From the NCBI GenBank assembly GCA_943788755.1, contig CALSRM010000001.1, positions 186,001-250,000 of the forward strand: 64,000 bases of DNA, given 5' to 3'. Positions 1 through 64,000 of the stretch are shown here, in pieces; position 1 is the first letter of the stretch, and each line of letters opens with the position of its first letter. The notes under the pieces were generated by a model that was not told the origin of the DNA, searched no databases, and saw nothing but the letters and a program-made list of their open reading frames with translations. The stretch comes from an uncultured Flavobacteriales bacterium. GTDB lineage: Bacteria; Bacteroidota; Bacteroidia; Flavobacteriales_D; Parvicellaceae. The position numbers and the translations under genes were made by a program.

Positions 1-2
1 CA

Positions 3-98
3 GTTTTATTGGGTGCTGTTGTTTGGGACCTACTAAATTTAAGAAAACAATCATCACTGCGAATTCGAGAATCGAATGAAGCAATCTCACCAAGTTAG
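3..98 (+). CDS. possible 3' end of a gene entering from the left edge
   Basis: The third reading frame is open from the window edge to a TAG at 96-98. It begins with a hydrophobic stretch (VLLGAVVWDLLNL) followed by a basic, polar tail, as at the C-terminus of a membrane protein. Only about 31 codons are visible and the last part overlaps the palindromic repeat at 57-150, so the true gene end may have been altered by that repeat. The product cannot be identified. The other forward frames give only short peptides, so this is a weak call. Confidence 0.25.
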   Translation, partial: VLLGAVVWDLLNLRKQSSLRIRESNEAISPS

Positions 99-150
99 TG
101 CTTTTCGATGAGATTACTTCGTTATTGTTTTGCAATTTCTGGAAATGACG
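57..150. repeat. diverged palindromic CATTGCGA-type repeat
   Basis: An imperfect inverted repeat pairs GAAGCAATCTC (78-88) with GAGATTACTTC (110-120), 10 of 11 positions. It is flanked by CTGCGAATTC at 57-66 and by GAAATGACG at 142-150. The pieces resemble the CATTGCGAA and GCAATCTC blocks of the clearer copies at 3567-3651 and 18101-18340, in a diverged form. It lies between the left-edge reading frame and the end of xerD. Membership in the same family is an inference from shared motifs. Confidence 0.45.
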
Positions 151-185
151 TTTAACAATGCACACTTGAACAAATAACGAGAAAG

Positions 186-1094
186 CTATTTATCACCCCA
201 TGGATGATGGTCCAAAATCACTTGTTTTAAGAAACTTCTATCTAGGTGTGTGTAAATTTCAGTGGTTGTGATAGATTCGTGTCCTAGCATTTCTTGAACG
301 GCTCTTAAATCAGCTCCGCCTTCCACTAAATGCGTCGCAAATGAATGCCGAAAGGTATGAGGAGATATATTCTTTTCCAGTCCAATCTTTTCTGCTAGTT
401 GTTTAATTATGGTGAAAATCATAACCCTTGTCAATGATTTTCCTCTTCTGTTTAAAAAAACAAAATCTTCAAACCCTTTTTGTATTGTTTGATGAACGCG
501 TACTTCGTTAATATAAATTTTTAATTGTTTCAATGCTTTTCCTCCTATAGGAACAAGTCTTTGTTTATCTCCTTTCCCAATAATTCGCACAAAACCTTCT
601 TGCCAAAATATTTCGGATAGTTGCATTGTAGTAAGTTCTGTTACACGAAGACCGCAGCCGTAAAGTGTTTCAAGTATAGCCAAATTCCTTTCTCCTTGCG
701 CATTACTTCTATCAATAGCGTTTATCAGAGAGTCAACTTCATCAATAGACAGAGTGTCAGGTAGTTTTCTTCCGAGTCTTGGTGATTCTAGTAATTCAGA
801 AGGGTCTACTTTTATCATATCTTCTAAGATCAAGTATTTAAAAAAAGATTTAATTCCTGAGATTATTCGGGCCTGGCTTCTTGCAGATAAACCAATTTCA
901 TTTATCCATTTAATAAAACCCTGTAAGTCATCGATTGATACAGAACTAATTGTTTTTTCTGTTACTAAAATTTGCTGAAAATAGTTAGCTAATTTACCAA
1001 CATCTCGCAAGTAATTAGAAATAGAATTATCTGAAAGTGAACGTTCTAATTTAAGATAAGCCTTAAAGCCTGCTATTGCACTATGCCATGACAT
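186..1094 (-). CDS. xerD: site-specific tyrosine recombinase XerD
   Basis: Tyrosine recombinase of 302 residues, the usual XerC/XerD length, resolving chromosome dimers at dif together with a partner recombinase. The N-terminal SAM-like core-binding domain covers about residues 5-90 and the catalytic domain about 110-295. The full catalytic set is visible: Arg150 (CGLRVTEL), Lys174 (GKGDKQR), His246 and Arg249 (HTFRH), His272 (LGHES) and the nucleophile Tyr281 (IYTHLD). The start ATG at 1094 gives the standard short N-terminus. It stands alone, divergent from tRNA-Ser. It could be XerC rather than XerD, or a single Xer enzyme. A mobile-element integrase is unlikely given the compact length and the lack of att repeats. 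Confidence 0.93.
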
Positions 1095-1147
1095 AACAAA
1101 GCACTAATGTAGAAATAAAAAAGATATAATGTTTTTTATGAAAACAC

Positions 1148-1177
1148 TTGCATATACAAAAATCCGTTCTATTTTTG
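1148..1177 (+). promoter_or_regulatory. Bacteroidota-type promoter of tRNA-Ser
   Basis: TTG at 1148-1150 and TATTTTTG (fits TAnnTTTG) at 1170-1177, separated by 19 bp. This matches the known primary sigma factor consensus of Bacteroidota. The tRNA begins nine bases downstream, which fits a short 5' leader. Confidence 0.8.
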
Positions 1178-1186
1178 CAGCCACTC

Positions 1187-1271
1187 GGATAGTTGGCAGA
1201 GTGGTCGAATGCACTGGTCTTGAAAACCAGCGTACCGCAAGGTACCGGGGGTTCGAATCCCTCACTGTCCG
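1187..1271 (+). tRNA. tRNA-Ser (anticodon TGA)
   Basis: Class II tRNA with a long variable arm. The acceptor stem GGATAGT (1187-1193) pairs with ACTGTCC (1264-1270), with discriminator G at 1271. The anticodon stem CTGGT/ACCAG (1214-1218 and 1226-1230) encloses the loop CTTGAAA, giving anticodon TGA at 1221-1223. The T arm carries GGTTCGAATCC. The variable arm is GTACCGCAAGGTAC. The 3' CCA is not encoded. The anticodon and long variable arm identify serine, reading UCA and UCG codons. Confidence 0.97.
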
Positions 1272-1277
1272 CAGCTA

Positions 1278-1317
1278 GGGATAACTGAAGATTTAATTCA
1301 GTTATCCCTTTTTTTTT
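1278..1317 (+). terminator. intrinsic terminator after tRNA-Ser
   Basis: A perfect 12 bp stem, GGGATAACTGAA (1278-1289) with TTCAGTTATCCC (1297-1308), is followed by nine T residues (1309-1317). It closes the single-tRNA transcription unit. Confidence 0.92.
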
Positions 1318-1405
1318 CTGTTATCCTAATTAGCTGTGGTCCGTAAGCTTTTATTTTATCATTCAAAGATTCAGTCTAACCATTAGCACTCTATCGTCAA
1401 AATAC

Positions 1406-1413
1406 TATATTTG
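1406..1413 (+). promoter_or_regulatory. candidate -7 promoter element upstream of the glycosyltransferase pair
   Basis: TATATTTG fits TAnnTTTG and lies ten bases before the ATG at 1424. No good TTG is seen at the expected upstream distance, so only the -7 part is supported. Transcription would start very near the start codon. Confidence 0.4.
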
Positions 1414-1423
1414 TTAGAATTAT

Positions 1424-2398
1424 ATGGAAATAGAAAACCAAAATATTCAAATATCAATTGTTGTCCCTTTGTTCAATGAAGAAGAATCTATCGGTGAATT
1501 GACTGATTGGATTGACCAGGTCTGTACTGAGAATAATTTCAATTATGAGATTATAATGGTTGATGATGGTAGTACTGATAATTCTTGGAAGAAGGTTGAA
1601 GAGTTAATGGTTTCTAATAATAAAATTAAAGGAATTTCATTTCGCAGGAATTATGGAAAATCAGCCGCATTAAATGTTGCTTTTGAAGCTGTAAAAGGAG
1701 ATGCTGTAATTACTATGGACGCGGATTTACAAGATAGTCCAGATGAGATTCCTGAGTTGTATCAAATGGTTAAGGAAGAAGGTTTTGATATTGTGTCTGG
1801 TTGGAAAAAGAAACGATATGATCCGATAACTAAAACTATTCCTACTAAATTATATAATGCTACAACTCGAAGGGTAAGTGGAATAAAACTACATGATATG
1901 AATTGTGGTTTAAAAGCTTACAAGAAAGAAGTGGTAAAATCCATAGAAGTTTATGGAGAAATGCATCGTTACATTCCTGTTATTGCAAAATGGGCAGGAT
2001 TTAATAAAATCGGTGAAAAAGTTGTGCAACATCAAGAAAGAAAATATGGGAAAACGAAATTTGGTTTAGAAAGGTTTCTTTTTGGGTTTTTAGATTTGTT
2101 TAGCATAACATTTATTGGCCGATTTGGAAAAAGACCTATGCACTTTTTTGGAACAATAGGAACCTTGATGTTCGTTATTGGATTTGGTTTTGCATTTTGG
2201 ATTGGAATTGACAAGTTATTTATAGATACAACAGGAACTTTAATTGCATCAAGACCAAGTTTTTATATCGCATTGACTTGTATGATTCTCGGTGTCCAAA
2301 TGTTTTTAGCTGGTTTCTTAGGAGAAATGCTTGCTCGGAATTCTCCTAATCGAAACATCTACTTAATCAAAGCGAAAACATCTAATTTGGATGACTAA
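1424..2398 (+). CDS. family 2 glycosyltransferase, polyprenyl-phosphate sugar transferase type (DPM1/GtrB-like)
   Basis: Transfers a sugar from a nucleotide donor, most likely onto a polyprenyl phosphate at the inner face of the cytoplasmic membrane. The GT-A domain fills about residues 8-230, with VDDGSTD (Asp47-Asp48) and the metal-binding DAD at 99-101 followed by LQDSPDEIPEL, typical of the DPM1/GtrB/ArnC group. Two membrane helices follow at about 240-262 and 278-302. The length of 324 residues is normal. The gene overlaps the next glycosyltransferase by eight bases, so the two are probably co-translated and act in one envelope glycan or lipid pathway. Sugar and acceptor cannot be read from the sequence. 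Confidence 0.88.
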   Translation: MEIENQNIQISIVVPLFNEEESIGELTDWIDQVCTENNFNYEIIMVDDGSTDNSWKKVEELMVSNNKIKGISFRRNYGKSAALNVAFEAVKGDAVITMDADLQDSPDEIPELYQMVKEEGFDIVSGWKKKRYDPITKTIPTKLYNATTRRVSGIKLHDMNCGLKAYKKEVVKSIEVYGEMHRYIPVIAKWAGFNKIGEKVVQHQERKYGKTKFGLERFLFGFLDLFSITFIGRFGKRPMHFFGTIGTLMFVIGFGFAFWIGIDKLFIDTTGTLIASRPSFYIALTCMILGVQMFLAGFLGEMLARNSPNRNIYLIKAKTSNLDD

Positions 2399-3524
2399 CC
2401 GAAAGAAAGTTGTTATTGTTGGTCCTGCTTTTCCCCTAAGAGGTGGAATAGCAAATTTTAATGAAGCTTTATCGAGAGAAATGAACCTGAAAGGCTATGA
2501 GACAGAGTTGGTGTCATTCTCCTATCAATACCCCAAATTTCTTTTTCCTGGTAAGACCCAGTTTGCAGAAGGTAAAGGTCCAGAAGATTTGAAAATTTTC
2601 ACAAGAATTAACGCTGTCAGTCCATTAAATTGGATGAAAACGGCAAAGTTTATTGCCACTTTAAAACCTGATTATGTTATCATTCGTTTTTGGTTACCAT
2701 TTATGGGGCCAGCACTCGGCACAATAGCCGGAAAATTGCTTAAGAAAGGAGTTAAGGTTTTAGCGATTACTGATAATGTTATACCTCACGAGAGTAGGTT
2801 AGGAGATAGATGGTTTACTAAATACTTTGTTAAAAGATGTGACGGGTTTATTACGCTTTCTAAATCTGTATTGGAAGATATTTCTCAATTTACTGATAAC
2901 CAAAAAAAAATAATGTTGCCGCATCCTGTGTATAATATTTTTGGAGAATCTGTAAGTAGGAGAGTCGGTATTGAGAAATTGAACTTAGATGATAATTCAA
3001 AATACATCTTGTTTTTTGGGTTGATTCGAGCTTACAAAGGGTTAGATTTAGCTTTAAAAGCTTTGCAAGATTCTCGAATTAAAGAATTAGGGATAAAGCT
3101 TATTATAGCAGGAGAATTTTACGACAAACAGGAAAAGTATTCGGAGTTATTAAAAGCTACTAAAACATCGGTTTTATTGTACGATCACTACATTCCCCAA
3201 GATGAGGTAAGGTATTATTTCGCAGCTGCAGATTGTGTTGTGCAGCCTTATAAGACAGCCACACAGAGTGGCATTACACAAGTAGCTTATAATTTCAATA
3301 AACCAATGATAGTTACTAATGTGGGCGGTTTACCTGAGATTGTAGCACACGAGAAGGTGGGTTATGTTGCCGAACTAAACGAAACTGCCATTGCGGATGC
3401 GATTGTTCGTTTTTACACTGAGAACAAAAAAGCTGAATTTGAAAAGAACGTAGAGCTAGAGAAAGAGAAATTCTCTTGGGAATATTTTATTGACAGTTTA
3501 GCTGATTTTGAAGAAGGGGTTTAA
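2391..3524 (+). CDS. family 4 glycosyltransferase (GT-B fold)
   Basis: Glycosyltransferase of 377 residues. The N-terminal Rossmann half opens with VVIVGPAFPLRGGIANFNEA, carrying the glycine-rich acceptor loop of GT4 enzymes. The C-terminal half has LIIAGEFY, then YFAAADCVVQPYKTATQSGI with the usual donor-binding region, and PMIVTNVGGLPEIV. No signal peptide or transmembrane segment is seen, so it acts at the cytoplasmic face of the membrane. The start overlaps the end of the upstream GT2 gene, indicating one operon. It is likely to work on the same polysaccharide or glycolipid, but the substrate is not predictable. Confidence 0.88.
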   Translation: MTNRKKVVIVGPAFPLRGGIANFNEALSREMNLKGYETELVSFSYQYPKFLFPGKTQFAEGKGPEDLKIFTRINAVSPLNWMKTAKFIATLKPDYVIIRFWLPFMGPALGTIAGKLLKKGVKVLAITDNVIPHESRLGDRWFTKYFVKRCDGFITLSKSVLEDISQFTDNQKKIMLPHPVYNIFGESVSRRVGIEKLNLDDNSKYILFFGLIRAYKGLDLALKALQDSRIKELGIKLIIAGEFYDKQEKYSELLKATKTSVLLYDHYIPQDEVRYYFAAADCVVQPYKTATQSGITQVAYNFNKPMIVTNVGGLPEIVAHEKVGYVAELNETAIADAIVRFYTENKKAEFEKNVELEKEKFSWEYFIDSLADFEEGV

Positions 3525-3981
3525 TTATCAAGCATCAAACCTAGTGTCCACTAAACCATACCCAGTGTCATTGCGAAGGCGCAGCCAGCGGCAATCTCGC
3601 GTTGAGTGATCAGATTTCCGCACTTTGCTAAAACGCAAAGTCCGCTATGACGGCACGCTGAGGGATGACAATTGGGGAACGACACGTGCAGCGGTAATTG
3701 GGGCGACAACAAACAGAGCCATGGCGAATGGGACAAAAAGGAGGCACAACAGCTCAATCAACGATCATTACGTTGGGAAAATCAACATTAATCTCTAGCA
3801 ATGAATCAGAGGTTTTACTTGAATATAAAGTCCTTGTTTTTAATTGTTTGTAAGTCTCAGGGTTGTATATGTAAATTGACCTTCAGCTTCGTTGGGTAAG
3901 TCAATGTCTGCATTCGGAAATTGTCGTTTTTCCAGATTGAGATAAGGTTATATTTTTGCATCAGAACAAAAGTGAGGTGTT
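3525..3981. other. gene-free stretch with one palindromic repeat
   Basis: 457 bp without a convincing gene. Its left part (about 3560-3770) is clearly GC-richer than the surroundings and contains the inverted copy of the CATTGCGAA repeat. The right part is AT-rich leader sequence for the response regulator, with TATTTTTG at 3951-3958 as a candidate -7 promoter element. A 68-codon reading frame on the minus strand at 3551-3757 is a by-product of the repeat. Confidence 0.7.
3567..3651 (-). repeat. palindromic CATTGCGAA element, inverted relative to the 18.2 kb array
   Basis: The block begins GTCATTGCGAAGGCGCAGC and ends CGCTATGAC. Read on the minus strand it follows one unit of the 18.1-18.3 kb array block by block: the terminal CATTGCGAAGGCGCAGC, the inner GCGGCAATC and AGATT parts, and the hairpin ACTTTGC-TAAAAC-GCAAAGT type core at 3620-3640. 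It is higher in GC than the flanks. Structure and dispersed copies suggest a REP- or MITE-like element moved in trans. Confidence 0.75.
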
Positions 3982-4350
3982 ATGGGGAAATTATTGACAA
4001 TTGAGGATGATGTTTTGTTACGTGAAACGTTAACGGAAATATTAGAAGTTTATGGACATACTGTTGTTCAAGCAGAAGACGGAGAGGAAGGGATAGAGAT
4101 GTTCTCTGAATCATCTCCTGACTTAGTATTGTGCGATATTAATATGCCCAAAATGGACGGTTTCGAAGTGTTGAAAAAGCTAAAGGTTATTGTTGGAGAA
4201 GCTGATATGCCTCCGTTTATTTTCTTGTCAGCCAAAACTGAAAAGAAAAATATACAACATGCTTTAGATTTAGGTGCTGTAGATTTTGTTTCAAAGCCAT
4301 ATTCTGCACCGGAATTATTGAAGCTCATAGACTCAAGGTTGAATGTTTAA
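3982..4350 (+). CDS. single-domain response regulator (CheY-like receiver)
   Basis: A 122-residue receiver domain with no output domain. Acidic pocket Glu8-Asp9-Asp10, phospho-acceptor Asp52 (LCDINMPKMDG), Ser83 and Lys105 (FVSKPY) are all present, so phosphorylation should work. It is the only receiver in the window and lies just before six histidine kinases that lack receivers of their own. A role as shared phospho-acceptor or relay protein for those kinases is an inference from position. As a stand-alone receiver it must act through protein contacts. Confidence 0.93.
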   Translation: MGKLLTIEDDVLLRETLTEILEVYGHTVVQAEDGEEGIEMFSESSPDLVLCDINMPKMDGFEVLKKLKVIVGEADMPPFIFLSAKTEKKNIQHALDLGAVDFVSKPYSAPELLKLIDSRLNV

Positions 4351-4478
4351 ATTCGCTAGTGTATAACCAACAAAGGTTATCAAAATGATGGATAGCTTTA
4401 ATGGTTTAGTGCTAAAATCACTATAACCATTAAGAATATAAGAAATTTCTTTGCGAAGAGTCCAGGTTTCTTGGGATT

Positions 4479-4967
4479 ATGGTGAGCAATTATTGGGCTA
4501 ATATCTTAATAAAAATGATTATGAGTAGGGTGGATGATTTTTATAAATCTTTAAAAGAAGCTACTGAGCACCAAACTAGATGCTCTAAAGCTTGGTTAGT
4601 ATCAAATGATGTAATATTTGTAGAGTGCAAAGAGCGTGCTGAAATTGAGTTAGAAGATGCAAAAGAAGATATGCAACTTTCCGAAAAATTGGTAGCGGAG
4701 GTTAATTACTTTGCAACAATCATCAATACTGCTAATATTAAAAGTATCTCAAAAGAAGCGAGGGACTGGTATTCTCAATCCCAGAATGACAACCCGCGCA
4801 ATGTAAGCGTGGCATTAATCGTAAATTCATTTTATACCAGAATCATTGCTAATTTCTTTCTTGGATTTAAGAATTCAAGAACGGAAATGAAAATTTTTAA
4901 TGAAAAAGATGTCGCTATTGAATGGCTATATGAACAATTAGATTTTAATGCAAGCTTTGGTGGATAA
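4479..4967 (+). CDS. STAS/SpoIIAA-like domain protein (tentative)
   Basis: 162 residues without signal peptide or membrane helix. The pattern of N-terminal beta strands (DVIFVECKERAEIELEDAK), a central EARDWY segment and the C-terminal RIIANFFLGF ... TEMKIFNEKDVAIEWL matches a group of small Bacteroidota proteins with a STAS- or SpoIIAA-like fold that often sit beside kinases. Several starts are possible; Met15 at 4521 (MSRVDDFYKS) would remove an unusual hydrophobic leader. The stop overlaps the start of the PAS-domain gene by 20 bases, suggesting coupled translation. The domain call rests on pattern memory, not a search. Confidence 0.6.
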   Translation: MVSNYWANILIKMIMSRVDDFYKSLKEATEHQTRCSKAWLVSNDVIFVECKERAEIELEDAKEDMQLSEKLVAEVNYFATIINTANIKSISKEARDWYSQSQNDNPRNVSVALIVNSFYTRIIANFFLGFKNSRTEMKIFNEKDVAIEWLYEQLDFNASFGG

Positions 4968-6579
4968 TCGCTTTCATCAAATACAAGAGTTTTTAATTCA
5001 ATTGGCTTCTGGTAATTTCGATTACAACGTCAGTCCTTCAGGGTCACAAGATGAATTAGATGCTGTGATTTTGGGTATAAATATGCTGGGTGAGGAGCTC
5101 AAGTCCTCTCAAGAAAAGTATACTGCTCTTTTTGAACATGCAGGCGACGCGATTTTAATCTTTAGTGCTACTTCCAATAAGTTTGTTGATTCAAATAAAG
5201 CCGCCACAGAGTTGCTTGGCTTTTCTGCAGAAGATATTCGACTTCTAACTATAGTAGATCTATTTCCAAAAGAGGAAAAGGCGAGTATGGAAAGTGAAAT
5301 TACTGACTTAAAAAGTATTGGTCAAACACATTTTGATACGAAAATCGAAACCAAAGATGGAAAGTTGACGGATGTTTCTTTTTTAGCAAAGCTATTGCCT
5401 TATGGGAATGATGAATTTTTTCAGTTATCTCTTAGGGATATAACCGAGTCAAAAAAGGTTTCCAATAATTTCAATAAAAAAAATACAGAATTAGAGAAAG
5501 CTCAAAAAGAAATTAGTGAATTATCGAAATTTCCTTCAGAGAATCCAAATCCAATTTTAAGGTTTAATGAAAAATTTGAACTCGTTTATAAAAATGCGGC
5601 GAGTATTATAAATTTTCTATCAGATTTTAAGATCAAAGAAAACAAATTAAACGATCGCGTTTTACTAGGTTATTTCAAGAAAATTCAAGAAAATAGGAAT
5701 TCCGAAAGGATTATTCAGACTAGAAATAAAAGGCATTATTCGCTAACCTTGGTATATGTTGAAGAATTTAATTATATAAATATTTACGCTTCTGACATTA
5801 CCAATTTTATCAATCAAGTAAAAGAAAATGAAAAAAGCCTTATTGGTTTAAAGGATGAAATTCAAAGTCAAAAAGATTTTTATGAACGGATACTGAATAG
5901 TATACCTTCTGATGTTGCAGTATTTGATAAGAAACATCGATATCTATTTGTTAATCCGAATGGAATTCAAGATCCTGTAACTCGAAATTTTCTAATTGGG
6001 AAGGATGATTTTGATTATGTTAATTTTAAGGGGATTTCAGATGAAAAAGCAGTTGAACGCCGCAAGCTTTTCAATAGAATAATGAGAACTAAAACACCTG
6101 AAACCTGGTTAGACGAATTTACTCTTAAAAATGGGAGACGAAAAGTAGTGTTAAGAAGCTTTAATCCTATATTAGATGAGAAGGGTAAATTTCGTTTCGT
6201 AATAGGTTATGGAACCGATATTACTAAGCGTGTTATAGCTGAAGAGGAAAACACCAAATTGTCTTTCGTTGCCAAAAACACGAACAATGGTGTTCTCATG
6301 TTAAATAACAATAGAGAAATAACCTGGGCCAACGATGCTTTTTTAGAGCGCTCTGGTTATTCTTTGAGTGAGATAATTGGTAAAAATTCTACTTATTATT
6401 TGTTTGATAAAACGAGTGTTTCGTTTTATGAAAAAGTGAGTATAGCAATGGATAAGCAGAAAAAAATTTCTGTGGAGTTAGTGCGAAAATCCAAGAATGG
6501 TAATGAGTATTGGGTAGATTTAAACATTCAGCCTTTATTCGATAATGCTAAAAAGCTTATGGGGTTTCATGTTTGTTGA
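4948..6579 (+). CDS. multi-PAS sensor region of a histidine kinase (N-terminal part, frameshifted)
   Basis: 543 residues, cytosolic. A HAMP-like segment (about 8-52, ASGNFDYNV ... DELDAVILGINMLGEEL) is followed by four PAS-like domains at about 58-168, 195-285, 305-427 and 437-540. The frame then ends abruptly after KKLMGF. The reading frame one base ahead continues as MFVEFDITDR, the expected PAS exit sequence, and runs into the kinase of the next entry. Removing one G from the GGGG run at 6561-6564 joins both into one protein of about 840 residues. So this is the sensor part of a kinase split by one extra base. PAS ligands are not predictable. Confidence 0.85.
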   Translation: MQALVDNRFHQIQEFLIQLASGNFDYNVSPSGSQDELDAVILGINMLGEELKSSQEKYTALFEHAGDAILIFSATSNKFVDSNKAATELLGFSAEDIRLLTIVDLFPKEEKASMESEITDLKSIGQTHFDTKIETKDGKLTDVSFLAKLLPYGNDEFFQLSLRDITESKKVSNNFNKKNTELEKAQKEISELSKFPSENPNPILRFNEKFELVYKNAASIINFLSDFKIKENKLNDRVLLGYFKKIQENRNSERIIQTRNKRHYSLTLVYVEEFNYINIYASDITNFINQVKENEKSLIGLKDEIQSQKDFYERILNSIPSDVAVFDKKHRYLFVNPNGIQDPVTRNFLIGKDDFDYVNFKGISDEKAVERRKLFNRIMRTKTPETWLDEFTLKNGRRKVVLRSFNPILDEKGKFRFVIGYGTDITKRVIAEEENTKLSFVAKNTNNGVLMLNNNREITWANDAFLERSGYSLSEIIGKNSTYYLFDKTSVSFYEKVSIAMDKQKKISVELVRKSKNGNEYWVDLNIQPLFDNAKKLMGFHVC

Positions 6580-7474
6580 ATTTGACATTACAGATAGAAT
6601 AGTGAACAAGCAAACAATTGAGAATCTTAATGTAATCCTAGAAAATCGTGTTCAAGAAAAAACGAAGGAACTCAGAGCAAACGAACTAAAATTGGAAAAT
6701 TCGTTAAGCAAGGAAAAAGAGCGAACAATAGCATTGAGAAATAGTGAAAAGAAGTTAAAAAAGTCATTAATCAAAGAAAAAGAGTTAAGTAATTTAAAAG
6801 CTAGCTTTGTTACTGTTGCATCACATCAGTTTAGAACACCTTTAGCAGTCATTCAGTCAAATACGCATTTAATGGAAATGTTTAATAGTATGGAAAAAAA
6901 ACAAACGCCTGAAAAGTATGCGCAAGTATCTGCCCGCATCACATCGGCAATTTCCACAATGACGTCTCTAATGGATGATGTACTTACACTTGGTAAGCTC
7001 AATTCAGGAAAGGTAACTTATTCTCCTGCCTATTTGGATTTGGTTATGTTCTGTAAAACCTTGGCAGAGGAATATGATTCGGTTCAAGCAGATGGCAGAA
7101 GTATAAATGTCGCGATAAAAGGAAAAGCTTACGAGGTATATTTAGATGCAAAATTGCTTGAGCATACTTTGTCTAATTTGATCAGTAATGCTTTTAAATA
7201 TTCTGTAGGTAAAGATAATCCTGAGTTGATTATACACTTTAAAGCCAAAGAAGTGTCTTTATTAGTGAAAGATTACGGTATAGGTATTCCTAAAGAGCAA
7301 TCTTTGCATCTGTTTGATGCTTTTTTTCGTGCAGATAATGTTACAGAAATTCAAGGTACAGGATTGGGGTTGAACATTGCAAAAGAATATGTTGAAGTTA
7401 ATAAGGGTGCCATTTCCGCTAGATCAATACTTGGAGAAGGTAGCTGTTTTGAAATAATATTTAAAAAAAGATAA
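6545..7474 (+). CDS. histidine kinase core belonging to the upstream PAS region (C-terminal part, frameshifted)
   Basis: 309 codons. The first codons before MFVEFDITDR are an out-of-frame artefact; real homology starts there. A long coiled coil (about 20-85) leads to the HisKA dimerisation domain with His94 (ASHQFRTPL) and to the HATPase domain with N box (HTLSNLISNAFKYS), G1 (VKDYGIGIP) and G2 (GTGLGLNIAKEYVE). All ATP-binding motifs are intact. Unless ribosomes shift or re-start at the ATG at 6545, the kinase would not be made in fusion with its PAS sensors. First of six closely related kinase cores in a row. Confidence 0.85.
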   Translation: MLKSLWGFMFVEFDITDRIVNKQTIENLNVILENRVQEKTKELRANELKLENSLSKEKERTIALRNSEKKLKKSLIKEKELSNLKASFVTVASHQFRTPLAVIQSNTHLMEMFNSMEKKQTPEKYAQVSARITSAISTMTSLMDDVLTLGKLNSGKVTYSPAYLDLVMFCKTLAEEYDSVQADGRSINVAIKGKAYEVYLDAKLLEHTLSNLISNAFKYSVGKDNPELIIHFKAKEVSLLVKDYGIGIPKEQSLHLFDAFFRADNVTEIQGTGLGLNIAKEYVEVNKGAISARSILGEGSCFEIIFKKR

Positions 7475-7477
7475 ATT

Positions 7478-8014
7478 ATGAAAGGAATTGTATTTACAGA
7501 ATTTTTAGAGTTAGTTGAAAATGAATTTGGTTTGGACGTGGTTCAGCAGATAATTGATGAATGCGAACTTGATTCCGAAGGTGTTTATACCTCTGTTGGA
7601 ACCTACAGCCATAAAGACATGTTCAAAATGGTCGCAAAACTTTCCGAAATAAAAGGGCTTCCCGTTCCAGCTTTGTTAATGGTTTTTGGTGAATATTTTT
7701 TCACTACCCTAAAAACCAAATATCCTATGTTTATGGAAAAGCCAAATTTGTTTAGCTTTTTAAACTCAATAGACCAATATATTCACCCTGAAGTTTTAAA
7801 GCTTTATCCGGATGCTGAGTTACCTCGATTTGAAGCTGAAATGAAAGATGAAAATGAGATGGTGTTAAATTACTATTCATCAAGAAAAATGTCTGATTTA
7901 GCCATTGGGCTCATAAAAGGAGCTGCTGCACATTTTGAAGAGAATGTGGACGTCGTAAAAATAGGAGAAGAGGGTGATGGTGAAAAAGTTAGATTACAGG
8001 TCAATAAAATTTGA
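7478..8014 (+). CDS. H-NOX heme-based nitric oxide sensor
   Basis: 178 residues, the usual length of a free-standing H-NOX (heme NO-binding) protein. The proximal heme ligand His103 (YIHPEVLK), the conserved Pro116 and the heme-propionate motif YxSxR (Tyr132, Ser134, Arg136) are present. Five residues after that Arg, where oxygen-binding H-NOX proteins have Tyr, there is Leu141, so a nitric-oxide-selective pocket is expected. The gene is followed directly by a histidine kinase, the classical H-NOX/kinase arrangement in which ligand-bound H-NOX controls autophosphorylation. It starts three bases after the previous kinase ends. Confidence 0.93.
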   Translation: MKGIVFTEFLELVENEFGLDVVQQIIDECELDSEGVYTSVGTYSHKDMFKMVAKLSEIKGLPVPALLMVFGEYFFTTLKTKYPMFMEKPNLFSFLNSIDQYIHPEVLKLYPDAELPRFEAEMKDENEMVLNYYSSRKMSDLAIGLIKGAAAHFEENVDVVKIGEEGDGEKVRLQVNKI

Positions 8015-8021
8015 ATTTGTT

Positions 8022-8360
8022 ATGAACCCTGAATTAATCGAAAAAGCTCGTCAAAGAGAAGTTGCAGCGCGTAAAGCGGCAGAGCAACTGCTTGAGTCAA
8101 AAAGTATTGAATTATATAATTCAATGCAAAGCTTAGCTATTTCCAATAAAGAATTGGAAGAGTCGCTGCTGCGGGAAAAAGAGCTGGGACTCTTAAAGTC
8201 GAGTTTTATTACTGTGGCATCTCATCAGTTTAGAACTCCTCTCGCAGTTATTCAGTCTAATGCTGAGTTGCTCGAGATGCTAAACAATCAAGGAGTTAAA
8301 CAGGAGCCTGAAAAGTATGCAGTTGTAACTAACGGATTACAGAAGCAATCTCTAAAATGA
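8022..8360 (+). CDS. H-NOX-associated histidine kinase, N-terminal part (frameshifted)
   Basis: Begins eight bases after the H-NOX stop with MNPELIEKARQREVAARKAA; an upstream in-frame GTG/ATG at 7974/7977 overlapping H-NOX is the alternative. A coiled coil leads to the first HisKA helix with the phospho-acceptor His (ASHQFRTPL). The frame is lost after VVTN: the sequence AACGGATT reads as AAC CGG ATT in the paralogues, so one C is missing at 8333. After that the frame closes at 8360. The restored protein would be about 280 residues with no sensor of its own, in line with sensing through the partner H-NOX. Confidence 0.85.
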   Translation: MNPELIEKARQREVAARKAAEQLLESKSIELYNSMQSLAISNKELEESLLREKELGLLKSSFITVASHQFRTPLAVIQSNAELLEMLNNQGVKQEPEKYAVVTNGLQKQSLK

Positions 8361-8869
8361 CAGCCCTAATGGATGATGTGCTTACTTTGGGTAAACTAAC
8401 CTCAGGAAATGCTCCTTATTTCCCTGAAGATACAGATTTGATGGCGTTTGGTGATAGATTGGTAAATCAATTTAAATTGATAAAAAAAGATGATAGCGCA
8501 TTAAATTTTATTACCGATGGAGAACCTTACAAGGTTCATTTAGATCCAAAATTATTAGAGCACACACTATATAATTTAATTAATAATGCTTTTAAGTATT
8601 CGAAAGGAAAGAAGAACCCCGAGTTGAGCTTACTTTTTAAACCAACAGAAGTAGTTATATCTGTTAAAGATTTTGGTTTGGGTATTCCTGAAGATGAGCA
8701 ACAGCATTTATTTGAACCCTTTTTTCGGGCAAATAACGTGTCAGAAATTCAAGGTACAGGATTAGGCTTGAGCATTGCAAAAGAATATGTTGAAGTTAAT
8801 AAGGGACGTATTGCAGCTAAATCAAAATTAGGAGAAGGCAGCTGCTTTGAAATAACATTTAAGACGTGA
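8357..8869 (+). CDS. H-NOX-associated histidine kinase, C-terminal part (frameshifted)
   Basis: 170 codons carrying the second HisKA helix (MTALMDDVLTLGKL) and a complete HATPase domain with N box (HTLYNLINNAFKYS), G1 (VKDFGLGIP) and G2 (GTGLGLSIAKEYVE). The ATG at 8357 overlaps the TGA that ends the upstream part (ATGA), so re-initiation could in principle yield the two halves as separate chains. A simple one-base deletion is the more economical explanation, because the frame upstream of the ATG already encodes the expected ITEAISK sequence. Confidence 0.85.
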   Translation: MTALMDDVLTLGKLTSGNAPYFPEDTDLMAFGDRLVNQFKLIKKDDSALNFITDGEPYKVHLDPKLLEHTLYNLINNAFKYSKGKKNPELSLLFKPTEVVISVKDFGLGIPEDEQQHLFEPFFRANNVSEIQGTGLGLSIAKEYVEVNKGRIAAKSKLGEGSCFEITFKT

Positions 8870-8901
8870 TAAAAACTATTCTAACTAATTATAAAAAAAT
8901 T

Positions 8902-9939
8902 ATGAAATTTAATTATTTATTCCTTTTAACCCTTATTTATTCTTCCACAGGTCTATTGGCACAGGGTAATTTTAATGTTAAAGGTTTTGGTTCAATGGAG
9001 CATAATCTTGAATATCATCAGGATGTTGAAGAATTTGATTTAGCCTGGCAACTCGGAGAACAAAGTCTATTTGTTACGGGTGATATGGGTAACAAGTTTT
9101 CGTTCTTGGGAGAATTTTCTTTAGGTTACAGAGGAGGCGATATTCATGCTAATTTGCACAGAGCAAGAATAAAGTGCAATTATGTTGGTAACCATTCTCT
9201 TATGATAGGACAAATGCATACACCGGTTAATTACTGGAACGATGTTTACTATCATGCTCGGATTTTTTTTCCAACTACGGATAGACCCTTAGCATTTAGT
9301 TACTTCATTCCAGTGCACTCAATAGGTATTCGTGCTCAAGGTCAGAATTTGGGGAAATTGAATTTGGGGTATGATATTCAGACCACCAATTCTTTAACCG
9401 GAGATGGAAATAATCCTGCTGTTCTAGGTGCTTTTCATATAAAACCAGCAGATGGGATGAGAATAGGTGCCTCATATTATTATAGTTATATTGCTCAAAA
9501 CAATACAATGCAACATATGAATCACGGATCCGGTATGATGGGCTCTATGTATGCTGGTTCATTGGATTATCAATTAATCAATTTTTCTTTCGCTCGTTTT
9601 GAACAGAAACTAGAAATATTGAACGAATTTACCGCTGCTTTAAGTAGAACCGATTCGTTGGGTGCGGCTCAGAATTACAGTAATTACTTGTATGTTGGGT
9701 ACAATATTAAAGAGCTACATACTCCTTATCTTCTTTGCGATATCTTGAAGAGCTCAAATAACGATTTAAGGAATGGTGCAATTAATAAAGTTAAATTTGG
9801 GATAGGTTATAAATACCAATTTACTCCGTTATTAAATATGAAATGTCAATTAGAACGCTATACGGCCAATCCTGATTGGTCTAACCCAGCTGCTAATCAT
9901 TATGAATTTACAATCCAATTATCTTATGCAATATATTAA
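8902..9939 (+). CDS. outer-membrane beta-barrel (porin-like) protein
   Basis: 345 residues from the ATG at 8902, which begins a clear signal peptide (MKFNYLFLLTLIYSSTGLLA, cut before Q). The mature part shows alternating aromatic/polar strands typical of a small porin-like barrel and ends in a beta strand with a terminal aromatic residue (YAIY). A Met/His-rich loop (MQHMNHGSGMMGSM) lies near the middle. The end overlaps the start of the periplasmic binding-protein gene, and that gene overlaps the next kinase, so the three form a unit: outer-membrane barrel, periplasmic binding domain, membrane-bound kinase. Substrate unknown. Confidence 0.75.
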   Translation: MKFNYLFLLTLIYSSTGLLAQGNFNVKGFGSMEHNLEYHQDVEEFDLAWQLGEQSLFVTGDMGNKFSFLGEFSLGYRGGDIHANLHRARIKCNYVGNHSLMIGQMHTPVNYWNDVYYHARIFFPTTDRPLAFSYFIPVHSIGIRAQGQNLGKLNLGYDIQTTNSLTGDGNNPAVLGAFHIKPADGMRIGASYYYSYIAQNNTMQHMNHGSGMMGSMYAGSLDYQLINFSFARFEQKLEILNEFTAALSRTDSLGAAQNYSNYLYVGYNIKELHTPYLLCDILKSSNNDLRNGAINKVKFGIGYKYQFTPLLNMKCQLERYTANPDWSNPAANHYEFTIQLSYAIY

Positions 9940-10403
9940 ATCAAGTATTTCGGTTTTTGTTACAGTTGCATTTTTGTTGTTAATAAACAATAGCTGCTTT
10001 GCGACAAAATTATTCCTCAAGAATTAGAATTTGTGGAAATTCAATAGATGAAAAAAGTTATACCATAAGTGATATTAAATCTATATTAAAAGGAGAGAAG
10101 AGTCTTTGGAAAAATGGCAATAGGGTGATCATTGTAATGAGGTTTAATGAGGATGAAAAGTCACAATATTTGGCTAAAGAAATTTATAATAAATCCATAC
10201 AAGGAGTGAAAAAATTTTGGTTAGGACTTGTTTTTTCTGGTAGATCTAGTGCACCGTTATTTGCTGATAGTAATGAGGAGGCACTACTGATGCTAGCAAA
10301 GTATGAAGGCGCTATAGGCGTTTTTGTTGATTGTCAAGAAGAAATTCCAGCAGATTTTAAAGTTTCAATAATTAAGTCTGAAAATGAAAAGTCTATTAGA
10401 TAG
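9926..10403 (+). pseudogene. half-size phosphate-binding-type periplasmic protein (PstS/PBP-like), frameshifted after the signal peptide
   Basis: The ATG at 9926 opens a textbook signal peptide (MQYIKSSISV ... NNSCFA). The mature domain lies in another frame: dropping the A at 10004 gives CFA-QNYSSRIRICGN directly after the cleavage site. The mature part (about 130 residues) shows the half-size PBP pattern, ISDIKSILKGEKSLWKNG, FWLGLVFSGR and AKYEGAIGVF. Without correction the domain lacks an export signal and would start only from a TTG at 9999. The family is usually found next to a porin and a HAMP-type sensor, as here. Ligand is probably an anion, but this is not shown. Confidence 0.75.
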
Positions 10404-12366
10404 TTTCGCCTTTCGTCTTTGGGCCTTGTTTGCAATTTTGGGATTTTGTCTCTCAATTCCTTTGGGTTTTTATTACAATAATAAAAATTACCAACTATTG
10501 GAAAATCGAGCAAATATTGAATTAGATGTAATGGCACGTTCTGCCTCACTTGATATCAAAGCTGCTGTAAAATCAAATAATTTTCAAATCATAGAAGAAA
10601 CAATAAATCAAATTTCTAAAGACAATAATTATGCATTTATTGCGCTTTTGGAACGAGAAGACAATGGTTATAAATTATTTCGTTGCTTTCCAGATTCGAT
10701 GGGGTTTAACAAGCCTTATCATGATAGTACAACGTATTATTTGAAAAGCTCTGATTTTGAAACCGATATAATTAATGGGAAAATAATTCTAGGTACATCT
10801 AAAGAGGAAAGTAGAGAACAACTAAAATATCTTAACAGACCAATATGGCAATTAACCTATATAGCTAATTTTGCTTTACTGTTATTGTCTGCATTCTTTT
10901 TCATTCTCGTTACCAATCCTATAAGGAAAGCTAGTCGTTTTGCTTCTGAATTAAGTAAACGTAACTACAATGTGGAATTACGAGGATCAAATGGTAAAAA
11001 TGAAATTAGTGTTTTAAACAACTCTTTAATAACATTGAAACACAATTTAGTTAAGCAAAAAGAGACCAACGACGAACCGATTAATAAAGTTTCTGAACTC
11101 AATAAATATGCATTCATTGCTCTATTGGAAAAAGAAGAGGAAGGTTATAAGCTGTTTAAGTGCTTTCCGGATTCTATGGCTCGTGATAAATCTTATTTTG
11201 ATTCAACCACTTATTATCTGAAAAGCTACGATATTGATACAGATATAATTAAAGGTAAAATAATTCTAGGTACTTCTAAACAAGAAGTTATTAAAGATCT
11301 AAAATTTCTTAACGCACCAATATGGCAATTGACTTTTTTAGGGAATGTTGCATTACTTTTATTATCTGCATTCTTTTTTGTCCTAGTTACTAACCCGATA
11401 AGAAAAGCAAGTCGTTTTGCTTGTGAATTAAGTAAAACGAATTATACTGCAGAATTAAGAACATCAAGCGGTAAAAATGAAATAGGTATTTTGAACAATT
11501 CTTTAATTACATTAAAACATAATCTAATTGATCTTAAAGAAACGAATGATAACTTGGTAATAAGTTTACAATCGGAGATAGAGGGAAAAACGGAAGAAAT
11601 AAAGGTTAAGTCGCGATTGCAGAAGAAACTGCAAGAGAATGAATTGAAATTGAAAAATTCTTTGGTAAAAGAAAAAGAATTGGGTGTGCTTAAAACTAGT
11701 TTTGTTTCAATGGCATCTCATCAATTCAAAACGCCGTTAGCTGTTATTCAGGCTAATGCGGAATTATATGAAATGTTGGCGAACACGGGGGAAATAATAG
11801 AACCCAAAAAGTCTACAAAAGTAACGGGTCGTATTATAGAAGCAATAGGTACAATGTCTAATCTAATAGATGAAGTTCTGGCTTTAGGTAAAGTAACTTC
11901 GGGAAACGTTGCTTATACTCCTGAAAATTTAGATTTGGTAGGTTTTTGCGAGAAATTGGCAGAAGAATTTAATGCTATTCAAGCAGACGGAAGAAGTTTG
12001 GATTTTGTTAAAGAGGGTCATCCCATAAAGCTGCAGTTAGATCCAATCTTATTAACTCATTCGTTGTCTAATTTAATCAGTAATGCTTTTAAATATTCTG
12101 TCGGAAAAGAGAATCCTCAATTGAGGATACATTTTAAACCAAAAGAAGTTGTATTATCTGTAAAAGATTATGGTTTAGGTATTCCCGAAGAAGAACATTT
12201 AAAGCTATTTACGCCTTTCTTTCGAGCGAACAATGTAACAGATATTAAAGGCTCTGGATTAGGCTTAAACATCGCAAAAGAATACGTTGAAGTTAACAAG
12301 GGACAAATTTCAGTTAAATCCAAATTGGGAGAGGGGAGCTGTTTTGAAATAACGTTTAAGCGCTAA
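10384..12366 (+). CDS. membrane histidine kinase with a tandemly duplicated sensor-TM-HAMP segment
   Basis: 660 residues. TM1 at about 11-30, then a segment of sensor end, membrane helix (158-178) and HAMP, which is repeated: residues 82-230 and 241-389 match at a constant offset of 159 residues with no gaps, including IWQLT, ALLLLSAFFF, VTNPIRKASRFA and NNSLITLKHNL. Coiled coil 390-435, HisKA with His446 (ASHQFKTPL), complete HATPase. The frame is intact. Three predicted membrane helices with an inward N-terminus would place the kinase outside, so one hydrophobic segment probably does not cross, or topology is otherwise unusual. Its start overlaps the periplasmic-protein gene, its likely sensory partner. 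Confidence 0.88.
   Translation: MKSLLDSFAFRLWALFAILGFCLSIPLGFYYNNKNYQLLENRANIELDVMARSASLDIKAAVKSNNFQIIEETINQISKDNNYAFIALLEREDNGYKLFRCFPDSMGFNKPYHDSTTYYLKSSDFETDIINGKIILGTSKEESREQLKYLNRPIWQLTYIANFALLLLSAFFFILVTNPIRKASRFASELSKRNYNVELRGSNGKNEISVLNNSLITLKHNLVKQKETNDEPINKVSELNKYAFIALLEKEEEGYKLFKCFPDSMARDKSYFDSTTYYLKSYDIDTDIIKGKIILGTSKQEVIKDLKFLNAPIWQLTFLGNVALLLLSAFFFVLVTNPIRKASRFACELSKTNYTAELRTSSGKNEIGILNNSLITLKHNLIDLKETNDNLVISLQSEIEGKTEEIKVKSRLQKKLQENELKLKNSLVKEKELGVLKTSFVSMASHQFKTPLAVIQANAELYEMLANTGEIIEPKKSTKVTGRIIEAIGTMSNLIDEVLALGKVTSGNVAYTPENLDLVGFCEKLAEEFNAIQADGRSLDFVKEGHPIKLQLDPILLTHSLSNLISNAFKYSVGKENPQLRIHFKPKEVVLSVKDYGLGIPEEEHLKLFTPFFRANNVTDIKGSGLGLNIAKEYVEVNKGQISVKSKLGEGSCFEITFKR
10627..11073 (+). 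repeat. internal repeat copy 1 (sensor-TM-HAMP coding segment)
   Basis: 447 bp encoding residues 82-230 of the kinase. It recurs 477 bp downstream without insertions or deletions. Codon positions have diverged, so the duplication is not recent. Confidence 0.85.
11104..11550 (+). repeat. internal repeat copy 2 (sensor-TM-HAMP coding segment)
   Basis: Second copy of the 447 bp segment at 10627-11073, encoding residues 241-389. Both copies keep intact hydrophobic helix and HAMP sequences, implying selection on protein level after duplication. Confidence 0.85.
11863..12299 (+). repeat. kinase-core tract shared with 14162-14598
   Basis: Encodes the end of HisKA and most of the HATPase domain. 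From 11897 to about 12290 only about three mismatches to 14196-14589 are seen by eye, at a constant offset of 2299 bp. Similarity to the other four kinases of the array is much lower at DNA level. Confidence 0.88.
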
Positions 12367-12493
12367 CTATAAATGCAATTATCAGCTAATAATAGAAGTA
12401 TAGTTAATATAACTGACCTAATGGGATTAATACACTAAGAAGAGCATGCCTAAACGAGCGACATTTTTCTTCAAGAAAATCAATAATAATATA

Positions 12494-14665
12494 ATGAAAC
12501 AGATAATCTACATTTTATTTCTTCTAAACTCTTTTAGTGGCATTGCTCAAGGGTTTAATTTAGAGGAGAGAAAAAAAATTGACAGCTTATTAACTATTTG
12601 GAATAGTAAAGAACTTAATGACACTGCAAGAACTGACGCCTATCAAAGTTATATTGTAAATCATTTTTTATATAATAACCCGGATTCAGCTTTTATTTTA
12701 GCCCAAGAATACTATGAATTTGCTCAACAGAAAAAGTTAACATATAGAATGTCAACGGCATTGCTTTTGCAAGGAATTTCAAAATCTTTTGTAAATAACT
12801 ATGAAGAAGCGCTTCATTACTACTCTAGGTGCCTGGAATTTCGAATTACCTCAGGAAATCAAGAGGGAATTGCTTCAGTGCTAAACAATATGGGTTTAGT
12901 TTATTTCGAACAAGGCGATCATTCAAATGCTTTAAAGTACTATCTAAAGAGTCTAAAAATTGAAGAAAATCTTAAAAATGAAAAAGGAATAGCTAACTCC
13001 TTGAATAATATAGGGCTGATTTATAAAGAGGAGGGAGACTATAATACAGCCCTTGAAAACTACAATAGAAGTTTGAAAATTCAAATTAAACTCGAGAACC
13101 AAATGGGAGAATCCCATGCTCTAGTTAATATTGGAGTTGTTTACTTGAATCAAGGTAACTATGAAGATGCACTTAGTAGTTTTGAACAAGCACTAATCGT
13201 TAATGACGGCTATGAAGAGAATCTCAATGCTAAAATAAATTATAACATTGGTAGTATTCAATTCGACTTAGGGCATTATGATACTGCTTTAGGTTATATA
13301 AATAAAGCTTTAAAGACTCAAGTGAAATTAAATAATCGCCGGAACGAATCAAATTCACTAAATTTAATTGCTCAGATTAATTTTAAACAAAATTTAACAC
13401 TAAAAGCAATTTCTTTTGCACGAAGGGCATTAAAAATTGCTCAAGAAATTGGTGCAAAAGAGGAAATTCAAGATGCTGCAAAAGGTTTGTCTAAATATTA
13501 CAAAGCTGCTAATAGGACATCGGAAGCACTCGATATGTTGATCCTTTTTATGGAAACGAAAGATGAAATACAAAGTGAAAACATAAGTAACGAGATAATT
13601 AAACAAAGCTTGAAATATAAATATGATAAAAAAGCGACTAAGGACAGTCTGGAAAATGCCTACCTAATAGAAATTAGCCAAGACAAAATCAATACCCAAC
13701 GCGCAAAGAAAGAGCTAGCGGAACAAAAAAATTTCTATTTGTATGGCGGTTTATTCTTGACTTTAATCTTTGGAATATTCACTTATAACCGATTTAAGCT
13801 AACTGCCAATCAAAAATCACTCATCGAAATTCAAAAACATACTGTTGACAAAGCGAATAAAAAATTGAATCAAATAAATGAAGAATTATTAGTAAAAAGG
13901 AATGAAATAGATTCGCAAAAAAAAATAGTTCAGCTTCAGAATGAAAAATTGAAAAGGTCATTAGATACTGAGAAGGAACTAGGGTTGCTTAAAACTAGCT
14001 TTGTTTCAATGGCATCGCATCAATTCAAAACCCCTTTAGCGGTTATTCAAACTAATGCCGAATTATATGGAATGTTGGCTAGCACAGGAAAAATAATAGA
14101 GCCCGAAAAATTTGAAAAAATAACAGGCCGTATTAAAGGAGCAATTATGACAATGACTAATCTAATAGATGAAGTTCTAGTTTTGGGTAAAGCAACTTCG
14201 GGAAACGTTGCTTATACTCCTGAAAATTTAGATTTGGTAGGTTTTTGTGAGAAATTGGCAGACGAATTTAATGCTATTCAAGCAGACGGAAGAAGTTTGG
14301 ATTTTGTTAAAGAGGGTCATCCCATAAAGCTGCAGTTAGATCCAATCTTATTAACTCATTCGTTATCTAATTTAATCAGTAATGCTTTTAAATATTCTGT
14401 CGGAAAAGAGAATCCTCAATTGAGGATACATTTTAAACCAAAAGAAGTTGTATTATCTGTAAAAGATTATGGTTTAGGTATTCCCGAAGAAGAACATTTA
14501 AAGCTATTTACGCCTTTCTTTCGAGCGAACAATGTAACAGATATTAAAGGCTCTGGATTAGGCTTAAACATCGCAAAAGAATACGTTGAAATTAATAAGG
14601 GTACTATTTCTGTTAAATCAATAGAGGGAGAAGGTAGTTGCTTTAAAATAAAGTTTGATCGATGA
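12494..14665 (+). CDS. TPR-repeat histidine kinase
   Basis: 723 residues from the ATG at 12494, which starts a signal peptide (MKQIIYILFLLNSFSGIAQ); a further upstream ATG at 12446 gives a polar extension and is less likely. The periplasmic part holds at least six TPR units (for example ALHYYSRCLE, ALKYYLKSLKI, ALENYNRSLKI, ALSSFEQAL, ALGYINKALK). One membrane helix follows (YLYGGLFLTLIFGIFTY), then a coiled coil, HisKA (ASHQFKTPL) and HATPase with intact N, G1 and G2 boxes. This is the common Bacteroidota TPR-kinase layout; the TPRs probably bind a periplasmic protein or peptide. The catalytic end is nearly identical to that of the preceding kinase. Confidence 0.92.
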   Translation: MKQIIYILFLLNSFSGIAQGFNLEERKKIDSLLTIWNSKELNDTARTDAYQSYIVNHFLYNNPDSAFILAQEYYEFAQQKKLTYRMSTALLLQGISKSFVNNYEEALHYYSRCLEFRITSGNQEGIASVLNNMGLVYFEQGDHSNALKYYLKSLKIEENLKNEKGIANSLNNIGLIYKEEGDYNTALENYNRSLKIQIKLENQMGESHALVNIGVVYLNQGNYEDALSSFEQALIVNDGYEENLNAKINYNIGSIQFDLGHYDTALGYINKALKTQVKLNNRRNESNSLNLIAQINFKQNLTLKAISFARRALKIAQEIGAKEEIQDAAKGLSKYYKAANRTSEALDMLILFMETKDEIQSENISNEIIKQSLKYKYDKKATKDSLENAYLIEISQDKINTQRAKKELAEQKNFYLYGGLFLTLIFGIFTYNRFKLTANQKSLIEIQKHTVDKANKKLNQINEELLVKRNEIDSQKKIVQLQNEKLKRSLDTEKELGLLKTSFVSMASHQFKTPLAVIQTNAELYGMLASTGKIIEPEKFEKITGRIKGAIMTMTNLIDEVLVLGKATSGNVAYTPENLDLVGFCEKLADEFNAIQADGRSLDFVKEGHPIKLQLDPILLTHSLSNLISNAFKYSVGKENPQLRIHFKPKEVVLSVKDYGLGIPEEEHLKLFTPFFRANNVTDIKGSGLGLNIAKEYVEINKGTISVKSIEGEGSCFKIKFDR
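14162..14598 (+). repeat. kinase-core tract shared with 11863-12299
   Basis: Second copy of the near-identical tract. Flanking kinase sequence on both sides is clearly more diverged, so the match has sharp edges, as expected for gene conversion. Confidence 0.88.
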
Positions 14666-14699
14666 AGGTTGTGTATGCAGGCAAAAAAATAATTAGTAA

Positions 14700-16541
14700 A
14701 TGAATAAGGTAAGAACAAATAAACTAAAAAGGTTTATAGAAATTGGCTGTATTCCTTCAGACACTCCAGAAGAGCGTTTAAAGAAGTCGATTATGACCAT
14801 TATGGTTATCCCCTATTCTTTGGCAGCTGTTATTTGGGGGTTATACTTCATGCGAAATGGGTTTACGATAGCAGGAACCATCCCATTAGCTTATGCCGTT
14901 GTTTCATTAACGAGCTTTTTTTATTTTATTGCTTCAAAACGATACAATATATTCCGCTTCTTTCAAGTATTTCTTGTTCTTATTTTGCCTTTTTGTTTAC
15001 AGTTAGCACTTGGAGGATTTAGCCAATCCAGTGGAATGCTCTTGTGGAGTTGCACTGCTCCATTTATAGCGCTTGTTTTTTATGATGTAAAAACCGCTAG
15101 AAAGTGGGTTTATGCTTTATTTTTTCTACTCGTTTTAGCCTGTTTACTTGATGAATCAGCACGAATTTACTTTCCCGAAGAAATAGATGAAAATGCTATT
15201 GTACTAGTTTATGGAGCAAATTTTATTTTGATATCGATTCTTCTTTTTGGTATTCAAACATACTTTGTGAATGGACAGAGAAAAATTAAAATACAATTAG
15301 AAGAAAAAGAAGAGTTATTGGAGGCGTCAAGAGAAATTGACCGGCAAAAAGAGTTATTAATTGCCACCAAAGATAGATTGGAACTTGTAATGGGGTCATT
15401 AGAAGAAGTTGTTTGGGGACGTAGCTTGCCTGATCAACAAATGGAGTACGTAAGTGATTCAGTAGAAGGTTTATACGGTACTCCTAAGGTTGATTGGTTT
15501 AAAAAAACTAACCTTTGGATGGATATGATTCACCCAGATGATAAAGGAAAAGTTCTGAAAGGTAGTGAAGCTATTTTTAGTAAAGGTTTTGCGGAATTAG
15601 AGTATAGGATAGTAACTACAGATCAAAAAATAAAATGGATTAACAGTAAAACGCGAATTATTAAAAATCAGGATGGCACACCATTTTTCATGACGGGAAT
15701 AGCTGCCGATATAACTGAAAAGAAAACTGCACAAGAACAATTGAATGAATTGAACGATAGTCTTGAAGAAAAAGTAAACAAACGAACTGCAGAGTTAATA
15801 AATAGTGAAAAGAAGTTAAAAGAATCATTGCTTAAAGAAAAGGAACTGGGTCAATTAAAGTCAAGTTTTGTTACCGTTGCATCACATCAATTTAGAACAC
15901 CCTTAGCGGTAATTCAATCTAATACTGAGTTACTTGCGATGTTGACTAATACGGGCAATAATTCCGACCCCGTAAAATATAGAAAAGTAACCGATCGCAT
16001 TACTGTGGCAATTTCCAAAATGACTGATCTGATGGATGATGTGCTGACTCTTGGTAAGCTAACAGCTGGAAAGGTTTCGTGTAACCCGAAAGAAATAGAT
16101 TTAATTGATTTTTGTAGAAAAATGGTGGAAGAATTTAATGCGGTTCAACAGGATGGAAGAAATATTGACTTTGTTTATAGTGGAGACATATATCAGCCAT
16201 CTTTAGACTCTAAACTATTAGAACATTCATTGTCTAATTTAATTAATAATGCTTTTAAATATTCTGTTGGAAATGAGCAACCTGAGCTGAGCATAAATTT
16301 TAAACCAACAGAATTGGTTATATCGATAAAAGATTACGGGGTAGGTATTCCTGAAAATGAACGAAAACATTTGTTTGAACCCTTCTTCCGTGCAGAGAAT
16401 GTTTCAGAAATTCAAGGCACAGGATTAGGTTTGAGTATCGCAAAAGAATACATTGAGGTTAATAAGGGCAATATTGTGGTTAAATCTACATTGGAAAAAG
16501 GGAGTAATTTTGAAATAACTTTTGCAAAAGAAAGGATTTAA
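14700..16541 (+). CDS. six-helix membrane PAS histidine kinase
   Basis: 613 residues. Six hydrophobic helices at about 32-51, 57-78, 85-104, 111-128, 134-151 and 166-190 form an integral-membrane sensor region. After a short coiled coil a PAS domain (about 222-345, ending FFMTGIAADITEKK) follows, then a coiled coil, HisKA (ASHQFRTPL) and HATPase with N box (HSLSNLINNAFKYS), G1 (KDYGVGIP) and G2 (GTGLGLSIAKEYIE). Frame and motifs are intact. It begins 34 bases after the TPR kinase. The signal is unknown. Confidence 0.92.
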   Translation: MNKVRTNKLKRFIEIGCIPSDTPEERLKKSIMTIMVIPYSLAAVIWGLYFMRNGFTIAGTIPLAYAVVSLTSFFYFIASKRYNIFRFFQVFLVLILPFCLQLALGGFSQSSGMLLWSCTAPFIALVFYDVKTARKWVYALFFLLVLACLLDESARIYFPEEIDENAIVLVYGANFILISILLFGIQTYFVNGQRKIKIQLEEKEELLEASREIDRQKELLIATKDRLELVMGSLEEVVWGRSLPDQQMEYVSDSVEGLYGTPKVDWFKKTNLWMDMIHPDDKGKVLKGSEAIFSKGFAELEYRIVTTDQKIKWINSKTRIIKNQDGTPFFMTGIAADITEKKTAQEQLNELNDSLEEKVNKRTAELINSEKKLKESLLKEKELGQLKSSFVTVASHQFRTPLAVIQSNTELLAMLTNTGNNSDPVKYRKVTDRITVAISKMTDLMDDVLTLGKLTAGKVSCNPKEIDLIDFCRKMVEEFNAVQQDGRNIDFVYSGDIYQPSLDSKLLEHSLSNLINNAFKYSVGNEQPELSINFKPTELVISIKDYGVGIPENERKHLFEPFFRAENVSEIQGTGLGLSIAKEYIEVNKGNIVVKSTLEKGSNFEITFAKERI

Positions 16542-16704
16542 AAATATACTTGATAAGAAAAGATTGATCTTGAAATATTCAATAAAACCAATTAGTTTTA
16601 CAGGAATATTGATAATATTGCTAATTGTAAAGCTTTTGTTTTTAAAACATCTGAAATTCTTTAAGCATTCAGATTAGTTGAATAAACAATTACCTAGTAT
16701 TTGT

Positions 16705-17232
16705 ATGTCAGACCGTAGTATCCAAATTCAGCACGAGCAAACTGTCTCTGATCGTTTTTCAAAGTCGATGACTATAGCTTGTTTGGCCGGTAGTTGTGTT
16801 CATCTTTTCTTGAGTATCTTTTATATTATCCTAGGAGTGCCTGAAATGGTTGTTTTTGCCACGTTAACAGTTGTTTTGTTTTTATTTTGGCGGCAATTAT
16901 TCAAAAATAAATTTATTGAACTACCTTTTGTTCTGGCGAGTTTAAATGCCATAATCGGAATAATTTTGGGAGAATACTTTATTGGTTGGGAAAGCAACTT
17001 TAATATTTATTTCATTATTCTGGTGTCTTCTCTCTTTCTTTATACTGGCTGGAAGTTTTGGAAAAAAACACTTTATTTGATTTCAGTTTTTAGTCTGTAT
17101 TTGCTGTTGTACTTTTTATTATCAAATCATCACCCAAAATACACTATCAACAGTGAAGTTTTAAGTTATCTATCTCTTGTAAATACTCTATCAGCGTGTA
17201 CTTATACTTCTATTAATTCTGCTTTCATTTAG
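16705..17232 (+). CDS. membrane sensor region of a histidine kinase (N-terminal part, frameshifted)
   Basis: From the ATG at 16705 (MSDRSIQIQHEQTVSDRF); a TTG at 16678 would extend it. A short cytosolic leader is followed by about five hydrophobic helices. The frame closes inside what should be the last helix. The frame one base ahead, open from about 17184, reads VLILLLILLSFSSSIIKMQEKLENKN, that is the missing end of the helix and the start of the kinase coiled coil. One extra base near 17190-17200 explains the break. Repaired, the protein would have about 440 residues. Confidence 0.8.
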   Translation: MSDRSIQIQHEQTVSDRFSKSMTIACLAGSCVHLFLSIFYIILGVPEMVVFATLTVVLFLFWRQLFKNKFIELPFVLASLNAIIGIILGEYFIGWESNFNIYFIILVSSLFLYTGWKFWKKTLYLISVFSLYLLLYFLLSNHHPKYTINSEVLSYLSLVNTLSACTYTSINSAFI

Positions 17233-17248
17233 CTCTTCGATAATAAAA

Positions 17249-18025
17249 ATGCAAGAGAAATTGGAAAATAAGAATAGGGATTTAAATAGAAAAGCAAAGG
17301 AATTAGACGTTAGCTTGAACAAAGAAAAAGAGCTAGGACAGCTAAAAACTAGCTTTGTTTCAACTGCCTCACACCAATTTAGAACACCGTTGTCAATTAT
17401 ACAATCCAATACGGAGTTACTTGAAATGTTTGTCACTTCCCAAAAAATCGAAGATTTGGAAGGTCTCAAAAAAATAACTGGCCGGATTCAAATAGCAATT
17501 TCTACAATGACCGATTTAATGGACGATGTGCTTAAACTAGGCGTACTTACTTCTGGAAATGTTCCCTATAGACCTTTGAACCTGGATTTAGTAGTTTTTT
17601 GTGAGCGATTGACTAATGACTTTAATTTGATACAAAAAGATGGTAGAACCATAGATATATTTATAACGGGCGAGCCTTATAAAGTAATGTTAGATCCTAA
17701 ATTATTGAGCCACACATTAAATAATTTGATCAACAATGCTTTTAAATATTCTATTAGCAAGGATAATCCTCAGCTTAGGTTGCAATTTGAAGAAACAAAG
17801 GTGATCATTTCTATTATAGATTATGGGGTTGGTATTCCTGAAGAGGAACAAGCGCATCTATTTGAACCTTTTTTCCGTGCTAATAACGTCACAGATATTA
17901 AGGGGACCGGTCTGGGATTGAGTATCGCAAAGGAATATGTAAATATTAATAAGGGCAATATTATTGCGAAATCGAAAACTGGAGCAGGCAGCTGTTTTGA
18001 AATAACGTTTAAGCGGAAAGTGTAG
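17249..18025 (+). CDS. histidine kinase core belonging to the upstream membrane region (C-terminal part, frameshifted)
   Basis: 258 codons with a coiled coil (MQEKLENKNRDLNRKAKEL), HisKA (ASHQFRTPLSIIQSN) and a complete HATPase with N box (HTLNNLINNAFKYS), G1 (IDYGVGIP) and G2 (GTGLGLSIAKEYVN). The in-frame sequence before this ATG continues upstream as a hydrophobic helix, so the ATG is only the first Met after the frameshift. Translated alone it would be a soluble kinase without sensor. Last kinase of the array. Confidence 0.83.
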   Translation: MQEKLENKNRDLNRKAKELDVSLNKEKELGQLKTSFVSTASHQFRTPLSIIQSNTELLEMFVTSQKIEDLEGLKKITGRIQIAISTMTDLMDDVLKLGVLTSGNVPYRPLNLDLVVFCERLTNDFNLIQKDGRTIDIFITGEPYKVMLDPKLLSHTLNNLINNAFKYSISKDNPQLRLQFEETKVIISIIDYGVGIPEEEQAHLFEPFFRANNVTDIKGTGLGLSIAKEYVNINKGNIIAKSKTGAGSCFEITFKRKV

Positions 18026-18100
18026 TAGATTTAGTAGCTAAAAGTAGAATAAGACAAATCCCCCCACATATAGTCCATTTCACATCGTTCCCTTACTTAT

Positions 18101-18340
18101 CGTGATTGCTCACTTTGCTTTTTAGCAAAGTGCGGCAATCTCCTCAATCCAACGCGGGATTGCCGCAGGCTGCGCCTTCGCAATGGTGCCCCCGCGTGTC
18201 GTCATTGCGAACTTTGCGTTTTAGCAAAGTGTGGCAATCTCCTCAATCCAACGTGGGATTGCCGCAAGCTGCGCCTTCGCAATGGTGCCCCCGCGTGTCG
18301 TCATTGCGAACTTTGCGTTTTAGCAAACTGCGGCAATCTC
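18101..18340 (+). repeat. tandem array of a 99 bp palindromic CATTGCGAA element (2.4 units)
   Basis: Two full units and a partial one with a period of 99 bp, marked by TTTAGCAAA at 18121, 18220 and 18319. A unit starts GTCATTGCGAA and carries TTCGCAATG near the other end (terminal inverted repeats), with two inner palindromes: ACTTTGC/GCAAAGT and GGCAATC/GATTGCC. GC content is well above the flanks. The last, partial unit stops 16 bp before the 3' end of the GIY-YIG gene. Related copies lie at 3567-3651 and, diverged, at 57-150. Confidence 0.88.
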
Positions 18341-18356
18341 ATGAAAGATGTTCGCT

Positions 18357-18650
18357 TTACAACTGACTAGATAAATCATCCCAGTTAGGGTTTGATGTTT
18401 CAACTAGAATTATTTTATTCTTTCTAGATCCTGATTTTATTCTTTTTTCTTCAGCAATAGCCTCTAAGATAGAATGAAAACCTTTGTAATAAACTAGTTT
18501 GTTAACGCTGTATCTACTCGTAAAAGCTATGTGGTAATTTTTAAATTTATGCTGGTACATTCTAACGGGGAGATTACTCGTCACTCCTGTATAAAGTACG
18601 TTATTGTTTTTGTTGGTGAGTATATATACGGCTCCGCCTTTTGTCATCAT
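18357..18650 (-). CDS. GIY-YIG nuclease domain protein
   Basis: 97 residues consisting of one GIY-YIG domain of the short UPF0213/YhbQ-like type. The first strand pair VYIL and LYTGV correspond to the GIY and YIG elements. The catalytic Arg (LPVRMYQHK) and the acidic residue in the helix (EAIAEEKRIKSG) are visible. It begins MMTKGG; the second Met is equally possible. The gene ends directly next to the array of palindromic repeats. Such small nucleases are common in Bacteroidota and of uncertain role; DNA cleavage linked to repeat spread or repair is conceivable but not shown. Confidence 0.88.
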   Translation of the reverse strand: MMTKGGAVYILTNKNNNVLYTGVTSNLPVRMYQHKFKNYHIAFTSRYSVNKLVYYKGFHSILEAIAEEKRIKSGSRKNKIILVETSNPNWDDLSSQL

Positions 18651-18705
18651 AATTTGATGTTTTGTTTTGAGGTAATAATAGATTGGGGCTTATTAAGCCT
18701 TTTTT

Positions 18706-18930
18706 TTAGTAATAGCCAAGAGATTGTGGCTCCAGATCTGCAGTTGAAATAGGGAAAAATAGCGGTTCTATGCATGCTGAGCAATCAATTTGATTCATCA
18801 TTTTTTCAAATTCTTCGTTAGTTAAGTCGAACATAACCGCTTCCGATAAATTTTCAAATTTACGAAGGTCATTAATGGTTGGTCGGTGGTGCTCAGTATC
18901 TGCTTGTTCTAGTGTGTTTGCGTTTATCAT
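18706..18930 (-). CDS. small protein of unknown function
   Basis: 74 residues, not recognised. The sequence is acidic (MINANTLEQADTEHHRPTIN ... FDLTNEEFEKMMNQ) with two Cys residues (DCSAC), no signal peptide and no membrane helix. Composition is protein-like and the opposite frames are poorer. It lies 91 bases downstream of ssb but beyond the ssb terminator, so it would need its own promoter, which I could not identify. It may be a real small gene or chance. Confidence 0.45.
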   Translation of the reverse strand: MINANTLEQADTEHHRPTINDLRKFENLSEAVMFDLTNEEFEKMMNQIDCSACIEPLFFPISTADLEPQSLGYY

Positions 18931-18967
18931 AAGGTTAATAAGTATATTTATATTGTTGTGTTGTTTT

Positions 18968-19007
18968 TTTAAAAAAAAGTAACGCTCACTAGATTGTGAG
19001 CGTTACT
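18968..19007 (-). terminator. intrinsic terminator of ssb
   Basis: On the minus strand a perfect 12 bp stem, AGTAACGCTCAC with GTGAGCGTTACT (18978-18989 and 18996-19007, six-base loop), is followed by eight T residues. Confidence 0.9.
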
Positions 19008-19020
19008 GTCTAAGTATTAA

Positions 19021-19359
19021 CTATTGTTTTTTACCTAGCATTAATAATTCTTGTACAACGATCTCGGTTACATATCTTTTGTTCCCGTCTTTATCGTCAT
19101 ATGTGCGGTTGTTTAATTTACCTTCAATACATACCTCTTTTCCTTTTTCAAGATGTTGTTCAGCGATTTCAGCAAGGTTTCCAAAAACTGTTAGGTTGTG
19201 CCATTGGGTTTCTTTGATCGTTTCGCCTTTTTTATTCTTGTACGTATCATTTGTAGCGAGTGTAAGTTTTACTAGTTTTCTACCTTCTTTTAAATCGATT
19301 ACTTCTGGTGTAGTTCCTAAATTTCCGATTAATTGTACTCTGTTTCTTAAGTTATTCAT
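19021..19359 (-). CDS. ssb: single-stranded DNA-binding protein
   Basis: 112 residues forming one OB fold (NRVQLIGNLGTTPEV ... WHNLTVFGNLAEIAEQHLEKG ... YVTEIVVQELLML). It binds single-stranded DNA in replication, recombination or repair. Unlike the main bacterial SSB it ends directly after the OB fold (GKKQ) and has no acidic tail with DDxPF, the peptide that recruits partner proteins. It is therefore probably an accessory SSB or a shortened paralogue; many Bacteroidota carry several. It has its own terminator. Confidence 0.93.
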   Translation of the reverse strand: MNNLRNRVQLIGNLGTTPEVIDLKEGRKLVKLTLATNDTYKNKKGETIKETQWHNLTVFGNLAEIAEQHLEKGKEVCIEGKLNNRTYDDKDGNKRYVTEIVVQELLMLGKKQ

Positions 19360-19541
19360 AATAAATGTGTGTTTGTTTTGTTACTAACTATTCATAGATA
19401 GCGTAACGGGTTAGTAATTAAATAGTAGTTTTATTCTGTCTATATTTTGGTATCGACGGTGCAAAGTAATGGAGGTTTCAAAATGTTATCCGTACTTTAA
19501 CTAATTAACATTCGTTTAGTGTCGTAAGTAAGTGTTTAAAA

Positions 19542-20732
19542 ATGAATAAATATCACTATATTAGTAATTTATGTGTATTATTTTTTTTAGTTCTTTTTGT
19601 TGTTTTTTCTTGCAACAATGAAAATAAAGGTGAAAAAGATGTTGTTTTCATTCCTAATAAGTTGAATATTGACAGTGTAAACGCCTCTGAATTCGCTAAT
19701 TACTTTATTCTGGATATTTATAATGCGGATACAGTTAGTGCAAGAAGTAAAATTCAAATTAAATACAATTCGGACTCGATTTTTGTTTCCAACCTTTTAG
19801 CTAATAAAGATGTATTCAATAACTTCGATTTATTTTCAGTTTTACATCAAACTATTTTATTAGGCGGAGAGTTAGACTTTCAGTTTTATGAAGTTCAGAA
19901 CGAGAATAACATAATTTGGCTTAGGTTATTTACGGCACCTCTCGAAGTGAATTACTATAGAGTAATACTTTCTGTAATAGATGATTCAATTGTAATTTCT
20001 GATTTTACTTCTTTTTACTCCCCTCATAGTTTCGATGCTATGATGACGGAATTAGTTGCTCTTGTGCATGAAAAAAGACAACTGAGTTATAAAGATATGA
20101 GGGAAGGTTTTAGGTTTATGGATTCATCAATTACTGCTTTTTCTTCTTTGAACCCTAGTTTAGCAGAATTATATTATTCTAAGATGGACATTGCCTTAAG
20201 AGAAACAGCGATAATGAAATCTATAAAATATAACGCAGATTTTCATTCTTCTGCTCAATTACGGACTAATGCCATATTGGAAAAAACATATGAAATTGGA
20301 AAAGAAGGAAGTACAGAATGGTATTGGTTGAGGCAATACTATTTAAATCTTGATTTGAAAAGTTATGGGGAAGTAAGAGAAGCTATTGACAGATTAGGTA
20401 ACTCAATTGGTGATGACCCAATTTTAACATATTTAAAAGCGGTAGCGTATTTTGAGGAGTATAATTATTCGAGAGCGCTAGAGTTATACAATCAAGCACT
20501 TATAATGGATCCAGCAATTCCGAATATACATTTTGCAAAAATTGTCTGTTTGATTGAAATGAAAGAATTTATTCTAGCTGCAGAGAGCTTATTGGTAATG
20601 GAAGATTACTTTGACGTTCGAAATATCAATTGGGATAAGGAATTTATGGCATACCCCGCTTTTTTAATCAGTGATGAATACGTTCAGTGGCTGGAAAGGG
20701 TAGGAGTAACTGAAGATGATGAGCTACTTTAA
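19542..20732 (+). CDS. TPR-containing lipoprotein of unknown function
   Basis: 396 residues. A signal peptide ends in a lipobox (VVFSC, Cys24), so it is a lipoprotein, probably outer-membrane anchored. The middle is unrecognised. The C-terminal third (about 285-350) carries TPR-like helices (AVAYFEEYNYSRALELYNQALIMDP). It ends overlapping by nine bases with the convergent acyltransferase gene. No function can be assigned beyond likely protein-protein contacts in the periplasm. Confidence 0.8.
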   Translation: MNKYHYISNLCVLFFLVLFVVFSCNNENKGEKDVVFIPNKLNIDSVNASEFANYFILDIYNADTVSARSKIQIKYNSDSIFVSNLLANKDVFNNFDLFSVLHQTILLGGELDFQFYEVQNENNIIWLRLFTAPLEVNYYRVILSVIDDSIVISDFTSFYSPHSFDAMMTELVALVHEKRQLSYKDMREGFRFMDSSITAFSSLNPSLAELYYSKMDIALRETAIMKSIKYNADFHSSAQLRTNAILEKTYEIGKEGSTEWYWLRQYYLNLDLKSYGEVREAIDRLGNSIGDDPILTYLKAVAYFEEYNYSRALELYNQALIMDPAIPNIHFAKIVCLIEMKEFILAAESLLVMEDYFDVRNINWDKEFMAYPAFLISDEYVQWLERVGVTEDDELL

Positions 20733-21599
20733 AGAGTCTGGTCGCTTGTGTTTCCATCTTTTATGACTCCATAACCAATATTGCGGGTTTTCCTGGATGT
20801 CTTTTTCCAATGTTAATGTATGCGCTTTGGTAATTTCACCATACTCAGTTTTGGCAGGTTCTTCGAATAACAACGTGTATTCAAAATCGTAATGTCCCCT
20901 TTTGATTTTACGAATCGCTCCAAAAACGATTGGTAGATTGTATTCTTTCCCAAATTTCTCTACTCCAAATGAAACAGGAGTATCTTGGTTTAGAAATTGC
21001 ATCCAAACAGCTTTTGTTGGGTTTCCTGGGCGCTGATCAGCCCCAAATATAATCGCTTTTGGTTTATCTAGGGTTTCATCAAAACAAGCTTTGGTTTGTT
21101 TCATTGGTCGCATAATCAAACCATACTTTTGTCTAGAATCAAGAACTTTTTGATTGAAGAATTCATTGTTTAGTGGCTTGTAAATCCCAACAGGTATATG
21201 CTTTGAAATAAGGCCAATTCCCAGAGCAAGCATTTCCCAATTATTATAATGTCCACCAACAAAAATTATATCCTTTCCTTGCTCGAAGTATTTATCGACC
21301 ACCTCAGGGTTTTTAACTGTCATCCTTTTTCTAATCTGCTTTTCAGAAATGGAAAACCCCTTCACACTCTCTAGAATCAAATCACATAGGTGCCGGTAAA
21401 ATTTCCGCATGATTTGTTTATGCTCAATTTTTGTTTTTTCTGGAAAAGAATTTATAATATTTTCAAATACAACTTTTTTACGGTACCCAACGATATAATA
21501 CATTACGACAAAAACAAAGTCGGATAGTGCATACAGTAAAAAATAGGGCAGGTAAGATATTGGCAATATGATTCCGTAGTATACTATTTTACTTCCCAT
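20724..21599 (-). CDS. lysophospholipid/lipid A acyltransferase, LpxL/HtrB family
   Basis: 291 residues with an N-terminal membrane anchor (about 8-38) and an acyltransferase domain. The catalytic HX4E motif is His117-Glu122 (GGHYNNWEM), followed by GIYKPLNN and GADQRPGNP blocks of the family. Members add secondary acyl chains to lipid A on the inner membrane. In Bacteroidota the same family can serve other lipids. A TACATTTG promoter-like element lies at 21617-21624 upstream. The assignment to the family is firm, the exact substrate is not. Confidence 0.88.
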   Translation of the reverse strand: MGSKIVYYGIILPISYLPYFLLYALSDFVFVVMYYIVGYRKKVVFENIINSFPEKTKIEHKQIMRKFYRHLCDLILESVKGFSISEKQIRKRMTVKNPEVVDKYFEQGKDIIFVGGHYNNWEMLALGIGLISKHIPVGIYKPLNNEFFNQKVLDSRQKYGLIMRPMKQTKACFDETLDKPKAIIFGADQRPGNPTKAVWMQFLNQDTPVSFGVEKFGKEYNLPIVFGAIRKIKRGHYDFEYTLLFEEPAKTEYGEITKAHTLTLEKDIQENPQYWLWSHKRWKHKRPDSLK

Positions 21600-21643
21600 G
21601 CGTGTAAATTCAACTGCAAATGTATCTGAAATATTGAAACTCG

Positions 21644-22051
21644 TTAAAGTTTTTTTACATCGAGTGTAATTTCAGCTAATTCAAAACATTCTTCATCGCA
21701 ATTCCAAAATGAAGATTCCTTTAATTTATTTCCATCCAAAGCTATAATGGTGGAGTTAGCTTCGTAGTAGTAAGCTTCTACGGCGTACCTTTTTCCAAGC
21801 GGTAAATAATATGTGCTTTCTTCACTCCAAAGCGTGTCATAAAATAATATGTCATTCTGATCTGCATAACCGTTATATACAATTATGGGGATTCCATTTC
21901 CGTTATATGTTACTTTTATTTTCACATCTCCACCATCTTGTGGTAAAGTGTCACAAAACCTATCTGGATCGCAATCGTCATTTTGCTTTGAACAATTAAT
22001 TAAAGCAAAACCCATAAATACTATAAAACCTATGCTTTTAATTGATTTCAT
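21644..22051 (-). CDS. small lipoprotein of unknown function
   Basis: 135 residues. A signal peptide ends in the lipobox LINC (Cys20). The mature part has paired Cys residues (DCDPDRFC, NCDEEC) and short beta strands, resembling a small beta-sandwich. Not recognised. It overlaps the upstream gene by four bases (ATGA), so both are translated from one message. Confidence 0.75.
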   Translation of the reverse strand: MKSIKSIGFIVFMGFALINCSKQNDDCDPDRFCDTLPQDGGDVKIKVTYNGNGIPIIVYNGYADQNDILFYDTLWSEESTYYLPLGKRYAVEAYYYEANSTIIALDGNKLKESSFWNCDEECFELAEITLDVKKL

Positions 22052-22599
22052 TTTAAAATAAAATTTAAGCCAAGAGTAACTCTTGAGTCTGGTACATTTA
22101 CTAATCCATCTGAAAAGTGTATATATCCAACCTTCAGATTAATTTCAGCTGAGAAGTTGAAACAGAACCCCGCCATTGGCGTTGTTAAGAATTTAGGCTT
22201 TCTATTTTCGTTTGTTCCTTTGTAGTTTCCCAATAAAAACCCTGTTCTTGTTCCTGCAAAAAATTGCGTATCTGTTCCCCATAGGTTAAAGTGCAGAAAT
22301 CTTTTGTCTGCATCAAGAGATATGAAGTATACCACCTCTTTGTATTGTCGGACAATATTGTAGTCTTCTCTTATTTGAACTTTTTTTTTGAAAGGTCGAA
22401 ACTCAAAGTTTAATTTTGCTCCCCATTCATTCTGCACGTCTTCTATACCGCCAGAAAATGACCAAAATAAATCATCGAAATTGAAATCAAAAGTTAAAAC
22501 CGAAAGAGATCCGCGAATATTAGCTCGTTGAATATCATTTCCGGCTTGAGAGAATATGGTATTAGACGAAAGAAGGAAAAGAATCAACAACTTTTTCAT
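22048..22599 (-). CDS. secreted beta-rich protein, probably outer-membrane barrel, unknown function
   Basis: 183 residues with a signal peptide (MKKLLILFLLSSNTIFSQ). The mature sequence alternates aromatic and polar residues (RFLHFNLWGTDTQFFAGTRTGFLLG) and ends with VTLGLNFILK, like a small outer-membrane barrel. A CAAATGTA block (TACATTTG on the coding strand) lies only four bases upstream of the ATG, suggesting a leaderless message. It is co-transcribed with the following lipoprotein. Confidence 0.7.
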   Translation of the reverse strand: MKKLLILFLLSSNTIFSQAGNDIQRANIRGSLSVLTFDFNFDDLFWSFSGGIEDVQNEWGAKLNFEFRPFKKKVQIREDYNIVRQYKEVVYFISLDADKRFLHFNLWGTDTQFFAGTRTGFLLGNYKGTNENRKPKFLTTPMAGFCFNFSAEINLKVGYIHFSDGLVNVPDSRVTLGLNFILK

Positions 22600-22785
22600 T
22601 TCTCAAATGTAAGTAATTAATGGAATAATTATAAGAAATTTGTTTTTTGCAGAACAATTCAAACTTAGTATAAACTTACAGTTAATTAATCCTCATCCAG
22701 TGATAGGAATCCATTTTGAAGTGAAAGTTATATTTATAAACTAATAAAATTAATTTATAATTGCATTTTAAATTAAATTTAAAAC

Positions 22786-23928
22786 ATGAAGAAAATTATA
22801 ATTATTGGATTAACAGCTTTTACATTTGTTAGTTGTTCAGAAAACAAAGAAAGTGAGAACTTAACAGATGAAAATAAAGTTACGGAAACAAAAGGATACA
22901 CAATTGATTGTGATTTTGGAGGGGTAGATATTTCAAAAGCGTATTTGTCACAATACGTAAAAGGAAATTGGGAACATAAAGATTCTGCCGATGTTGTTGA
23001 AGGTAAATTTTCCTTTTCTGGAGATTTAGAATTACCAGAAGTTTGGTATCTCAGGTTCGATGACAAAAAAGCATACGTTTCTTTGTTTGTTGAAAATAGT
23101 CAGATATCAGTTTCAGGTGCTACTTTAAATAGAGATAGCGTTACAATTTCAGGTTCATCTATTCAAGATGCTTTAACTAAATTTAATCAGGGTCAGGAGG
23201 GTTTTTATAAAGAAATAGATAAAATGGAGACTGATTATATGGCAGCGAGAGAAATTGAAGATACAGCAACGATGAATCAAATTGATCTTGATTATGACGC
23301 AGTATCTGAAAAGATAAGTGAATATATAGTGGAATATATTGCAGGTAATACTTCAAGTGTGATTGCTCCATACCTTGCAGTGTCCAATTTATTAAATGAC
23401 TTTACAGCAAATCAAATTGATTCGACGCTTAATACATTCTCTAAAGACATAAAGGATTCAAAGTATATTGTATCAATGCAAGAAAGATCGGCTAAAATGA
23501 GAACGACAGAAGTTGGTGCAGTGGCTCCTTTGTTTACGCAAAATGATCCTGAAGGAAATCCAATTTCTTTAGAAAGTTTGAGAGGGAATTATTTATTGAT
23601 TGATTTTTGGGCTTCATGGTGTGGCCCTTGCAGAAAAGAAAACCCAAATGTAGTTGCCGCTTATAATAAGTATCATGACATGGGATTTGATATTCTTGGT
23701 GTTTCATTAGATGATAACGGAGAAAACTGGGTTGCCGCTATTGACAAAGATGGTTTGACGTGGCCGCAGGTAGGTGATTTAAATGGATGGGCAAATGAAG
23801 TTGGTCAGTTATATGGTGTAAACAGCATTCCACACTCAATTCTTTTAGACGAGGACGGGGTAATTATCGCTAAAAACTTAAGAGGAGAAGATTTGCACGA
23901 AAAGTTGGAGGAAGTATTTTTGAAATAA
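22786..23928 (+). CDS. TlpA-like thiol-disulfide oxidoreductase lipoprotein
   Basis: 380 residues. Lipobox SC at Cys17 (FTFVSC). A DUF4369-type beta domain lies at about 38-125, a helical linker at 130-235 and a thioredoxin domain at 245-380 with the active site WCGPC (Cys279, Cys282) and the cis-Pro loop NSIPHS. Such proteins reduce disulfides in the periplasm, often in support of cytochrome c maturation; the ccsBA gene is elsewhere in this window. It is a single-gene unit. Confidence 0.92.
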   Translation: MKKIIIIGLTAFTFVSCSENKESENLTDENKVTETKGYTIDCDFGGVDISKAYLSQYVKGNWEHKDSADVVEGKFSFSGDLELPEVWYLRFDDKKAYVSLFVENSQISVSGATLNRDSVTISGSSIQDALTKFNQGQEGFYKEIDKMETDYMAAREIEDTATMNQIDLDYDAVSEKISEYIVEYIAGNTSSVIAPYLAVSNLLNDFTANQIDSTLNTFSKDIKDSKYIVSMQERSAKMRTTEVGAVAPLFTQNDPEGNPISLESLRGNYLLIDFWASWCGPCRKENPNVVAAYNKYHDMGFDILGVSLDDNGENWVAAIDKDGLTWPQVGDLNGWANEVGQLYGVNSIPHSILLDEDGVIIAKNLRGEDLHEKLEEVFLK

Positions 23929-24058
23929 TTTCTGCATAATTCATGCTGGGCAGTTACATAATTCTTGTTTACATTAAAAAATAGCCTGTTTACAGAATAA
24001 AACTTAAAGGCTAACGAAATATATAAATATCGGCTAAGTTTTTAACTACATTAGCATT

Positions 24059-24463
24059 ATGGCATTCGAACTAGATATGATGGAAAAAACACCTCAAATA
24101 CTATTTGATTTGAATGAAGGTTATTTTTCATTTACTGGGGTGCTAATGCCAGAAGATGCCTTCGGTTTTTTTGATCCGCTGTTTGGATACATTAAAGTAT
24201 ATTTCAAAAATCCTAAGCCAGAAACAAAATTAGAAGTAAGTCTCGAATACTTTAACACGTCTTCATCTCGGTTTCTTTATCAGTTTATGAGAGAATTTGC
24301 TGATAATAAGTCAAACAAAACAAATATTACAATTATTTGGAAGTATGAAATAGACGATGAAGATATGGAAGAAGTAGGTAAAGCTTTTAAATTACTTTTT
24401 GATCAAATAACATTTGAAATGGTGACAGTTGAACGTCCAAGAGTATTTGAAATTATGGGTTAA
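24059..24463 (+). CDS. SiaC-like regulatory phosphoprotein (DUF1987)
   Basis: 134 residues of the DUF1987 family. Characteristic blocks are GYFSFTGVLMPEDAFGFFDP, the phosphorylatable loop EYFNTSSSRFL (Thr67 region) and WKYEIDDEDMEEVGKAF. In Pseudomonas the homologue SiaC is phosphorylated and controls a diguanylate cyclase. No SiaB-type kinase or PP2C phosphatase gene is adjacent here, so its partners are unknown. It overlaps the convergent Maf gene by four bases. Met7 or Met8 are alternative starts. Confidence 0.85.
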   Translation: MAFELDMMEKTPQILFDLNEGYFSFTGVLMPEDAFGFFDPLFGYIKVYFKNPKPETKLEVSLEYFNTSSSRFLYQFMREFADNKSNKTNITIIWKYEIDDEDMEEVGKAFKLLFDQITFEMVTVERPRVFEIMG

Positions 24464-25038
24464 ATGAATTGCTTCAACTCTCGATATACCCGATGAATAG
24501 GTAGTCCCATAACATTGTAAAAATCTCCTTCTATTTTTTTTATTCCAACATGTCCAATCCATTCTTGAATACCGTAAGCTCCAGCTTTATCAAAAGGTTT
24601 GTGTTCTTTTACATAATATTCAATTTCATCAGGCTGAAGTTTATAAAATTCAACTTTTGTTGCGTCATAAAACGAAAGTTCTTTATCTTTTGTTCGGATA
24701 GTAACGCCCGTTATTACTTTATGCTTTTTCCCACTTAGAAGGGTAAGCATATTTATTGCCTCTTCAGGGGTTTTAGGTTTACCTAAGATAATGCCATCTA
24801 TTATTACAATTGTATCTGCGGTAATAATAAGTTCATTTTCCTGCGGTTGAAATGGCTTAGATTTTAGTTGAGAAAGATAAGTTGCTACTCCACCGCCTTC
24901 CAAGTTATTAGGATAAATTTCTTCTACTGCTTTAGATTCTACTTTGAAAATGGGAATTATTTTAGTCAATAATTCTTTCCTTCTAGGGGAATTAGATGCT
25001 AATATTATTTGGTATTTTTCAGTCAAATCTCCCAGCAT
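24460..25038 (-). CDS. Maf-family nucleoside triphosphate pyrophosphatase
   Basis: 192 residues, the family length. The signature ASNSPRRKELL near the N-terminus, the ITADTIVIIDG block and GKKHKVITGV identify a Maf/YhdE-type house-cleaning pyrophosphatase acting on non-canonical or methylated nucleotides (dTTP/UTP-type by similarity). Last gene of an operon with the UbiA-type transferase (one base apart from its stop), the phosphatase and the DUF2520 protein. Confidence 0.92.
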   Translation of the reverse strand: MLGDLTEKYQIILASNSPRRKELLTKIIPIFKVESKAVEEIYPNNLEGGGVATYLSQLKSKPFQPQENELIITADTIVIIDGIILGKPKTPEEAINMLTLLSGKKHKVITGVTIRTKDKELSFYDATKVEFYKLQPDEIEYYVKEHKPFDKAGAYGIQEWIGHVGIKKIEGDFYNVMGLPIHRVYRELKQFI

Positions 25039-25039
25039 A

Positions 25040-25936
25040 TTAAAGCGTTATTGCGTAAATATAAATAAATAGTAAAAACCCAAACATGCTTATTTTTATT
25101 AAGTTTCCAGTCTGTTTGTAGTGTTTTTTTTCTGCTGCTTGATATGATTTAGCAGCAGAAAGTAGCAAAGGAAGAACTCCGAATATAGCTGCTATAACTA
25201 ACGAAAGAAGATTAAATGCAAAATAATCAATCCCTGCAATTAGCAGTCCTAGAATAAATAGTGTGCAAAGTAGAAAAAAGATTGTCCAGAATTTGGCTGT
25301 TTTTATTCCCCAAAGTATTGGGATTGTTTTTAGCCCCTGTGCTTTATCTCCTTCTATGTCTTCTATGTCTTTTACCAATTCCCTTGCAAGTGTGCTAAAA
25401 AAGGCTAGAAACGAAAATATTATTATTAAATCTACAGAGTATGTATGCGTATTTGTAAGGCTACCTCTACTTATTTCTTGAATAGAAAGGTAGATAAAAG
25501 GTACTGCAGCAGAAAGAATAGCTACGATTAAATTTCCGATGAATGGAAGCGCTTTTAGTTTAAAGGAATACAGCCATAATAGAATAATACTACTGGGAAA
25601 TATCCAAAAGATATAATTTGAAAAAGCAAAAGTAAAACTGAGAATTAATGCAGTAATATTAAGAATAATATATCCTGTTAATAATGCTTGCTTACTTAAC
25701 GGATTTTGCTTGTTACCTTTGTTAATGAAGTCTATTTCTTTGTCGTAATAGTCATTAATTAAGTATCCCGCTGCGGCAATTAGTAGGGTGGAAATAGTTA
25801 AAAACTTTAAGCTAATTTGATGCGATCCTGGAATAAGTTCTAAGGAGTTAATGCCAAGTGTATGCAAAACATAAAATGTAAGTGTAATTACCAATAAGTT
25901 AATTGGTCGAATTGCTTTTATTAGTTGTAAAAGCAT
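25040..25936 (-). CDS. UbiA-family prenyltransferase (geranylgeranylglycerol-phosphate synthase-like group)
   Basis: 298 residues from the ATG at 25936, two bases after the previous stop; a TTG at 25948 is the longer alternative. About eight to nine membrane helices. The two Asp-rich motifs of the superfamily are visible: NDYYDKEIDFINK and DIEDIEGDKAQG. It transfers a prenyl chain to a lipid or aromatic acceptor. In Bacteroidota this gene regularly sits beside Maf and a KdsC-like phosphatase, and it is often annotated as geranylgeranylglycerol-phosphate geranylgeranyltransferase; the true substrate is uncertain. Confidence 0.87.
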   Translation of the reverse strand: MLLQLIKAIRPINLLVITLTFYVLHTLGINSLELIPGSHQISLKFLTISTLLIAAAGYLINDYYDKEIDFINKGNKQNPLSKQALLTGYIILNITALILSFTFAFSNYIFWIFPSSIILLWLYSFKLKALPFIGNLIVAILSAAVPFIYLSIQEISRGSLTNTHTYSVDLIIIFSFLAFFSTLARELVKDIEDIEGDKAQGLKTIPILWGIKTAKFWTIFFLLCTLFILGLLIAGIDYFAFNLLSLVIAAIFGVLPLLLSAAKSYQAAEKKHYKQTGNLIKISMFGFLLFIYIYAITL

Positions 25937-25938
25937 TT

Positions 25939-26448
25939 TTATAACCAATCATTATTAATTTTCAGCACTTGCTCCATCACATCTCGAACACATCCGTCAC
26001 CACCGTTTACGTGAGAAATGTAATCTGAAACCTCTCTTATTTCGGGAACTGCATTGTTAGGGCAGGTTCCAATACTAACAGATTTTATACAGTCTATATC
26101 TGGCATGTCATCTCCCATATAAAGTACATTTTCTAGGGTAATATTTTTGGAGGAGCAATATGAATTTAACGTTTCTAACTTGTTTTCTGCTAATGAATAT
26201 ATATCCGAAACACCTAAGTAATTCATCATCTTCTCCAGCATTTTGGAGTTTCCAAGTGTTATTATACAAACGTTGTAGCCTTTTTTAATTGCTTTTCGAA
26301 TAATATAGCCGTCTCTTGTGCTGATTGTTCTGGTGATTTCTCCAGAGCCTTCTAAAATAAGCTTACCGTTGGTTAGCACACCGTCAACATCAAGCACAAA
26401 AGTAGTTATTGATTTTAACCTCGTTTTATAGTTTGTATTTTTCTCCAT
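25939..26448 (-). CDS. KdsC-like HAD phosphatase
   Basis: 169 residues. HAD subfamily without cap: nucleophile motif FVLDVDGVLTNG (Asp20, Asp22), then STRDGYIIRKA, CIITLGNS and YMGDDMPDID. This fits 3-deoxy-D-manno-octulosonate 8-phosphate phosphatase, a step of lipopolysaccharide Kdo synthesis. It overlaps the upstream DUF2520 gene by 23 bases. In Bacteroidota this position is conserved. The substrate is inferred from the family. Confidence 0.88.
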   Translation of the reverse strand: MEKNTNYKTRLKSITTFVLDVDGVLTNGKLILEGSGEITRTISTRDGYIIRKAIKKGYNVCIITLGNSKMLEKMMNYLGVSDIYSLAENKLETLNSYCSSKNITLENVLYMGDDMPDIDCIKSVSIGTCPNNAVPEIREVSDYISHVNGGDGCVRDVMEQVLKINNDWL

Positions 26449-27223
26449 GAAATTCTGATAAGATATATTGACTTAGGTCTTTGTATAATGCTTGAAATTC
26501 TTTGTCGCCCGATAAAGCTTCAATGTGATTTTCGATGATCGTAAGATCACCTCTTCTAGCGGGACCAGTTTGTTTTTTTAAAGGCTCTTCTTCATTCGAA
26601 AAAGATTCTATTGTTTGTTTAAGTAAAGGATTTAATAAACTGAAATCAAGACTATTAAATCTGCAATACTCTTTGCTTTTAGAGAGGATGAAATGGGTGA
26701 AATTGTTAATTCCAATTGCAGAAATATGCAATGCTTTTTTTTGTGCAGCGGTTAGAATATGTGTGTTGTTAGTTATTCTTTTAGCAATGGCAAGTAGTGA
26801 TTCTATAGTTTCTGCATTTTCTGATTCTATGATTATTGGAATAGTAGAAAAATCAACAGAAATATCTTTATTGAAGGTTTGTAAAGGGTAAAAACTTCCT
26901 GTTTTAGAGGAAAACTTAGCCAGTTTAGTTGTTTCATAACTACCAGACGTGTGAACTAACAGCTTCTCTTTAAGATTTAACCCCTCTAAGTAAGCGTCAA
27001 TTACATCATCTTTCAAGGAACTAATGTATAAGTCAGAAGTTTGATCTAGTTGATTAAGTTGATCAATTCCTCTGGCATTGACTTTTGAAGCTAATTCAGT
27101 GGCATTTTGTAGTGTTTGACTTAGAATAGTCTCTATTATAAATCCTTTAGCATTAAGAGCAACAGCTAAATGAGTAGCTACATTTCCTGAGCCGATGAAT
27201 GATATGGTTTTTATTTCTTTCAA
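26426..27223 (-). CDS. Rossmann-like, DUF2520-domain protein
   Basis: 265 residues. The N-terminal Rossmann fold starts ISFIGSGNVATHLAVAL (NAD(P)-binding glycine pattern), then the VHTSGS loop and SFYPLQTF, and a C-terminal helical domain (ALHISAIGINNFTHFILS). It is related to F420- or NADP-dependent oxidoreductases and 6-phosphogluconate dehydrogenase-like enzymes, with no known reaction. First gene of the four-gene operon. A TACTTTTG element on the coding strand (27242-27249) may be its -7 box. Confidence 0.88.
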   Translation of the reverse strand: MKEIKTISFIGSGNVATHLAVALNAKGFIIETILSQTLQNATELASKVNARGIDQLNQLDQTSDLYISSLKDDVIDAYLEGLNLKEKLLVHTSGSYETTKLAKFSSKTGSFYPLQTFNKDISVDFSTIPIIIESENAETIESLLAIAKRITNNTHILTAAQKKALHISAIGINNFTHFILSKSKEYCRFNSLDFSLLNPLLKQTIESFSNEEEPLKKQTGPARRGDLTIIENHIEALSGDKEFQALYKDLSQYILSEFHGEKYKL

Positions 27224-27318
27224 ATTGGATTATTTACGTAACAAAAGTAAAAGAAGCGTTTGTAATATCTATCCTTTATTGAATTCTTTCTAAATTTATA
27301 GCCAATTATAAAAGTGAA

Positions 27319-28059
27319 ATGAGAATAATTGTATCAATTCTACCAGTATTATTGTTTTTTGGTTGTCAAGAAGATAAATCTTCAACTAAAACATTAACAT
27401 ACGAAAGCGGAAAAATAAGAGGCCAAGGTGAAATGGTAGATACTTTGAAGATTGGTCAGTGGGTTTTTTGGTATGAGAATGGTATTTTAAGAGATACAAG
27501 TGGTTGGACTAATGATACACTGGATGGTGTGTCTGTTTCCTTTCATGACAATGGAATAAAAGCAAGTATTGGACAATATGAAATGGGGAGGAAAACTGGA
27601 GAGTGGAAATGGTGGGATGAGAAAGGTCATCTGCAAGAATGGAGTTTTTGGAAAGCGGGAAGCCCAAATGGATTTGCGACTACCTATTATGAAAATGGTA
27701 TTGTAAGAACTGAAGGGGAGTGGCTTTATGGAGTCCTTCATGGTGAATTGAAAATGTACGATACAGCAGGAACGCTGACAGAAATCACGGAATACCATAA
27801 TGGACTTAAAGAAGGTGAGGCGCAACTGTTTTATCCGAATGGTCAATTAGAAATAAAAGGTGAATTTATTGGCGATAAGCAGGACGGGTTGTTTACTACA
27901 TATTATAAGAATGGTACATTAAAAAGTGAAATTAGATGGTCTGCAGGTTTTATGGAAGGAGAAAGCGTGGAATACGATTCAATAGGAAATATAATCGGTT
28001 GGGGAACCTATTTAAATGGTTCCAAAACGGAAGATTGGAGATATAAAGCAGCCTATTAG
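27319..28059 (+). CDS. MORN-repeat (YwqK-like) lipoprotein
   Basis: 246 residues. Lipobox FFGC (Cys16). At least seven short repeats of the MORN_2 type follow, with the pattern G(x)W..Y..NG..., for example QWVFWYENGIL, GVSVSFHDNGIK, EWKWWDEKGHL, GFATTYYENGIV and GLFTTYYKNGTLK. Such repeats form an extended beta sheet. The family is widespread in Bacteroidota and its role is unknown; 'antitoxin' in database names is not supported here. The next gene follows closely, so they may be co-transcribed. Confidence 0.85.
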   Translation: MRIIVSILPVLLFFGCQEDKSSTKTLTYESGKIRGQGEMVDTLKIGQWVFWYENGILRDTSGWTNDTLDGVSVSFHDNGIKASIGQYEMGRKTGEWKWWDEKGHLQEWSFWKAGSPNGFATTYYENGIVRTEGEWLYGVLHGELKMYDTAGTLTEITEYHNGLKEGEAQLFYPNGQLEIKGEFIGDKQDGLFTTYYKNGTLKSEIRWSAGFMEGESVEYDSIGNIIGWGTYLNGSKTEDWRYKAAY

Positions 28060-28090
28060 TTAAATCTTGTATCTTATCAATAACCTAAAA

Positions 28091-30334
28091 ATGCCAAGAA
28101 TCAAATCAAACATAATTACTCTTACTATTTGTATTTTTCTGCTTAATCTACTAAGCTTAGATTTATCAGCTCAAAAATATGGTTTTGAAAGAGTAGATTC
28201 AGTAACTATAACAGTTGGAGGGCTCCAGTTGGATTATCCATGGGCTGGAGGAATTAACGCTGCGCAGTTTTCGACTATTCATTTAAATAATGATACAATT
28301 GAAGATTTATTCATTTTTGATAGAACAGGAAATAAGATTCTAACCTTTATTAACAGTGGAATTGGTAGTGGATATGTTTATGCACCTGAATATGAAAGTC
28401 AATTTCCAGCTCTAGAATCTTGGGCTCTTTTAAGAGATTATAACTGCGACGGTAAAAAAGATATTTTCAGTTATGTGTCCGGAGGAATAGGTGTTTGGGA
28501 GAATACTAGTTCCGTGGGAGTCATAAGTTTTGTGAACGTTTCTAACAACGGAACTACCCCTTATGTTATTTCCAATCAGTATGGAAATTATGTTAATTTA
28601 TATGTAAGTAAATCAGATATTCCAGCTATTAATGATATTGATGGCGATGGAGATTTAGATGTTTTGACTTTTGGTGTAATTGGTTCTAGAGTAGAGTACC
28701 ACAAGAATTTATCTGTAGAACAAGGATATGGTTGTGATAGCTTGTATTATGAGTTGAAAAATGAATGTTGGGGTCACTTTATGGAGACTGGCTTCGGAAC
28801 CAATACAGCCGTTTTGTTTGATACTTGCACAGTTGGAATTTCAGATCCTCAAAAGGGCGGTTCAGTTTTAAAACATGCTGGATCTACGGTGTTGTCTTTG
28901 GATTTGAATAATGATGGAGTTAAGGATTTAATCTTAGGAGATGTTAGTTTTAATAATTTAGTAGCCTTAACAAATGATAATTTAGGTGTAAACATGAATA
29001 CTTCGTTTCTTTCTCAAGACACCGCTTTTCCATCCAATACTATTCCGGTTGATATGCAGGTTTTTCCAGGAGCTTTTTATGAGGATGTAGATAATGATAA
29101 CATCAAAGATTTAGTTGTATCACCAAACTCTGATAATGAATCGGAAAATTATAATAGTGTTTGGTATTATAAGAATTATGGTACGAACACCCTTCCTTTG
29201 TTTGGACATATTCAAAATGATTTTATGCAAGATCAAATGATTGAAAAGGGAAGGAGTGCTTTTCCTGTATTGTTTGATTATAATAATGATGGCTTAACAG
29301 ATTTATTTATTTCTAATTTCGGAATTTTTGATATGTCAGTTCCGGATAATTATAGAAGTCAAATGGCTTTTTATCAGAATGTTGGTTCGGTTTCTTTTCC
29401 GGAATTCCAATTGGTGACCGATGATTTTCAAGGTTTGTCCGGACTAGGTTTGGGTACAGGAATTTACCCTACGTTCTCCGATATGGATAACGATGGAGAT
29501 GTTGATGTGATTTGCGGAACACATGACGGGTATCTTCATTATTTCATGAATACTTCAGGAAGTTTAAATTCAATGAATTTTGTGTTAATGGCTCCACAGT
29601 TGCAAGACGATAACAGTATTCCTATTGACGTTGGTTATGCTGCAAAACCCTGTTTATTTGATATAGATGGTGATTTAGATTATGATTTAATAATTGGTGA
29701 AGAGAATGGTAATTTGAATTATTATGAAAATATGGGAACCCAGAGCAGCTATGCGTTCAGGTTCCGTTCAGAAACCTTTGGAGAGATTGACGTAAGTGAA
29801 TGGTGGACAACAATTGGTAATAGCGTACCAGTGTTGTTTAAAGACACTATGAATGAAACACAATTGTTTGTTGGAACTGAAAATGGAGCTGTATATCATT
29901 ATGATGACATTGAGAATAACTTAGCTGGGATATTTAATGCAGTAGATACTTTGGTCGCAAATATCAATATTGGTCCAAATGCAGCTCCTGCAATAGGTGA
30001 TTTAAATAGTGATAATTATCCAGACATGATTGTAGGAACCAAAAGAGGTGGTGTGTCTTTATATATGGGGAACCCAAATTTTATTTCCACTTTTGAAGAG
30101 TTGGTTACAGAAAATATATTCAAAGTTTATCCGAATCCAACTACCGGCTTATTAACTATTGTGAATCCATTCAATACATCCATACGTTATCAAGTATTTA
30201 GCAGTATTGGTCAGTTAGTGCAATCTGGAGAGGTAAAAAGCCAGTTAGAAGTCAATAACTTGGCTTCGGGAATGTATTTTGTTCTTTTTGAAAAAGAAGA
30301 CGTTAGGGAGGTTTTAAGGATTATAAAAGACTAA
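28091..30334 (+). CDS. secreted FG-GAP/VCBS-repeat protein with type IX sorting domain
   Basis: 747 residues from the ATG at 28091 (signal peptide MPRIKSNIITLTICIFLLNL ... SLDLSAQ); a TTG 24 bases upstream would add an unlikely extension. Several repeats of the FG-GAP/VCBS type with Asp-rich Ca-binding loops (INDIDGDGDLDVL, FSDMDNDGDVDVI, LFDIDGDLDYDLI, IGDLNSDNYPDMI) suggest a beta-propeller. The last about 75 residues are a type A Por sorting domain (VYPNPTTGLLTI ... LASGMYFVLFE). It is therefore exported by the type IX secretion system and attached to the cell surface or released. Function probably adhesion; not proven. Confidence 0.93.
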   Translation: MPRIKSNIITLTICIFLLNLLSLDLSAQKYGFERVDSVTITVGGLQLDYPWAGGINAAQFSTIHLNNDTIEDLFIFDRTGNKILTFINSGIGSGYVYAPEYESQFPALESWALLRDYNCDGKKDIFSYVSGGIGVWENTSSVGVISFVNVSNNGTTPYVISNQYGNYVNLYVSKSDIPAINDIDGDGDLDVLTFGVIGSRVEYHKNLSVEQGYGCDSLYYELKNECWGHFMETGFGTNTAVLFDTCTVGISDPQKGGSVLKHAGSTVLSLDLNNDGVKDLILGDVSFNNLVALTNDNLGVNMNTSFLSQDTAFPSNTIPVDMQVFPGAFYEDVDNDNIKDLVVSPNSDNESENYNSVWYYKNYGTNTLPLFGHIQNDFMQDQMIEKGRSAFPVLFDYNNDGLTDLFISNFGIFDMSVPDNYRSQMAFYQNVGSVSFPEFQLVTDDFQGLSGLGLGTGIYPTFSDMDNDGDVDVICGTHDGYLHYFMNTSGSLNSMNFVLMAPQLQDDNSIPIDVGYAAKPCLFDIDGDLDYDLIIGEENGNLNYYENMGTQSSYAFRFRSETFGEIDVSEWWTTIGNSVPVLFKDTMNETQLFVGTENGAVYHYDDIENNLAGIFNAVDTLVANINIGPNAAPAIGDLNSDNYPDMIVGTKRGGVSLYMGNPNFISTFEELVTENIFKVYPNPTTGLLTIVNPFNTSIRYQVFSSIGQLVQSGEVKSQLEVNNLASGMYFVLFEKEDVREVLRIIKD

Positions 30335-30861
30335 GCATCCAGGCTATTGTCCATTTCATTGAGTAGGCCTAAAATTACTGAAATTAATTGTTTGGTTTCT
30401 TCATGAGGATTTGCGAAATAATCGTTGATAATCAATTTAGCTTCTGAAATTTTTTCTTCATCAAATGGTCCTTCAAGGTTTTCTAGCACAGTTAAAGCTT
30501 CAAAAGCAACCATATAGCTACTGCTGCATGCGGCTTCAACAATTTCTGGTAAATATTCTATCGGATTCAGTCCAGCACTCCAAAGAGCTCCTAAAATGAC
30601 TTCCTTTAGGTCATTGTCACAGTTCTTAAGTTTTTCAATTAAAATAGCAGTGCCGTTAGTCACCTTTAATTCATTCAAAAGGCCTTTTATTGCTTTTTTT
30701 ACAGATTCATACCTAGTTGATGAATACAGGTTTAAAATAGGAGCTACCATTTGGCCATTTCCCTTTCCTTTCACCTTTTCCAAGGTCTTCAATAATTTTG
30801 GTTCACTCGTAAAAGTAAGTTCTGTTTTCAGTTGTTCAATGATTTTTGCTTCTTTTTCCAT
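30331..30861 (-). CDS. HEAT-like helical-repeat protein
   Basis: 176 residues, almost entirely helical, with repeated blocks of the type APILNLYSSTRYESVKKAIKGLLNELK and EVILGALWSAGL resembling HEAT repeats. No signal peptide, so cytosolic. It overlaps the end of the convergent FG-GAP gene by four bases. A TATTTTTG element at 30895-30902 (coding strand) lies 33 bases upstream. Function unknown; protein binding is the usual role of such folds. Confidence 0.7.
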   Translation of the reverse strand: MEKEAKIIEQLKTELTFTSEPKLLKTLEKVKGKGNGQMVAPILNLYSSTRYESVKKAIKGLLNELKVTNGTAILIEKLKNCDNDLKEVILGALWSAGLNPIEYLPEIVEAACSSSYMVAFEALTVLENLEGPFDEEKISEAKLIINDYFANPHEETKQLISVILGLLNEMDNSLDA

Positions 30862-30907
30862 TAATTGAAATAATTAGGACGAATAAATTTCTGGCAAAAA
30901 TAAGCAT

Positions 30908-30936
30908 AAAAAAAGGGAGTCTTTGAAAGACTCCCT
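30908..30936 (-). terminator. intrinsic terminator downstream of the YggS gene
   Basis: Hairpin AGGGAGTC-TTTGAAA-GACTCCCT (30914-30936) followed on the minus strand by a run of seven T residues (30908-30914). It would stop transcripts coming from the YggS/hydrolase operon. Confidence 0.8.
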
Positions 30937-31087
30937 GAAAAAAAAATTGCTGTAAAGCAACATTTCTTTACTACCCCTATCGTAAATGTAAAGATATAAA
31001 TGAATGTGGCGTTTGAAATTAGCCTAATAAGGTTTTATTGTCGATGAGTATCATTATGTATCGATAAAATATATAAGTTTAAACAAA

Positions 31088-31750
31088 TTAGTTACGGTTT
31101 CCGAAAATTGCACTTCCAACCCTAATCATTGTTGATCCTTCTTCTATGGCTATCTTATAATCTCCGCTCATGCCCATCGAAATAGTTTGGAAGGTTTCAG
31201 TGTGTTTGAAGAAGTTATTGCTTAATTGGGTGAATATGTATTTTAAGCGAATAAATTCGTTTCTAAGCTGTTCTTCATTGTTTATAAAGCTAGCCATTCC
31301 CATTACACCAACTATTTTTATGTTCTTAAGATTTAAAAATTCACTTGAAGTTAAAAGCTCCTCCGCCTCCTCTAGAGATAACCCAAACTTAGTTTCTTCT
31401 GTGGCGATGTAAAATTGTAGTAAGCAATTAATTATTCGGTTGTTTTTGAGTCCTTGCTTGTTTACTTCTGCTAAAAGTTTTATAGAGTCAATACTATGAA
31501 TTAAACTGGAGTATGGAGCAATATACTTTACTTTGTTGCGCTGTATATGTCCAATAAAATGCCATTCAATATCTTTGGGTAAAACTTCAGCTTTGTTTTT
31601 TAATTCTTGTGCTTTGTTTTCTCCAAATATTCTTTGGCCAGAGTTATATGCCTCTTCTATTAGTTCGTTCGGTTTGGTTTTAGAAACTGCAACCAAAGTA
31701 ACATTAGGAGGAATATTTTTTTTAATAGCTGCTAGTTTTTCTTTGATCAT
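31088..31750 (-). CDS. YggS-family pyridoxal phosphate homeostasis protein
   Basis: 220 residues, TIM-barrel PLP-binding protein of the YggS/PROSC family. PLP-binding Lys24 (AVSKTKP), FGENKAQE, WHFIGHIQRNK and GMSGDYKIAIEEGSTMIRVG motifs are all present. It buffers intracellular PLP and affects amino-acid balance; no catalytic turnover is known. It starts 15 bases after the hydrolase stop, so both form an operon ending at the terminator near 30.9 kb. Confidence 0.94.
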   Translation of the reverse strand: MIKEKLAAIKKNIPPNVTLVAVSKTKPNELIEEAYNSGQRIFGENKAQELKNKAEVLPKDIEWHFIGHIQRNKVKYIAPYSSLIHSIDSIKLLAEVNKQGLKNNRIINCLLQFYIATEETKFGLSLEEAEELLTSSEFLNLKNIKIVGVMGMASFINNEEQLRNEFIRLKYIFTQLSNNFFKHTETFQTISMGMSGDYKIAIEEGSTMIRVGSAIFGNRN

Positions 31751-31765
31751 TTTGGAAAGTCTTGG

Positions 31766-32752
31766 TTATTTCGTGCATTTTTTTTCTAGCCAGTCGAATA
31801 CTAATTGATAAACTTCTTCCTTGTTTGTTTCGTTTAACATTTCGTGTCTGCCCTCTGGAAAAATAGTTAATTCAATATCTTCAACACCGGCACGTTTCAT
31901 TTTGTCGTGCACTTCTCTAGGTCCTTTACCGTAATTTCCAACAGGGTCCATATCTCCTGCAAATAGCAGAACCGGAGTTTGTTTATTTAACTGTAACATA
32001 TTGGAAAAGTCATTCATATCGAGAACACCGTGTAATAAGTCCGTATAAAATTGAGAGGTAAAAATTTGCATAGAATATGGATCAGCCATGTATTTATCTA
32101 TAATTGCCTCATCTCTTGTTAGCCAATCTTTTTCCGTTCGCGCATTTTTGTATTTTTTATTGAAATCTCCGAATGCTAATTTGGTCATGAATTTGGATCT
32201 GTGCTTTCTCCCGGTTAGTTTCATGTTTATTTTAGCTACACTTTTTCCAATTACACCTATTAAACCAGGGTGTCCAGCGGTTGCTGAGTATATGTAGCCA
32301 TCTGCTACTTCTGTGTCGGTATAAGCAACATTCCTTGCAATAAAAGACCCCATACTATGTCCTAAAATGAAAATAGGAAGCTTCGGGTTTTCTTTTTTGA
32401 TGCGATAACTCAGTCCAATAATGTCTTTTACTACTTTGTTCCAGCCACCTTCCATGGCAAATTGTCCCACATTCTCTATGTTTCCTGCGGTTTTACCGTG
32501 TCCCCTTAAATCACTTGAGTAAACAATAAGCCCTTGGTTGTTTGCTTCTGAAGCAAAATGATCATATCGCCCTGCATGTTCACTCATACCGTGCACGATA
32601 TGAATAATAGCTTTGGGTTGTTTGCAGCCCCATTTGTAAGTAACGAGTTCACTTCCATCATGGGTTTTGTACGTGTCGTTGGAGTAATTCATGGGTGTCA
32701 TTTTTTTGCTAAAATAATACATGTTTTGGGTATAGCGGTCTGTTATTATCAT
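31766..32752 (-). CDS. alpha/beta hydrolase, monoacylglycerol-lipase type
   Basis: 328 codons; the likely start is Met18 or Met21 (MTPMNYSNDT, at 32701 or 32692), because the preceding residues are not conserved-looking. Serine hydrolase fold: oxyanion region HIVHGMSEHAGRY, nucleophile Ser133 in GHSMGS, Asp in LLFAGDMDP and catalytic His in FPEGRHEML. The order HGMSEHxGRY-GHSMGS is typical of lysophospholipase/monoacylglycerol lipase (Hydrolase_4). No signal peptide. Substrate probably a lipid ester. Confidence 0.9.
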   Translation of the reverse strand: MIITDRYTQNMYYFSKKMTPMNYSNDTYKTHDGSELVTYKWGCKQPKAIIHIVHGMSEHAGRYDHFASEANNQGLIVYSSDLRGHGKTAGNIENVGQFAMEGGWNKVVKDIIGLSYRIKKENPKLPIFILGHSMGSFIARNVAYTDTEVADGYIYSATAGHPGLIGVIGKSVAKINMKLTGRKHRSKFMTKLAFGDFNKKYKNARTEKDWLTRDEAIIDKYMADPYSMQIFTSQFYTDLLHGVLDMNDFSNMLQLNKQTPVLLFAGDMDPVGNYGKGPREVHDKMKRAGVEDIELTIFPEGRHEMLNETNKEEVYQLVFDWLEKKCTK

Positions 32753-32760
32753 TAATTTTG
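32753..32760 (+). promoter_or_regulatory. candidate -7 element for the cytochrome c biogenesis gene
   Basis: TAATTTTG fits TAnnTTTG and lies 17 bases upstream of the ATG at 32778. The nearest upstream TTG (32726-32728) is 24 bp away, longer than the usual 19-20 bp. Confidence 0.4.
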
Positions 32761-32777
32761 TACCACAATTTTAGCGA

Positions 32778-35700
32778 ATGCAAGCAATTTATAAATTTCT
32801 TTTTTCTAGCCGTCTAATGGGGATGTTGCTTTTTATATTCGCTATTGCTGTTGGAGGAGCAACTTTAATTGAAAATTCATTTGATACCGTAACAGCTAAA
32901 GTAATTGTCTATAATGCCCGATGGTTTGAAGTGGTCTTAATACTTCTAGTAATTAATTTCATTGGTAACATCGGAAAGTATCGTTTGCTTCAAAAAAAGA
33001 AAATTTCTAGTCTAATTTTTCATTTGGCTTTTATTGTTGTTATCATTGGGGCTGGAGTTACTCGATATACAGGTTTTGAAGGTGTTATGCCCATAAAAGA
33101 AGGTGAAACATCCGATACAATGTTTAGTTCAGAATCCTATTTGCAAGTTTACATTCGTGATCAAGTGCAAGAAAAGCAGTATACCTATGACAAGCTTTTG
33201 CGCCTAACAACTATTACAGACAATTCATTCACTATTCCGATAGGATTTCCAGGAAAAGACAAAATAGAGATTTCTTACAAGCGATTTATAAAGAATGCAA
33301 TTGTCGAGTTAGAAGAAGAAGTCGAGGGCGGTGAAGATATTCTCGAAATAATGTTGGCTGGACGGAAAAAACTGCAGCTGCAAAATGGAGAAGTAAGAGA
33401 TTTTGAAGGACTAACTTTTGCATACAATAACAATGCTAGAAAAGATGCTATACAGTTTATAGGCAGCGGAGACAACCTACAAATTTATTCTCCAGTTGAT
33501 ATTTTGAGTAGAAACATGCTGGCATTTTCAGTTGAGGATAGAAGTAAATCTACCAGTGAATTAGGATTCGATACCTTAAAAAGAGATTCGGTTCATCAAA
33601 TTGGCCTGCGGTATTTATTATTTACTGGAGGCAACCAAATAATGGTAAATAAATTTTACGAAAATGCAAAATCTGTAATACGTCAAGCTGAAGAAGAAAA
33701 GAAAGGTCAAGATGTATTGGTTATTAATTTAAACTATCAAGGTGAAGATATAGAAATTCCACTTTTTGGAGGTCAAGGATATTCTCCAGACTACGTTATG
33801 CATCAGGAAGGTGATTTATTATTTAAGTTTGGCTATGGTTCGCGTGAGATTAAAATTCCCTTCTCAATTCGTTTAGACGATTTTGTTCTCGAGAAATATC
33901 CGGGAGGAGTTAGTCCTTCATCTTTTTTAAGCCATGTTACTTTAATGGATGACAGGGTTGACTTGGAAGAGCCGCATACCATCTTTATGAACAATGTTAT
34001 GGATCATGGAGGCTATCGTTTTTTTCAATCCTCTTATGATCCAAAAGATGAGTTGACTACCATCTTATCTGTAAATCATGATTTTTGGGGTACATGGATT
34101 ACTTACATAGGTTATATATTCCTTGCGCTTGGTTTTCTGTTGTCTCTTTTTAATTCAAAAGGACGTTTCAGAGAATTATTAAAAAAAGTGATTAAGCTAA
34201 ATAAAAAGGATATGAGTAAGGCATTGACCGTTTTGTTGATGCTTATATCTTTCACAGGATATTCTCAAATAAAAGTTGTTAGTCCGGAGGCGGCTGATAA
34301 ATTTGGGAGAGTGATGGTATTAAGTAATGATAGATTTCAACCAAGCCATTCGTTGGCTTATGATATTTTTCATAAGGTAAGTAAGAAGGATAAATTTGAA
34401 TTTGATTCAGTTGGAAATATAGATGCTATGCAACTATATTTGGATATTCCGCTTAATCCAACTTACTGGGCTCAACAAGAATTGATTTATATACGAGGCA
34501 AAACTGGTGTTCGAGAATTATTAGGAATAGACGGAAGTTATGCTTCAGTTAATGATTTTATGGCAGATAGTTTAACCTGGAACGTAAAACCAGAATTAAT
34601 TGATAAATTTAAAGAATCAAATGCAAAAAAGCCGATTGAGCAAAATGGGTTTGATAAAGAGTTGTTAAAAGTCAACGAAAGGTTGAATATTCTTTTAATG
34701 ACTTTCTATGGTCAGATGTATGTTATCGTGCCAGTTGAAGGAAGTGAAACTAATAATTGGGTTAGTGTTACCGACTCGGCCGCATTTATTCCCGTTTCTG
34801 CTCATTCTGAGGATATTGAGTTGAGCTATGCTCTGCAGTTTAAAGCCTATATGATTTATTTAGATTCCGCAAAAACAAATGGAAATGATAGTATTCCAGA
34901 AAAGATATTAAACAACTTGATTCAGCAGCAGCGAGATTGGGATGTTGATGGTTTGTTACCTTCTGAAAGTATGGTTGAACTAGAAATTTATTACAACAAA
35001 ACAAATATCTTTAAAAATCTTGAAAGAGCTTATTCTATGCTTGCTTTATTTCTTTTGATTCTCACCATAATTCAGGTGCTAAAAGAACAAGCAAGCAAGA
35101 TTTTAAATTCCGTAATCTGGTTATTGGTAGCCGTTGTTGCGGTTTGTTTTGCTTATCATTCATTTGGTCTTGGTTTAAGATGGTATCTTACTGGTCATGC
35201 TCCATGGAGTAATGGATACGAAGCATTGGTGTTTATTTCTTGGGGAAGTTTATTGATTGGTTTTGTGTTTATGAAATACACAAAGCTAATATTAGCTGCT
35301 ACTGTTTTAATCGCATTTTTAATTTTGATGACGGCAGGTCATAGTAGTTTTGATCCTCAATTGACAAGTTTACAGCCGGTATTAAAGTCTTATTGGCTAA
35401 TTATTCATGTTGCATGTATAACGCTTAGTTATAGCTTCTTTGGGGTAGGGTTTATATTGGGATTAATTAACTTGTTTTTCTATCTTTTAAAGAATTCCTC
35501 AAATGAAAAGCGTATTTCAAGAAGTGTATTACTGCTTACGCACCTTAATGAAATGGTATTGATAATAGGAATTGTTCTAGCAACGGTCGGAACTTTTTTG
35601 GGTGGAGTATGGGCAAATGAATCTTGGGGTCGCTATTGGGGTTGGGATGCAAAAGAGACATGGGCTTTGGTTATTGTATTAGTTTATGCAATTGTCCTCC

Positions 35701-35951
35701 ACTTAAGGTTTATGCCGGGTAAGGCAAAAGGAAAATTAACTTTTAACCTTGCTTCAATATTTGCATTTTCATCGGTGTTAATGACTTTTGTTGGGGTTAA
35801 TTATTATTTATCAAAAGGTTTGCATAGTTATGCTAGGGGCGAAACACCGGCATTTCCAATGTGGGTTTGGTATACAATATTTGTGCTAATTGCCCTTTCT
35901 TTTTTAGCTATTCGAAAAGAAGCAAAGTCTAAGGTCTTTAAAGCTCAATGA
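32778..35951 (+). CDS. ccsA: fused cytochrome c biogenesis protein CcsBA (ResB-CcsA)
   Basis: 1057 residues, a natural fusion of ResB/CcsB (N-terminal, with four membrane helices and large periplasmic parts) and CcsA (C-terminal, about residues 750-1050). The heme-handling WWD-type motif is visible as WGRYWGWDAKETWALV near residue 950, with conserved His residues in the flanking helices. It is the system II heme exporter and synthetase that attaches heme to apocytochromes c in the periplasm. The middle region (about 480-740) is a periplasmic insert. The fused form is usual in Bacteroidota and epsilonproteobacteria. Single-gene unit. Confidence 0.95.
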   Translation: MQAIYKFLFSSRLMGMLLFIFAIAVGGATLIENSFDTVTAKVIVYNARWFEVVLILLVINFIGNIGKYRLLQKKKISSLIFHLAFIVVIIGAGVTRYTGFEGVMPIKEGETSDTMFSSESYLQVYIRDQVQEKQYTYDKLLRLTTITDNSFTIPIGFPGKDKIEISYKRFIKNAIVELEEEVEGGEDILEIMLAGRKKLQLQNGEVRDFEGLTFAYNNNARKDAIQFIGSGDNLQIYSPVDILSRNMLAFSVEDRSKSTSELGFDTLKRDSVHQIGLRYLLFTGGNQIMVNKFYENAKSVIRQAEEEKKGQDVLVINLNYQGEDIEIPLFGGQGYSPDYVMHQEGDLLFKFGYGSREIKIPFSIRLDDFVLEKYPGGVSPSSFLSHVTLMDDRVDLEEPHTIFMNNVMDHGGYRFFQSSYDPKDELTTILSVNHDFWGTWITYIGYIFLALGFLLSLFNSKGRFRELLKKVIKLNKKDMSKALTVLLMLISFTGYSQIKVVSPEAADKFGRVMVLSNDRFQPSHSLAYDIFHKVSKKDKFEFDSVGNIDAMQLYLDIPLNPTYWAQQELIYIRGKTGVRELLGIDGSYASVNDFMADSLTWNVKPELIDKFKESNAKKPIEQNGFDKELLKVNERLNILLMTFYGQMYVIVPVEGSETNNWVSVTDSAAFIPVSAHSEDIELSYALQFKAYMIYLDSAKTNGNDSIPEKILNNLIQQQRDWDVDGLLPSESMVELEIYYNKTNIFKNLERAYSMLALFLLILTIIQVLKEQASKILNSVIWLLVAVVAVCFAYHSFGLGLRWYLTGHAPWSNGYEALVFISWGSLLIGFVFMKYTKLILAATVLIAFLILMTAGHSSFDPQLTSLQPVLKSYWLIIHVACITLSYSFFGVGFILGLINLFFYLLKNSSNEKRISRSVLLLTHLNEMVLIIGIVLATVGTFLGGVWANESWGRYWGWDAKETWALVIVLVYAIVLHLRFMPGKAKGKLTFNLASIFAFSSVLMTFVGVNYYLSKGLHSYARGETPAFPMWVWYTIFVLIALSFLAIRKEAKSKVFKAQ

Positions 35952-37093
35952 GTTAATGTTCCGTCTTGGTAGTAATTGCAATCCTTAATTCTTTCTTGTA
36001 CGTAAGCTAAATAATCAACCGATTTACTGTATCGATTCTCAATTTTTCGGTAAATTACTTCAGCGTTTCCATAGTTGCCAAGTATGAACTCTTGGTCCGC
36101 TTTTTCGAGTAATAAGCGTGCATTAACGTTCATCATTCTCTCATCTAATTCATCTTCTAGTATTTTTTCAATTTCTCCTATTTTATTACTCGCGTATAAA
36201 TCGCTGTTATCATGTTTATACAACCACATAAACTGATAGCGAGCCATTTCGTAATTTCCAATCAGAAAATTGGTGTCAGCTTCTATTTTAAGTAGATTCC
36301 AATCTGTATTTTGTTTATTGTTTGCAATAAAGTAGTCTGCACTTTTTATTCTAATATCGCATAGGTTACATTCTTTGTCGATAAATAGGGCTGCTTCAAA
36401 TTTTAATTTAGCGGCTTTAAACTTTTCTAGTTTGTATAACGATTCACCTTCATAAACAAGATTGTTGAATACTTCAATTTCATTAACTAAATGTAGTTTC
36501 AGTCTTTTTAGGTATCCTTTTGCTACTGTGTCATCCTTAAAGATTGTACCTGTTCGTTCAAATAAACGCATAGCTTTAAATAGGTCTCCTTTGTCAAAAT
36601 AGAATTTTGCTAGTTCAATTTCTGATGTGTATTGTTTTCGATTTCTACGCGCATCTACTACTAATAGTTGTTTTTTTACTTCTGGTGAACGCTGAATTAT
36701 ATCGTTAATTCTATTAGCAGGGTAATCAAACTGGCCATTCATTTTTAATGCTTGTTCAAATGAGAGTATCGATGCAATTTTGCAGCACAACTTTAAACTA
36801 TCTCCAGTTTTCAATAGCCTTACAAACTGAGAATTAGGACATGAATAAGCATGTAAACTATCAGAAGTCGTAATTTTACTTTCAATTAATCTATCCATGC
36901 TTCCTGCTGATGTGTCTGCAGAAGTGAATGATTTTGCTAGATTGTAGTAATATCTTGCTTGTGGATAGTTTTTATCTACTAAAAAACCATTCGCTTTTTT
37001 CAAAAGAACAGAAACAGTGTCTGACTGACCAATGGACTGACCAATGGAATGAAAAGTAAGTAATAATATAGGGATAAGACCTAAAATACGCAT
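35945..37093 (-). CDS. secreted TPR-like protein
   Basis: 382 residues with an N-terminal signal peptide (MRILGLIPILLLTFHSIGQ). The rest is helical with TPR-like pairs (ARYYYNLAKSF, ELAKFYFDKGDLFKAMRLFERTG, KLEKFKAAKLKFEAALFID, IGNYEMARYQFMWLYKHD, LGNYGNAEVIYRKIE). Similar repeats are found at the N-terminus of gliding and type IX secretion accessory proteins, but nothing specific identifies it. It ends overlapping the convergent ccsA end by seven bases and starts four bases after recQ stops. Confidence 0.75.
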   Translation of the reverse strand: MRILGLIPILLLTFHSIGQSIGQSDTVSVLLKKANGFLVDKNYPQARYYYNLAKSFTSADTSAGSMDRLIESKITTSDSLHAYSCPNSQFVRLLKTGDSLKLCCKIASILSFEQALKMNGQFDYPANRINDIIQRSPEVKKQLLVVDARRNRKQYTSEIELAKFYFDKGDLFKAMRLFERTGTIFKDDTVAKGYLKRLKLHLVNEIEVFNNLVYEGESLYKLEKFKAAKLKFEAALFIDKECNLCDIRIKSADYFIANNKQNTDWNLLKIEADTNFLIGNYEMARYQFMWLYKHDNSDLYASNKIGEIEKILEDELDERMMNVNARLLLEKADQEFILGNYGNAEVIYRKIENRYSKSVDYLAYVQERIKDCNYYQDGTLTH

Positions 37094-37097
37094 TCTG

Positions 37098-39008
37098 TTA
37101 TTTTAATTTTATTTTGTTCAATTCGTTTAATTTAATAATATTTTCATCAAGCAACCACTGTACCATATTTCGAATATTCTTTTCTTTTTGTTTAGTCGCT
37201 AATTTTATTATCAGTTCGCTCGGTTCTAAAGGCTTTTTTTGCAACAAGCTAATGATGTCGTTTTGAATTTCCTCAAACTGCTTGGAAGTTAGTTTTTTGT
37301 CTCTTTTTTTTGAAAGACAAACATCGCATACACCACAGTCAGTGTTGGAGTCTCCAAAATAGGCTAGAAGTAATTGACTTCGGCAGGTGTCATTTGAAAA
37401 TGCATAGTTGATTACTGCATCCATCTTTGTTAAAGCTTCTTCTTTTCTTGTATCATAAATTTCTTTACGCAAACGGAGGTGTTTCAAGTCAACTCTTGGC
37501 TGCAGAAAAGTCAATAATGGAAGCTCGTTTTGTTCTTCGTATATTATTACTTCAAGTTTGTGCAATTCTCTTAATATTTTTCGAATTACACTGATAGTTT
37601 TTTTTGAGTGTGTAGCTAAGTCAAATTCTTTAATTTTAGAAAAATCATCGAATAAGCCCCCGTAACTTCTCAGCAGCAACTTAATATAGGAGTCGTACTT
37701 TTTGTTTCTAATCTGGAACTCATACAATTCGCTACTATTCATTTCGATCTTTATGCGAGAAGGGGTGTAAAAAGCTTCACTTAATTCGAAATATTCAGCT
37801 TGCTCCAGGAACTTGACGGCGTTGTAAATTTCTAATACATTGTGGTTTTGTTGCGCTTTAATATCGTTAATGTTAAAAGGGTAGGTAGCGCCTTCACCAG
37901 CGCCTATTGCAATTCGTAATTGGTTGCATATAGCGAAATAAACTTTTTTAATTTGGTCTTTTTCAGGAAAGCTTTTTTCAACTCTATTGATTAAGTTGAT
38001 TCGGTCATTTTCATTAATAAGTAAAACAGCATACGCTTTTTCTTCATCTCGTCCACCTCTTCCAGCTTCTTGAAAATATGCTTCTATTGAATCGGTTAAC
38101 TCTAAATTAATAACGAAGCGAACGTCAGGTTTGTCAATTCCCATTCCGAAGGCATTGGTCGCAACAATTATTCGGGTTTTATTATTTGACCAATCAGCTT
38201 GAATTAAGCTTCTTTTTTCAGGGGTAATGCCAGCATGGTAATATTCAGCTGAAATTCCTCGTTTTTGTAAAAAATGCGCTATTTCTTGGGTTTTTTTACG
38301 ATTTAATGCGTAAATAATGCCAGTTCCAGGTACTTTTTTAATGATTTTCATCATCCTACCCATTTTATCTTCATCGTTAATTACGATATAATGTATGTTG
38401 TCTCTTTTAAAACTTTTCTGTAAAACATTGAGTTTCTTAAAGCCTAGTTTTTCTTGAATGTCGATTACAACTTTTGGCGTTGCAGTTGCAGTTAATGCTA
38501 GAATTGGGATATTAGGTAATATTTCACGCAAATTAATAATTTCCAAATAGGAAGGTCTAAAGTTATATCCCCATTGAGAAATACAATGTGCTTCATCAAT
38601 AGCAATTAAATTGACGTTCATTTTTTTTAACCGGACAATAAATAATTCACTTTTAAGTCGTTCCGGAGAGACGTATAGGAACTTAACTTTACCATAGATG
38701 CAGTTGTCAAGAAGTATGTCGATAGCGCGTTTACTCATTCCGGAAACGAGAGTTTCTGCTTTAATCCCTCTTTCTTTTAGGTTTTCTACTTGGTCCTTCA
38801 TTAGCGCTATTAGTGGTGAAACCACCAAGCATATTCCGTCTTTGGTTAATGCTGGGACTTGAAAACAGATAGATTTTCCGCCTCCGGTGGGTAATAAAGC
38901 TAATGTATCTTTTCCGTCAAGTACGGATTGAATAATTTCCTCTTGCATCTCTCGGAATTTTTCAAATCCCCAAAAACCCTTCAAAACGCTATGTATATTG
39001 CTTGACAT
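37098..39008 (-). CDS. recQ: RecQ-family ATP-dependent DNA helicase
   Basis: 636 residues. Superfamily 2 helicase core with Walker A LLPTGGGKSICFQVP, Walker B box AIDEAHCISQWGYNFRPSY (the RecQ aromatic-rich loop follows DEAH), motif TATATPKV and motif VI EAGRGGRDEE. The zinc-binding part carries CRSQLLLAYFGD ... CGVCDVC, a four-Cys cluster. A short C-terminal region replaces the full HRDC domain. It unwinds DNA 3' to 5' in recombination repair. A CAAATTTA box (TAAATTTG on the coding strand) at 39077-39084 may be the -7 promoter part. Confidence 0.94.
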   Translation of the reverse strand: MSSNIHSVLKGFWGFEKFREMQEEIIQSVLDGKDTLALLPTGGGKSICFQVPALTKDGICLVVSPLIALMKDQVENLKERGIKAETLVSGMSKRAIDILLDNCIYGKVKFLYVSPERLKSELFIVRLKKMNVNLIAIDEAHCISQWGYNFRPSYLEIINLREILPNIPILALTATATPKVVIDIQEKLGFKKLNVLQKSFKRDNIHYIVINDEDKMGRMMKIIKKVPGTGIIYALNRKKTQEIAHFLQKRGISAEYYHAGITPEKRSLIQADWSNNKTRIIVATNAFGMGIDKPDVRFVINLELTDSIEAYFQEAGRGGRDEEKAYAVLLINENDRINLINRVEKSFPEKDQIKKVYFAICNQLRIAIGAGEGATYPFNINDIKAQQNHNVLEIYNAVKFLEQAEYFELSEAFYTPSRIKIEMNSSELYEFQIRNKKYDSYIKLLLRSYGGLFDDFSKIKEFDLATHSKKTISVIRKILRELHKLEVIIYEEQNELPLLTFLQPRVDLKHLRLRKEIYDTRKEEALTKMDAVINYAFSNDTCRSQLLLAYFGDSNTDCGVCDVCLSKKRDKKLTSKQFEEIQNDIISLLQKKPLEPSELIIKLATKQKEKNIRNMVQWLLDENIIKLNELNKIKLK

Positions 39009-39227
39009 TTATGTTGATAAAATTACTGCTAATTTAATGTTAATGTGTCTTATTTGGATTAAACGGAATATAATTTCAAATTTAACTTGTAGCTTAGAAT
39101 TATAGTTTATTTCTTGTCGTTTACTACAAATAATCCTTTGATAAATACTTTATTATTAGTATATTCGAAAAGTAGTCAAATGAAAGATTTATTATTAGCT
39201 TCGCGGGGAAATTAAAGTAGAAAGATT

Positions 39228-40295
39228 ATGGTGGCAGAAAAAATGGATATTAAGATTAGTAGAAAGACTGAAAGTAGCATAGATAAGTTGGATTGGGATA
39301 ATCTAGCTTTTGGAAGGGTTTTTTCTGATCATATGTTTGTTATGGAATATACGGATGGAGAATGGAAAAATCCTGAAATTTCTGAGTATGCTGATTTAAA
39401 ATTTTCACCTGCTACATCGGTTTTGCATTATGGTCAGTCCTTTTTTGAAGGGATGAAAGTGTATAGAACAATTGATGGTGAAGTGCAGTTGTTTCGTCCT
39501 GAAGAAAATGCAAAAAGATTTAATGTGTCTGCTCGGAGAATGTGCATGCCAGAGGTTCCGGTTGATGTGTTTATAGAGTCATTAAAGTCTTTAATCGAAA
39601 TTGATAAGGATTGGGTTCCAAACAAAGATGGTTGCTCTCTTTACGTACGACCTTTTATGATCGCGACAGATCCGTATGTAGGAATCAAGCCATCGGATAC
39701 ATATAAATTCATAATATTCACTTGTCCAGTAGCAGCATATTACTCTGAGCCTGTAAAAGTTAAAATAGAAACTGAATATTCTAGAGCAGTTGAAGGTGGT
39801 ACTGGTTTTGCAAAAGCAGCAGGAAATTATGCAGGGGCGTTGTATCCCGCAAAAATTGCGCAAGAAAAAGGTTACGGTCAGTTAATTTGGACGGATGCAT
39901 TTGAACACAAGTATATTGAAGAAGCTGGTACTATGAATGTTATTTTCCAAATAGGGGATACATTGATAACTCCAATATCTAGTGATACTATTTTGGATAG
40001 TATTACGCGAAGAAGTGTAGTTGATATAGCAAGAGATTGGGGGTATGAAGTGGAGGAAAGAAAGGTTCTAGTTTCTGAAGTCATAGAGGCAATTGAGACA
40101 GGAAACTTGACTGAAGCTTTTGGAGCTGGGACAGCTGCCACTATCGCTCAAATCAGTCTTATTAATTATAAAGGTGTGGATTATGAGCTGCCTCCAGTTG
40201 AAAACAGAGAGTTTTCAAACAAGGTAAAACAAGAAATAGAAAATATTAAATATGGTAAAATTGAAGATCGTTTTAACTGGATGTTAAAAGTTTAA
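39228..40295 (+). CDS. ilvE: branched-chain amino acid aminotransferase
   Basis: 355 residues, fold type IV PLP enzyme. The PLP Lys lies in GGTGFAKAAGNYAGALYP; other family blocks are FEGMKVYR, LYVRPFMIATDP, EEAGTMNVIF, ITRRSVVDIARDWGYEVEER and TEAFGAGTAATIA. Length and motifs fit the eukaryote-like BCAT class (type II) seen in Bacteroidota. It catalyses the last step of Leu, Ile and Val synthesis or the first step of their degradation. The start ATG at 39228 is followed by a second Met at residue 6. Alone, with a terminator behind it. Confidence 0.95.
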   Translation: MVAEKMDIKISRKTESSIDKLDWDNLAFGRVFSDHMFVMEYTDGEWKNPEISEYADLKFSPATSVLHYGQSFFEGMKVYRTIDGEVQLFRPEENAKRFNVSARRMCMPEVPVDVFIESLKSLIEIDKDWVPNKDGCSLYVRPFMIATDPYVGIKPSDTYKFIIFTCPVAAYYSEPVKVKIETEYSRAVEGGTGFAKAAGNYAGALYPAKIAQEKGYGQLIWTDAFEHKYIEEAGTMNVIFQIGDTLITPISSDTILDSITRRSVVDIARDWGYEVEERKVLVSEVIEAIETGNLTEAFGAGTAATIAQISLINYKGVDYELPPVENREFSNKVKQEIENIKYGKIEDRFNWMLKV

Positions 40296-40316
40296 TTTTA
40301 TTTTAAATAAATCTTG

Positions 40317-40350
40317 ATCGCCATTTGTGTCAAACGGATGGCGATTTTTT
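40317..40350 (+). terminator. intrinsic terminator of ilvE
   Basis: Stem ATCGCCAT (40317-40324) with ATGGCGAT (40338-40345), followed by five more T residues. The loop can pair further (TTTG/CAAA). Confidence 0.85.
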
Positions 40351-40384
40351 ATGAATAAAAAATAATATTGCATCATTATAATAT

Positions 40385-41716
40385 ATGAAGTCACTTTTAC
40401 TCCTAATAACACTCTTTTTAAACATAGTTTTTTCTTTTGGGCAAGAACAAAGAGAGTTTGTTTTGTTTGGAAAGGTCTTTGATGGCAGTGGGAAAGAGAA
40501 AGTTCCAATTCCAGATGTTAAGGTTAAAATTGGTGAACAAGTCATAGGAACAAATAGAAATGGTGAATTTCAAATAAAAATTCATTACGAATTGGAGCTT
40601 TCGGTAGAGTTTAGTCACGTTGGCTTTAAGTCTTACTCACAGCGATTGACAGATAAAATTGTAAAAAAAAAGATTGTTGGTGATACGCTTTACTGGAATA
40701 ATATTTTTTTGCTGGAAAAGACACTCGTTGGTATGACAGTGCTGTCTCATAAAGTGGATACTGTTTTTGGGAGTACTCGGTACTCGGTTGAAGACTATTC
40801 ATTTTTACCAGAGGAGAAATTACTTTTATTAGCCTATGAAAAAACGCTTGATAAACAAGCTCAATTATTGTTAACCGATTCCAAGAAAGCGTTAATTGAT
40901 ACTTATACGATACCCAGTCGTGCTTTGCATTTATATAGGGATTATGCGGCCAACAATTATGTCGTATGTGAAGATAAAATTTATAGAATAAATATACGAG
41001 GAGAACAAATTCACTTACTTTCTATAAGTGATGAAGATTATTATGGCTTTCATCATAGAGTAATTGACACAATTGGAGATAAATATTATTACTCAAATTA
41101 TAACGAGCTCTATCCGGCTGTGAAATTTTACGTCACTGAAAGGAATGATACTACACATACTGAATTGTATGAAGTAAAAGATGATTTTATGATGGAGTTG
41201 TACAGGGCACAATATAAATATGTAAGTGGTAGAGATAAATTATGGGCATATCGCAAAGAGCAGGCCACAGGTATTGATAAGGAAATTTGGATTGGAGCAA
41301 ATTCATTCACCCATGATATATTATATAAGCCGGTGTATCCACCCCTGTTCATAATTAATGATACTGTTTTAATTTTTGATCAATACAAAAATAAAATTTT
41401 AAAGTTTGATGAATATAACGATAGTGCGGGTGTGTATTTCATGAATTATCATCAAGCTCCTAAAGGAGAAAAGTGGGAGCAACCTATAATTAAAGATAAG
41501 TTGGAGGAATTGATTTACGCAATTTATAATGGAGGGGGGTATACTTACGTAAGACAATTAAATTTCAGAACGGCGCTTACTGGAAAAACTACTAAGCTTA
41601 AATTCCGGTTTATTGAAAATATAAAAATTGAAAAGGGATATGTGTATTATATATATCGCCCATTTGAGTCTTCTCAGAAAAGGTTTTTATACAAAGAAAA
41701 ATTAGCTAAAGGATAG
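40385..41716 (+). CDS. secreted protein with CarboxypepD-regulatory-like domain, unknown function
   Basis: 443 residues with a signal peptide (MKSLLLLITLFLNIVFSFGQ). Residues about 25-90 look like a carboxypeptidase-regulatory-like beta sandwich (FGKVFDGSGKEKVPIPDVKV ... NGEFQI ... SHVGFKSYSQ). The remainder has repeated beta blocks that may form a propeller (YEKTLDKQAQLLLTD, YVVCEDKIYRINIRGE, NDTVLIFDQYKNKILKFDE). It ends overlapping the convergent menA gene. Not recognised further; surface or outer-membrane-associated role is likely. Confidence 0.75.
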   Translation: MKSLLLLITLFLNIVFSFGQEQREFVLFGKVFDGSGKEKVPIPDVKVKIGEQVIGTNRNGEFQIKIHYELELSVEFSHVGFKSYSQRLTDKIVKKKIVGDTLYWNNIFLLEKTLVGMTVLSHKVDTVFGSTRYSVEDYSFLPEEKLLLLAYEKTLDKQAQLLLTDSKKALIDTYTIPSRALHLYRDYAANNYVVCEDKIYRINIRGEQIHLLSISDEDYYGFHHRVIDTIGDKYYYSNYNELYPAVKFYVTERNDTTHTELYEVKDDFMMELYRAQYKYVSGRDKLWAYRKEQATGIDKEIWIGANSFTHDILYKPVYPPLFIINDTVLIFDQYKNKILKFDEYNDSAGVYFMNYHQAPKGEKWEQPIIKDKLEELIYAIYNGGGYTYVRQLNFRTALTGKTTKLKFRFIENIKIEKGYVYYIYRPFESSQKRFLYKEKLAKG

Positions 41717-42608
41717 AGCTGATTCCAAAAAGAACCGTAAGAAGAAAAGTGCTTAATGCTAGTTTTTTCAATTCTGGATCTAGTTCTCGGTTGTCTTTAA
41801 AAGACCAAACTTTTTTTAGATTGAGTATGAAAACAGGTAATGGTATTAGACAAATAAAGAAGGTATATGAACTTTCTTTCAATATTAGAAAGGTAGTGAA
41901 AGAGGCAATTGCTCCTATAATGAGCATTGTGTGGTAAGTTTTTGATTTTCGAATTCCTATTTTAACAACTAATGTCTTTTTATCACTTTTTGCGTCATTT
42001 TTAATGTCCCGCATGTTGTTCATGTTCAGGACGCTTGCGCTCAGCAGTCCTATGCTTGTAGCTGGGAGAATTAATATTAGTTCGAAATTATGGGTGTGCA
42101 AAAAATAGGTGCCGATAACTCCAGTAATTCCAAAAAAAAGAAAGACAAATAAATCTCCAAGACCCGCATATCCATAAGGGTTTTTACCTATAGTGTATTT
42201 GATGGCTGCAGCAATGGATGCTATGCCTAGCGCAAAGAATGCAACAAGATATGTAAGGTTGTAATCTTTTAGGCCAATATATATTAAGGTGGTTCCAGAT
42301 AATAAAGATAAAATACTGCTTACTATAATTCCATTTCTCATTTCACGTAAAGAAATGGCTCCGCTTTGCACTGCTCTTTCTGGTCCAACTCTATTGTTGT
42401 TATCTGTGCCTTTTTTTGAGTCTCCATAGTCATTAGCTAGATTAGATAATACTTGTAAAAAAATCGTTGTTGTGATTGCTAAAAAAGCTATTGAGAGGGT
42501 GAACTTTTCATGAGAATAAGCAATGATAGAGCCCATTAAAATACTTGATAGAGATAATGGAAGTGTCCTTAAACGAAATGCACTTATCCAAGAGGTTACT
42601 TTACGCAT
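41706..42608 (-). CDS. menA: 1,4-dihydroxy-2-naphthoate polyprenyltransferase
   Basis: 300 residues with about eight or nine membrane helices. The MenA-type active-site motif NDYGDSKKGTDNNNRVGPERA and the second acidic region (NNMRDIKNDAKSDKKTL) are clear. It joins dihydroxynaphthoate to the polyprenyl chain to form demethylmenaquinone, the membrane quinone of respiration. Stand-alone gene here. The start ATG at 42608 fits the family. Confidence 0.95.
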   Translation of the reverse strand: MRKVTSWISAFRLRTLPLSLSSILMGSIIAYSHEKFTLSIAFLAITTTIFLQVLSNLANDYGDSKKGTDNNNRVGPERAVQSGAISLREMRNGIIVSSILSLLSGTTLIYIGLKDYNLTYLVAFFALGIASIAAAIKYTIGKNPYGYAGLGDLFVFLFFGITGVIGTYFLHTHNFELILILPATSIGLLSASVLNMNNMRDIKNDAKSDKKTLVVKIGIRKSKTYHTMLIIGAIASFTTFLILKESSYTFFICLIPLPVFILNLKKVWSFKDNRELDPELKKLALSTFLLTVLFGISSIL

Positions 42609-42749
42609 GTTGTAAATTTATAAATAATACTTGCACGAAACTGAATCAATAGGTTGGTTTTCTGTGAATAACATTGTGAAAAACATAATTTCTTTCTCTT
42701 TACAAGCCGCCTAGTTATTTTGTATTATCGTATTGTAATTACAATTTTT

Positions 42750-44408
42750 ATGAAAAAAGTACTACAAATATTCCTGATATCATTATTCGTGACTTCATGC
42801 GGTGGAATAGAAAAAGATAGCGCATCTGTTACGGATAAAACAGTTTTTAGGTATAATGAATCTGCAGGGATATCCACATTAGATCCTGCCTTTGTCCGCG
42901 GGTTTGAGGATTTCATTGCAGTCAGTCAAGTCTTTAATGGCTTGGTTTCGCTAAATAGCAAACTAGAGGTTGTTCCATCAATAGCGGATAGATGGGAAAT
43001 ATCAGAAAATGGAAAAGAGTATACGTTCTATTTACGTAATGACGTGTATTTTCATGATAACGAATATTTTCAAGGGGGTAAAGGAAGGTTAGTAACTGCG
43101 GATGATGTTATTTATTCGTTCTTAAGAATTATTGATCCAAATACAGCTTCTTCCGGTAAATATGTGTTTCAGAATATTGACAGAAGTGAATTATCAAAAT
43201 TTAGAGGGATGCTTGCAGTTGATGATTTTACGATTAAAATTTTCTTGAAAGAACCACAGCCATCATTTATATTTCAGTTGTCGTTACCATTTTGTTCAGT
43301 TGTGCCTTCAGAAGTTATTGAGAATTACGGATTAGATTTTGGTCAGCACCCTGTGGGGACAGGGCCATTTATGTTTAAATCATGGAAACCTGAAATTAAG
43401 TTAGTGATGGTAAAGAACAAAAATTATTTTGAACGAGATGAGGATGGGGTTCGGTTACCTTATTTAGATGCTGTTTCTGTAAGTTTTATGAAAGCAAAAA
43501 GTCAAGAATATTTAAGATTTAAAATGGGAAAACTGGATATGATCTCTGGGTTAAGTGAAGATGATAAAAATGAGCTGATAACTAACACAGGTGAGTTGAG
43601 GTCAGAAATGCAAGATGATTTTCACCTTCAAAAATTACCATGGTTAAATACTGAGTATTTGGGGATATTGATGGATGTTAGAATGGAAAGTGTTAAAAAT
43701 AGTCCTTTAAAAGATAAATTAGTTAGACAAGCAATAGGGTATGGGATTGATAGGAAAGAGATAATAAAATATCAGAAAAACAGTATAGGTAAGCCAGCAT
43801 CAAAGGGTTTTGTACCAGTAGGTATGCCAGGTTTTGATCGTTATAAAATTGAAGGATTTAATTTCAATTTTGAAAGAGCGCAACAGTTATTAATTGAAGC
43901 AGGTTATCCGAATGGCGAAGGCGCACCTGAAATTACTTTAGTCGCAACTGTGGAATTTCAAAGTCTCTGTCAATACTTGCAAAAAGCAATTGGGAATTTA
44001 GGGTTAAAAGTAAATGTTGATATACATACTACTTCTTCTATGACTCAGCGAATAGCATTGTTCGATGTTAATTTTTACCGAAAGTCTTGGGTTGCTGATT
44101 ATCCAGATGCAATTAATTATTTTCAGTTATTTTATAGTAATAATTTTTATCCAGAGAATGGTTCTAATTATACGCATTTTGATTCTCCGGAATATGATTT
44201 GCTGTATGAAGCAGCGTTATATGAAGGTAATGATAAAACGCGCTATAAGCTTTATAAGGAAATGCAGTTATTAATTCAAGAAGAGGTTCCAGTTATACCT
44301 CTTTTTTATGCTGAAACATTTAGGTGTGTAAATAATAAGGTAGAGGGGTTGGAGGGAAATTCATTAAACATGCTTAGCTTAAAAAGAGTAAAAGTAGAGA
44401 AGAAGTAA
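42750..44408 (+). CDS. ABC transporter substrate-binding lipoprotein, oligopeptide type (SBP family 5)
   Basis: 552 residues from the ATG at 42750, which starts a lipoprotein signal ending in VTSC; an ATG 30 bases upstream is out of pattern. Family 5 extracellular binding protein: SAGISTLDPAFVRG, VSQVFNGLV, VTADDVIYSFLRI, HPVGTGPFMFKSW, VRQAIGYGIDRKEI and the C-terminal VPVIPLFYAE. It captures peptides in the periplasm for an Opp/Dpp-type importer. No permease or ATPase is adjacent; an OppB-type permease lies at 60.7 kb and may be its partner, though this is inference. Confidence 0.92.
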   Translation: MKKVLQIFLISLFVTSCGGIEKDSASVTDKTVFRYNESAGISTLDPAFVRGFEDFIAVSQVFNGLVSLNSKLEVVPSIADRWEISENGKEYTFYLRNDVYFHDNEYFQGGKGRLVTADDVIYSFLRIIDPNTASSGKYVFQNIDRSELSKFRGMLAVDDFTIKIFLKEPQPSFIFQLSLPFCSVVPSEVIENYGLDFGQHPVGTGPFMFKSWKPEIKLVMVKNKNYFERDEDGVRLPYLDAVSVSFMKAKSQEYLRFKMGKLDMISGLSEDDKNELITNTGELRSEMQDDFHLQKLPWLNTEYLGILMDVRMESVKNSPLKDKLVRQAIGYGIDRKEIIKYQKNSIGKPASKGFVPVGMPGFDRYKIEGFNFNFERAQQLLIEAGYPNGEGAPEITLVATVEFQSLCQYLQKAIGNLGLKVNVDIHTTSSMTQRIALFDVNFYRKSWVADYPDAINYFQLFYSNNFYPENGSNYTHFDSPEYDLLYEAALYEGNDKTRYKLYKEMQLLIQEEVPVIPLFYAETFRCVNNKVEGLEGNSLNMLSLKRVKVEKK

Positions 44409-44480
44409 ATTAATTATTACTGATTCGTAAGTCTATATCGATTTTTCCTTAAAAAGAAACTTTGAACTTTTGTTTAAAGC

Positions 44481-44514
44481 AAAAAAAAACTCCTTTATAA
44501 AATAAAGGAGTTTT
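44481..44514 (-). terminator. terminator between the peptide-binding gene and dnaA
   Basis: Stem ACTCCTTTAT/ATAAAGGAGT (44489-44498 and 44502-44511, three-base loop). On the minus strand it is followed by nine T residues, so it mainly ends dnaA; on the plus strand only four T residues follow, so weak two-way action is possible. Confidence 0.88.
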
Positions 44515-44521
44515 AAGTTGG

Positions 44522-45952
44522 TTATTGAAGACTTAGTTTCTTTTCTAAATCATCCAAGTATCTTCTAAATGTTTTGTCAGTATCTGCTAAGTTGTTTACT
44601 GTTCGGCAAGCATGTAATACGGTGGCATGATCTTTTCCTCCACAGTGCATTCCGATATTTGCTAAAGAGGATTTAGTCATTTTTTTAGAGAAGTACATGG
44701 CTATTTGTCTTGCTTGAACAACTTCTCTTTTTCTTGTTTTAGACTTCATTAATTCGATTGGTAAATCGAAATAATCACAAACTACCTTTTGAATGTATTC
44801 GATGCTAACTTCACGAGCAGTGTTCTTAACAAATTTATCTATCATTTGTTTGGCTAAGTCTAGCGTAATAGATTTTTTATTTAAAGAAGATTGTGCAATT
44901 AAAGAAATTAAAGCTCCTTCTAGCTCTCTAATGTTGGTTGAGATGCTATAAGCTAGGTATTCGATAACTTCTTTCGGAAGTTCGATCCCGTCTTGATACA
45001 TTTTCTTTTGAAGTATAGCTATTCTCGTTTCTAAGTCAGGAACTTGTAAATCTGCAGATAATCCCCATTTAAAACGAGATAATAATCTTTGTTCCATTCC
45101 TTGTAGCTCAACCGGAGCTTTATCAGAAGTAAGAACTAATTGTTTTCCTGTTTGGTGTAGGTGATTGAAGATATGGAAAAATACATCCTGTGTTTTTTCC
45201 TTTCCTGCAAAAAATTGAACATCATCAATTAACAATACGTCTATCATTTGATAGAAGTGTATAAAGTCGTTTGTGTTGTTGTTTTTTACTGAATCAATAA
45301 ATTGATGCGTAAATTTTTCAGATGACACATATAAAACCGTTTTATTTGGAAATCTATTTTTGATAGAGATTCCAATTGCGTGAGACAAATGTGTTTTTCC
45401 AAGACCAACACCACCGTATATCAATAGTGGGTTGAATGCGGTTCCTCCTGGTTTTTCTGCTACAGCGTATCCAGCAGATCTGGCAAGTCTGTTACAGTCA
45501 CCTTCTACAAAGTTTTCAAATGAGTAATTCGGGTTTAAGTTTGAATCAACATTTACTTTGCGAAGACCTGGAATAATGAATGGGTTTCTAATCGGATTAG
45601 AACTAATGTCCAATGGCATTGCAACAGGTCTGTTTTTAATAGCTCGTTTATCCGTGGTAGGAATTTTTACAGTATATGGATTAGAGCTGTTCTTGTTATT
45701 CTCCATAATGATGCTGTATTCAAGCTTAGCATCAGGTCCAATTTCTTTGCGAATCGTTTTCTTTAACAATTCGATATAATGTTCTTCCAACCACTCATAA
45801 AAAAATTGTGATGGAACCTGGATAGTTAATATGTTACTTTTAAGCTTTACAGCTTTAATTGGGACGAACCATGTTTTGAATGCTTGTAAAGGAACATTAT
45901 CCTTTATTACTTCTAAACAATTGTTCCAAACGTTTTCCAGGTTTTTACTCAT
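44522..45952 (-). CDS. dnaA: chromosomal replication initiator DnaA
   Basis: 476 residues. Domain I at about 1-80, linker to about 130, AAA+ domain with Walker A GGVGLGKTHL, Walker B LLIDDVQFF and arginine-finger region, and domain IV with the DnaA-box recognition signature CGGKDHATVLHACRTV. It binds oriC and melts the origin. The gene stands alone; dnaN and recF are not adjacent, and I found no cluster of DnaA boxes in the 168 bp upstream, so oriC is not shown to be here. Confidence 0.97.
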   Translation of the reverse strand: MSKNLENVWNNCLEVIKDNVPLQAFKTWFVPIKAVKLKSNILTIQVPSQFFYEWLEEHYIELLKKTIRKEIGPDAKLEYSIIMENNKNSSNPYTVKIPTTDKRAIKNRPVAMPLDISSNPIRNPFIIPGLRKVNVDSNLNPNYSFENFVEGDCNRLARSAGYAVAEKPGGTAFNPLLIYGGVGLGKTHLSHAIGISIKNRFPNKTVLYVSSEKFTHQFIDSVKNNNTNDFIHFYQMIDVLLIDDVQFFAGKEKTQDVFFHIFNHLHQTGKQLVLTSDKAPVELQGMEQRLLSRFKWGLSADLQVPDLETRIAILQKKMYQDGIELPKEVIEYLAYSISTNIRELEGALISLIAQSSLNKKSITLDLAKQMIDKFVKNTAREVSIEYIQKVVCDYFDLPIELMKSKTRKREVVQARQIAMYFSKKMTKSSLANIGMHCGGKDHATVLHACRTVNNLADTDKTFRRYLDDLEKKLSLQ

Positions 45953-46120
45953 TTTATTTAAAAGTGTTAAAGGTTAGTAATTAAATATTATGCAATTTTT
46001 TAAAGTTCGAATAGTGGTGCAAACCGTTATTTAAATCGCTGCACAAATATTAACATAAAATAGTTTTAAAAAAAACGAAATTGCTATTGTTTAGTTAAAA
46101 TGTTTTACAGTGTAAAACAA

Positions 46121-47062
46121 TTAAATCTTGGCATAATTTTTAGAGGGTCTAAAGCTTGCGTTTAAATCATCTATTCGTTTTTTTTCTTGATTAAAATAGA
46201 AATCTACTCTACCGAGGCCCAAAGCTGCCCAACCAGCTTGATTTACTAATGTAGGTTTACCGGCTTTATTTAAAAAAGTTACAGCTTTGTCAAGAAATGT
46301 ATGTGTGTGTCCTCCAATAATTAAGTCAATGTTTTCTGTTCTCTTTGCAAGAATTTTATCGGAGAGAGTTTCAGACTCATATTCATACCCTAAATGAGAT
46401 AAACAAATTACCGCATTGCACGCATGTTCTTTCTTTAAAAGTTTAGCGTATTTATTCGCCGTTGCAATTGGGTCATTATATATGGTATTTCCATATAATC
46501 TAGAATCGACCAATCCGTCTAATTCAATTCCAATTCCAAATATGCCAATTTTAATTCCTTGCTTCTCTATTATATGATAGGGTTTTGTTTTTCCCTTAAG
46601 TATAGTTTCGTCAAAATCATAATTAGCGCATAAAAAGGGAAAATTAGCATTATGTAGCACATTGTTGAATCCGTCAATTCCATTGTCGAAATCATGATTG
46701 CCCATTGTTCCGGCATCATATTTCATCTGGCTCATTAACTTTAATTCGATTTCTCCTCCGAAAAGATTAAAATAAGGTGTGCCTTGAAAAATGTCTCCGG
46801 CATCTAATAATAGAACATTGCTTTCTTCATTTCGAATTTGTTTAATCAAAGTAGCAACTCTAGACATTCCTCCTTGATTAGGGTATTTCTTGTCGTTTGG
46901 TCCGAAAGGATCAATTCGACTGTGCATATCATTTGTGTGTAAAATTGTTAATTTGACTAGCTTTTCTTTATTGACTAGGTCGAATATGTCAAATGAGCTA
47001 AGGGTGGAAATTCCAGCGACCCCAATTAAAATATTTTTTACAAATTTCCTTCTATTCTGCAT
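46121..47062 (-). CDS. metallophosphatase, 5'-nucleotidase N-terminal (catalytic) domain
   Basis: About 313 residues from the ATG at 47062; the longer frame start at 47080 is less likely. The N-terminus MQNRRKFVKNILIGVAGIST is a Tat-like signal with an RR pair. Calcineurin-like motifs are present: LHTNDMHSR, LLDAGDIFQGTP, MGNHDFDNG and IGGHTHTF. This is the metal-binding half of UshA-type 5'-nucleotidases. The C-terminal substrate-binding half is encoded separately by the preceding gene. It overlaps that gene, so the two chains are made together. Confidence 0.92.
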   Translation of the reverse strand: MQNRRKFVKNILIGVAGISTLSSFDIFDLVNKEKLVKLTILHTNDMHSRIDPFGPNDKKYPNQGGMSRVATLIKQIRNEESNVLLLDAGDIFQGTPYFNLFGGEIELKLMSQMKYDAGTMGNHDFDNGIDGFNNVLHNANFPFLCANYDFDETILKGKTKPYHIIEKQGIKIGIFGIGIELDGLVDSRLYGNTIYNDPIATANKYAKLLKKEHACNAVICLSHLGYEYESETLSDKILAKRTENIDLIIGGHTHTFLDKAVTFLNKAGKPTLVNQAGWAALGLGRVDFYFNQEKKRIDDLNASFRPSKNYAKI

Positions 47063-47828
47063 GGTAAATTCTTCCGTCAAGTACCGCGTTTACTTCGGTA
47101 TTTTTATTGTCCAGCTTGATAATGTGTGTTAAGATAGCATCTCTTAATTTGATTCCTGTATTTTCAATAGATATTGGGTCTAAAAAAAAATCCATATGAT
47201 CACCGCCATTAGAAAGATAGTCTGAAGTTGCTACTCGGTAATTTTTAGATTTGTCAAAAGTGAACGACCCAATTTTTACCTCGGATACTTTGTCGTTAGT
47301 AATTATCATTCTTAATCCACTGACAGGCACGCCAGCCTTTCTCGATTTTGTCATAAGCGATTTTGTTTTTATGTAATCAATCAGATCTAGCATGTTTTCT
47401 CCTGATAGCTCTACTATTACGATCTCATTTTCAAAAGGCATTAATTCAAATATTTTTCCACGTGTTATTTCTCCTTTTGGTAACGGAGTTCTTAGGCCTC
47501 CGTTATTTAAAAGACAGAAATCAACAGGTTTATCACTTATTTCTTTTGCTTTTATATAAGTAAGGTCACAAACAAAATTTCCGAGTAAACCTTCAGGAGC
47601 TCCTATTTCCATATCGATGAGTGAGGTGTTGATAACTTCATTCATTTTAGAGGTTAGTTCTATTCTGTAAGGGGATATAATAGTTTCTGAAAAATCATTT
47701 GTTGATAATTCGTTATTTATTTGTTTATTTTCTGACTTTGAATCAGTTAATTTGTAATGTTGCTTACATCCTGTTACAGAAAGTAATAAAGATAAGTGTA
47801 ATATGTATTTAAAATATTGGTTCATCAT
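47052..47828 (-). CDS. 5'-nucleotidase C-terminal domain lipoprotein
   Basis: About 258 residues from Met at 47828 or 47825; an upstream Met at 47873 lies in poor context. Lipobox SVTGC. The mature part is the 5_nucleotid_C domain: MEIGAPEGLLGNFVCDL, FCLLNNGGLRTPLPKGEITRG and YRVATSDYLSNGGDHMDFF (the substrate-stacking NGGD motif). It would supply the nucleotide-binding half to the metallophosphatase encoded next, which is unusual against the single-chain UshA but recurs in Bacteroidota. Divergent from the thioesterase gene. Confidence 0.9.
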   Translation of the reverse strand: MMNQYFKYILHLSLLLSVTGCKQHYKLTDSKSENKQINNELSTNDFSETIISPYRIELTSKMNEVINTSLIDMEIGAPEGLLGNFVCDLTYIKAKEISDKPVDFCLLNNGGLRTPLPKGEITRGKIFELMPFENEIVIVELSGENMLDLIDYIKTKSLMTKSRKAGVPVSGLRMIITNDKVSEVKIGSFTFDKSKNYRVATSDYLSNGGDHMDFFLDPISIENTGIKLRDAILTHIIKLDNKNTEVNAVLDGRIYHAE

Positions 47829-47875
47829 TAGTTTTGCAACGCATAAAGTTAAATTATTATATAGGAATAACAAAT

Positions 47876-48286
47876 ATGTATAGTTTTAAAACTAAAGTCA
47901 GGGTTCGATATGCTGAAACCGATAAAATGGGGTTTTGTTACTACGGGAATTATGCGACCTATTTTGAAATTGCAAGGGTAGAAGCTTTAAGAAATCTCGG
48001 AGTAAGCTATAAAGTTTTAGAAGATGAAGGAACATTCCTTCCTGTATCTGAATTTAATGTTAAATACCTTAAACCAGCATACTATGATGATGAGCTTACA
48101 ATTCATGTTTTTATTAAGGAGATGCCAGGTGTAAAAATAAAATTTACCTACGAAACTTATAATGATAAAGATGAAAAGCTTAATTTTGGAGATACTGTTC
48201 TCGTTTTTATTGATGGAGAATCAAAATCTCCGAAAAGACCACCTGAAAAATTAATTAAAGAATTAAATAAATATATTAGATTATGA
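47876..48286 (+). CDS. acyl-CoA thioesterase, YbgC/FadM hot-dog family
   Basis: 136 residues from the ATG at 47876 (MYSFKTKVRVRYAETDKMGF); a longer frame from 47834 adds a non-homologous leader. The catalytic pattern YAETDKMGFCYYGNYATYFE (Asp followed by the Y/N region) is that of 4-hydroxybenzoyl-CoA thioesterase-like hot-dog enzymes. It hydrolyses short or aromatic acyl-CoAs. It overlaps the next gene by four bases. Confidence 0.93.
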   Translation: MYSFKTKVRVRYAETDKMGFCYYGNYATYFEIARVEALRNLGVSYKVLEDEGTFLPVSEFNVKYLKPAYYDDELTIHVFIKEMPGVKIKFTYETYNDKDEKLNFGDTVLVFIDGESKSPKRPPEKLIKELNKYIRL

Positions 48287-49965
48287 AAAAAGGGTTAATA
48301 TTTCTTTTTGCTACATTATTTTTATCGGTAAATATTCTGTCTCAAGACAAGAGTTTCAAGGAACTTTATTCGGAGTCTTTCTCTTTTTTGGAAGTAGAGA
48401 ATTACAGAAAAGCGCTTCCAATTTTATTGGAGATGTTTGAAATGGATAAAAAAAATGCGAATACTGCTTTTACAATAGGAAATTGCTACATGAATACGCA
48501 AAACGAAAAACCTCGAGCTATTCCTTACTTTGAAGCAGCTAAAGAAAAGTTGACAGTTGAATATAAAGTAGGAGACCATAAAGAGAAAAGTTCGCCATTG
48601 GAGGTTATACGGTTTTTAGGTCAAGCCTACCATGTAAATTATGAGTTTGATAAGGCTTTAGAAGAGTTTAAAACTTACCGGGATATTTTGAATAAAAATA
48701 ATAAAGAATATTGGGATGCGGTTACACATGATATAAGAATGTCTCGAACTGCTATTGAATTGATGAAAAAACCAGTTAATGTCTTCATTAAGTCAGCTGA
48801 AATTATGAACACTAAATATTCTGAATATAGGCCAAAAGTAAATGCGGAAGAAACATTTTTATATTTTACCACGCGCCGAAAGGGAGAATCCAATTTAGTG
48901 GACGATGAAGGTAGGTATTTTGAGGATATTTATTATTCGGTGAAAGCAAAAGGTGAATGGACTGAGCCAGTAAGAATGAGTGATAGTATCAATACAGATA
49001 GTCACGATGCTTGTTTGTATATTTCTCCAGATGGCCAGATGATGTATGTTTATCAATTTGATGGAGGATTGGATGCTGGTGGAAGTATCTATGAATCTAG
49101 ATTAATTGGGAGAGAATGGACAAAACCTGAGAAATTAATTGCTGATATTAATTCTGAATATTGGGAAACAGATGCAAGTTTAAATACTTCGGGTAATATA
49201 ATCTTTTTTACAAGTGATAGGCCGGGAGGTATTGGTGAAGATAATAGAGATATTTGGATGATGAAAAAACTTCCAACTGGTGCTTGGGCTAAAATACAAC
49301 CATTACCAGCTTCAATTAATACTCCGTATGATGAAGAGAGTCCCTACTTGCATCCAGATGGAAAGACCTTATACTTCAGTTCAAAAGGGCATAATTCAAT
49401 GGGTGGGTATGACGTTTTTAGTACAGAGTTACTAGAAGATGGATCATGGAGTGATGTAATAAATCTAGGTTATCCGGTTAATACAACAGGTGACGACGTA
49501 TTCTATTTTCCTTCTGTTGATGGCAAAAGAGCTTATTTTTCTTCATATAGAGATGAGGGAAAAGGAGAGCAGGATATTTACATATTAACTTATGAAAACG
49601 AAGGTTCTAGTAAAGGAGCGTTGGCAATTTACAAAGGTGTTTCTAAAGATGAAGAAGATAATCCCATCAAAGACTTAGTCATTAAAATTATAGACATAAA
49701 TAGTGGTGAAAAGTTTGGTGAGTATAGACCAAATCTAGAAACAGGCGAGTTTCTATTCGTTTTGGAAGCTGGTAAGACTTATGAAATTTACTATGAAACA
49801 AGAAGTAGTAATGTAACAGAAGTTCTTCGTGTTGATGAAGATGGTATTGTAACTGTAATTAAGGAAGTTACAGAAGTTGATGGGGTGTTATTCGTTAAAG
49901 ATTTTGGTGAGGATACCATTGCTAATGTAGCAGTTACTGATGTAGCAGTTACTGATCAGTTCTGA
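48283..49965 (+). CDS. TPR/PD40 region of an OmpA-family envelope protein (N-terminal part, frameshifted)
   Basis: 560 residues. Signal peptide (MKKGLIFLFATLFLSVNILS), TPR-like helices (about 25-150), a WD40-like PD40 propeller (about 180-430, with FTTRRKGESN, YISPDGQMMYVY, FTSDRPGGIGEDNRDIWMM, LHPDGKTLYFSS and YFSSYRDEGKGEQDIY) and a short beta domain. It ends in VAVTDVAVTDQF inside a run of 15 bp repeats. The same architecture in Bacteroidota continues into an OmpA domain, which here lies in another frame directly downstream. See next entry. Confidence 0.87.
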   Translation: MKKGLIFLFATLFLSVNILSQDKSFKELYSESFSFLEVENYRKALPILLEMFEMDKKNANTAFTIGNCYMNTQNEKPRAIPYFEAAKEKLTVEYKVGDHKEKSSPLEVIRFLGQAYHVNYEFDKALEEFKTYRDILNKNNKEYWDAVTHDIRMSRTAIELMKKPVNVFIKSAEIMNTKYSEYRPKVNAEETFLYFTTRRKGESNLVDDEGRYFEDIYYSVKAKGEWTEPVRMSDSINTDSHDACLYISPDGQMMYVYQFDGGLDAGGSIYESRLIGREWTKPEKLIADINSEYWETDASLNTSGNIIFFTSDRPGGIGEDNRDIWMMKKLPTGAWAKIQPLPASINTPYDEESPYLHPDGKTLYFSSKGHNSMGGYDVFSTELLEDGSWSDVINLGYPVNTTGDDVFYFPSVDGKRAYFSSYRDEGKGEQDIYILTYENEGSSKGALAIYKGVSKDEEDNPIKDLVIKIIDINSGEKFGEYRPNLETGEFLFVLEAGKTYEIYYETRSSNVTEVLRVDEDGIVTVIKEVTEVDGVLFVKDFGEDTIANVAVTDVAVTDQF

Positions 49966-50000
49966 TCATAGTTCCTGATACAATAGTTCCTGATGAAACT
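49924..50000 (+). repeat. 15 bp-type minisatellite at the PD40-OmpA junction
   Basis: Units sharing GTTnCTGAT: GTAGCAGTTACTGAT twice in a row, then shortened units spaced 11 and 12 bp, then two GTTCCTGAT units spaced 15 bp. They encode VAVTD and IVPD linkers. The shortened units together cause the frame change. Confidence 0.8.
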
Positions 50001-50003
50001 CTA

Positions 50004-50399
50004 TTGACACAAACAGAAGTTAATAATACGTTGAATACCGGAGATATGTTGTCGATTAAATCGGTGATGTTTGTTTATGATCAGGTTAAACTAATTAAAG
50101 AGTCTCAACCCGAATTAGATAAAATAGTGAATTATATGAACCAGTATAAGGATGCTAAATTAGTGATAAATGGACATACGGATTCAAGAGGCGAAGCTGC
50201 TTATAATAATTTGTTGTCAAAAGCTAGAGCTAATAAAATGAGAGATTACCTAATAAAAGCAGGTATTCAGCATATTAGATTGGAGACACATGGTTACGGT
50301 GAGTCTAAACCAATTGCTGATAATCAAAATTCAGATGGATCTGATAATCCTTCAGGCCGTCAGAAAAACAGAAGGGTAGAATTTACTGTGAAAAAATAG
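50004..50399 (+). CDS. OmpA-like peptidoglycan-binding domain (C-terminal part, frameshifted)
   Basis: 131 codons from a TTG; the frame is open from about 49955 and includes IVPDTIVPDETLL. The OmpA domain shows the usual motifs: SVMFVYDQVKL, LVINGHTDSRGEAAYNNLLSKARA, and RKN-type end GRQKNRRVEFTVKK. It binds peptidoglycan noncovalently. A two-repeat deviation (11 and 12 bp units among 15 bp units) at about 49945-49985 breaks the frame to the PD40 protein upstream. Alone, this piece lacks a signal peptide and would not reach the periplasm. The domain itself is intact. Confidence 0.87.
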   Translation: MTQTEVNNTLNTGDMLSIKSVMFVYDQVKLIKESQPELDKIVNYMNQYKDAKLVINGHTDSRGEAAYNNLLSKARANKMRDYLIKAGIQHIRLETHGYGESKPIADNQNSDGSDNPSGRQKNRRVEFTVKK

Positions 50400-52048
50400 T
50401 GCTGAGTCATTTATCTGTAAAGAACTATGCGTTAATTGAAGAATTAGAAATTGATTTTTTAAAAGGATTTAGCGTTATAACCGGTGAAACAGGGTCTGGT
50501 AAATCAATAATGCTTGGAGCTCTTGGTCTAATTCTTGGCGAAAGAGCAGATTTAAAAGCTTTAAGAGATCCTAGCGTTAAATGTGTTATTGAAGGAACTT
50601 TCGAATTGTCGAAAGACTTATTTATGTCTTTTTTTGTGGAAAACGACATCGACTTTGATAGACAATCAATTATCAGGAGAGAAATAACGCCTAGCGGAAA
50701 ATCAAGGGCCTTCGTAAATGACACTCCGGTGGTTCTTCCGGTTTTAAAAGAATTAGGAACATCATTAATCGATATTCATAGTCAGCACCAAACCCTACTA
50801 TTAAATAAAAGCAGTTTTCAATTTGAAGTGTTAGATGCTTCTAGTAAGTCTTCTAATATTAAAGGAGGTTATCTTAAGGAATTCCGTGCGTATAAATCTT
50901 TGTACAATAAATTGCAACGCCTCATTGAATCCGAACGAAAAGCAAATGCTGATAAGGATTTTATCATATTTCAATTAAAAGATTTCGAAGGATTGGATCT
51001 AGAGAGTTTGAGTGAAAGTGACATAGAAGAAGAGCTTTCGTTACTTTCAAATGCAGAGGAAGTAATTAATCTTTCCAGTCAGGTAGCTGATGAATTAAAC
51101 GGTAATAACTCAGTTATTGGAAATTTGATGAATGCTGAACAAGTATTGCTAAAGCTTTCAACATATAATAAGGGTTATACAGATTTATTGGATAGAGTAA
51201 AAAGTGCTATTGTAGAAATTACTGATATTGATGAAGAGGTTTCTAGAAAAGTAGCTTATATTGATGTGAACGAAAATAGATTGGCTGAGCTTTCAGATTT
51301 ATTTGATGTTCTTAACAGGCTTCAAAGAAAACATAACGTTTCAACAGTAGAGGAGTTAATTAAAGTAAAAGCAGGTTTTACGTTAAGAATATCTGCTGTA
51401 ACGAACCTCTCAGATGAGATTCAATTACTCCATAATGAATTGAATAAAAAGCTTTTAGCTGTTAAAGAAAAAGGAAAGCTTTTATCTGATAAGAGACAGA
51501 AAGGAGTTTCTTCGTTGCAAAGTGAGGTGAAAAACTACTTGAGCGAAATGGCAATGCCCCATGCAGAATTAAAAGTTGAGTTAACTCCAAATGAAAACCC
51601 TTCTGAATCCGGACTTGAAAGTATTGAGTTTTTAGTTCGGATGAATAAAGGCTCCAGTTTTGACCCATTGAAAAAAGTAGCCTCTGGTGGAGAGTTGTCG
51701 CGAATTATGTTGGCTATTAAGTCGATTTTAAGTGTCAACGGAAATTTACCAGCAATAATATTTGATGAGATAGATACGGGAGTAAGCGGTGAAGTGGCTA
51801 ATAACATGGGTAGTATAATGAAAAAGATGGCCAATCATTTACAAGTGATTAGCATTACTCATTTACCGCAAATCGCGAGTAAAGGAAAGCAGCATTATAA
51901 AGTTTTTAAGGAGACTAAAGAAGATACTACAATTACAAAAATCACACAATTAAATAGAGGTGACCGTCTTGTGGAAATTGCACAGATGTTAAGTGGAGAA
52001 AACCCTTCTCAAGCTGCAATTGATAACGCGAGGGAGTTATTGAATTAA
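50399..52048 (+). CDS. recN: DNA repair protein RecN
   Basis: 549 residues, SMC-like ATPase with split nucleotide-binding halves and a central coiled coil. N-terminal Walker A GETGSGKSIML and NYALIEELEIDF; the C-terminal half has the ABC signature VASGGELSRIMLAIK, Walker B PAIIFDEIDTGVSG and the His-loop ISITHLPQIAS. It acts in double-strand break repair. Start is GTG at 50399, overlapping the TAG of the OmpA part by one base, so translation is probably coupled. Ends in a four-base tail-to-tail overlap with the DUF1853 gene. Confidence 0.96.
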   Translation: MLSHLSVKNYALIEELEIDFLKGFSVITGETGSGKSIMLGALGLILGERADLKALRDPSVKCVIEGTFELSKDLFMSFFVENDIDFDRQSIIRREITPSGKSRAFVNDTPVVLPVLKELGTSLIDIHSQHQTLLLNKSSFQFEVLDASSKSSNIKGGYLKEFRAYKSLYNKLQRLIESERKANADKDFIIFQLKDFEGLDLESLSESDIEEELSLLSNAEEVINLSSQVADELNGNNSVIGNLMNAEQVLLKLSTYNKGYTDLLDRVKSAIVEITDIDEEVSRKVAYIDVNENRLAELSDLFDVLNRLQRKHNVSTVEELIKVKAGFTLRISAVTNLSDEIQLLHNELNKKLLAVKEKGKLLSDKRQKGVSSLQSEVKNYLSEMAMPHAELKVELTPNENPSESGLESIEFLVRMNKGSSFDPLKKVASGGELSRIMLAIKSILSVNGNLPAIIFDEIDTGVSGEVANNMGSIMKKMANHLQVISITHLPQIASKGKQHYKVFKETKEDTTITKITQLNRGDRLVEIAQMLSGENPSQAAIDNARELLN

Positions 52049-52863
52049 TTCCACCATACAACAAAAAACTTTCCTGTATTACCTTTTTTATCTTTCATCC
52101 AGCAAAGTGGAGATCTTTCGTTATTTAATTGCTGAGTAACTTGCAGTTCAAAATCGGTATAAGAAAGCCAGTTATCTTCAGAGTTCGGATCTAATAACCA
52201 ATCAATTTTAGAAGGAATATAAAATGTATTTTCATTGAGAAGATATAATTCTTTTAAGCGAATATAAAACCCTCTTATGCACTGGTTGTTTACCAGAATA
52301 AACTTCTTGTTTACTAGGTTTAATGGAATAAAAAGTTGTGCTTTGAAATATGTTTTTTGTTTAATTTCCGCTAGTTTGATTTGGAGTTTTTCAAGGTGTA
52401 ATTTTGTTTGTTTATGAAATAGTATGGGTAATTGTTTTTCTTTTAGCTTTGTTAATTTCTGTAGTAAACTATCTTTTCGATTGGGTCCGATCCATCTGTC
52501 TATTTCCTCAGAACTATTGTCTGGATCATAAAGATAAAATTTGTATACAATTTCAAGGTGAATGAATTGTCTCTGCAGTTTTAACAGACAATCTATTTCA
52601 CCTAAAGTAATTTTGTTTTCAATTATTTGAAGGTTTTCTCTGAGTATATTAATCGAATCGTATTGATTTAGTTCATGAGAAACAAATCGTTCAACTATTT
52701 TCCCTAACCGAATGTTCGAAGGTAGTATGCCTTCATAAGTAGGTGTAGCTTTGTGAAGAGGTAACTGTAACTGTGATAACTTATTTAAAGGCTTTTTGGT
52801 CCAAAGGAAAGGAGTGCTTAAGAAACCCTGGTATAGATCGGTTATTTTAGAATGATGATGCAA
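52045..52863 (-). CDS. DUF1853 family protein
   Basis: 272 residues of the DUF1853 family, recognised by the block RWIGPNRKDSLLQKLTKLKEKQLP and by KITLGEIDCLLKL with HLEIVYKFYLY. The spacing of acidic and Lys residues in the latter (GEIDxLL ... HLEIVYKFYL) resembles the PD-(D/E)xK nuclease fold, a guess from pattern only. Cytosolic, single gene. Role unknown. Confidence 0.85.
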   Translation of the reverse strand: MHHHSKITDLYQGFLSTPFLWTKKPLNKLSQLQLPLHKATPTYEGILPSNIRLGKIVERFVSHELNQYDSINILRENLQIIENKITLGEIDCLLKLQRQFIHLEIVYKFYLYDPDNSSEEIDRWIGPNRKDSLLQKLTKLKEKQLPILFHKQTKLHLEKLQIKLAEIKQKTYFKAQLFIPLNLVNKKFILVNNQCIRGFYIRLKELYLLNENTFYIPSKIDWLLDPNSEDNWLSYTDFELQVTQQLNNERSPLCWMKDKKGNTGKFFVVWWN

Positions 52864-53037
52864 AATATTTCTTTGATGTAGTCAGATTACAAACATCGTA
52901 ATAAAACTTATTTAATCGCTATTTAATTACGTTTATAGTATTTCTGCTTATTCATTTTTTTAGAATTGATAAAACAAATCCTCAAATAAAACAGGGGAAT
53001 GATATCGTTTCGATTTGTAAGAATGGTTTAAAAGTCT

Positions 53038-53715
53038 CTAACTCCTTTTTGGATGGTTTTTCTTTAATTCATTTTCATGGAACTCAACTTTTTTGACAAC
53101 TTTTTTGAGCCATTCAAAATAAAGTTCATCTTTTTCTTTTTGTGGTAGTTGCCATTTAATATCAGACTTTCTAAGCTTTTCCGTTAAGGTATGTATACAC
53201 ATAGCAGCTGATACAGAGATGTTAAAGCTTTCGGTAAAACCATACATGGGAATTTTCATATGAACATCTGCCATTTCCAAAGCTTTATCCGTTAAGCCTT
53301 CGGCTTCTGTTCCAAACATCAAAGCAATAGGTTTGTCCAAGGGAAGTTCATCTAAAAGGATGTCTTCTTCATGCGGAGAGGTTGCAACAATGGTATATCC
53401 TTTTTCTTTTAAAGAGTTGATACAATCCACTGTATTGTATGTTTTTTCATTGTACTTCTGCATGGTTAACCATTTGGTAGAGCCCAACGCTACCAGAGGA
53501 TTTATGTCATACTCATTTCTATTTTCAATGATGTGAACATCTTGAATGCCAAAGCAATCACAGCTTCGTAATACAGCACTGGCATTTTGAGATTGAAAAA
53601 CATCTTCAATAACTACCGTTAAATGCCGAGTTCTTTCATTCAATACCTTTTTGAATAGTTCCTTTTTGTGATCAGAAACCAATGGTTCTATTCTGTTTTG
53701 AAATTCTTTGTCCAT
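53038..53715 (-). CDS. SPOUT-family RNA 2'-O-methyltransferase, TrmH type
   Basis: 225 residues. The SpoU/TrmH motifs are clear: NASAVLRSCDCFGIQDVHII (motif 1), LMFGTEAEGLTDKAL (motif 2) and IPMYGFTESFNISVSAAM (motif 3, forming the knotted SAM pocket). The order and the C-terminal extension fit tRNA guanosine-18 2'-O-methyltransferase rather than an rRNA enzyme; this is inference. A TACATTTG promoter element at 53721-53728 (coding strand) ends five bases before the ATG, implying a leaderless message. Confidence 0.92.
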   Translation of the reverse strand: MDKEFQNRIEPLVSDHKKELFKKVLNERTRHLTVVIEDVFQSQNASAVLRSCDCFGIQDVHIIENRNEYDINPLVALGSTKWLTMQKYNEKTYNTVDCINSLKEKGYTIVATSPHEEDILLDELPLDKPIALMFGTEAEGLTDKALEMADVHMKIPMYGFTESFNISVSAAMCIHTLTEKLRKSDIKWQLPQKEKDELYFEWLKKVVKKVEFHENELKKNHPKRS

Positions 53716-53720
53716 GGTTG

Positions 53721-53728
53721 CAAATGTA
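53721..53728 (-). promoter_or_regulatory. -7 promoter element of the TrmH-type gene
   Basis: CAAATGTA on the plus strand reads TACATTTG on the coding strand (TAnnTTTG). It lies five bases upstream of the ATG, so transcription should start at or beside the start codon. No clear TTG at the upstream distance. Confidence 0.5.
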
Positions 53729-53740
53729 AAATATTAAAGC

Positions 53741-53769
53741 AAAAAAAAACCTCATCCATAAGGAAGAGG
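53741..53769 (-). terminator. intrinsic terminator of the HU gene
   Basis: On the minus strand the stem CCTCTTCC/GGATGAGG (one mismatch, TTAT loop) is followed by nine T residues (53741-53749). It lies 25 bases after the HU stop. Confidence 0.85.
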
Positions 53770-53794
53770 CTTTTTTCTTTAGAATTAATTCTAA

Positions 53795-54067
53795 CTAGTT
53801 TACTTTCCCAGCAAGGTCAGCTCCAGCTTTAAATTTAACTACATTTTTTGCTTTAATTTGGATAGCAGCCCCAGTTTGTGGGTTTCTTCCAGTTCTAGCA
53901 GCTCTTTTAGAGATAGAAAAAGATCCAAATCCTACTAGTGCAACTCTGTCATCTTTTTTAAGTGCAGCTCCAACAACAGATACAAATCCGTCTACAGCTC
54001 TTTTTGCGTCAGCTTTAGATAATCCTGAATCTCCTGCAATCGCGTCTACTAATTCTTGTTTGTTCAT
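53795..54067 (-). CDS. hup: HU-family DNA-binding protein
   Basis: 90 residues, classical HU/IHF fold: MNKQELVDAIAGDSGLSKAD, the core VALVGFGSFSISKRAARTGRNPQTG with the DNA-bending arm and KNVVKFKAGADLAGKVN at the end. It binds and bends DNA non-specifically and compacts the nucleoid. Own promoter with a good fit to the Bacteroidota consensus and own terminator; a single gene, probably highly expressed. Confidence 0.97.
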   Translation of the reverse strand: MNKQELVDAIAGDSGLSKADAKRAVDGFVSVVGAALKKDDRVALVGFGSFSISKRAARTGRNPQTGAAIQIKAKNVVKFKAGADLAGKVN

Positions 54068-54110
54068 TTTTTTGATTTTTTAAATGATTAATAATTAATT
54101 CTTGTTGTAA

Positions 54111-54140
54111 CAAATATATGCGTAAACCTAAGCGAGGCAA
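54111..54140 (-). promoter_or_regulatory. Bacteroidota-type promoter of the HU gene
   Basis: On the coding strand TTG (54140-54138), 19 bp spacer and TATATTTG (54118-54111). Exact consensus TAnnTTTG with the same spacing as the tRNA-Ser promoter. The leader to the ATG at 54067 is about 38 bases. Confidence 0.82.
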
Positions 54141-54259
54141 GGGTTTCAGTGATAAAAAGGTCTATTTTGTTGATAAGTAGAACTCTTTGTTAATAACCAT
54201 GAGCTGAAACGCCCTATTTAAGGGGGGTTTGGACGTTTTTGGCTAAAGAAGACAGTATG

Positions 54260-54658
54260 TTAGTCTTTTTTAAACACTCTGTCTAAGCCTTTAAACTCAG
54301 GCGATTGAATGGAAATAACTTTCATTGGGTTTTTTGAAGAAACATTTACACCATGCCAAGTGTTTTTTGGAATTACAATTAAGTCACCTTTTTTTACTTT
54401 ATAAGTTGAGTCAGAAACTGTAAACTCCCCTGTTCCTTCTAATATATAAACGTTTTCTATGTGGTTTACGTGCTTATGTATTTTAACCTGAAGTTTTATC
54501 CATATAGCAAATGTGGTAGATAAACTGTCCGTATCTAGATTTTGTACATATATATTATCGTACTCTTCTTCAGGTTCTAAATTATAAGTCGATTTAATTG
54601 TTTGTGCACTTACTGTGTATATAAAGAACAAAAATATTAAGGTTATTGATGTTTTCAT
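54260..54658 (-). CDS. secreted cupin-domain protein
   Basis: 132 residues with a signal peptide (MKTSITLIFLFFIYTVSAQ). One small cupin barrel follows: HKHVNHIENVYILEGTGEF (metal-binding His and Glu) and GDLIVIPKNTWHGV (second His). Cupins of this size may be metal-dependent enzymes or sugar/ligand binders; no specific activity can be inferred. It starts one base from the stop of fmt, so it is probably co-transcribed with it. Confidence 0.88.
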   Translation of the reverse strand: MKTSITLIFLFFIYTVSAQTIKSTYNLEPEEEYDNIYVQNLDTDSLSTTFAIWIKLQVKIHKHVNHIENVYILEGTGEFTVSDSTYKVKKGDLIVIPKNTWHGVNVSSKNPMKVISIQSPEFKGLDRVFKKD

Positions 54659-54659
54659 A

Positions 54660-55601
54660 CTATATACATTTATAGGAGTCGTCTAATTTTATTCCGTTCA
54701 AAAAGGATTTAATGTCCATCCGTTTTTTTCCAGCAAGTTGTAATTCGAGTATTTGTAAACTTCCAGAGCCACATCCAATCTGCAATAGCTCTTTTCCGTC
54801 CGTTTTAATAATTCCAGGAGTTAAATTGCTTTCAGTTTTAATTGTTTTAAATAGTTTTAAACCTAATTCTTTGCAATCTGAATCAATTAATGTAGACCAA
54901 GCTGCGGGGTAAGGAGAAAGACCTCTTATGTGATTGTGAACTTCCGAATTAGAATTATTCCAATCTATTCGACATGTATCTTTAAAGATTTTAGGTGCTT
55001 CTTTTATTTTATCTGTTATTAATTCTGCTTGGGGAGTCCCTGTCACTTTTCCTTGTCCTATATTATTAATAGTGTCAATTAATAGATCAGCTCCTTCCAG
55101 CATCAATCTATCATGTAAGTCTCCTGCATCCATATTTTCGGTAATCTCAACCTCTACGGTATCTATTATATTTCCTGTGTCGATTTCCTTTTTTATAAAG
55201 AATGTGGTTGCTCCAGTTTTGCTATCTCCATTCATGATGGCCCAGTTCAATGGTGCTGCACCTCTGTAATTAGGAAGAAGAGAACCGTGTAGGTTAATTG
55301 TTCCTTTAACTGGCATGCTCCATATTATTTCCGGCAGCATTCTAAATGCAACTACAACAAATAGGTCGGCATTCAATTTTTGTAATGAATTAACAAATTC
55401 TTTATCTTTTAACTTTTCTGGTTGGAGTAGTGGTAAATCATTCTCTAAAGCATATTCCTTAACGGCAGAGTAACGAATTTTCTTCCCTCTTCCTGCTGGT
55501 TTGTCGGCTACTGTAACAACTCCAATAACTTCATGTACTTTATTAATGGCGTCCAAACTTGCTACTGCAAATTCTGGAGTACCCATAAAAATAACTTTCA
55601 T
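54660..55601 (-). CDS. fmt: methionyl-tRNA formyltransferase
   Basis: 313 residues. Formyltransferase domain with the substrate loop NLHGSLLPNYRGAAPLNWAI (conserved Asn, His) and the conserved Asp further down (MDAGD region), then a C-terminal tRNA-binding OB-like domain. It formylates the initiator Met-tRNA. The start MKVIFMGTPEFAVASL is the family N-terminus. A good promoter lies directly upstream. Confidence 0.96.
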   Translation of the reverse strand: MKVIFMGTPEFAVASLDAINKVHEVIGVVTVADKPAGRGKKIRYSAVKEYALENDLPLLQPEKLKDKEFVNSLQKLNADLFVVVAFRMLPEIIWSMPVKGTINLHGSLLPNYRGAAPLNWAIMNGDSKTGATTFFIKKEIDTGNIIDTVEVEITENMDAGDLHDRLMLEGADLLIDTINNIGQGKVTGTPQAELITDKIKEAPKIFKDTCRIDWNNSNSEVHNHIRGLSPYPAAWSTLIDSDCKELGLKLFKTIKTESNLTPGIIKTDGKELLQIGCGSGSLQILELQLAGKKRMDIKSFLNGIKLDDSYKCI

Positions 55602-55620
55602 AAGCTTCTTTAGTGAGTTA

Positions 55621-55651
55621 CAAATGTAAGGTTAATGAATTAAGGTAACAA
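55621..55651 (-). promoter_or_regulatory. Bacteroidota-type promoter of fmt
   Basis: On the coding strand TTG (55651-55649), 20 bp spacer, TACATTTG (55628-55621). The ATG of fmt follows 19 bases further on. Confidence 0.7.
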
Positions 55652-56806
55652 GTTCACCAGATCATTCACATTAAAGAATGGTCCTCTTTTAATGTTGGAT
55701 AAAATAACAATTGTATGTTGCTTTGAAGGAACTCGTATAAAGTATGTTCTGAATCCTTTCCACCAACCCGTATGAAAAGGGATTTTACCTTTTATGTCAT
55801 CATAAGTTAGTCTAAATCCATACCCATAATTCTGTCCATTGTTCTTCTGTTCGATATGCTCGGTAAATGCTAAGGTTAAAGATTCATCTGTCAATAGCGT
55901 TCCATCATATAATGCTTTATCGAATTTTAGCATATCCTCTACATTTGAGTAAATTCCTTTATCTCCAATTGCGCCATTCAAATAGATGTCTATACATTCC
56001 GTATAGTTACCTGTATATCCTTTAGTGGGATTGATTAGTTCGTCTTTGTTGTCTCTAATATATAGAACTGTGCTTGTCATTTCGCAGGGATCAAAAATGT
56101 TTGTTTGGATGTATTCTTTGAAGGTAAGTTCTGACGCCACTTCCACTATCTGCGCTAATAACATGTAATTCGTGTTACTATAATAATGATGTGTATTTGG
56201 AGAGTAAGCAACCTGTGGGACAATAGCATTCATAATGCTAATTACATCTGCATTATGTATGGATTTATGCTTATCTGGCCAAATACTGTCAGGTTGGTCA
56301 CAAAAGTGATCGTACTTACTCAGTCCAGAACGATGCGAAAGCAATTGATGAATATCAATTCCAGTGTATGGAAAGCTAGGAATATATTTTTCTACAGGAT
56401 CTGTTAAGTTGATTTTTCCAAGTTCCGCTAATTGCAGTATAGCAACAGCAGTAAAAGGCTTTGAAGCAGAAGCTAGATTGAAAGTACTCTCGATAGTTAA
56501 TGAATCTTTCTTTTTCCAATTTGCAAATCCATAACTCTTTTCAAAGATTATTCTTCCGCGTTCAGCAAATAGAACAGTCCCGTTAAACGTTGTTGCTTTG
56601 AACTTTTTTTCAAAAAAGGTATCTAATTCAAAGGCAATTGGAGCATAGAGGCTATCGAAAAAAGCTGTACTGTCTGGTATTACAATTTCAGGCTCAATTT
56701 TGTTTACAACCACTTTTTCTTCTACAACCTCACAGTTAAATTGTAATAGTGCAAATGTGAAAGCTATTAACAATAACCCACTTTTTATCATCCCTCTTCT
56801 TTTCAT
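55640..56806 (-). CDS. serine hydrolase, class C beta-lactamase family, lipoprotein
   Basis: 388 residues. Lipobox LQFNC (about Cys25) after an N-terminal signal. S12-family motifs: SASKPFT (catalytic SxxK), YYSNTNY (YxN) and HTGWWKGF (the H/KTG triad). Families of this type include esterases, D-aminopeptidases and peptidoglycan-linked hydrolases; true beta-lactamase activity is not implied. Envelope-located. TATATTTG (56819-56812 on the coding strand) ends five bases before the ATG, another leaderless-type start. Confidence 0.9.
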   Translation of the reverse strand: MKRRGMIKSGLLLIAFTFALLQFNCEVVEEKVVVNKIEPEIVIPDSTAFFDSLYAPIAFELDTFFEKKFKATTFNGTVLFAERGRIIFEKSYGFANWKKKDSLTIESTFNLASASKPFTAVAILQLAELGKINLTDPVEKYIPSFPYTGIDIHQLLSHRSGLSKYDHFCDQPDSIWPDKHKSIHNADVISIMNAIVPQVAYSPNTHHYYSNTNYMLLAQIVEVASELTFKEYIQTNIFDPCEMTSTVLYIRDNKDELINPTKGYTGNYTECIDIYLNGAIGDKGIYSNVEDMLKFDKALYDGTLLTDESLTLAFTEHIEQKNNGQNYGYGFRLTYDDIKGKIPFHTGWWKGFRTYFIRVPSKQHTIVILSNIKRGPFFNVNDLVNLLP

Positions 56807-56900
56807 CTGTGCAAATATATTTATGTGTTTAATCAGATAACAGTAAGTTGAAGAGAGTTCTTAACAATATGGCTGTTAGGATAATTGAAAGACCATTTCT

Positions 56901-57755
56901 TTAGTTTTTTGGCATTGAAGTTTTGTTGTCTAGTCTAATACATTCTGAAGCCTCTTTTACGTCATGAACTCGTAAAATATTTGCTCCGTTTCGCAATGCA
57001 ATAATGTTTGCAGCAATAGTTCCGTTAAGTGATTCTTTAGAACTGATTTCAAGTAGTTTATAGATCATTGATTTTCTTGAAATACCTGCTAATGCCGGGA
57101 CGTTAAGTAACTGAAAGTTATTTAACTTTCCTAATATTTCATAGTTATGCTCTAGTGTTTTTCCAAAGCCAAATCCAGGGTCAATAATAATATCATTTAC
57201 TCCTTTTTTTCTAAGCATATTTATCTTTTCAGAGAGGTAATATGTAATCTCCTGAATAATGTTTTTATAGTTTGGGTTATCTTGCATTGTTTCAGGAGTT
57301 CCTTGCATGTGCATTAAAATGTAAGGAACTTGTTTTTCTGCAACCACAGAAAACATATTGTCATCCAAATCTCCAGCGGAGATATCGTTTATTATAGCTG
57401 CGCCTGCTTCAATTGCTTTTTTAGCAACATTACTTCGAAAGGTGTCAATTGATATAATAGCATCAGGAAAAGCTGTTAAAACAGCTTCAATTATAGGTAT
57501 CGTTCTATTCAGTTCTTCTTGTTCTGTAACTTCGTCAGCTCCTGGGCGCGATGAGTATCCTCCTATGTCGATAACTGTAGCTCCTTCTTCCAAATGTTTT
57601 CTTACCTGATTTATGGCAGTCTCAACAGAGCTGTTTTTCCCTCCATCATAAAAAGAATCAGGTGTTACGTTAATAATTCCCATTACAATAGGTGAAGAGA
57701 TGTCAATAAGTTTCCCTTTGCAATTTATCGTTGTTTTATTATTTTTTTGAAGCAC
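56901..57755 (-). CDS. folP: dihydropteroate synthase
   Basis: 284 residues, TIM-barrel enzyme of folate synthesis joining pterin pyrophosphate and p-aminobenzoate. Motifs: MGIINVTPDSFYDGG, VIDIGGYSSRPGA, ISIDTFRSNVA, INDISAGDLDDNM, YILMHMQGTPETM, IIDPGFGFGKT and GISRKSMI near the end. It is divergent from a kinase-like gene that begins the cluster with the DUF1599 and DoxX-type genes, an arrangement seen in other Bacteroidota. Confidence 0.96.
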   Translation of the reverse strand: MLQKNNKTTINCKGKLIDISSPIVMGIINVTPDSFYDGGKNSSVETAINQVRKHLEEGATVIDIGGYSSRPGADEVTEQEELNRTIPIIEAVLTAFPDAIISIDTFRSNVAKKAIEAGAAIINDISAGDLDDNMFSVVAEKQVPYILMHMQGTPETMQDNPNYKNIIQEITYYLSEKINMLRKKGVNDIIIDPGFGFGKTLEHNYEILGKLNNFQLLNVPALAGISRKSMIYKLLEISSKESLNGTIAANIIALRNGANILRVHDVKEASECIRLDNKTSMPKN

Positions 57756-57788
57756 ATCTCAAAAGTAAAAACATTTATATTGAAAAGG

Positions 57789-57796
57789 TATCTTTG
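57789..57796 (+). promoter_or_regulatory. candidate -7 element of the kinase-like gene
   Basis: TATCTTTG fits TAnnTTTG and lies 29 bases before the ATG at 57826. No TTG at the usual distance upstream. Confidence 0.4.
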
Positions 57797-57825
57797 TAGA
57801 TGTAAAAAAATAGGTAAGGTATAAT

Positions 57826-58794
57826 ATGAACGCGTATTTTAAAAATATCATCTGTCAAGCTACAGGAGCTTCTTCTTTGTATGAAATGGAAGAAGTACAA
57901 AGTCTTTGGAGTGGTTATGGAAAAATACTGAGAATTGGTTTAGTTGGCTCGACTTATAAGTCAGTCGTTGTAAAGTATATTAAATCTGGCGAAGTAAGCA
58001 TCCACCCCAGAGGTTGGGATACTGATTTTTCTCACCAAAGAAAGGTTAAGTCTTATGAGGTGGAGTCTGAATGGTATTCGAATTGGAGTTTTCGATGCAA
58101 TGAGTCATGCAGGGTTCCTAATTGCTTGGCTATAGAATCATTTGAGAATGAAGTTTTAATTGTACTTGAAGATTTAAGCGAAACTCAATTCTGTGAAACT
58201 AGAGTAGCGGTGAGTTCAATAGAAATACAAGCTTGTTTGACTTGGTTAGCTGGCTTTCATGCGCGATTTATGAAAGAGGAACCCGGAAATTTATGGGAAC
58301 AAGGAACCTATTGGCATTTAAATACGCGCCCGGATGAATTAGCTAAGATGAAGGATTCACCTCTGAAAGAAAACGCATTTTTAATTGATGAAAAATTATA
58401 TCAAAGTTCTTTCAAAACAATTGTGCATGGTGATGCTAAATTAGCCAATTTTTGTTTTACTAAAGATGGCTGTAGGTCGGCAGCAGTAGACTTTCAGTAC
58501 GTTGGTGGTGGCTGTGGAATGAAGGATGCAGCTTATTTTTTGGGAAGTTGTTTGACCGAGGAAGAATGTGATAGTCAAGTGCCCGTTTATTTAGATTTTT
58601 ATTTTAAAGCATTGGCTCAGAATTTAGATAATGATAAATTTTACTTTCAAGATATTGAAAGCGAATGGAGGGAGTTATTTCCGTTTGCTTGGGCAGATTT
58701 TCATCGATTTTTAAAAGGATGGAGTCCATCACATTGGAAAATTAATGATTACAGTGAAAGGATTACTCGAGGAGTGATTGAGTCGTTTGAGTAA
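57826..58794 (+). CDS. aminoglycoside phosphotransferase-like (EcKinase-like) small-molecule kinase
   Basis: 322 residues of the protein-kinase-like APH/choline-kinase superfamily. Catalytic loop VHGDAKLANFCF (HGDxxxxN) and Mg-binding AVDFQYVGGGCGMKDAAYFLG (the DFG-equivalent Asp in VDFQ) are intact; the N-lobe Lys is in SVVVKYI. The closest pattern is ecdysteroid-kinase-like and DUF1679 proteins. It should phosphorylate a small hydroxylated metabolite; antibiotic resistance is not implied. Cytosolic. Confidence 0.82.
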   Translation: MNAYFKNIICQATGASSLYEMEEVQSLWSGYGKILRIGLVGSTYKSVVVKYIKSGEVSIHPRGWDTDFSHQRKVKSYEVESEWYSNWSFRCNESCRVPNCLAIESFENEVLIVLEDLSETQFCETRVAVSSIEIQACLTWLAGFHARFMKEEPGNLWEQGTYWHLNTRPDELAKMKDSPLKENAFLIDEKLYQSSFKTIVHGDAKLANFCFTKDGCRSAAVDFQYVGGGCGMKDAAYFLGSCLTEEECDSQVPVYLDFYFKALAQNLDNDKFYFQDIESEWRELFPFAWADFHRFLKGWSPSHWKINDYSERITRGVIESFE

Positions 58795-58888
58795 AAGTAA
58801 AAAGTTAGACTAATTGTCAATAAGTTTAACGCATTACTTGGCTGCAACTTCCGTTTGAAATATATATCTTCACGCCTTAATTAATTGA

Positions 58889-59443
58889 ATGATAATTACA
58901 ATGAGGAATACATTGCAACAATACGATGAAGCTCTTGCCAAGTGTAAGGACATATTCAGTAAAAAAACAACTGATTATGGAACAGCTTGGAGGATTTTGA
59001 GAACGAGTTCTTTGACGGATCAAATTTTCATTAAAGCAAATCGGATTAGAACCATTCAGGAAAATGGATTAAGCAAAGTAGACGAGGGAATTGAGCCAGA
59101 GTTTATTGGGATTATTAACTATTGCATCATGGCAATTATTCAATTGGAATTGGATGGTGATGATAGAATGGAATTGGAAACTGAAGAAACTGTTAATTAC
59201 TATCGCAAATTTGCGCAAGCTGCGAGGACATTAATGGAGGACAAGAATCATGATTATGGTGAAGCTTGGAGAGATATGCGAATTTCGTCTTTGACAGATC
59301 TTATCTTAATGAAGGTATTACGGGTAAAACAAATAGAAGATAATAAAGGTAAAACCCTTATTTCTGAAGGGATTGACGCTAACTATTATGACATGATTAA
59401 CTATGCACTTTTTGCGTTAATTAAAATTTCGGAAGGAGAATAG
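58889..59443 (+). CDS. DUF1599-domain protein with an internal duplication
   Basis: 184 residues. Two copies of the DUF1599 (nucleotide-modification-associated type 1) domain at about 10-92 and 103-182. Shared pattern: DYGTAWRILRTSSLTDQIFIKANRIRT in the first and DYGEAWRDMRISSLTDLILMKVLRVKQ in the second, each followed by a (D/S)EGI(E/D) block and I(I/N)Y. Helical, cytosolic. In Bacteroidota it is regularly found between folP and the DoxX-type gene. Function unknown. The longer start at 58889 (MIITMRN) or Met5 are both possible. Confidence 0.85.
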   Translation: MIITMRNTLQQYDEALAKCKDIFSKKTTDYGTAWRILRTSSLTDQIFIKANRIRTIQENGLSKVDEGIEPEFIGIINYCIMAIIQLELDGDDRMELETEETVNYYRKFAQAARTLMEDKNHDYGEAWRDMRISSLTDLILMKVLRVKQIEDNKGKTLISEGIDANYYDMINYALFALIKISEGE

Positions 59444-59528
59444 TTAAGGTTTTGTTAAAGCAATCTAAGAAGGTGGGAATGTTATTATTTTTGACCTTAA
59501 GCGTGCAATAAACTTTAAATAACTAACA

Positions 59529-60593
59529 ATGAATGATAATTTAAAAAATACTATCGCTGAAGGCATCAGTCTGGATAGGAATAGGAGAATAGTTTGGGTA
59601 ATTAGAATAATAGTTGCTGCGGTATTTATTTTGTCAGCGGTTGGGAAGCTTTCAATTGATAGTTTGTTAGATAAGCCTTTGTTTGCACTGCAAAATTTTG
59701 AACGAAATTTCTTGGTTAATGGAATTGGGATGGGTTACGATATGGCTAAAATTCTGTCTAGACTTTTGATTGGTTTAGAGTTTTCTCTTGCTGTATTAAT
59801 TTTATTACCATTTTCTCTGAAGAAAGTTGTATTCCCAGCTATTATAGGGCTTTTGGGAGTGTTTTCAATTCATCTATTTATTCAAGCTATCGGAGGTGAA
59901 TCTAGTAACTGCGGTTGCTTTGGAGAGTTAATTCCTATGACTCCATTGCAGGCATTGATTAAGAACCTGATAACAATTGGCTTACTAATACTTCCATTAA
60001 CCATTCTGAAAGATGGCTTAGTGGAAAAAAAGAAGTTTAGCTTGGTAGTCTATTTGAATTTGATTGTCTGGATATTGATGTTTGTATTCTTGCCATTTGG
60101 TGCTTCCAGCACTGCAGTTACTAAAGAAAAAGAACAAGATTTAAACCAATTCGGTGTAGATTCTGTTGTCCATGTGGAGTCCGGATATTCAGGCTATTTT
60201 GAAGATATTGACGAGGGTGAAAAACTTTTGTGTTTCTTTTCACCCACATGCGAGCATTGTCAAGAGACTGGAAAGATACTTTCGGATTTGCGCTCTAAAG
60301 ATCCAGAGGTGTTTCCTGAAATTAGAATTTTATTCATGGATGAAGCTGGAGATGGATCTCCAACAGATATTGAAGCCTATTTTGCAATCATAGGAACTGA
60401 ATATCCTTATAAAGTCCTTTCGATTGAAGAATATATTCCCGTGTTTTGGGAGGATCATAATTTTCCAGGTGTAAAATACCTCAACCATGGAAAAGAGGTT
60501 GCTTACTATAGCGGGACCGAGGATCAAAAGTTTGACTATGAGGAAATCTTTGATATTGATGAATTAGCGGAAGAAATCAGAAAGAATAAATAG
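59529..60593 (+). CDS. DoxX/MauE-type membrane protein with a thioredoxin-like periplasmic domain
   Basis: 354 residues. Four membrane helices in a DoxX-like part (about 24-160, VRIIVAAVFILSAVGKL, FSLAVLILLPFSL, IHLFIQAIG) with SNCGCFGELIP between the helices, a fifth hydrophobic segment at 175-195, then a periplasmic thioredoxin-like domain (about 215-354) with SPTCEHCQETG, a CxxC-type active site (Cys-Glu-His-Cys). A role in periplasmic redox chemistry is likely. Family long known only as a hypothetical in Bacteroides. Conserved neighbour of DUF1599, tpiA and folP. Confidence 0.88.
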   Translation: MNDNLKNTIAEGISLDRNRRIVWVIRIIVAAVFILSAVGKLSIDSLLDKPLFALQNFERNFLVNGIGMGYDMAKILSRLLIGLEFSLAVLILLPFSLKKVVFPAIIGLLGVFSIHLFIQAIGGESSNCGCFGELIPMTPLQALIKNLITIGLLILPLTILKDGLVEKKKFSLVVYLNLIVWILMFVFLPFGASSTAVTKEKEQDLNQFGVDSVVHVESGYSGYFEDIDEGEKLLCFFSPTCEHCQETGKILSDLRSKDPEVFPEIRILFMDEAGDGSPTDIEAYFAIIGTEYPYKVLSIEEYIPVFWEDHNFPGVKYLNHGKEVAYYSGTEDQKFDYEEIFDIDELAEEIRKNK

Positions 60594-60664
60594 TTTATTA
60601 AACCCTTTACATCAGTACTTTTTATATTTTATAATGCTCAGCATTCTAATAGAAGGAAAAATTA

Positions 60665-60695
60665 TTGGCTATATAAGTCCTGTATTGTATATTTG
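60665..60695 (+). promoter_or_regulatory. Bacteroidota-type promoter of the OppB-type gene
   Basis: TTG at 60665-60667, 20 bp spacer, TATATTTG at 60688-60695. The GTG start at 60748 lies about 50 bases downstream. Confidence 0.7.
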
Positions 60696-60747
60696 GAAAA
60701 TACTGTGTTAAATACTTATTTCTTTTGACACAGATTAAAAAGAAGGT

Positions 60748-62070
60748 GTGGTTAAGTATATAGTTAAAAAGATTCTCTACGGTTTTTTAGTTCTTTTTGG
60801 GGTAGTTACCGCTATTTTCTTTTTATTTAGCGCGAAACCAGGAGATCCTGCATTAATGGCAGGAGGGAACCATGCGACTGCTGAAGTGATTCAAAATATC
60901 AGAAAAGATTTAGGACTTGATTTACCTCTTTTCGAAAGATATGCCTTGTACCTTAATGATCTATCACCTGTCTCAATTCATAATAAAAATATTAAGGGCA
61001 GTCATGTTTACCTAGACTCAGTAAAATACGACGCTTCTGTATTGATGTCTTTTTCAGAAAATCGTGTTCTTGTTTATAAAACACCATATCTCCGGCGATC
61101 CTACGAGACAAAAAGAGCAGTTTCTGATGTGGTTTTTGAGAAATTGCCAAATACAGTTGTTTTAGCATTTGCGGCTATGTTTTTTGCAACACTAATAGGA
61201 ATTGCGTTAGGTATTCTCTCAGCAGTTAATAAAGGTTCATTTTATGATAATTCTAGTTTTATTATTGCCGTTACAGGCATGTCAGCGCCTTCCTTTTTTA
61301 TGGCAACAATCATTTCAACGGTTGGTGGGTTAAAATGGGCGGAGCAAATGGATTTACCTGCATTTCCATTGATGACTCTTCTTTTAGGATTGATAATTGG
61401 GATTATTACTTATTTCAGGAATAATAATAAACTTTCTAAAACCTTAAAGTTTAGCTTTAGAAGTTTTTTAGGCATGGGAATTAAAGGTTTTTTTATTGGT
61501 GGAGGAGTATGGCTTCTTTATATAATTGGGTTTAGTATTTTCAATTATGGTGATGTTCCACTTATTGGCAAAACATTTCCTTTCCCCGGAACTGGATTGG
61601 AACCGGTTGGATCTTTAATTGGTATAGATGATTTTACAGGAGAAGATAGATACTATTGGGAGAATTTAATCTTACCAGCATTGACTTTAGGTATTCGTCC
61701 TTTAGCAATTATAACGCAGCTTACAAGAAGTTCATTATTAGATGTATTGTCTCAAGATTATATTAGAACAGCAAAAGCAAAAGGTTTGTCATTTTACTCG
61801 ATTATTTTTAAACATGCTTTAAAAAATGCACTGAACCCTGTTATTACAGCAGTTTCTGGTTGGTTTGCTTCATTGCTTGCAGGTGCAGTATTTGTAGAGC
61901 GTATTTTTGGCTGGGATGGAATAGGTAGTGAACTGATTAATGCTTTGCAAAAGGATGACCTGCCAATTGTTATGGGTGCTGTCATTGTAATTTCTGCATT
62001 TTTTGTTTTTATAAATATTTTGGTAGATATTAGTTATGGGGTTTTAGACCCAAGAGTTAGGTTATCATAG
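60748..62070 (+). CDS. ABC transporter permease, OppB/DppB type
   Basis: 440 residues, longer than the usual 310-340, because of an insert of roughly 100 residues in the periplasmic part (about 65-135) and extra helices near 210-300. Six or more membrane helices. The coupling EAA motif is YIRTAKAKGLSFYSIIFKHALKNAL. The start is a GTG preceded by AGAAGG at 60741-60746, a rare visible ribosome binding site here. The partner OppC-type permease and ATPases are not adjacent; an oligopeptide-binding lipoprotein lies at 42.8 kb. tpiA follows closely. Confidence 0.9.
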   Translation: MVKYIVKKILYGFLVLFGVVTAIFFLFSAKPGDPALMAGGNHATAEVIQNIRKDLGLDLPLFERYALYLNDLSPVSIHNKNIKGSHVYLDSVKYDASVLMSFSENRVLVYKTPYLRRSYETKRAVSDVVFEKLPNTVVLAFAAMFFATLIGIALGILSAVNKGSFYDNSSFIIAVTGMSAPSFFMATIISTVGGLKWAEQMDLPAFPLMTLLLGLIIGIITYFRNNNKLSKTLKFSFRSFLGMGIKGFFIGGGVWLLYIIGFSIFNYGDVPLIGKTFPFPGTGLEPVGSLIGIDDFTGEDRYYWENLILPALTLGIRPLAIITQLTRSSLLDVLSQDYIRTAKAKGLSFYSIIFKHALKNALNPVITAVSGWFASLLAGAVFVERIFGWDGIGSELINALQKDDLPIVMGAVIVISAFFVFINILVDISYGVLDPRVRLS

Positions 62071-62079
62071 ATTAGTTGA

Positions 62080-62826
62080 ATGAGAAAAAGAATAGTAGTT
62101 GGAAACTGGAAAATGAATATGAACAATAGCGCTGCACATTCGCTATTTCAATCCTTGAATAATGCTGAAATAGTAAGTTCTACAAAAATTATTATTGCAC
62201 CACCCTCCGTTTATTTAAGTGGTTTTTCTAGTAATAAGTCTAAAAATATTTATCTGGCAGCTCAAAATTGTTCAGACAATGAAAATGGTGCTTATACTGG
62301 TGAGATTTCTGCTTCTATGTTGTATTCTATTGGAGTCGGATATAGTTTGGTTGGGCATTCTGAAAGAAGGCAATATCAAAATGAATCAGATTTATTATTA
62401 AAACAAAAGATTAATGTTCTTATAGAGAATAAGGTCATACCAATCTTTTGTTGTGGAGAAAACTTAGATAAAAGAGAGTCTGGTGATTTCTATAAAGTAA
62501 TTCAATCTCAACTAGAAAATTCATTATTCCATTTATCAAATAGTGAAATCAAAGAGGTTGTAATTGCCTATGAACCCGTTTGGGCTATTGGTACAGGCGT
62601 TACAGCTTCACCTGGCCAAGCTCAAGAAATTCATGCTTTTATTAGAAGTTTATTGGTTGAGAGGTACTCATTGGAAACTGCAGAGGAGATTTCCATCTTA
62701 TATGGAGGGAGTTGCAACGCTTCCAACGCTAAAGAACTCTTTATGAATAAAGACGTGGATGGAGGTTTGATTGGCGGCGCTGCTTTGGATGTAGATTCAT
62801 TTTCGGCTATTATCAAATCTTTTTAA
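62080..62826 (+). CDS. tpiA: triosephosphate isomerase
   Basis: 248 residues. TIM barrel with NWKMN (substrate Asn and Lys), VGHSERR (catalytic His region), AYEPVWAIGTG (catalytic Glu) and the phosphate loop ILYGGSCNASN ... GGLIGGAALDV. It interconverts dihydroxyacetone phosphate and glyceraldehyde-3-phosphate in glycolysis and gluconeogenesis. Starts nine bases after the permease stop; prmA follows 18 bases on, so these form one operon. Confidence 0.96.
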   Translation: MRKRIVVGNWKMNMNNSAAHSLFQSLNNAEIVSSTKIIIAPPSVYLSGFSSNKSKNIYLAAQNCSDNENGAYTGEISASMLYSIGVGYSLVGHSERRQYQNESDLLLKQKINVLIENKVIPIFCCGENLDKRESGDFYKVIQSQLENSLFHLSNSEIKEVVIAYEPVWAIGTGVTASPGQAQEIHAFIRSLLVERYSLETAEEISILYGGSCNASNAKELFMNKDVDGGLIGGAALDVDSFSAIIKSF

Positions 62827-62844
62827 TATAACTAGATTTTATTT

Positions 62845-63675
62845 ATGGGGTACATTGAAGTTTGCTATAAACTAGAACCACTTTTACCTGCAAGGGAAAT
62901 CTTATATGCAGAATTAGGAGATAGGGGCTTTGAAGCTTTCGAAGATACGCTGAATGGAGTTAAAGCATACATAAAGAAAGAGAAGTTCTCTAAATCTTTA
63001 TTGAAAGATTTAAACATACGTAGAATTGAAGGACAAAAGATAGAGGTTGATATAATAACAATAGCAAACCAAAATTGGAATGCCTTATGGGAAAGTAACT
63101 TTGACCCTATTGTAATTAACTCCAATTGTATTATTCGCGCACCTTTTCATGCTGTATCTAAAGTGGAATATGATATAATAATTTCTCCACAAATGTCTTT
63201 TGGAACTGGACATCACGAAACCACTTTCTTAATGTCAAAAGAGTTGTTTTCAATTGATTTGAAAAGCATTGATCTTCTGGATATGGGCAGTGGAACCGGG
63301 GTGCTTGGGATTTTGGCAGAGAAATTGGGAGCAAAACATGTTAAAGCTATAGATATTGAAGAAGGCGCTTTTCTAAATACGATTAATAATTGTAAACTTA
63401 ATAACACCAAAAATATTATTGTTGAAAAAGGTGACTCTAAATTATTGTACGACAGCTTATTTGATGTTATTTTAGCTAATATTAACAAAAATATTCTTTT
63501 GCAAGATATGTCAGTATATTCTAACTGTCTTAAAGTAGAAGGGAAGCTACTCCTGAGTGGTTTTTTTACTACAGATATAGATGAACTGCGAAACGCAGCA
63601 TCTAATAATGGATTGAAGTTTGTTAAAATGCAGGAAAAGAACAACTGGGCAATGCTAATGCTCGAAAAACTTTAA
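62845..63675 (+). CDS. prmA: ribosomal protein L11 methyltransferase
   Basis: 276 residues. N-terminal substrate-recognition domain (about 1-105) and C-terminal class I SAM methyltransferase domain with the PrmA signature ISPQMSFGTGHHETT, the glycine-rich LDMGSGTGVLGI and VILANINKNILL (post-motif). It trimethylates ribosomal protein L11. Downstream of tpiA with two bases between its stop and the next gene, as in other Bacteroidota. Confidence 0.95.
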   Translation: MGYIEVCYKLEPLLPAREILYAELGDRGFEAFEDTLNGVKAYIKKEKFSKSLLKDLNIRRIEGQKIEVDIITIANQNWNALWESNFDPIVINSNCIIRAPFHAVSKVEYDIIISPQMSFGTGHHETTFLMSKELFSIDLKSIDLLDMGSGTGVLGILAEKLGAKHVKAIDIEEGAFLNTINNCKLNNTKNIIVEKGDSKLLYDSLFDVILANINKNILLQDMSVYSNCLKVEGKLLLSGFFTTDIDELRNAASNNGLKFVKMQEKNNWAMLMLEKL

Positions 63676-63677
63676 GT

Positions 63678-64000
63678 ATGAACAAGCTACTTATAATACT
63701 CTTCTATTTTTTTTTGAGCACTGCCATATTTTCACAATATCATAATTTCACGTCTGAACCTGAGGCATATTTTAAAGATGCAGAATCTTATTTGGCTTTC
63801 GTAAACAAATCTGATGCTAAAGAATTTATGAAAGAGTTCGAGCCGGTTTGGCTTGGGACTGAATTGATCCCAGAGCAGAGGGCTCAAGTATATACAACTT
63901 CAAATTTAATGTCTGAAAAGAAGTTGAAACCATATCCTGATTTTAAGAACTATTTATCAGCAATAATGAATTTCGTTAGTTCTGGTAAAACAAATGATGA
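63678..64000 (+). CDS. secreted protein of unknown function, truncated by the window edge
   Basis: Open from the ATG at 63678 to the end of the window, about 107 codons seen. It begins with a signal peptide (MNKLLIILFYFFLSTAIFS, cut before Q). The rest (FTSEPEAYFKDAESYLAFV ... PVWLGTELIPEQRAQVYTTS) is helical with no known motif. It lies two bases after prmA, so it is in the same operon. A long conserved Bacteroidota protein of unknown role is usual in this place, but identity cannot be decided from the part visible. Confidence 0.7.
   Translation, partial: MNKLLIILFYFFLSTAIFSQYHNFTSEPEAYFKDAESYLAFVNKSDAKEFMKEFEPVWLGTELIPEQRAQVYTTSNLMSEKKLKPYPDFKNYLSAIMNFVSSGKTND

Follow-up and report, generated by a model that had tools for sequence, protein, structure and literature searches.

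An array of sister histidine kinases with different sensors in a Parvicellaceae genome: recent insertion, recombination between cores and candidate shared outputs

Organization of the kinase array

The stretch of DNA analysed here (the window, 64,000 nucleotides) corresponds to positions 186001-250000 of contig C1 in the genome under study (G000; assembly 3.17 Mb). Pfam scans of the window identify six HisKA plus HATPase_c cores between 4948 and 18025, all in the same direction and 58-90% identical in pairwise comparison. For reference we used three congeners (G001, G002 and G003, of which G002 is the sister species) and a related genus represented by G036, G037 and G038. The array genes are as follows.

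3982-4350, + strand: stand-alone, CheY-like receiver (PF00072, 4.6e-29, 101 bits), with conserved counterparts in the island copies of G001 and G002
4479-4967, + strand: DUF7793/SpoIIAA-like protein (PF25056, 7.3e-20; the SpoIIAA-like match, at 0.0011, is under that model's cut-off)
4948-7474, + strand: HK1, PAS-repeat kinase (PAS, HisKA, HATPase_c), frameshifted (ORFs 4948-6579 and 6545-7474)
7478-8014, + strand: H-NOX haem protein (PF07700, 2.9e-48), its His and YxSxR aligning with PDB 6bde
7974-8869, + strand: HK2, soluble kinase adjoining H-NOX, frameshifted (ORFs 7974-8360 and 8357-8869)
8866-9939, + strand: porin-like protein; in the related genus too its gene adjoins those for the PBP-like protein and an HK3-like kinase (273-275 bits)
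9903-10403, + strand: PBP-like secreted protein with a frameshift in the signal-peptide region; G002 encodes an unbroken 166-aa form, and the related genus has a homologue
10384-12366, + strand: HK3, membrane sensor kinase (HAMP, HisKA, HATPase_c)
12446-14665, + strand: HK4, TPR kinase (Pfam scan), its core sharing a conversion tract with HK3
14700-16541, + strand: HK5, kinase with membrane helices and PAS (Pfam scan), its core DNA 100% identical to that of G002:C18
16678-18025, + strand: HK6, membrane-helix kinase, frameshifted (ORFs 16678-17232 and 17249-18025)

This arrangement agrees with an earlier note on the same DNA, which had described six cores in one direction, a different input for each (PAS repeats, an H-NOX partner, a duplicated membrane sensor, TPR, six helices plus PAS, and multiple helices), and one stand-alone receiver and one STAS-like protein nearby, the latter being the DUF7793/SpoIIAA-like protein. 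HisKA with its phospho-acceptor histidine and HATPase_c are joined in one frame, above cut-off, in HK3, HK4, HK5 and the cores of HK1 and HK6, while for HK2 the two domains share a frame only in relatives, the frame being broken in G000. Genome-wide there are 14 HisKA matches and about 15 HisKA-type kinases; the density of six of these within 14 kb was reached in none of 200,000 random placements.

The proteins that accompany the kinases are less readily classified. The porin-like protein has no Pfam match, and the PBP-like protein has neither a Pfam match nor a convincing match in the PDB, its PstS/PBP-like label (ORF at 9999) having been assigned by eye only. The structure model of the DUF7793 protein (pLDDT 38) was of no use, and that of the HK3 sensor (pLDDT 69) gave only a weak Cache/WalK-type match.

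Phylogeny of the kinase cores

All six island cores fall into a single clade (support 100/99) that is well separated from the genome's remaining kinases, which score at most 130 bits, as against 350-415 bits for the clade cores. This placement supports the proposal that one core had been amplified and joined to different sensors. The clade is not restricted to the island, however, and the expectation that the cores would group together holds in that wider form only: it also contains two off-island kinases of G000 (C1:14811 and C1:567268, the latter nested with HK3 and HK4), G002:C21 and two kinases of the related genus. Exclusive monophyly of the island cores is rejected by the two off-island kinases and the two from the related genus. 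Outgroup kinases came from an alignment scan of named genomes for the LytTR response regulator, which was keyed on receiver motifs, returned mostly unrelated regulators and was used for that purpose only. The kinase at C1:14811 (G000:C1:14808-16625; L048 2809-4626) is a TPR kinase beside mgsA; in G001 and G002 this site carries a copy of the island.

Frameshifts and insertion of the array

Comparison with relatives revealed that, of the six kinase genes, just HK3, HK4 and HK5 are intact, which the earlier note had overlooked. HK1, HK2, HK6 and the PBP-like gene each carry a single-base frameshift: one extra base near 6560-6570 in HK1, one missing base near 8331, inside the HisKA domain, in HK2, and one extra base near 17195 in HK6 and near 10004 in the PBP-like gene. 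The three kinases are intact in G002:C18, at 837, 297 and 455 aa, respectively. In HK1 and HK6 the break falls between sensor and core and leaves a core ORF intact with a start codon. Broken genes make up 4 of 10 in the island, compared with 1 of the 38 flanking genes compared (Fisher p 0.005). The HK2 lesion recurs identically in G002:C23 and is absent from G002:C18; it is therefore inherited, so that sequencing error does not account for every frameshift, and for the three lesions private to G000 (HK1, HK6 and the PBP-like gene) a sequencing or assembly error is unlikely. Because the HK2 lesion falls within HisKA, the H-NOX branch has probably lost its function in G000: the H-NOX protein retains the proximal histidine and YxSxR of an H-NOX/HnoK module, and an intact adjacent kinase is absent.

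The whole array lies on an insertion specific to G000. In G001, G002 and G003 the site is empty, with homology stopping at 3525 and resuming at 18700-18703 and only 31-33 bp in between. The insertion and the features near its ends are as follows.

3526-18699, + strand: 15.2-kb insertion carrying the whole array
3569-3652, - strand: left-end copy of a 91-bp repeat, inverted relative to the right-hand copies (left/right inverted match 86%)
18100-18340, + strand: right end, three tandem copies of the 91-bp repeat, one of them partial, found by a repeat search of the genome
18357-18650, - strand: GIY-YIG nuclease gene inside the insertion (PF01541, 3.6e-15)

The 91-bp repeat matches at five places in the genome: four belong to the island ends, and the fifth lies about 4 kb past the LytTR/PP2C genes described below (G000:C3:1622984). 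Neither an ORF for an integrase in 3526-18699 nor a target-site duplication at the junctions was seen, the two features taken here to mark an integrative mobile element. The GIY-YIG gene has no match in G001-G003; a 45% copy lies on contig C2 of G000.

Several island genes are 99.6-100% identical in DNA to G002, whereas the flanks are 79-92% identical. The DUF7793 gene is instead nearer to G001:C65 (95.6%, versus 81% to G002), and this split in affinity indicates that the island is a mosaic. The array in G000 is a recently inserted, mosaic copy that is detached from the LytTR/PP2C genes.

These observations bear on whether the island in G000 is a decaying, largely non-functional copy acquired horizontally, a reading that is compatible with a shared output in the relatives and that we regard as nearly, though not quite, an even call. 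Decay is suggested by the presence of four frameshifts, one of them inherited, among roughly ten genes, by the empty site in three congeners and by the distance of the output genes from the array. Against it, HK3, HK4, HK5, the receiver, the H-NOX gene and the porin-like gene are all intact, HK1 and HK6 retain startable core ORFs, and the three private frameshifts could still be errors of assembly.

Recombination among the cores

A conversion tract is visible between HK3 and HK4, the DNA of whose cores is 98-100% identical over about 300 bp and 35-52% identical just upstream of the core. In G002:C18 the 3' end of the HK3 gene consists of HK4 sequence, and HK4 itself is absent, a combination that we read as the trace of a core-core crossover that deleted HK4. 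The HK3 sensor itself is tandemly duplicated in G000 (a 428-bp internal repeat, 77%) and single in G002 (501 aa).

Comparison with the related genus extends this picture. The HK3 sensor and the neighbouring porin-like and PBP-like genes all match those of the syntenic kinase there, the sensor at only 24-25% identity, yet grouping the HK3 cores with the cores of that kinase is rejected (AU p 5e-5). Therefore, either sensors and cores have recombined within genera or cores have been homogenized within them. The version of the AU test that uses the PAS kinases is weak evidence, because the PAS sensors are not clearly orthologous. Recent homogenization is evident for HK3 and HK4 only; the HK1, HK2, HK5 and HK6 cores are only 58-65% identical to each other.

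Candidate output genes in relatives

G002 has two island copies, and G001 has two that are partial or whole. In G002:C18 and G001:C205 the array runs straight into a LytTR response regulator gene followed by a receiver-PP2C (SpoIIE) gene; the G001:C205 copy is without DUF7793. In the related genus (G036:C30 and G037:C146; in parts in G038) the order is H-NOX, PAS kinase, further kinases, porin-like, PBP-like, HK3-like kinase, LytTR regulator and receiver-PP2C. The receiver is the first array gene in G000, G001 and G002, and an AraC-type regulator takes its place in the related genus. In G000 the LytTR/PP2C pair lies on another contig (C3:1616963), behind glycosyltransferase genes; a fragment just upstream of the LytTR regulator (L045 13552-13716, - strand) resembles the C-terminal end of an IS110-type transposase.

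Across the family, one and the same set of 7 genomes out of 39 has kinase cores with 198 bits or more and LytTR regulators with 178 bits or more, a coincidence with a probability of 6.5e-8 if the genomes were independent, which related genomes are not. Receiver domains number only 19 in G000, and several of these adjoin other kinases; its CheY-like, LytTR-linked and PP2C-linked receivers form no supported clade in the receiver tree.

The residues expected to govern partner choice (positions +7, +8, +11, +12, +14 and +15 from the phospho-histidine) are alike in the kinases compared. Eight kinases differ from one another at a mean of 1.4 of the 6 positions, and from family kinases paired with another regulator at 3 or more (3-4). 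For Bacillus KinA-E the corresponding mean is 1.3 of 6 (residues from PMC6136694).

The PP2C domain of the receiver-PP2C protein resembles SiaA (E 2.4e-45), at 155 bits against an equivalog cut-off of 700. A SiaC-family regulatory phosphoprotein is encoded at 24059-24460 of the window (PF09345, 2.6e-31), outside the insertion and in the same place in G002; it is a possible target of the phosphatase. Elsewhere in the window, a TPR/OmpA-type gene at 48283-50399 is split over two frames when compared with G002, where two paralogues stand in tandem.

Discussion

We consider it probable, with some reserve, that the array is a multikinase input hub in which exchangeable sensors feed a shared LytTR, PP2C and CheY-like output. 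Inputs would come through PAS repeats, nitric oxide sensing by H-NOX, an extracytoplasmic sensor with porin-like and PBP-like partners, TPR and membrane helices. The sister kinases would most likely phosphorylate a small set of receivers, namely the CheY-like protein at 3982, the LytTR DNA-binding regulator and the receiver-PP2C protein (SpoIIE/SiaA-like), and the phosphatase would in turn dephosphorylate a SpoIIAA-like or SiaC-like partner protein, in a partner switch. Near-identical core DNA would allow adjacent kinases to recombine, so that sensors are swapped, deleted or duplicated and output specificity stays. Of the shared output that the earlier note had envisaged, the general idea gains indirect support from the like specificity residues, the one conserved neighbour pair and the co-occurrence; the lone CheY-like protein as its single endpoint does not, since the arrays of G001, G002 and the genus of G036 and G037 end in the LytTR regulator and receiver-PP2C genes, and the single receiver is a local trait of G000. 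Several observations speak against a hub: the unclustered receivers, the divergence of four of the cores, the G001 copy that lacks DUF7793, the low identity of the HK3 sensor to its counterpart in the related genus and, in G000, the remoteness of the outputs and the breakage of half the kinases.

A stronger proposal, which we put forward tentatively and think on balance doubtful, is a self-maintaining system of sensor cassettes, in which neighbours recombine through near-identical cores, sensors are exchanged, lost or duplicated, gene conversion keeps specificity toward one LytTR/PP2C output uniform, and the whole array spreads between species.

An unlikely alternative to the shared-output hub is an ordinary, lineage-specific expansion by duplication, in which each kinase was retargeted to a receiver of its own and the clustering is a residue of recent duplication. 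Members that are single or scattered (C1:14811, C1:567268 and copies in G036-G038), the divergence of cores other than HK3 and HK4 and the lack of a common receiver clade would fit such a history; the specificity residues, however, remain alike, the order of array and LytTR/PP2C genes is kept across two genera, and there are only 19 receiver domains in the genome, several of which lie next to other kinases. Quite improbable is that the stand-alone receiver is the only output, like Spo0F in the Spo0 phosphorelay, for although it leads the array in G000, G001 and G002 and the Spo0 kinases do converge on a single-domain receiver (PMC6136694), an AraC-type regulator sits there in the related genus, the constant neighbours are the LytTR regulator and receiver-PP2C genes, and no Spo0B-like relay protein was noticed among the nearby genes.

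A standing question in two-component signalling is how new sensors become connected to an old output while crosstalk is avoided. The array illustrates a way in which bacteria may gain and exchange inputs to a single pathway, and it offers natural alleles of recombination inside kinase cores, of sensor deletion and duplication and of whole-array movement between species. Because the candidate outputs are known from relatives, concrete cores and receivers are at hand for tests of many-to-few phosphotransfer.

A literature search, mostly of papers outside subscription, returned no description of such an array; multikinase networks as a class are known, and what is new is the recombining, travelling array. 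The Spo0 system of Bacillus (KinA-E, Spo0F, Spo0B and Spo0A) likewise combines several kinases that have different sensors and like specificity residues, and a single-domain receiver is among the candidate targets here as well, but Spo0 kinases are scattered orphans rather than one array, and the candidate outputs here are a LytTR regulator and a receiver-PP2C protein. Nitric oxide modules of the H-NOX/HnoK type in Shewanella and Vibrio similarly have an H-NOX gene that overlaps a soluble kinase gene, and the Shewanella pathway, as summarized in a later paper, is shared by several regulators (Plate and Marletta 2012, cited in PMC8738867); the H-NOX kinase here differs in being one of six sisters, broken in G000 and without an adjacent c-di-GMP enzyme gene. 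SiaABCD is a partner switch of Pseudomonas aeruginosa (PMC7647112), to which the SiaA-like PP2C domain and the SiaC-family protein of G000 bear a likeness, whereas the phosphatase here has a receiver input and scores far under the SiaA equivalog cut-off, and SiaC lies outside the insertion. Finally, lineage-specific kinase expansions with domain shuffling likewise produce paralogues whose cores carry new input domains. In myxobacteria, a survey judged direct shuffling to be rare and detected no significant relocation among two-component genes (PMC4603909); the present array, by contrast, bears traces both of recombination between adjacent cores and of its own relocation.
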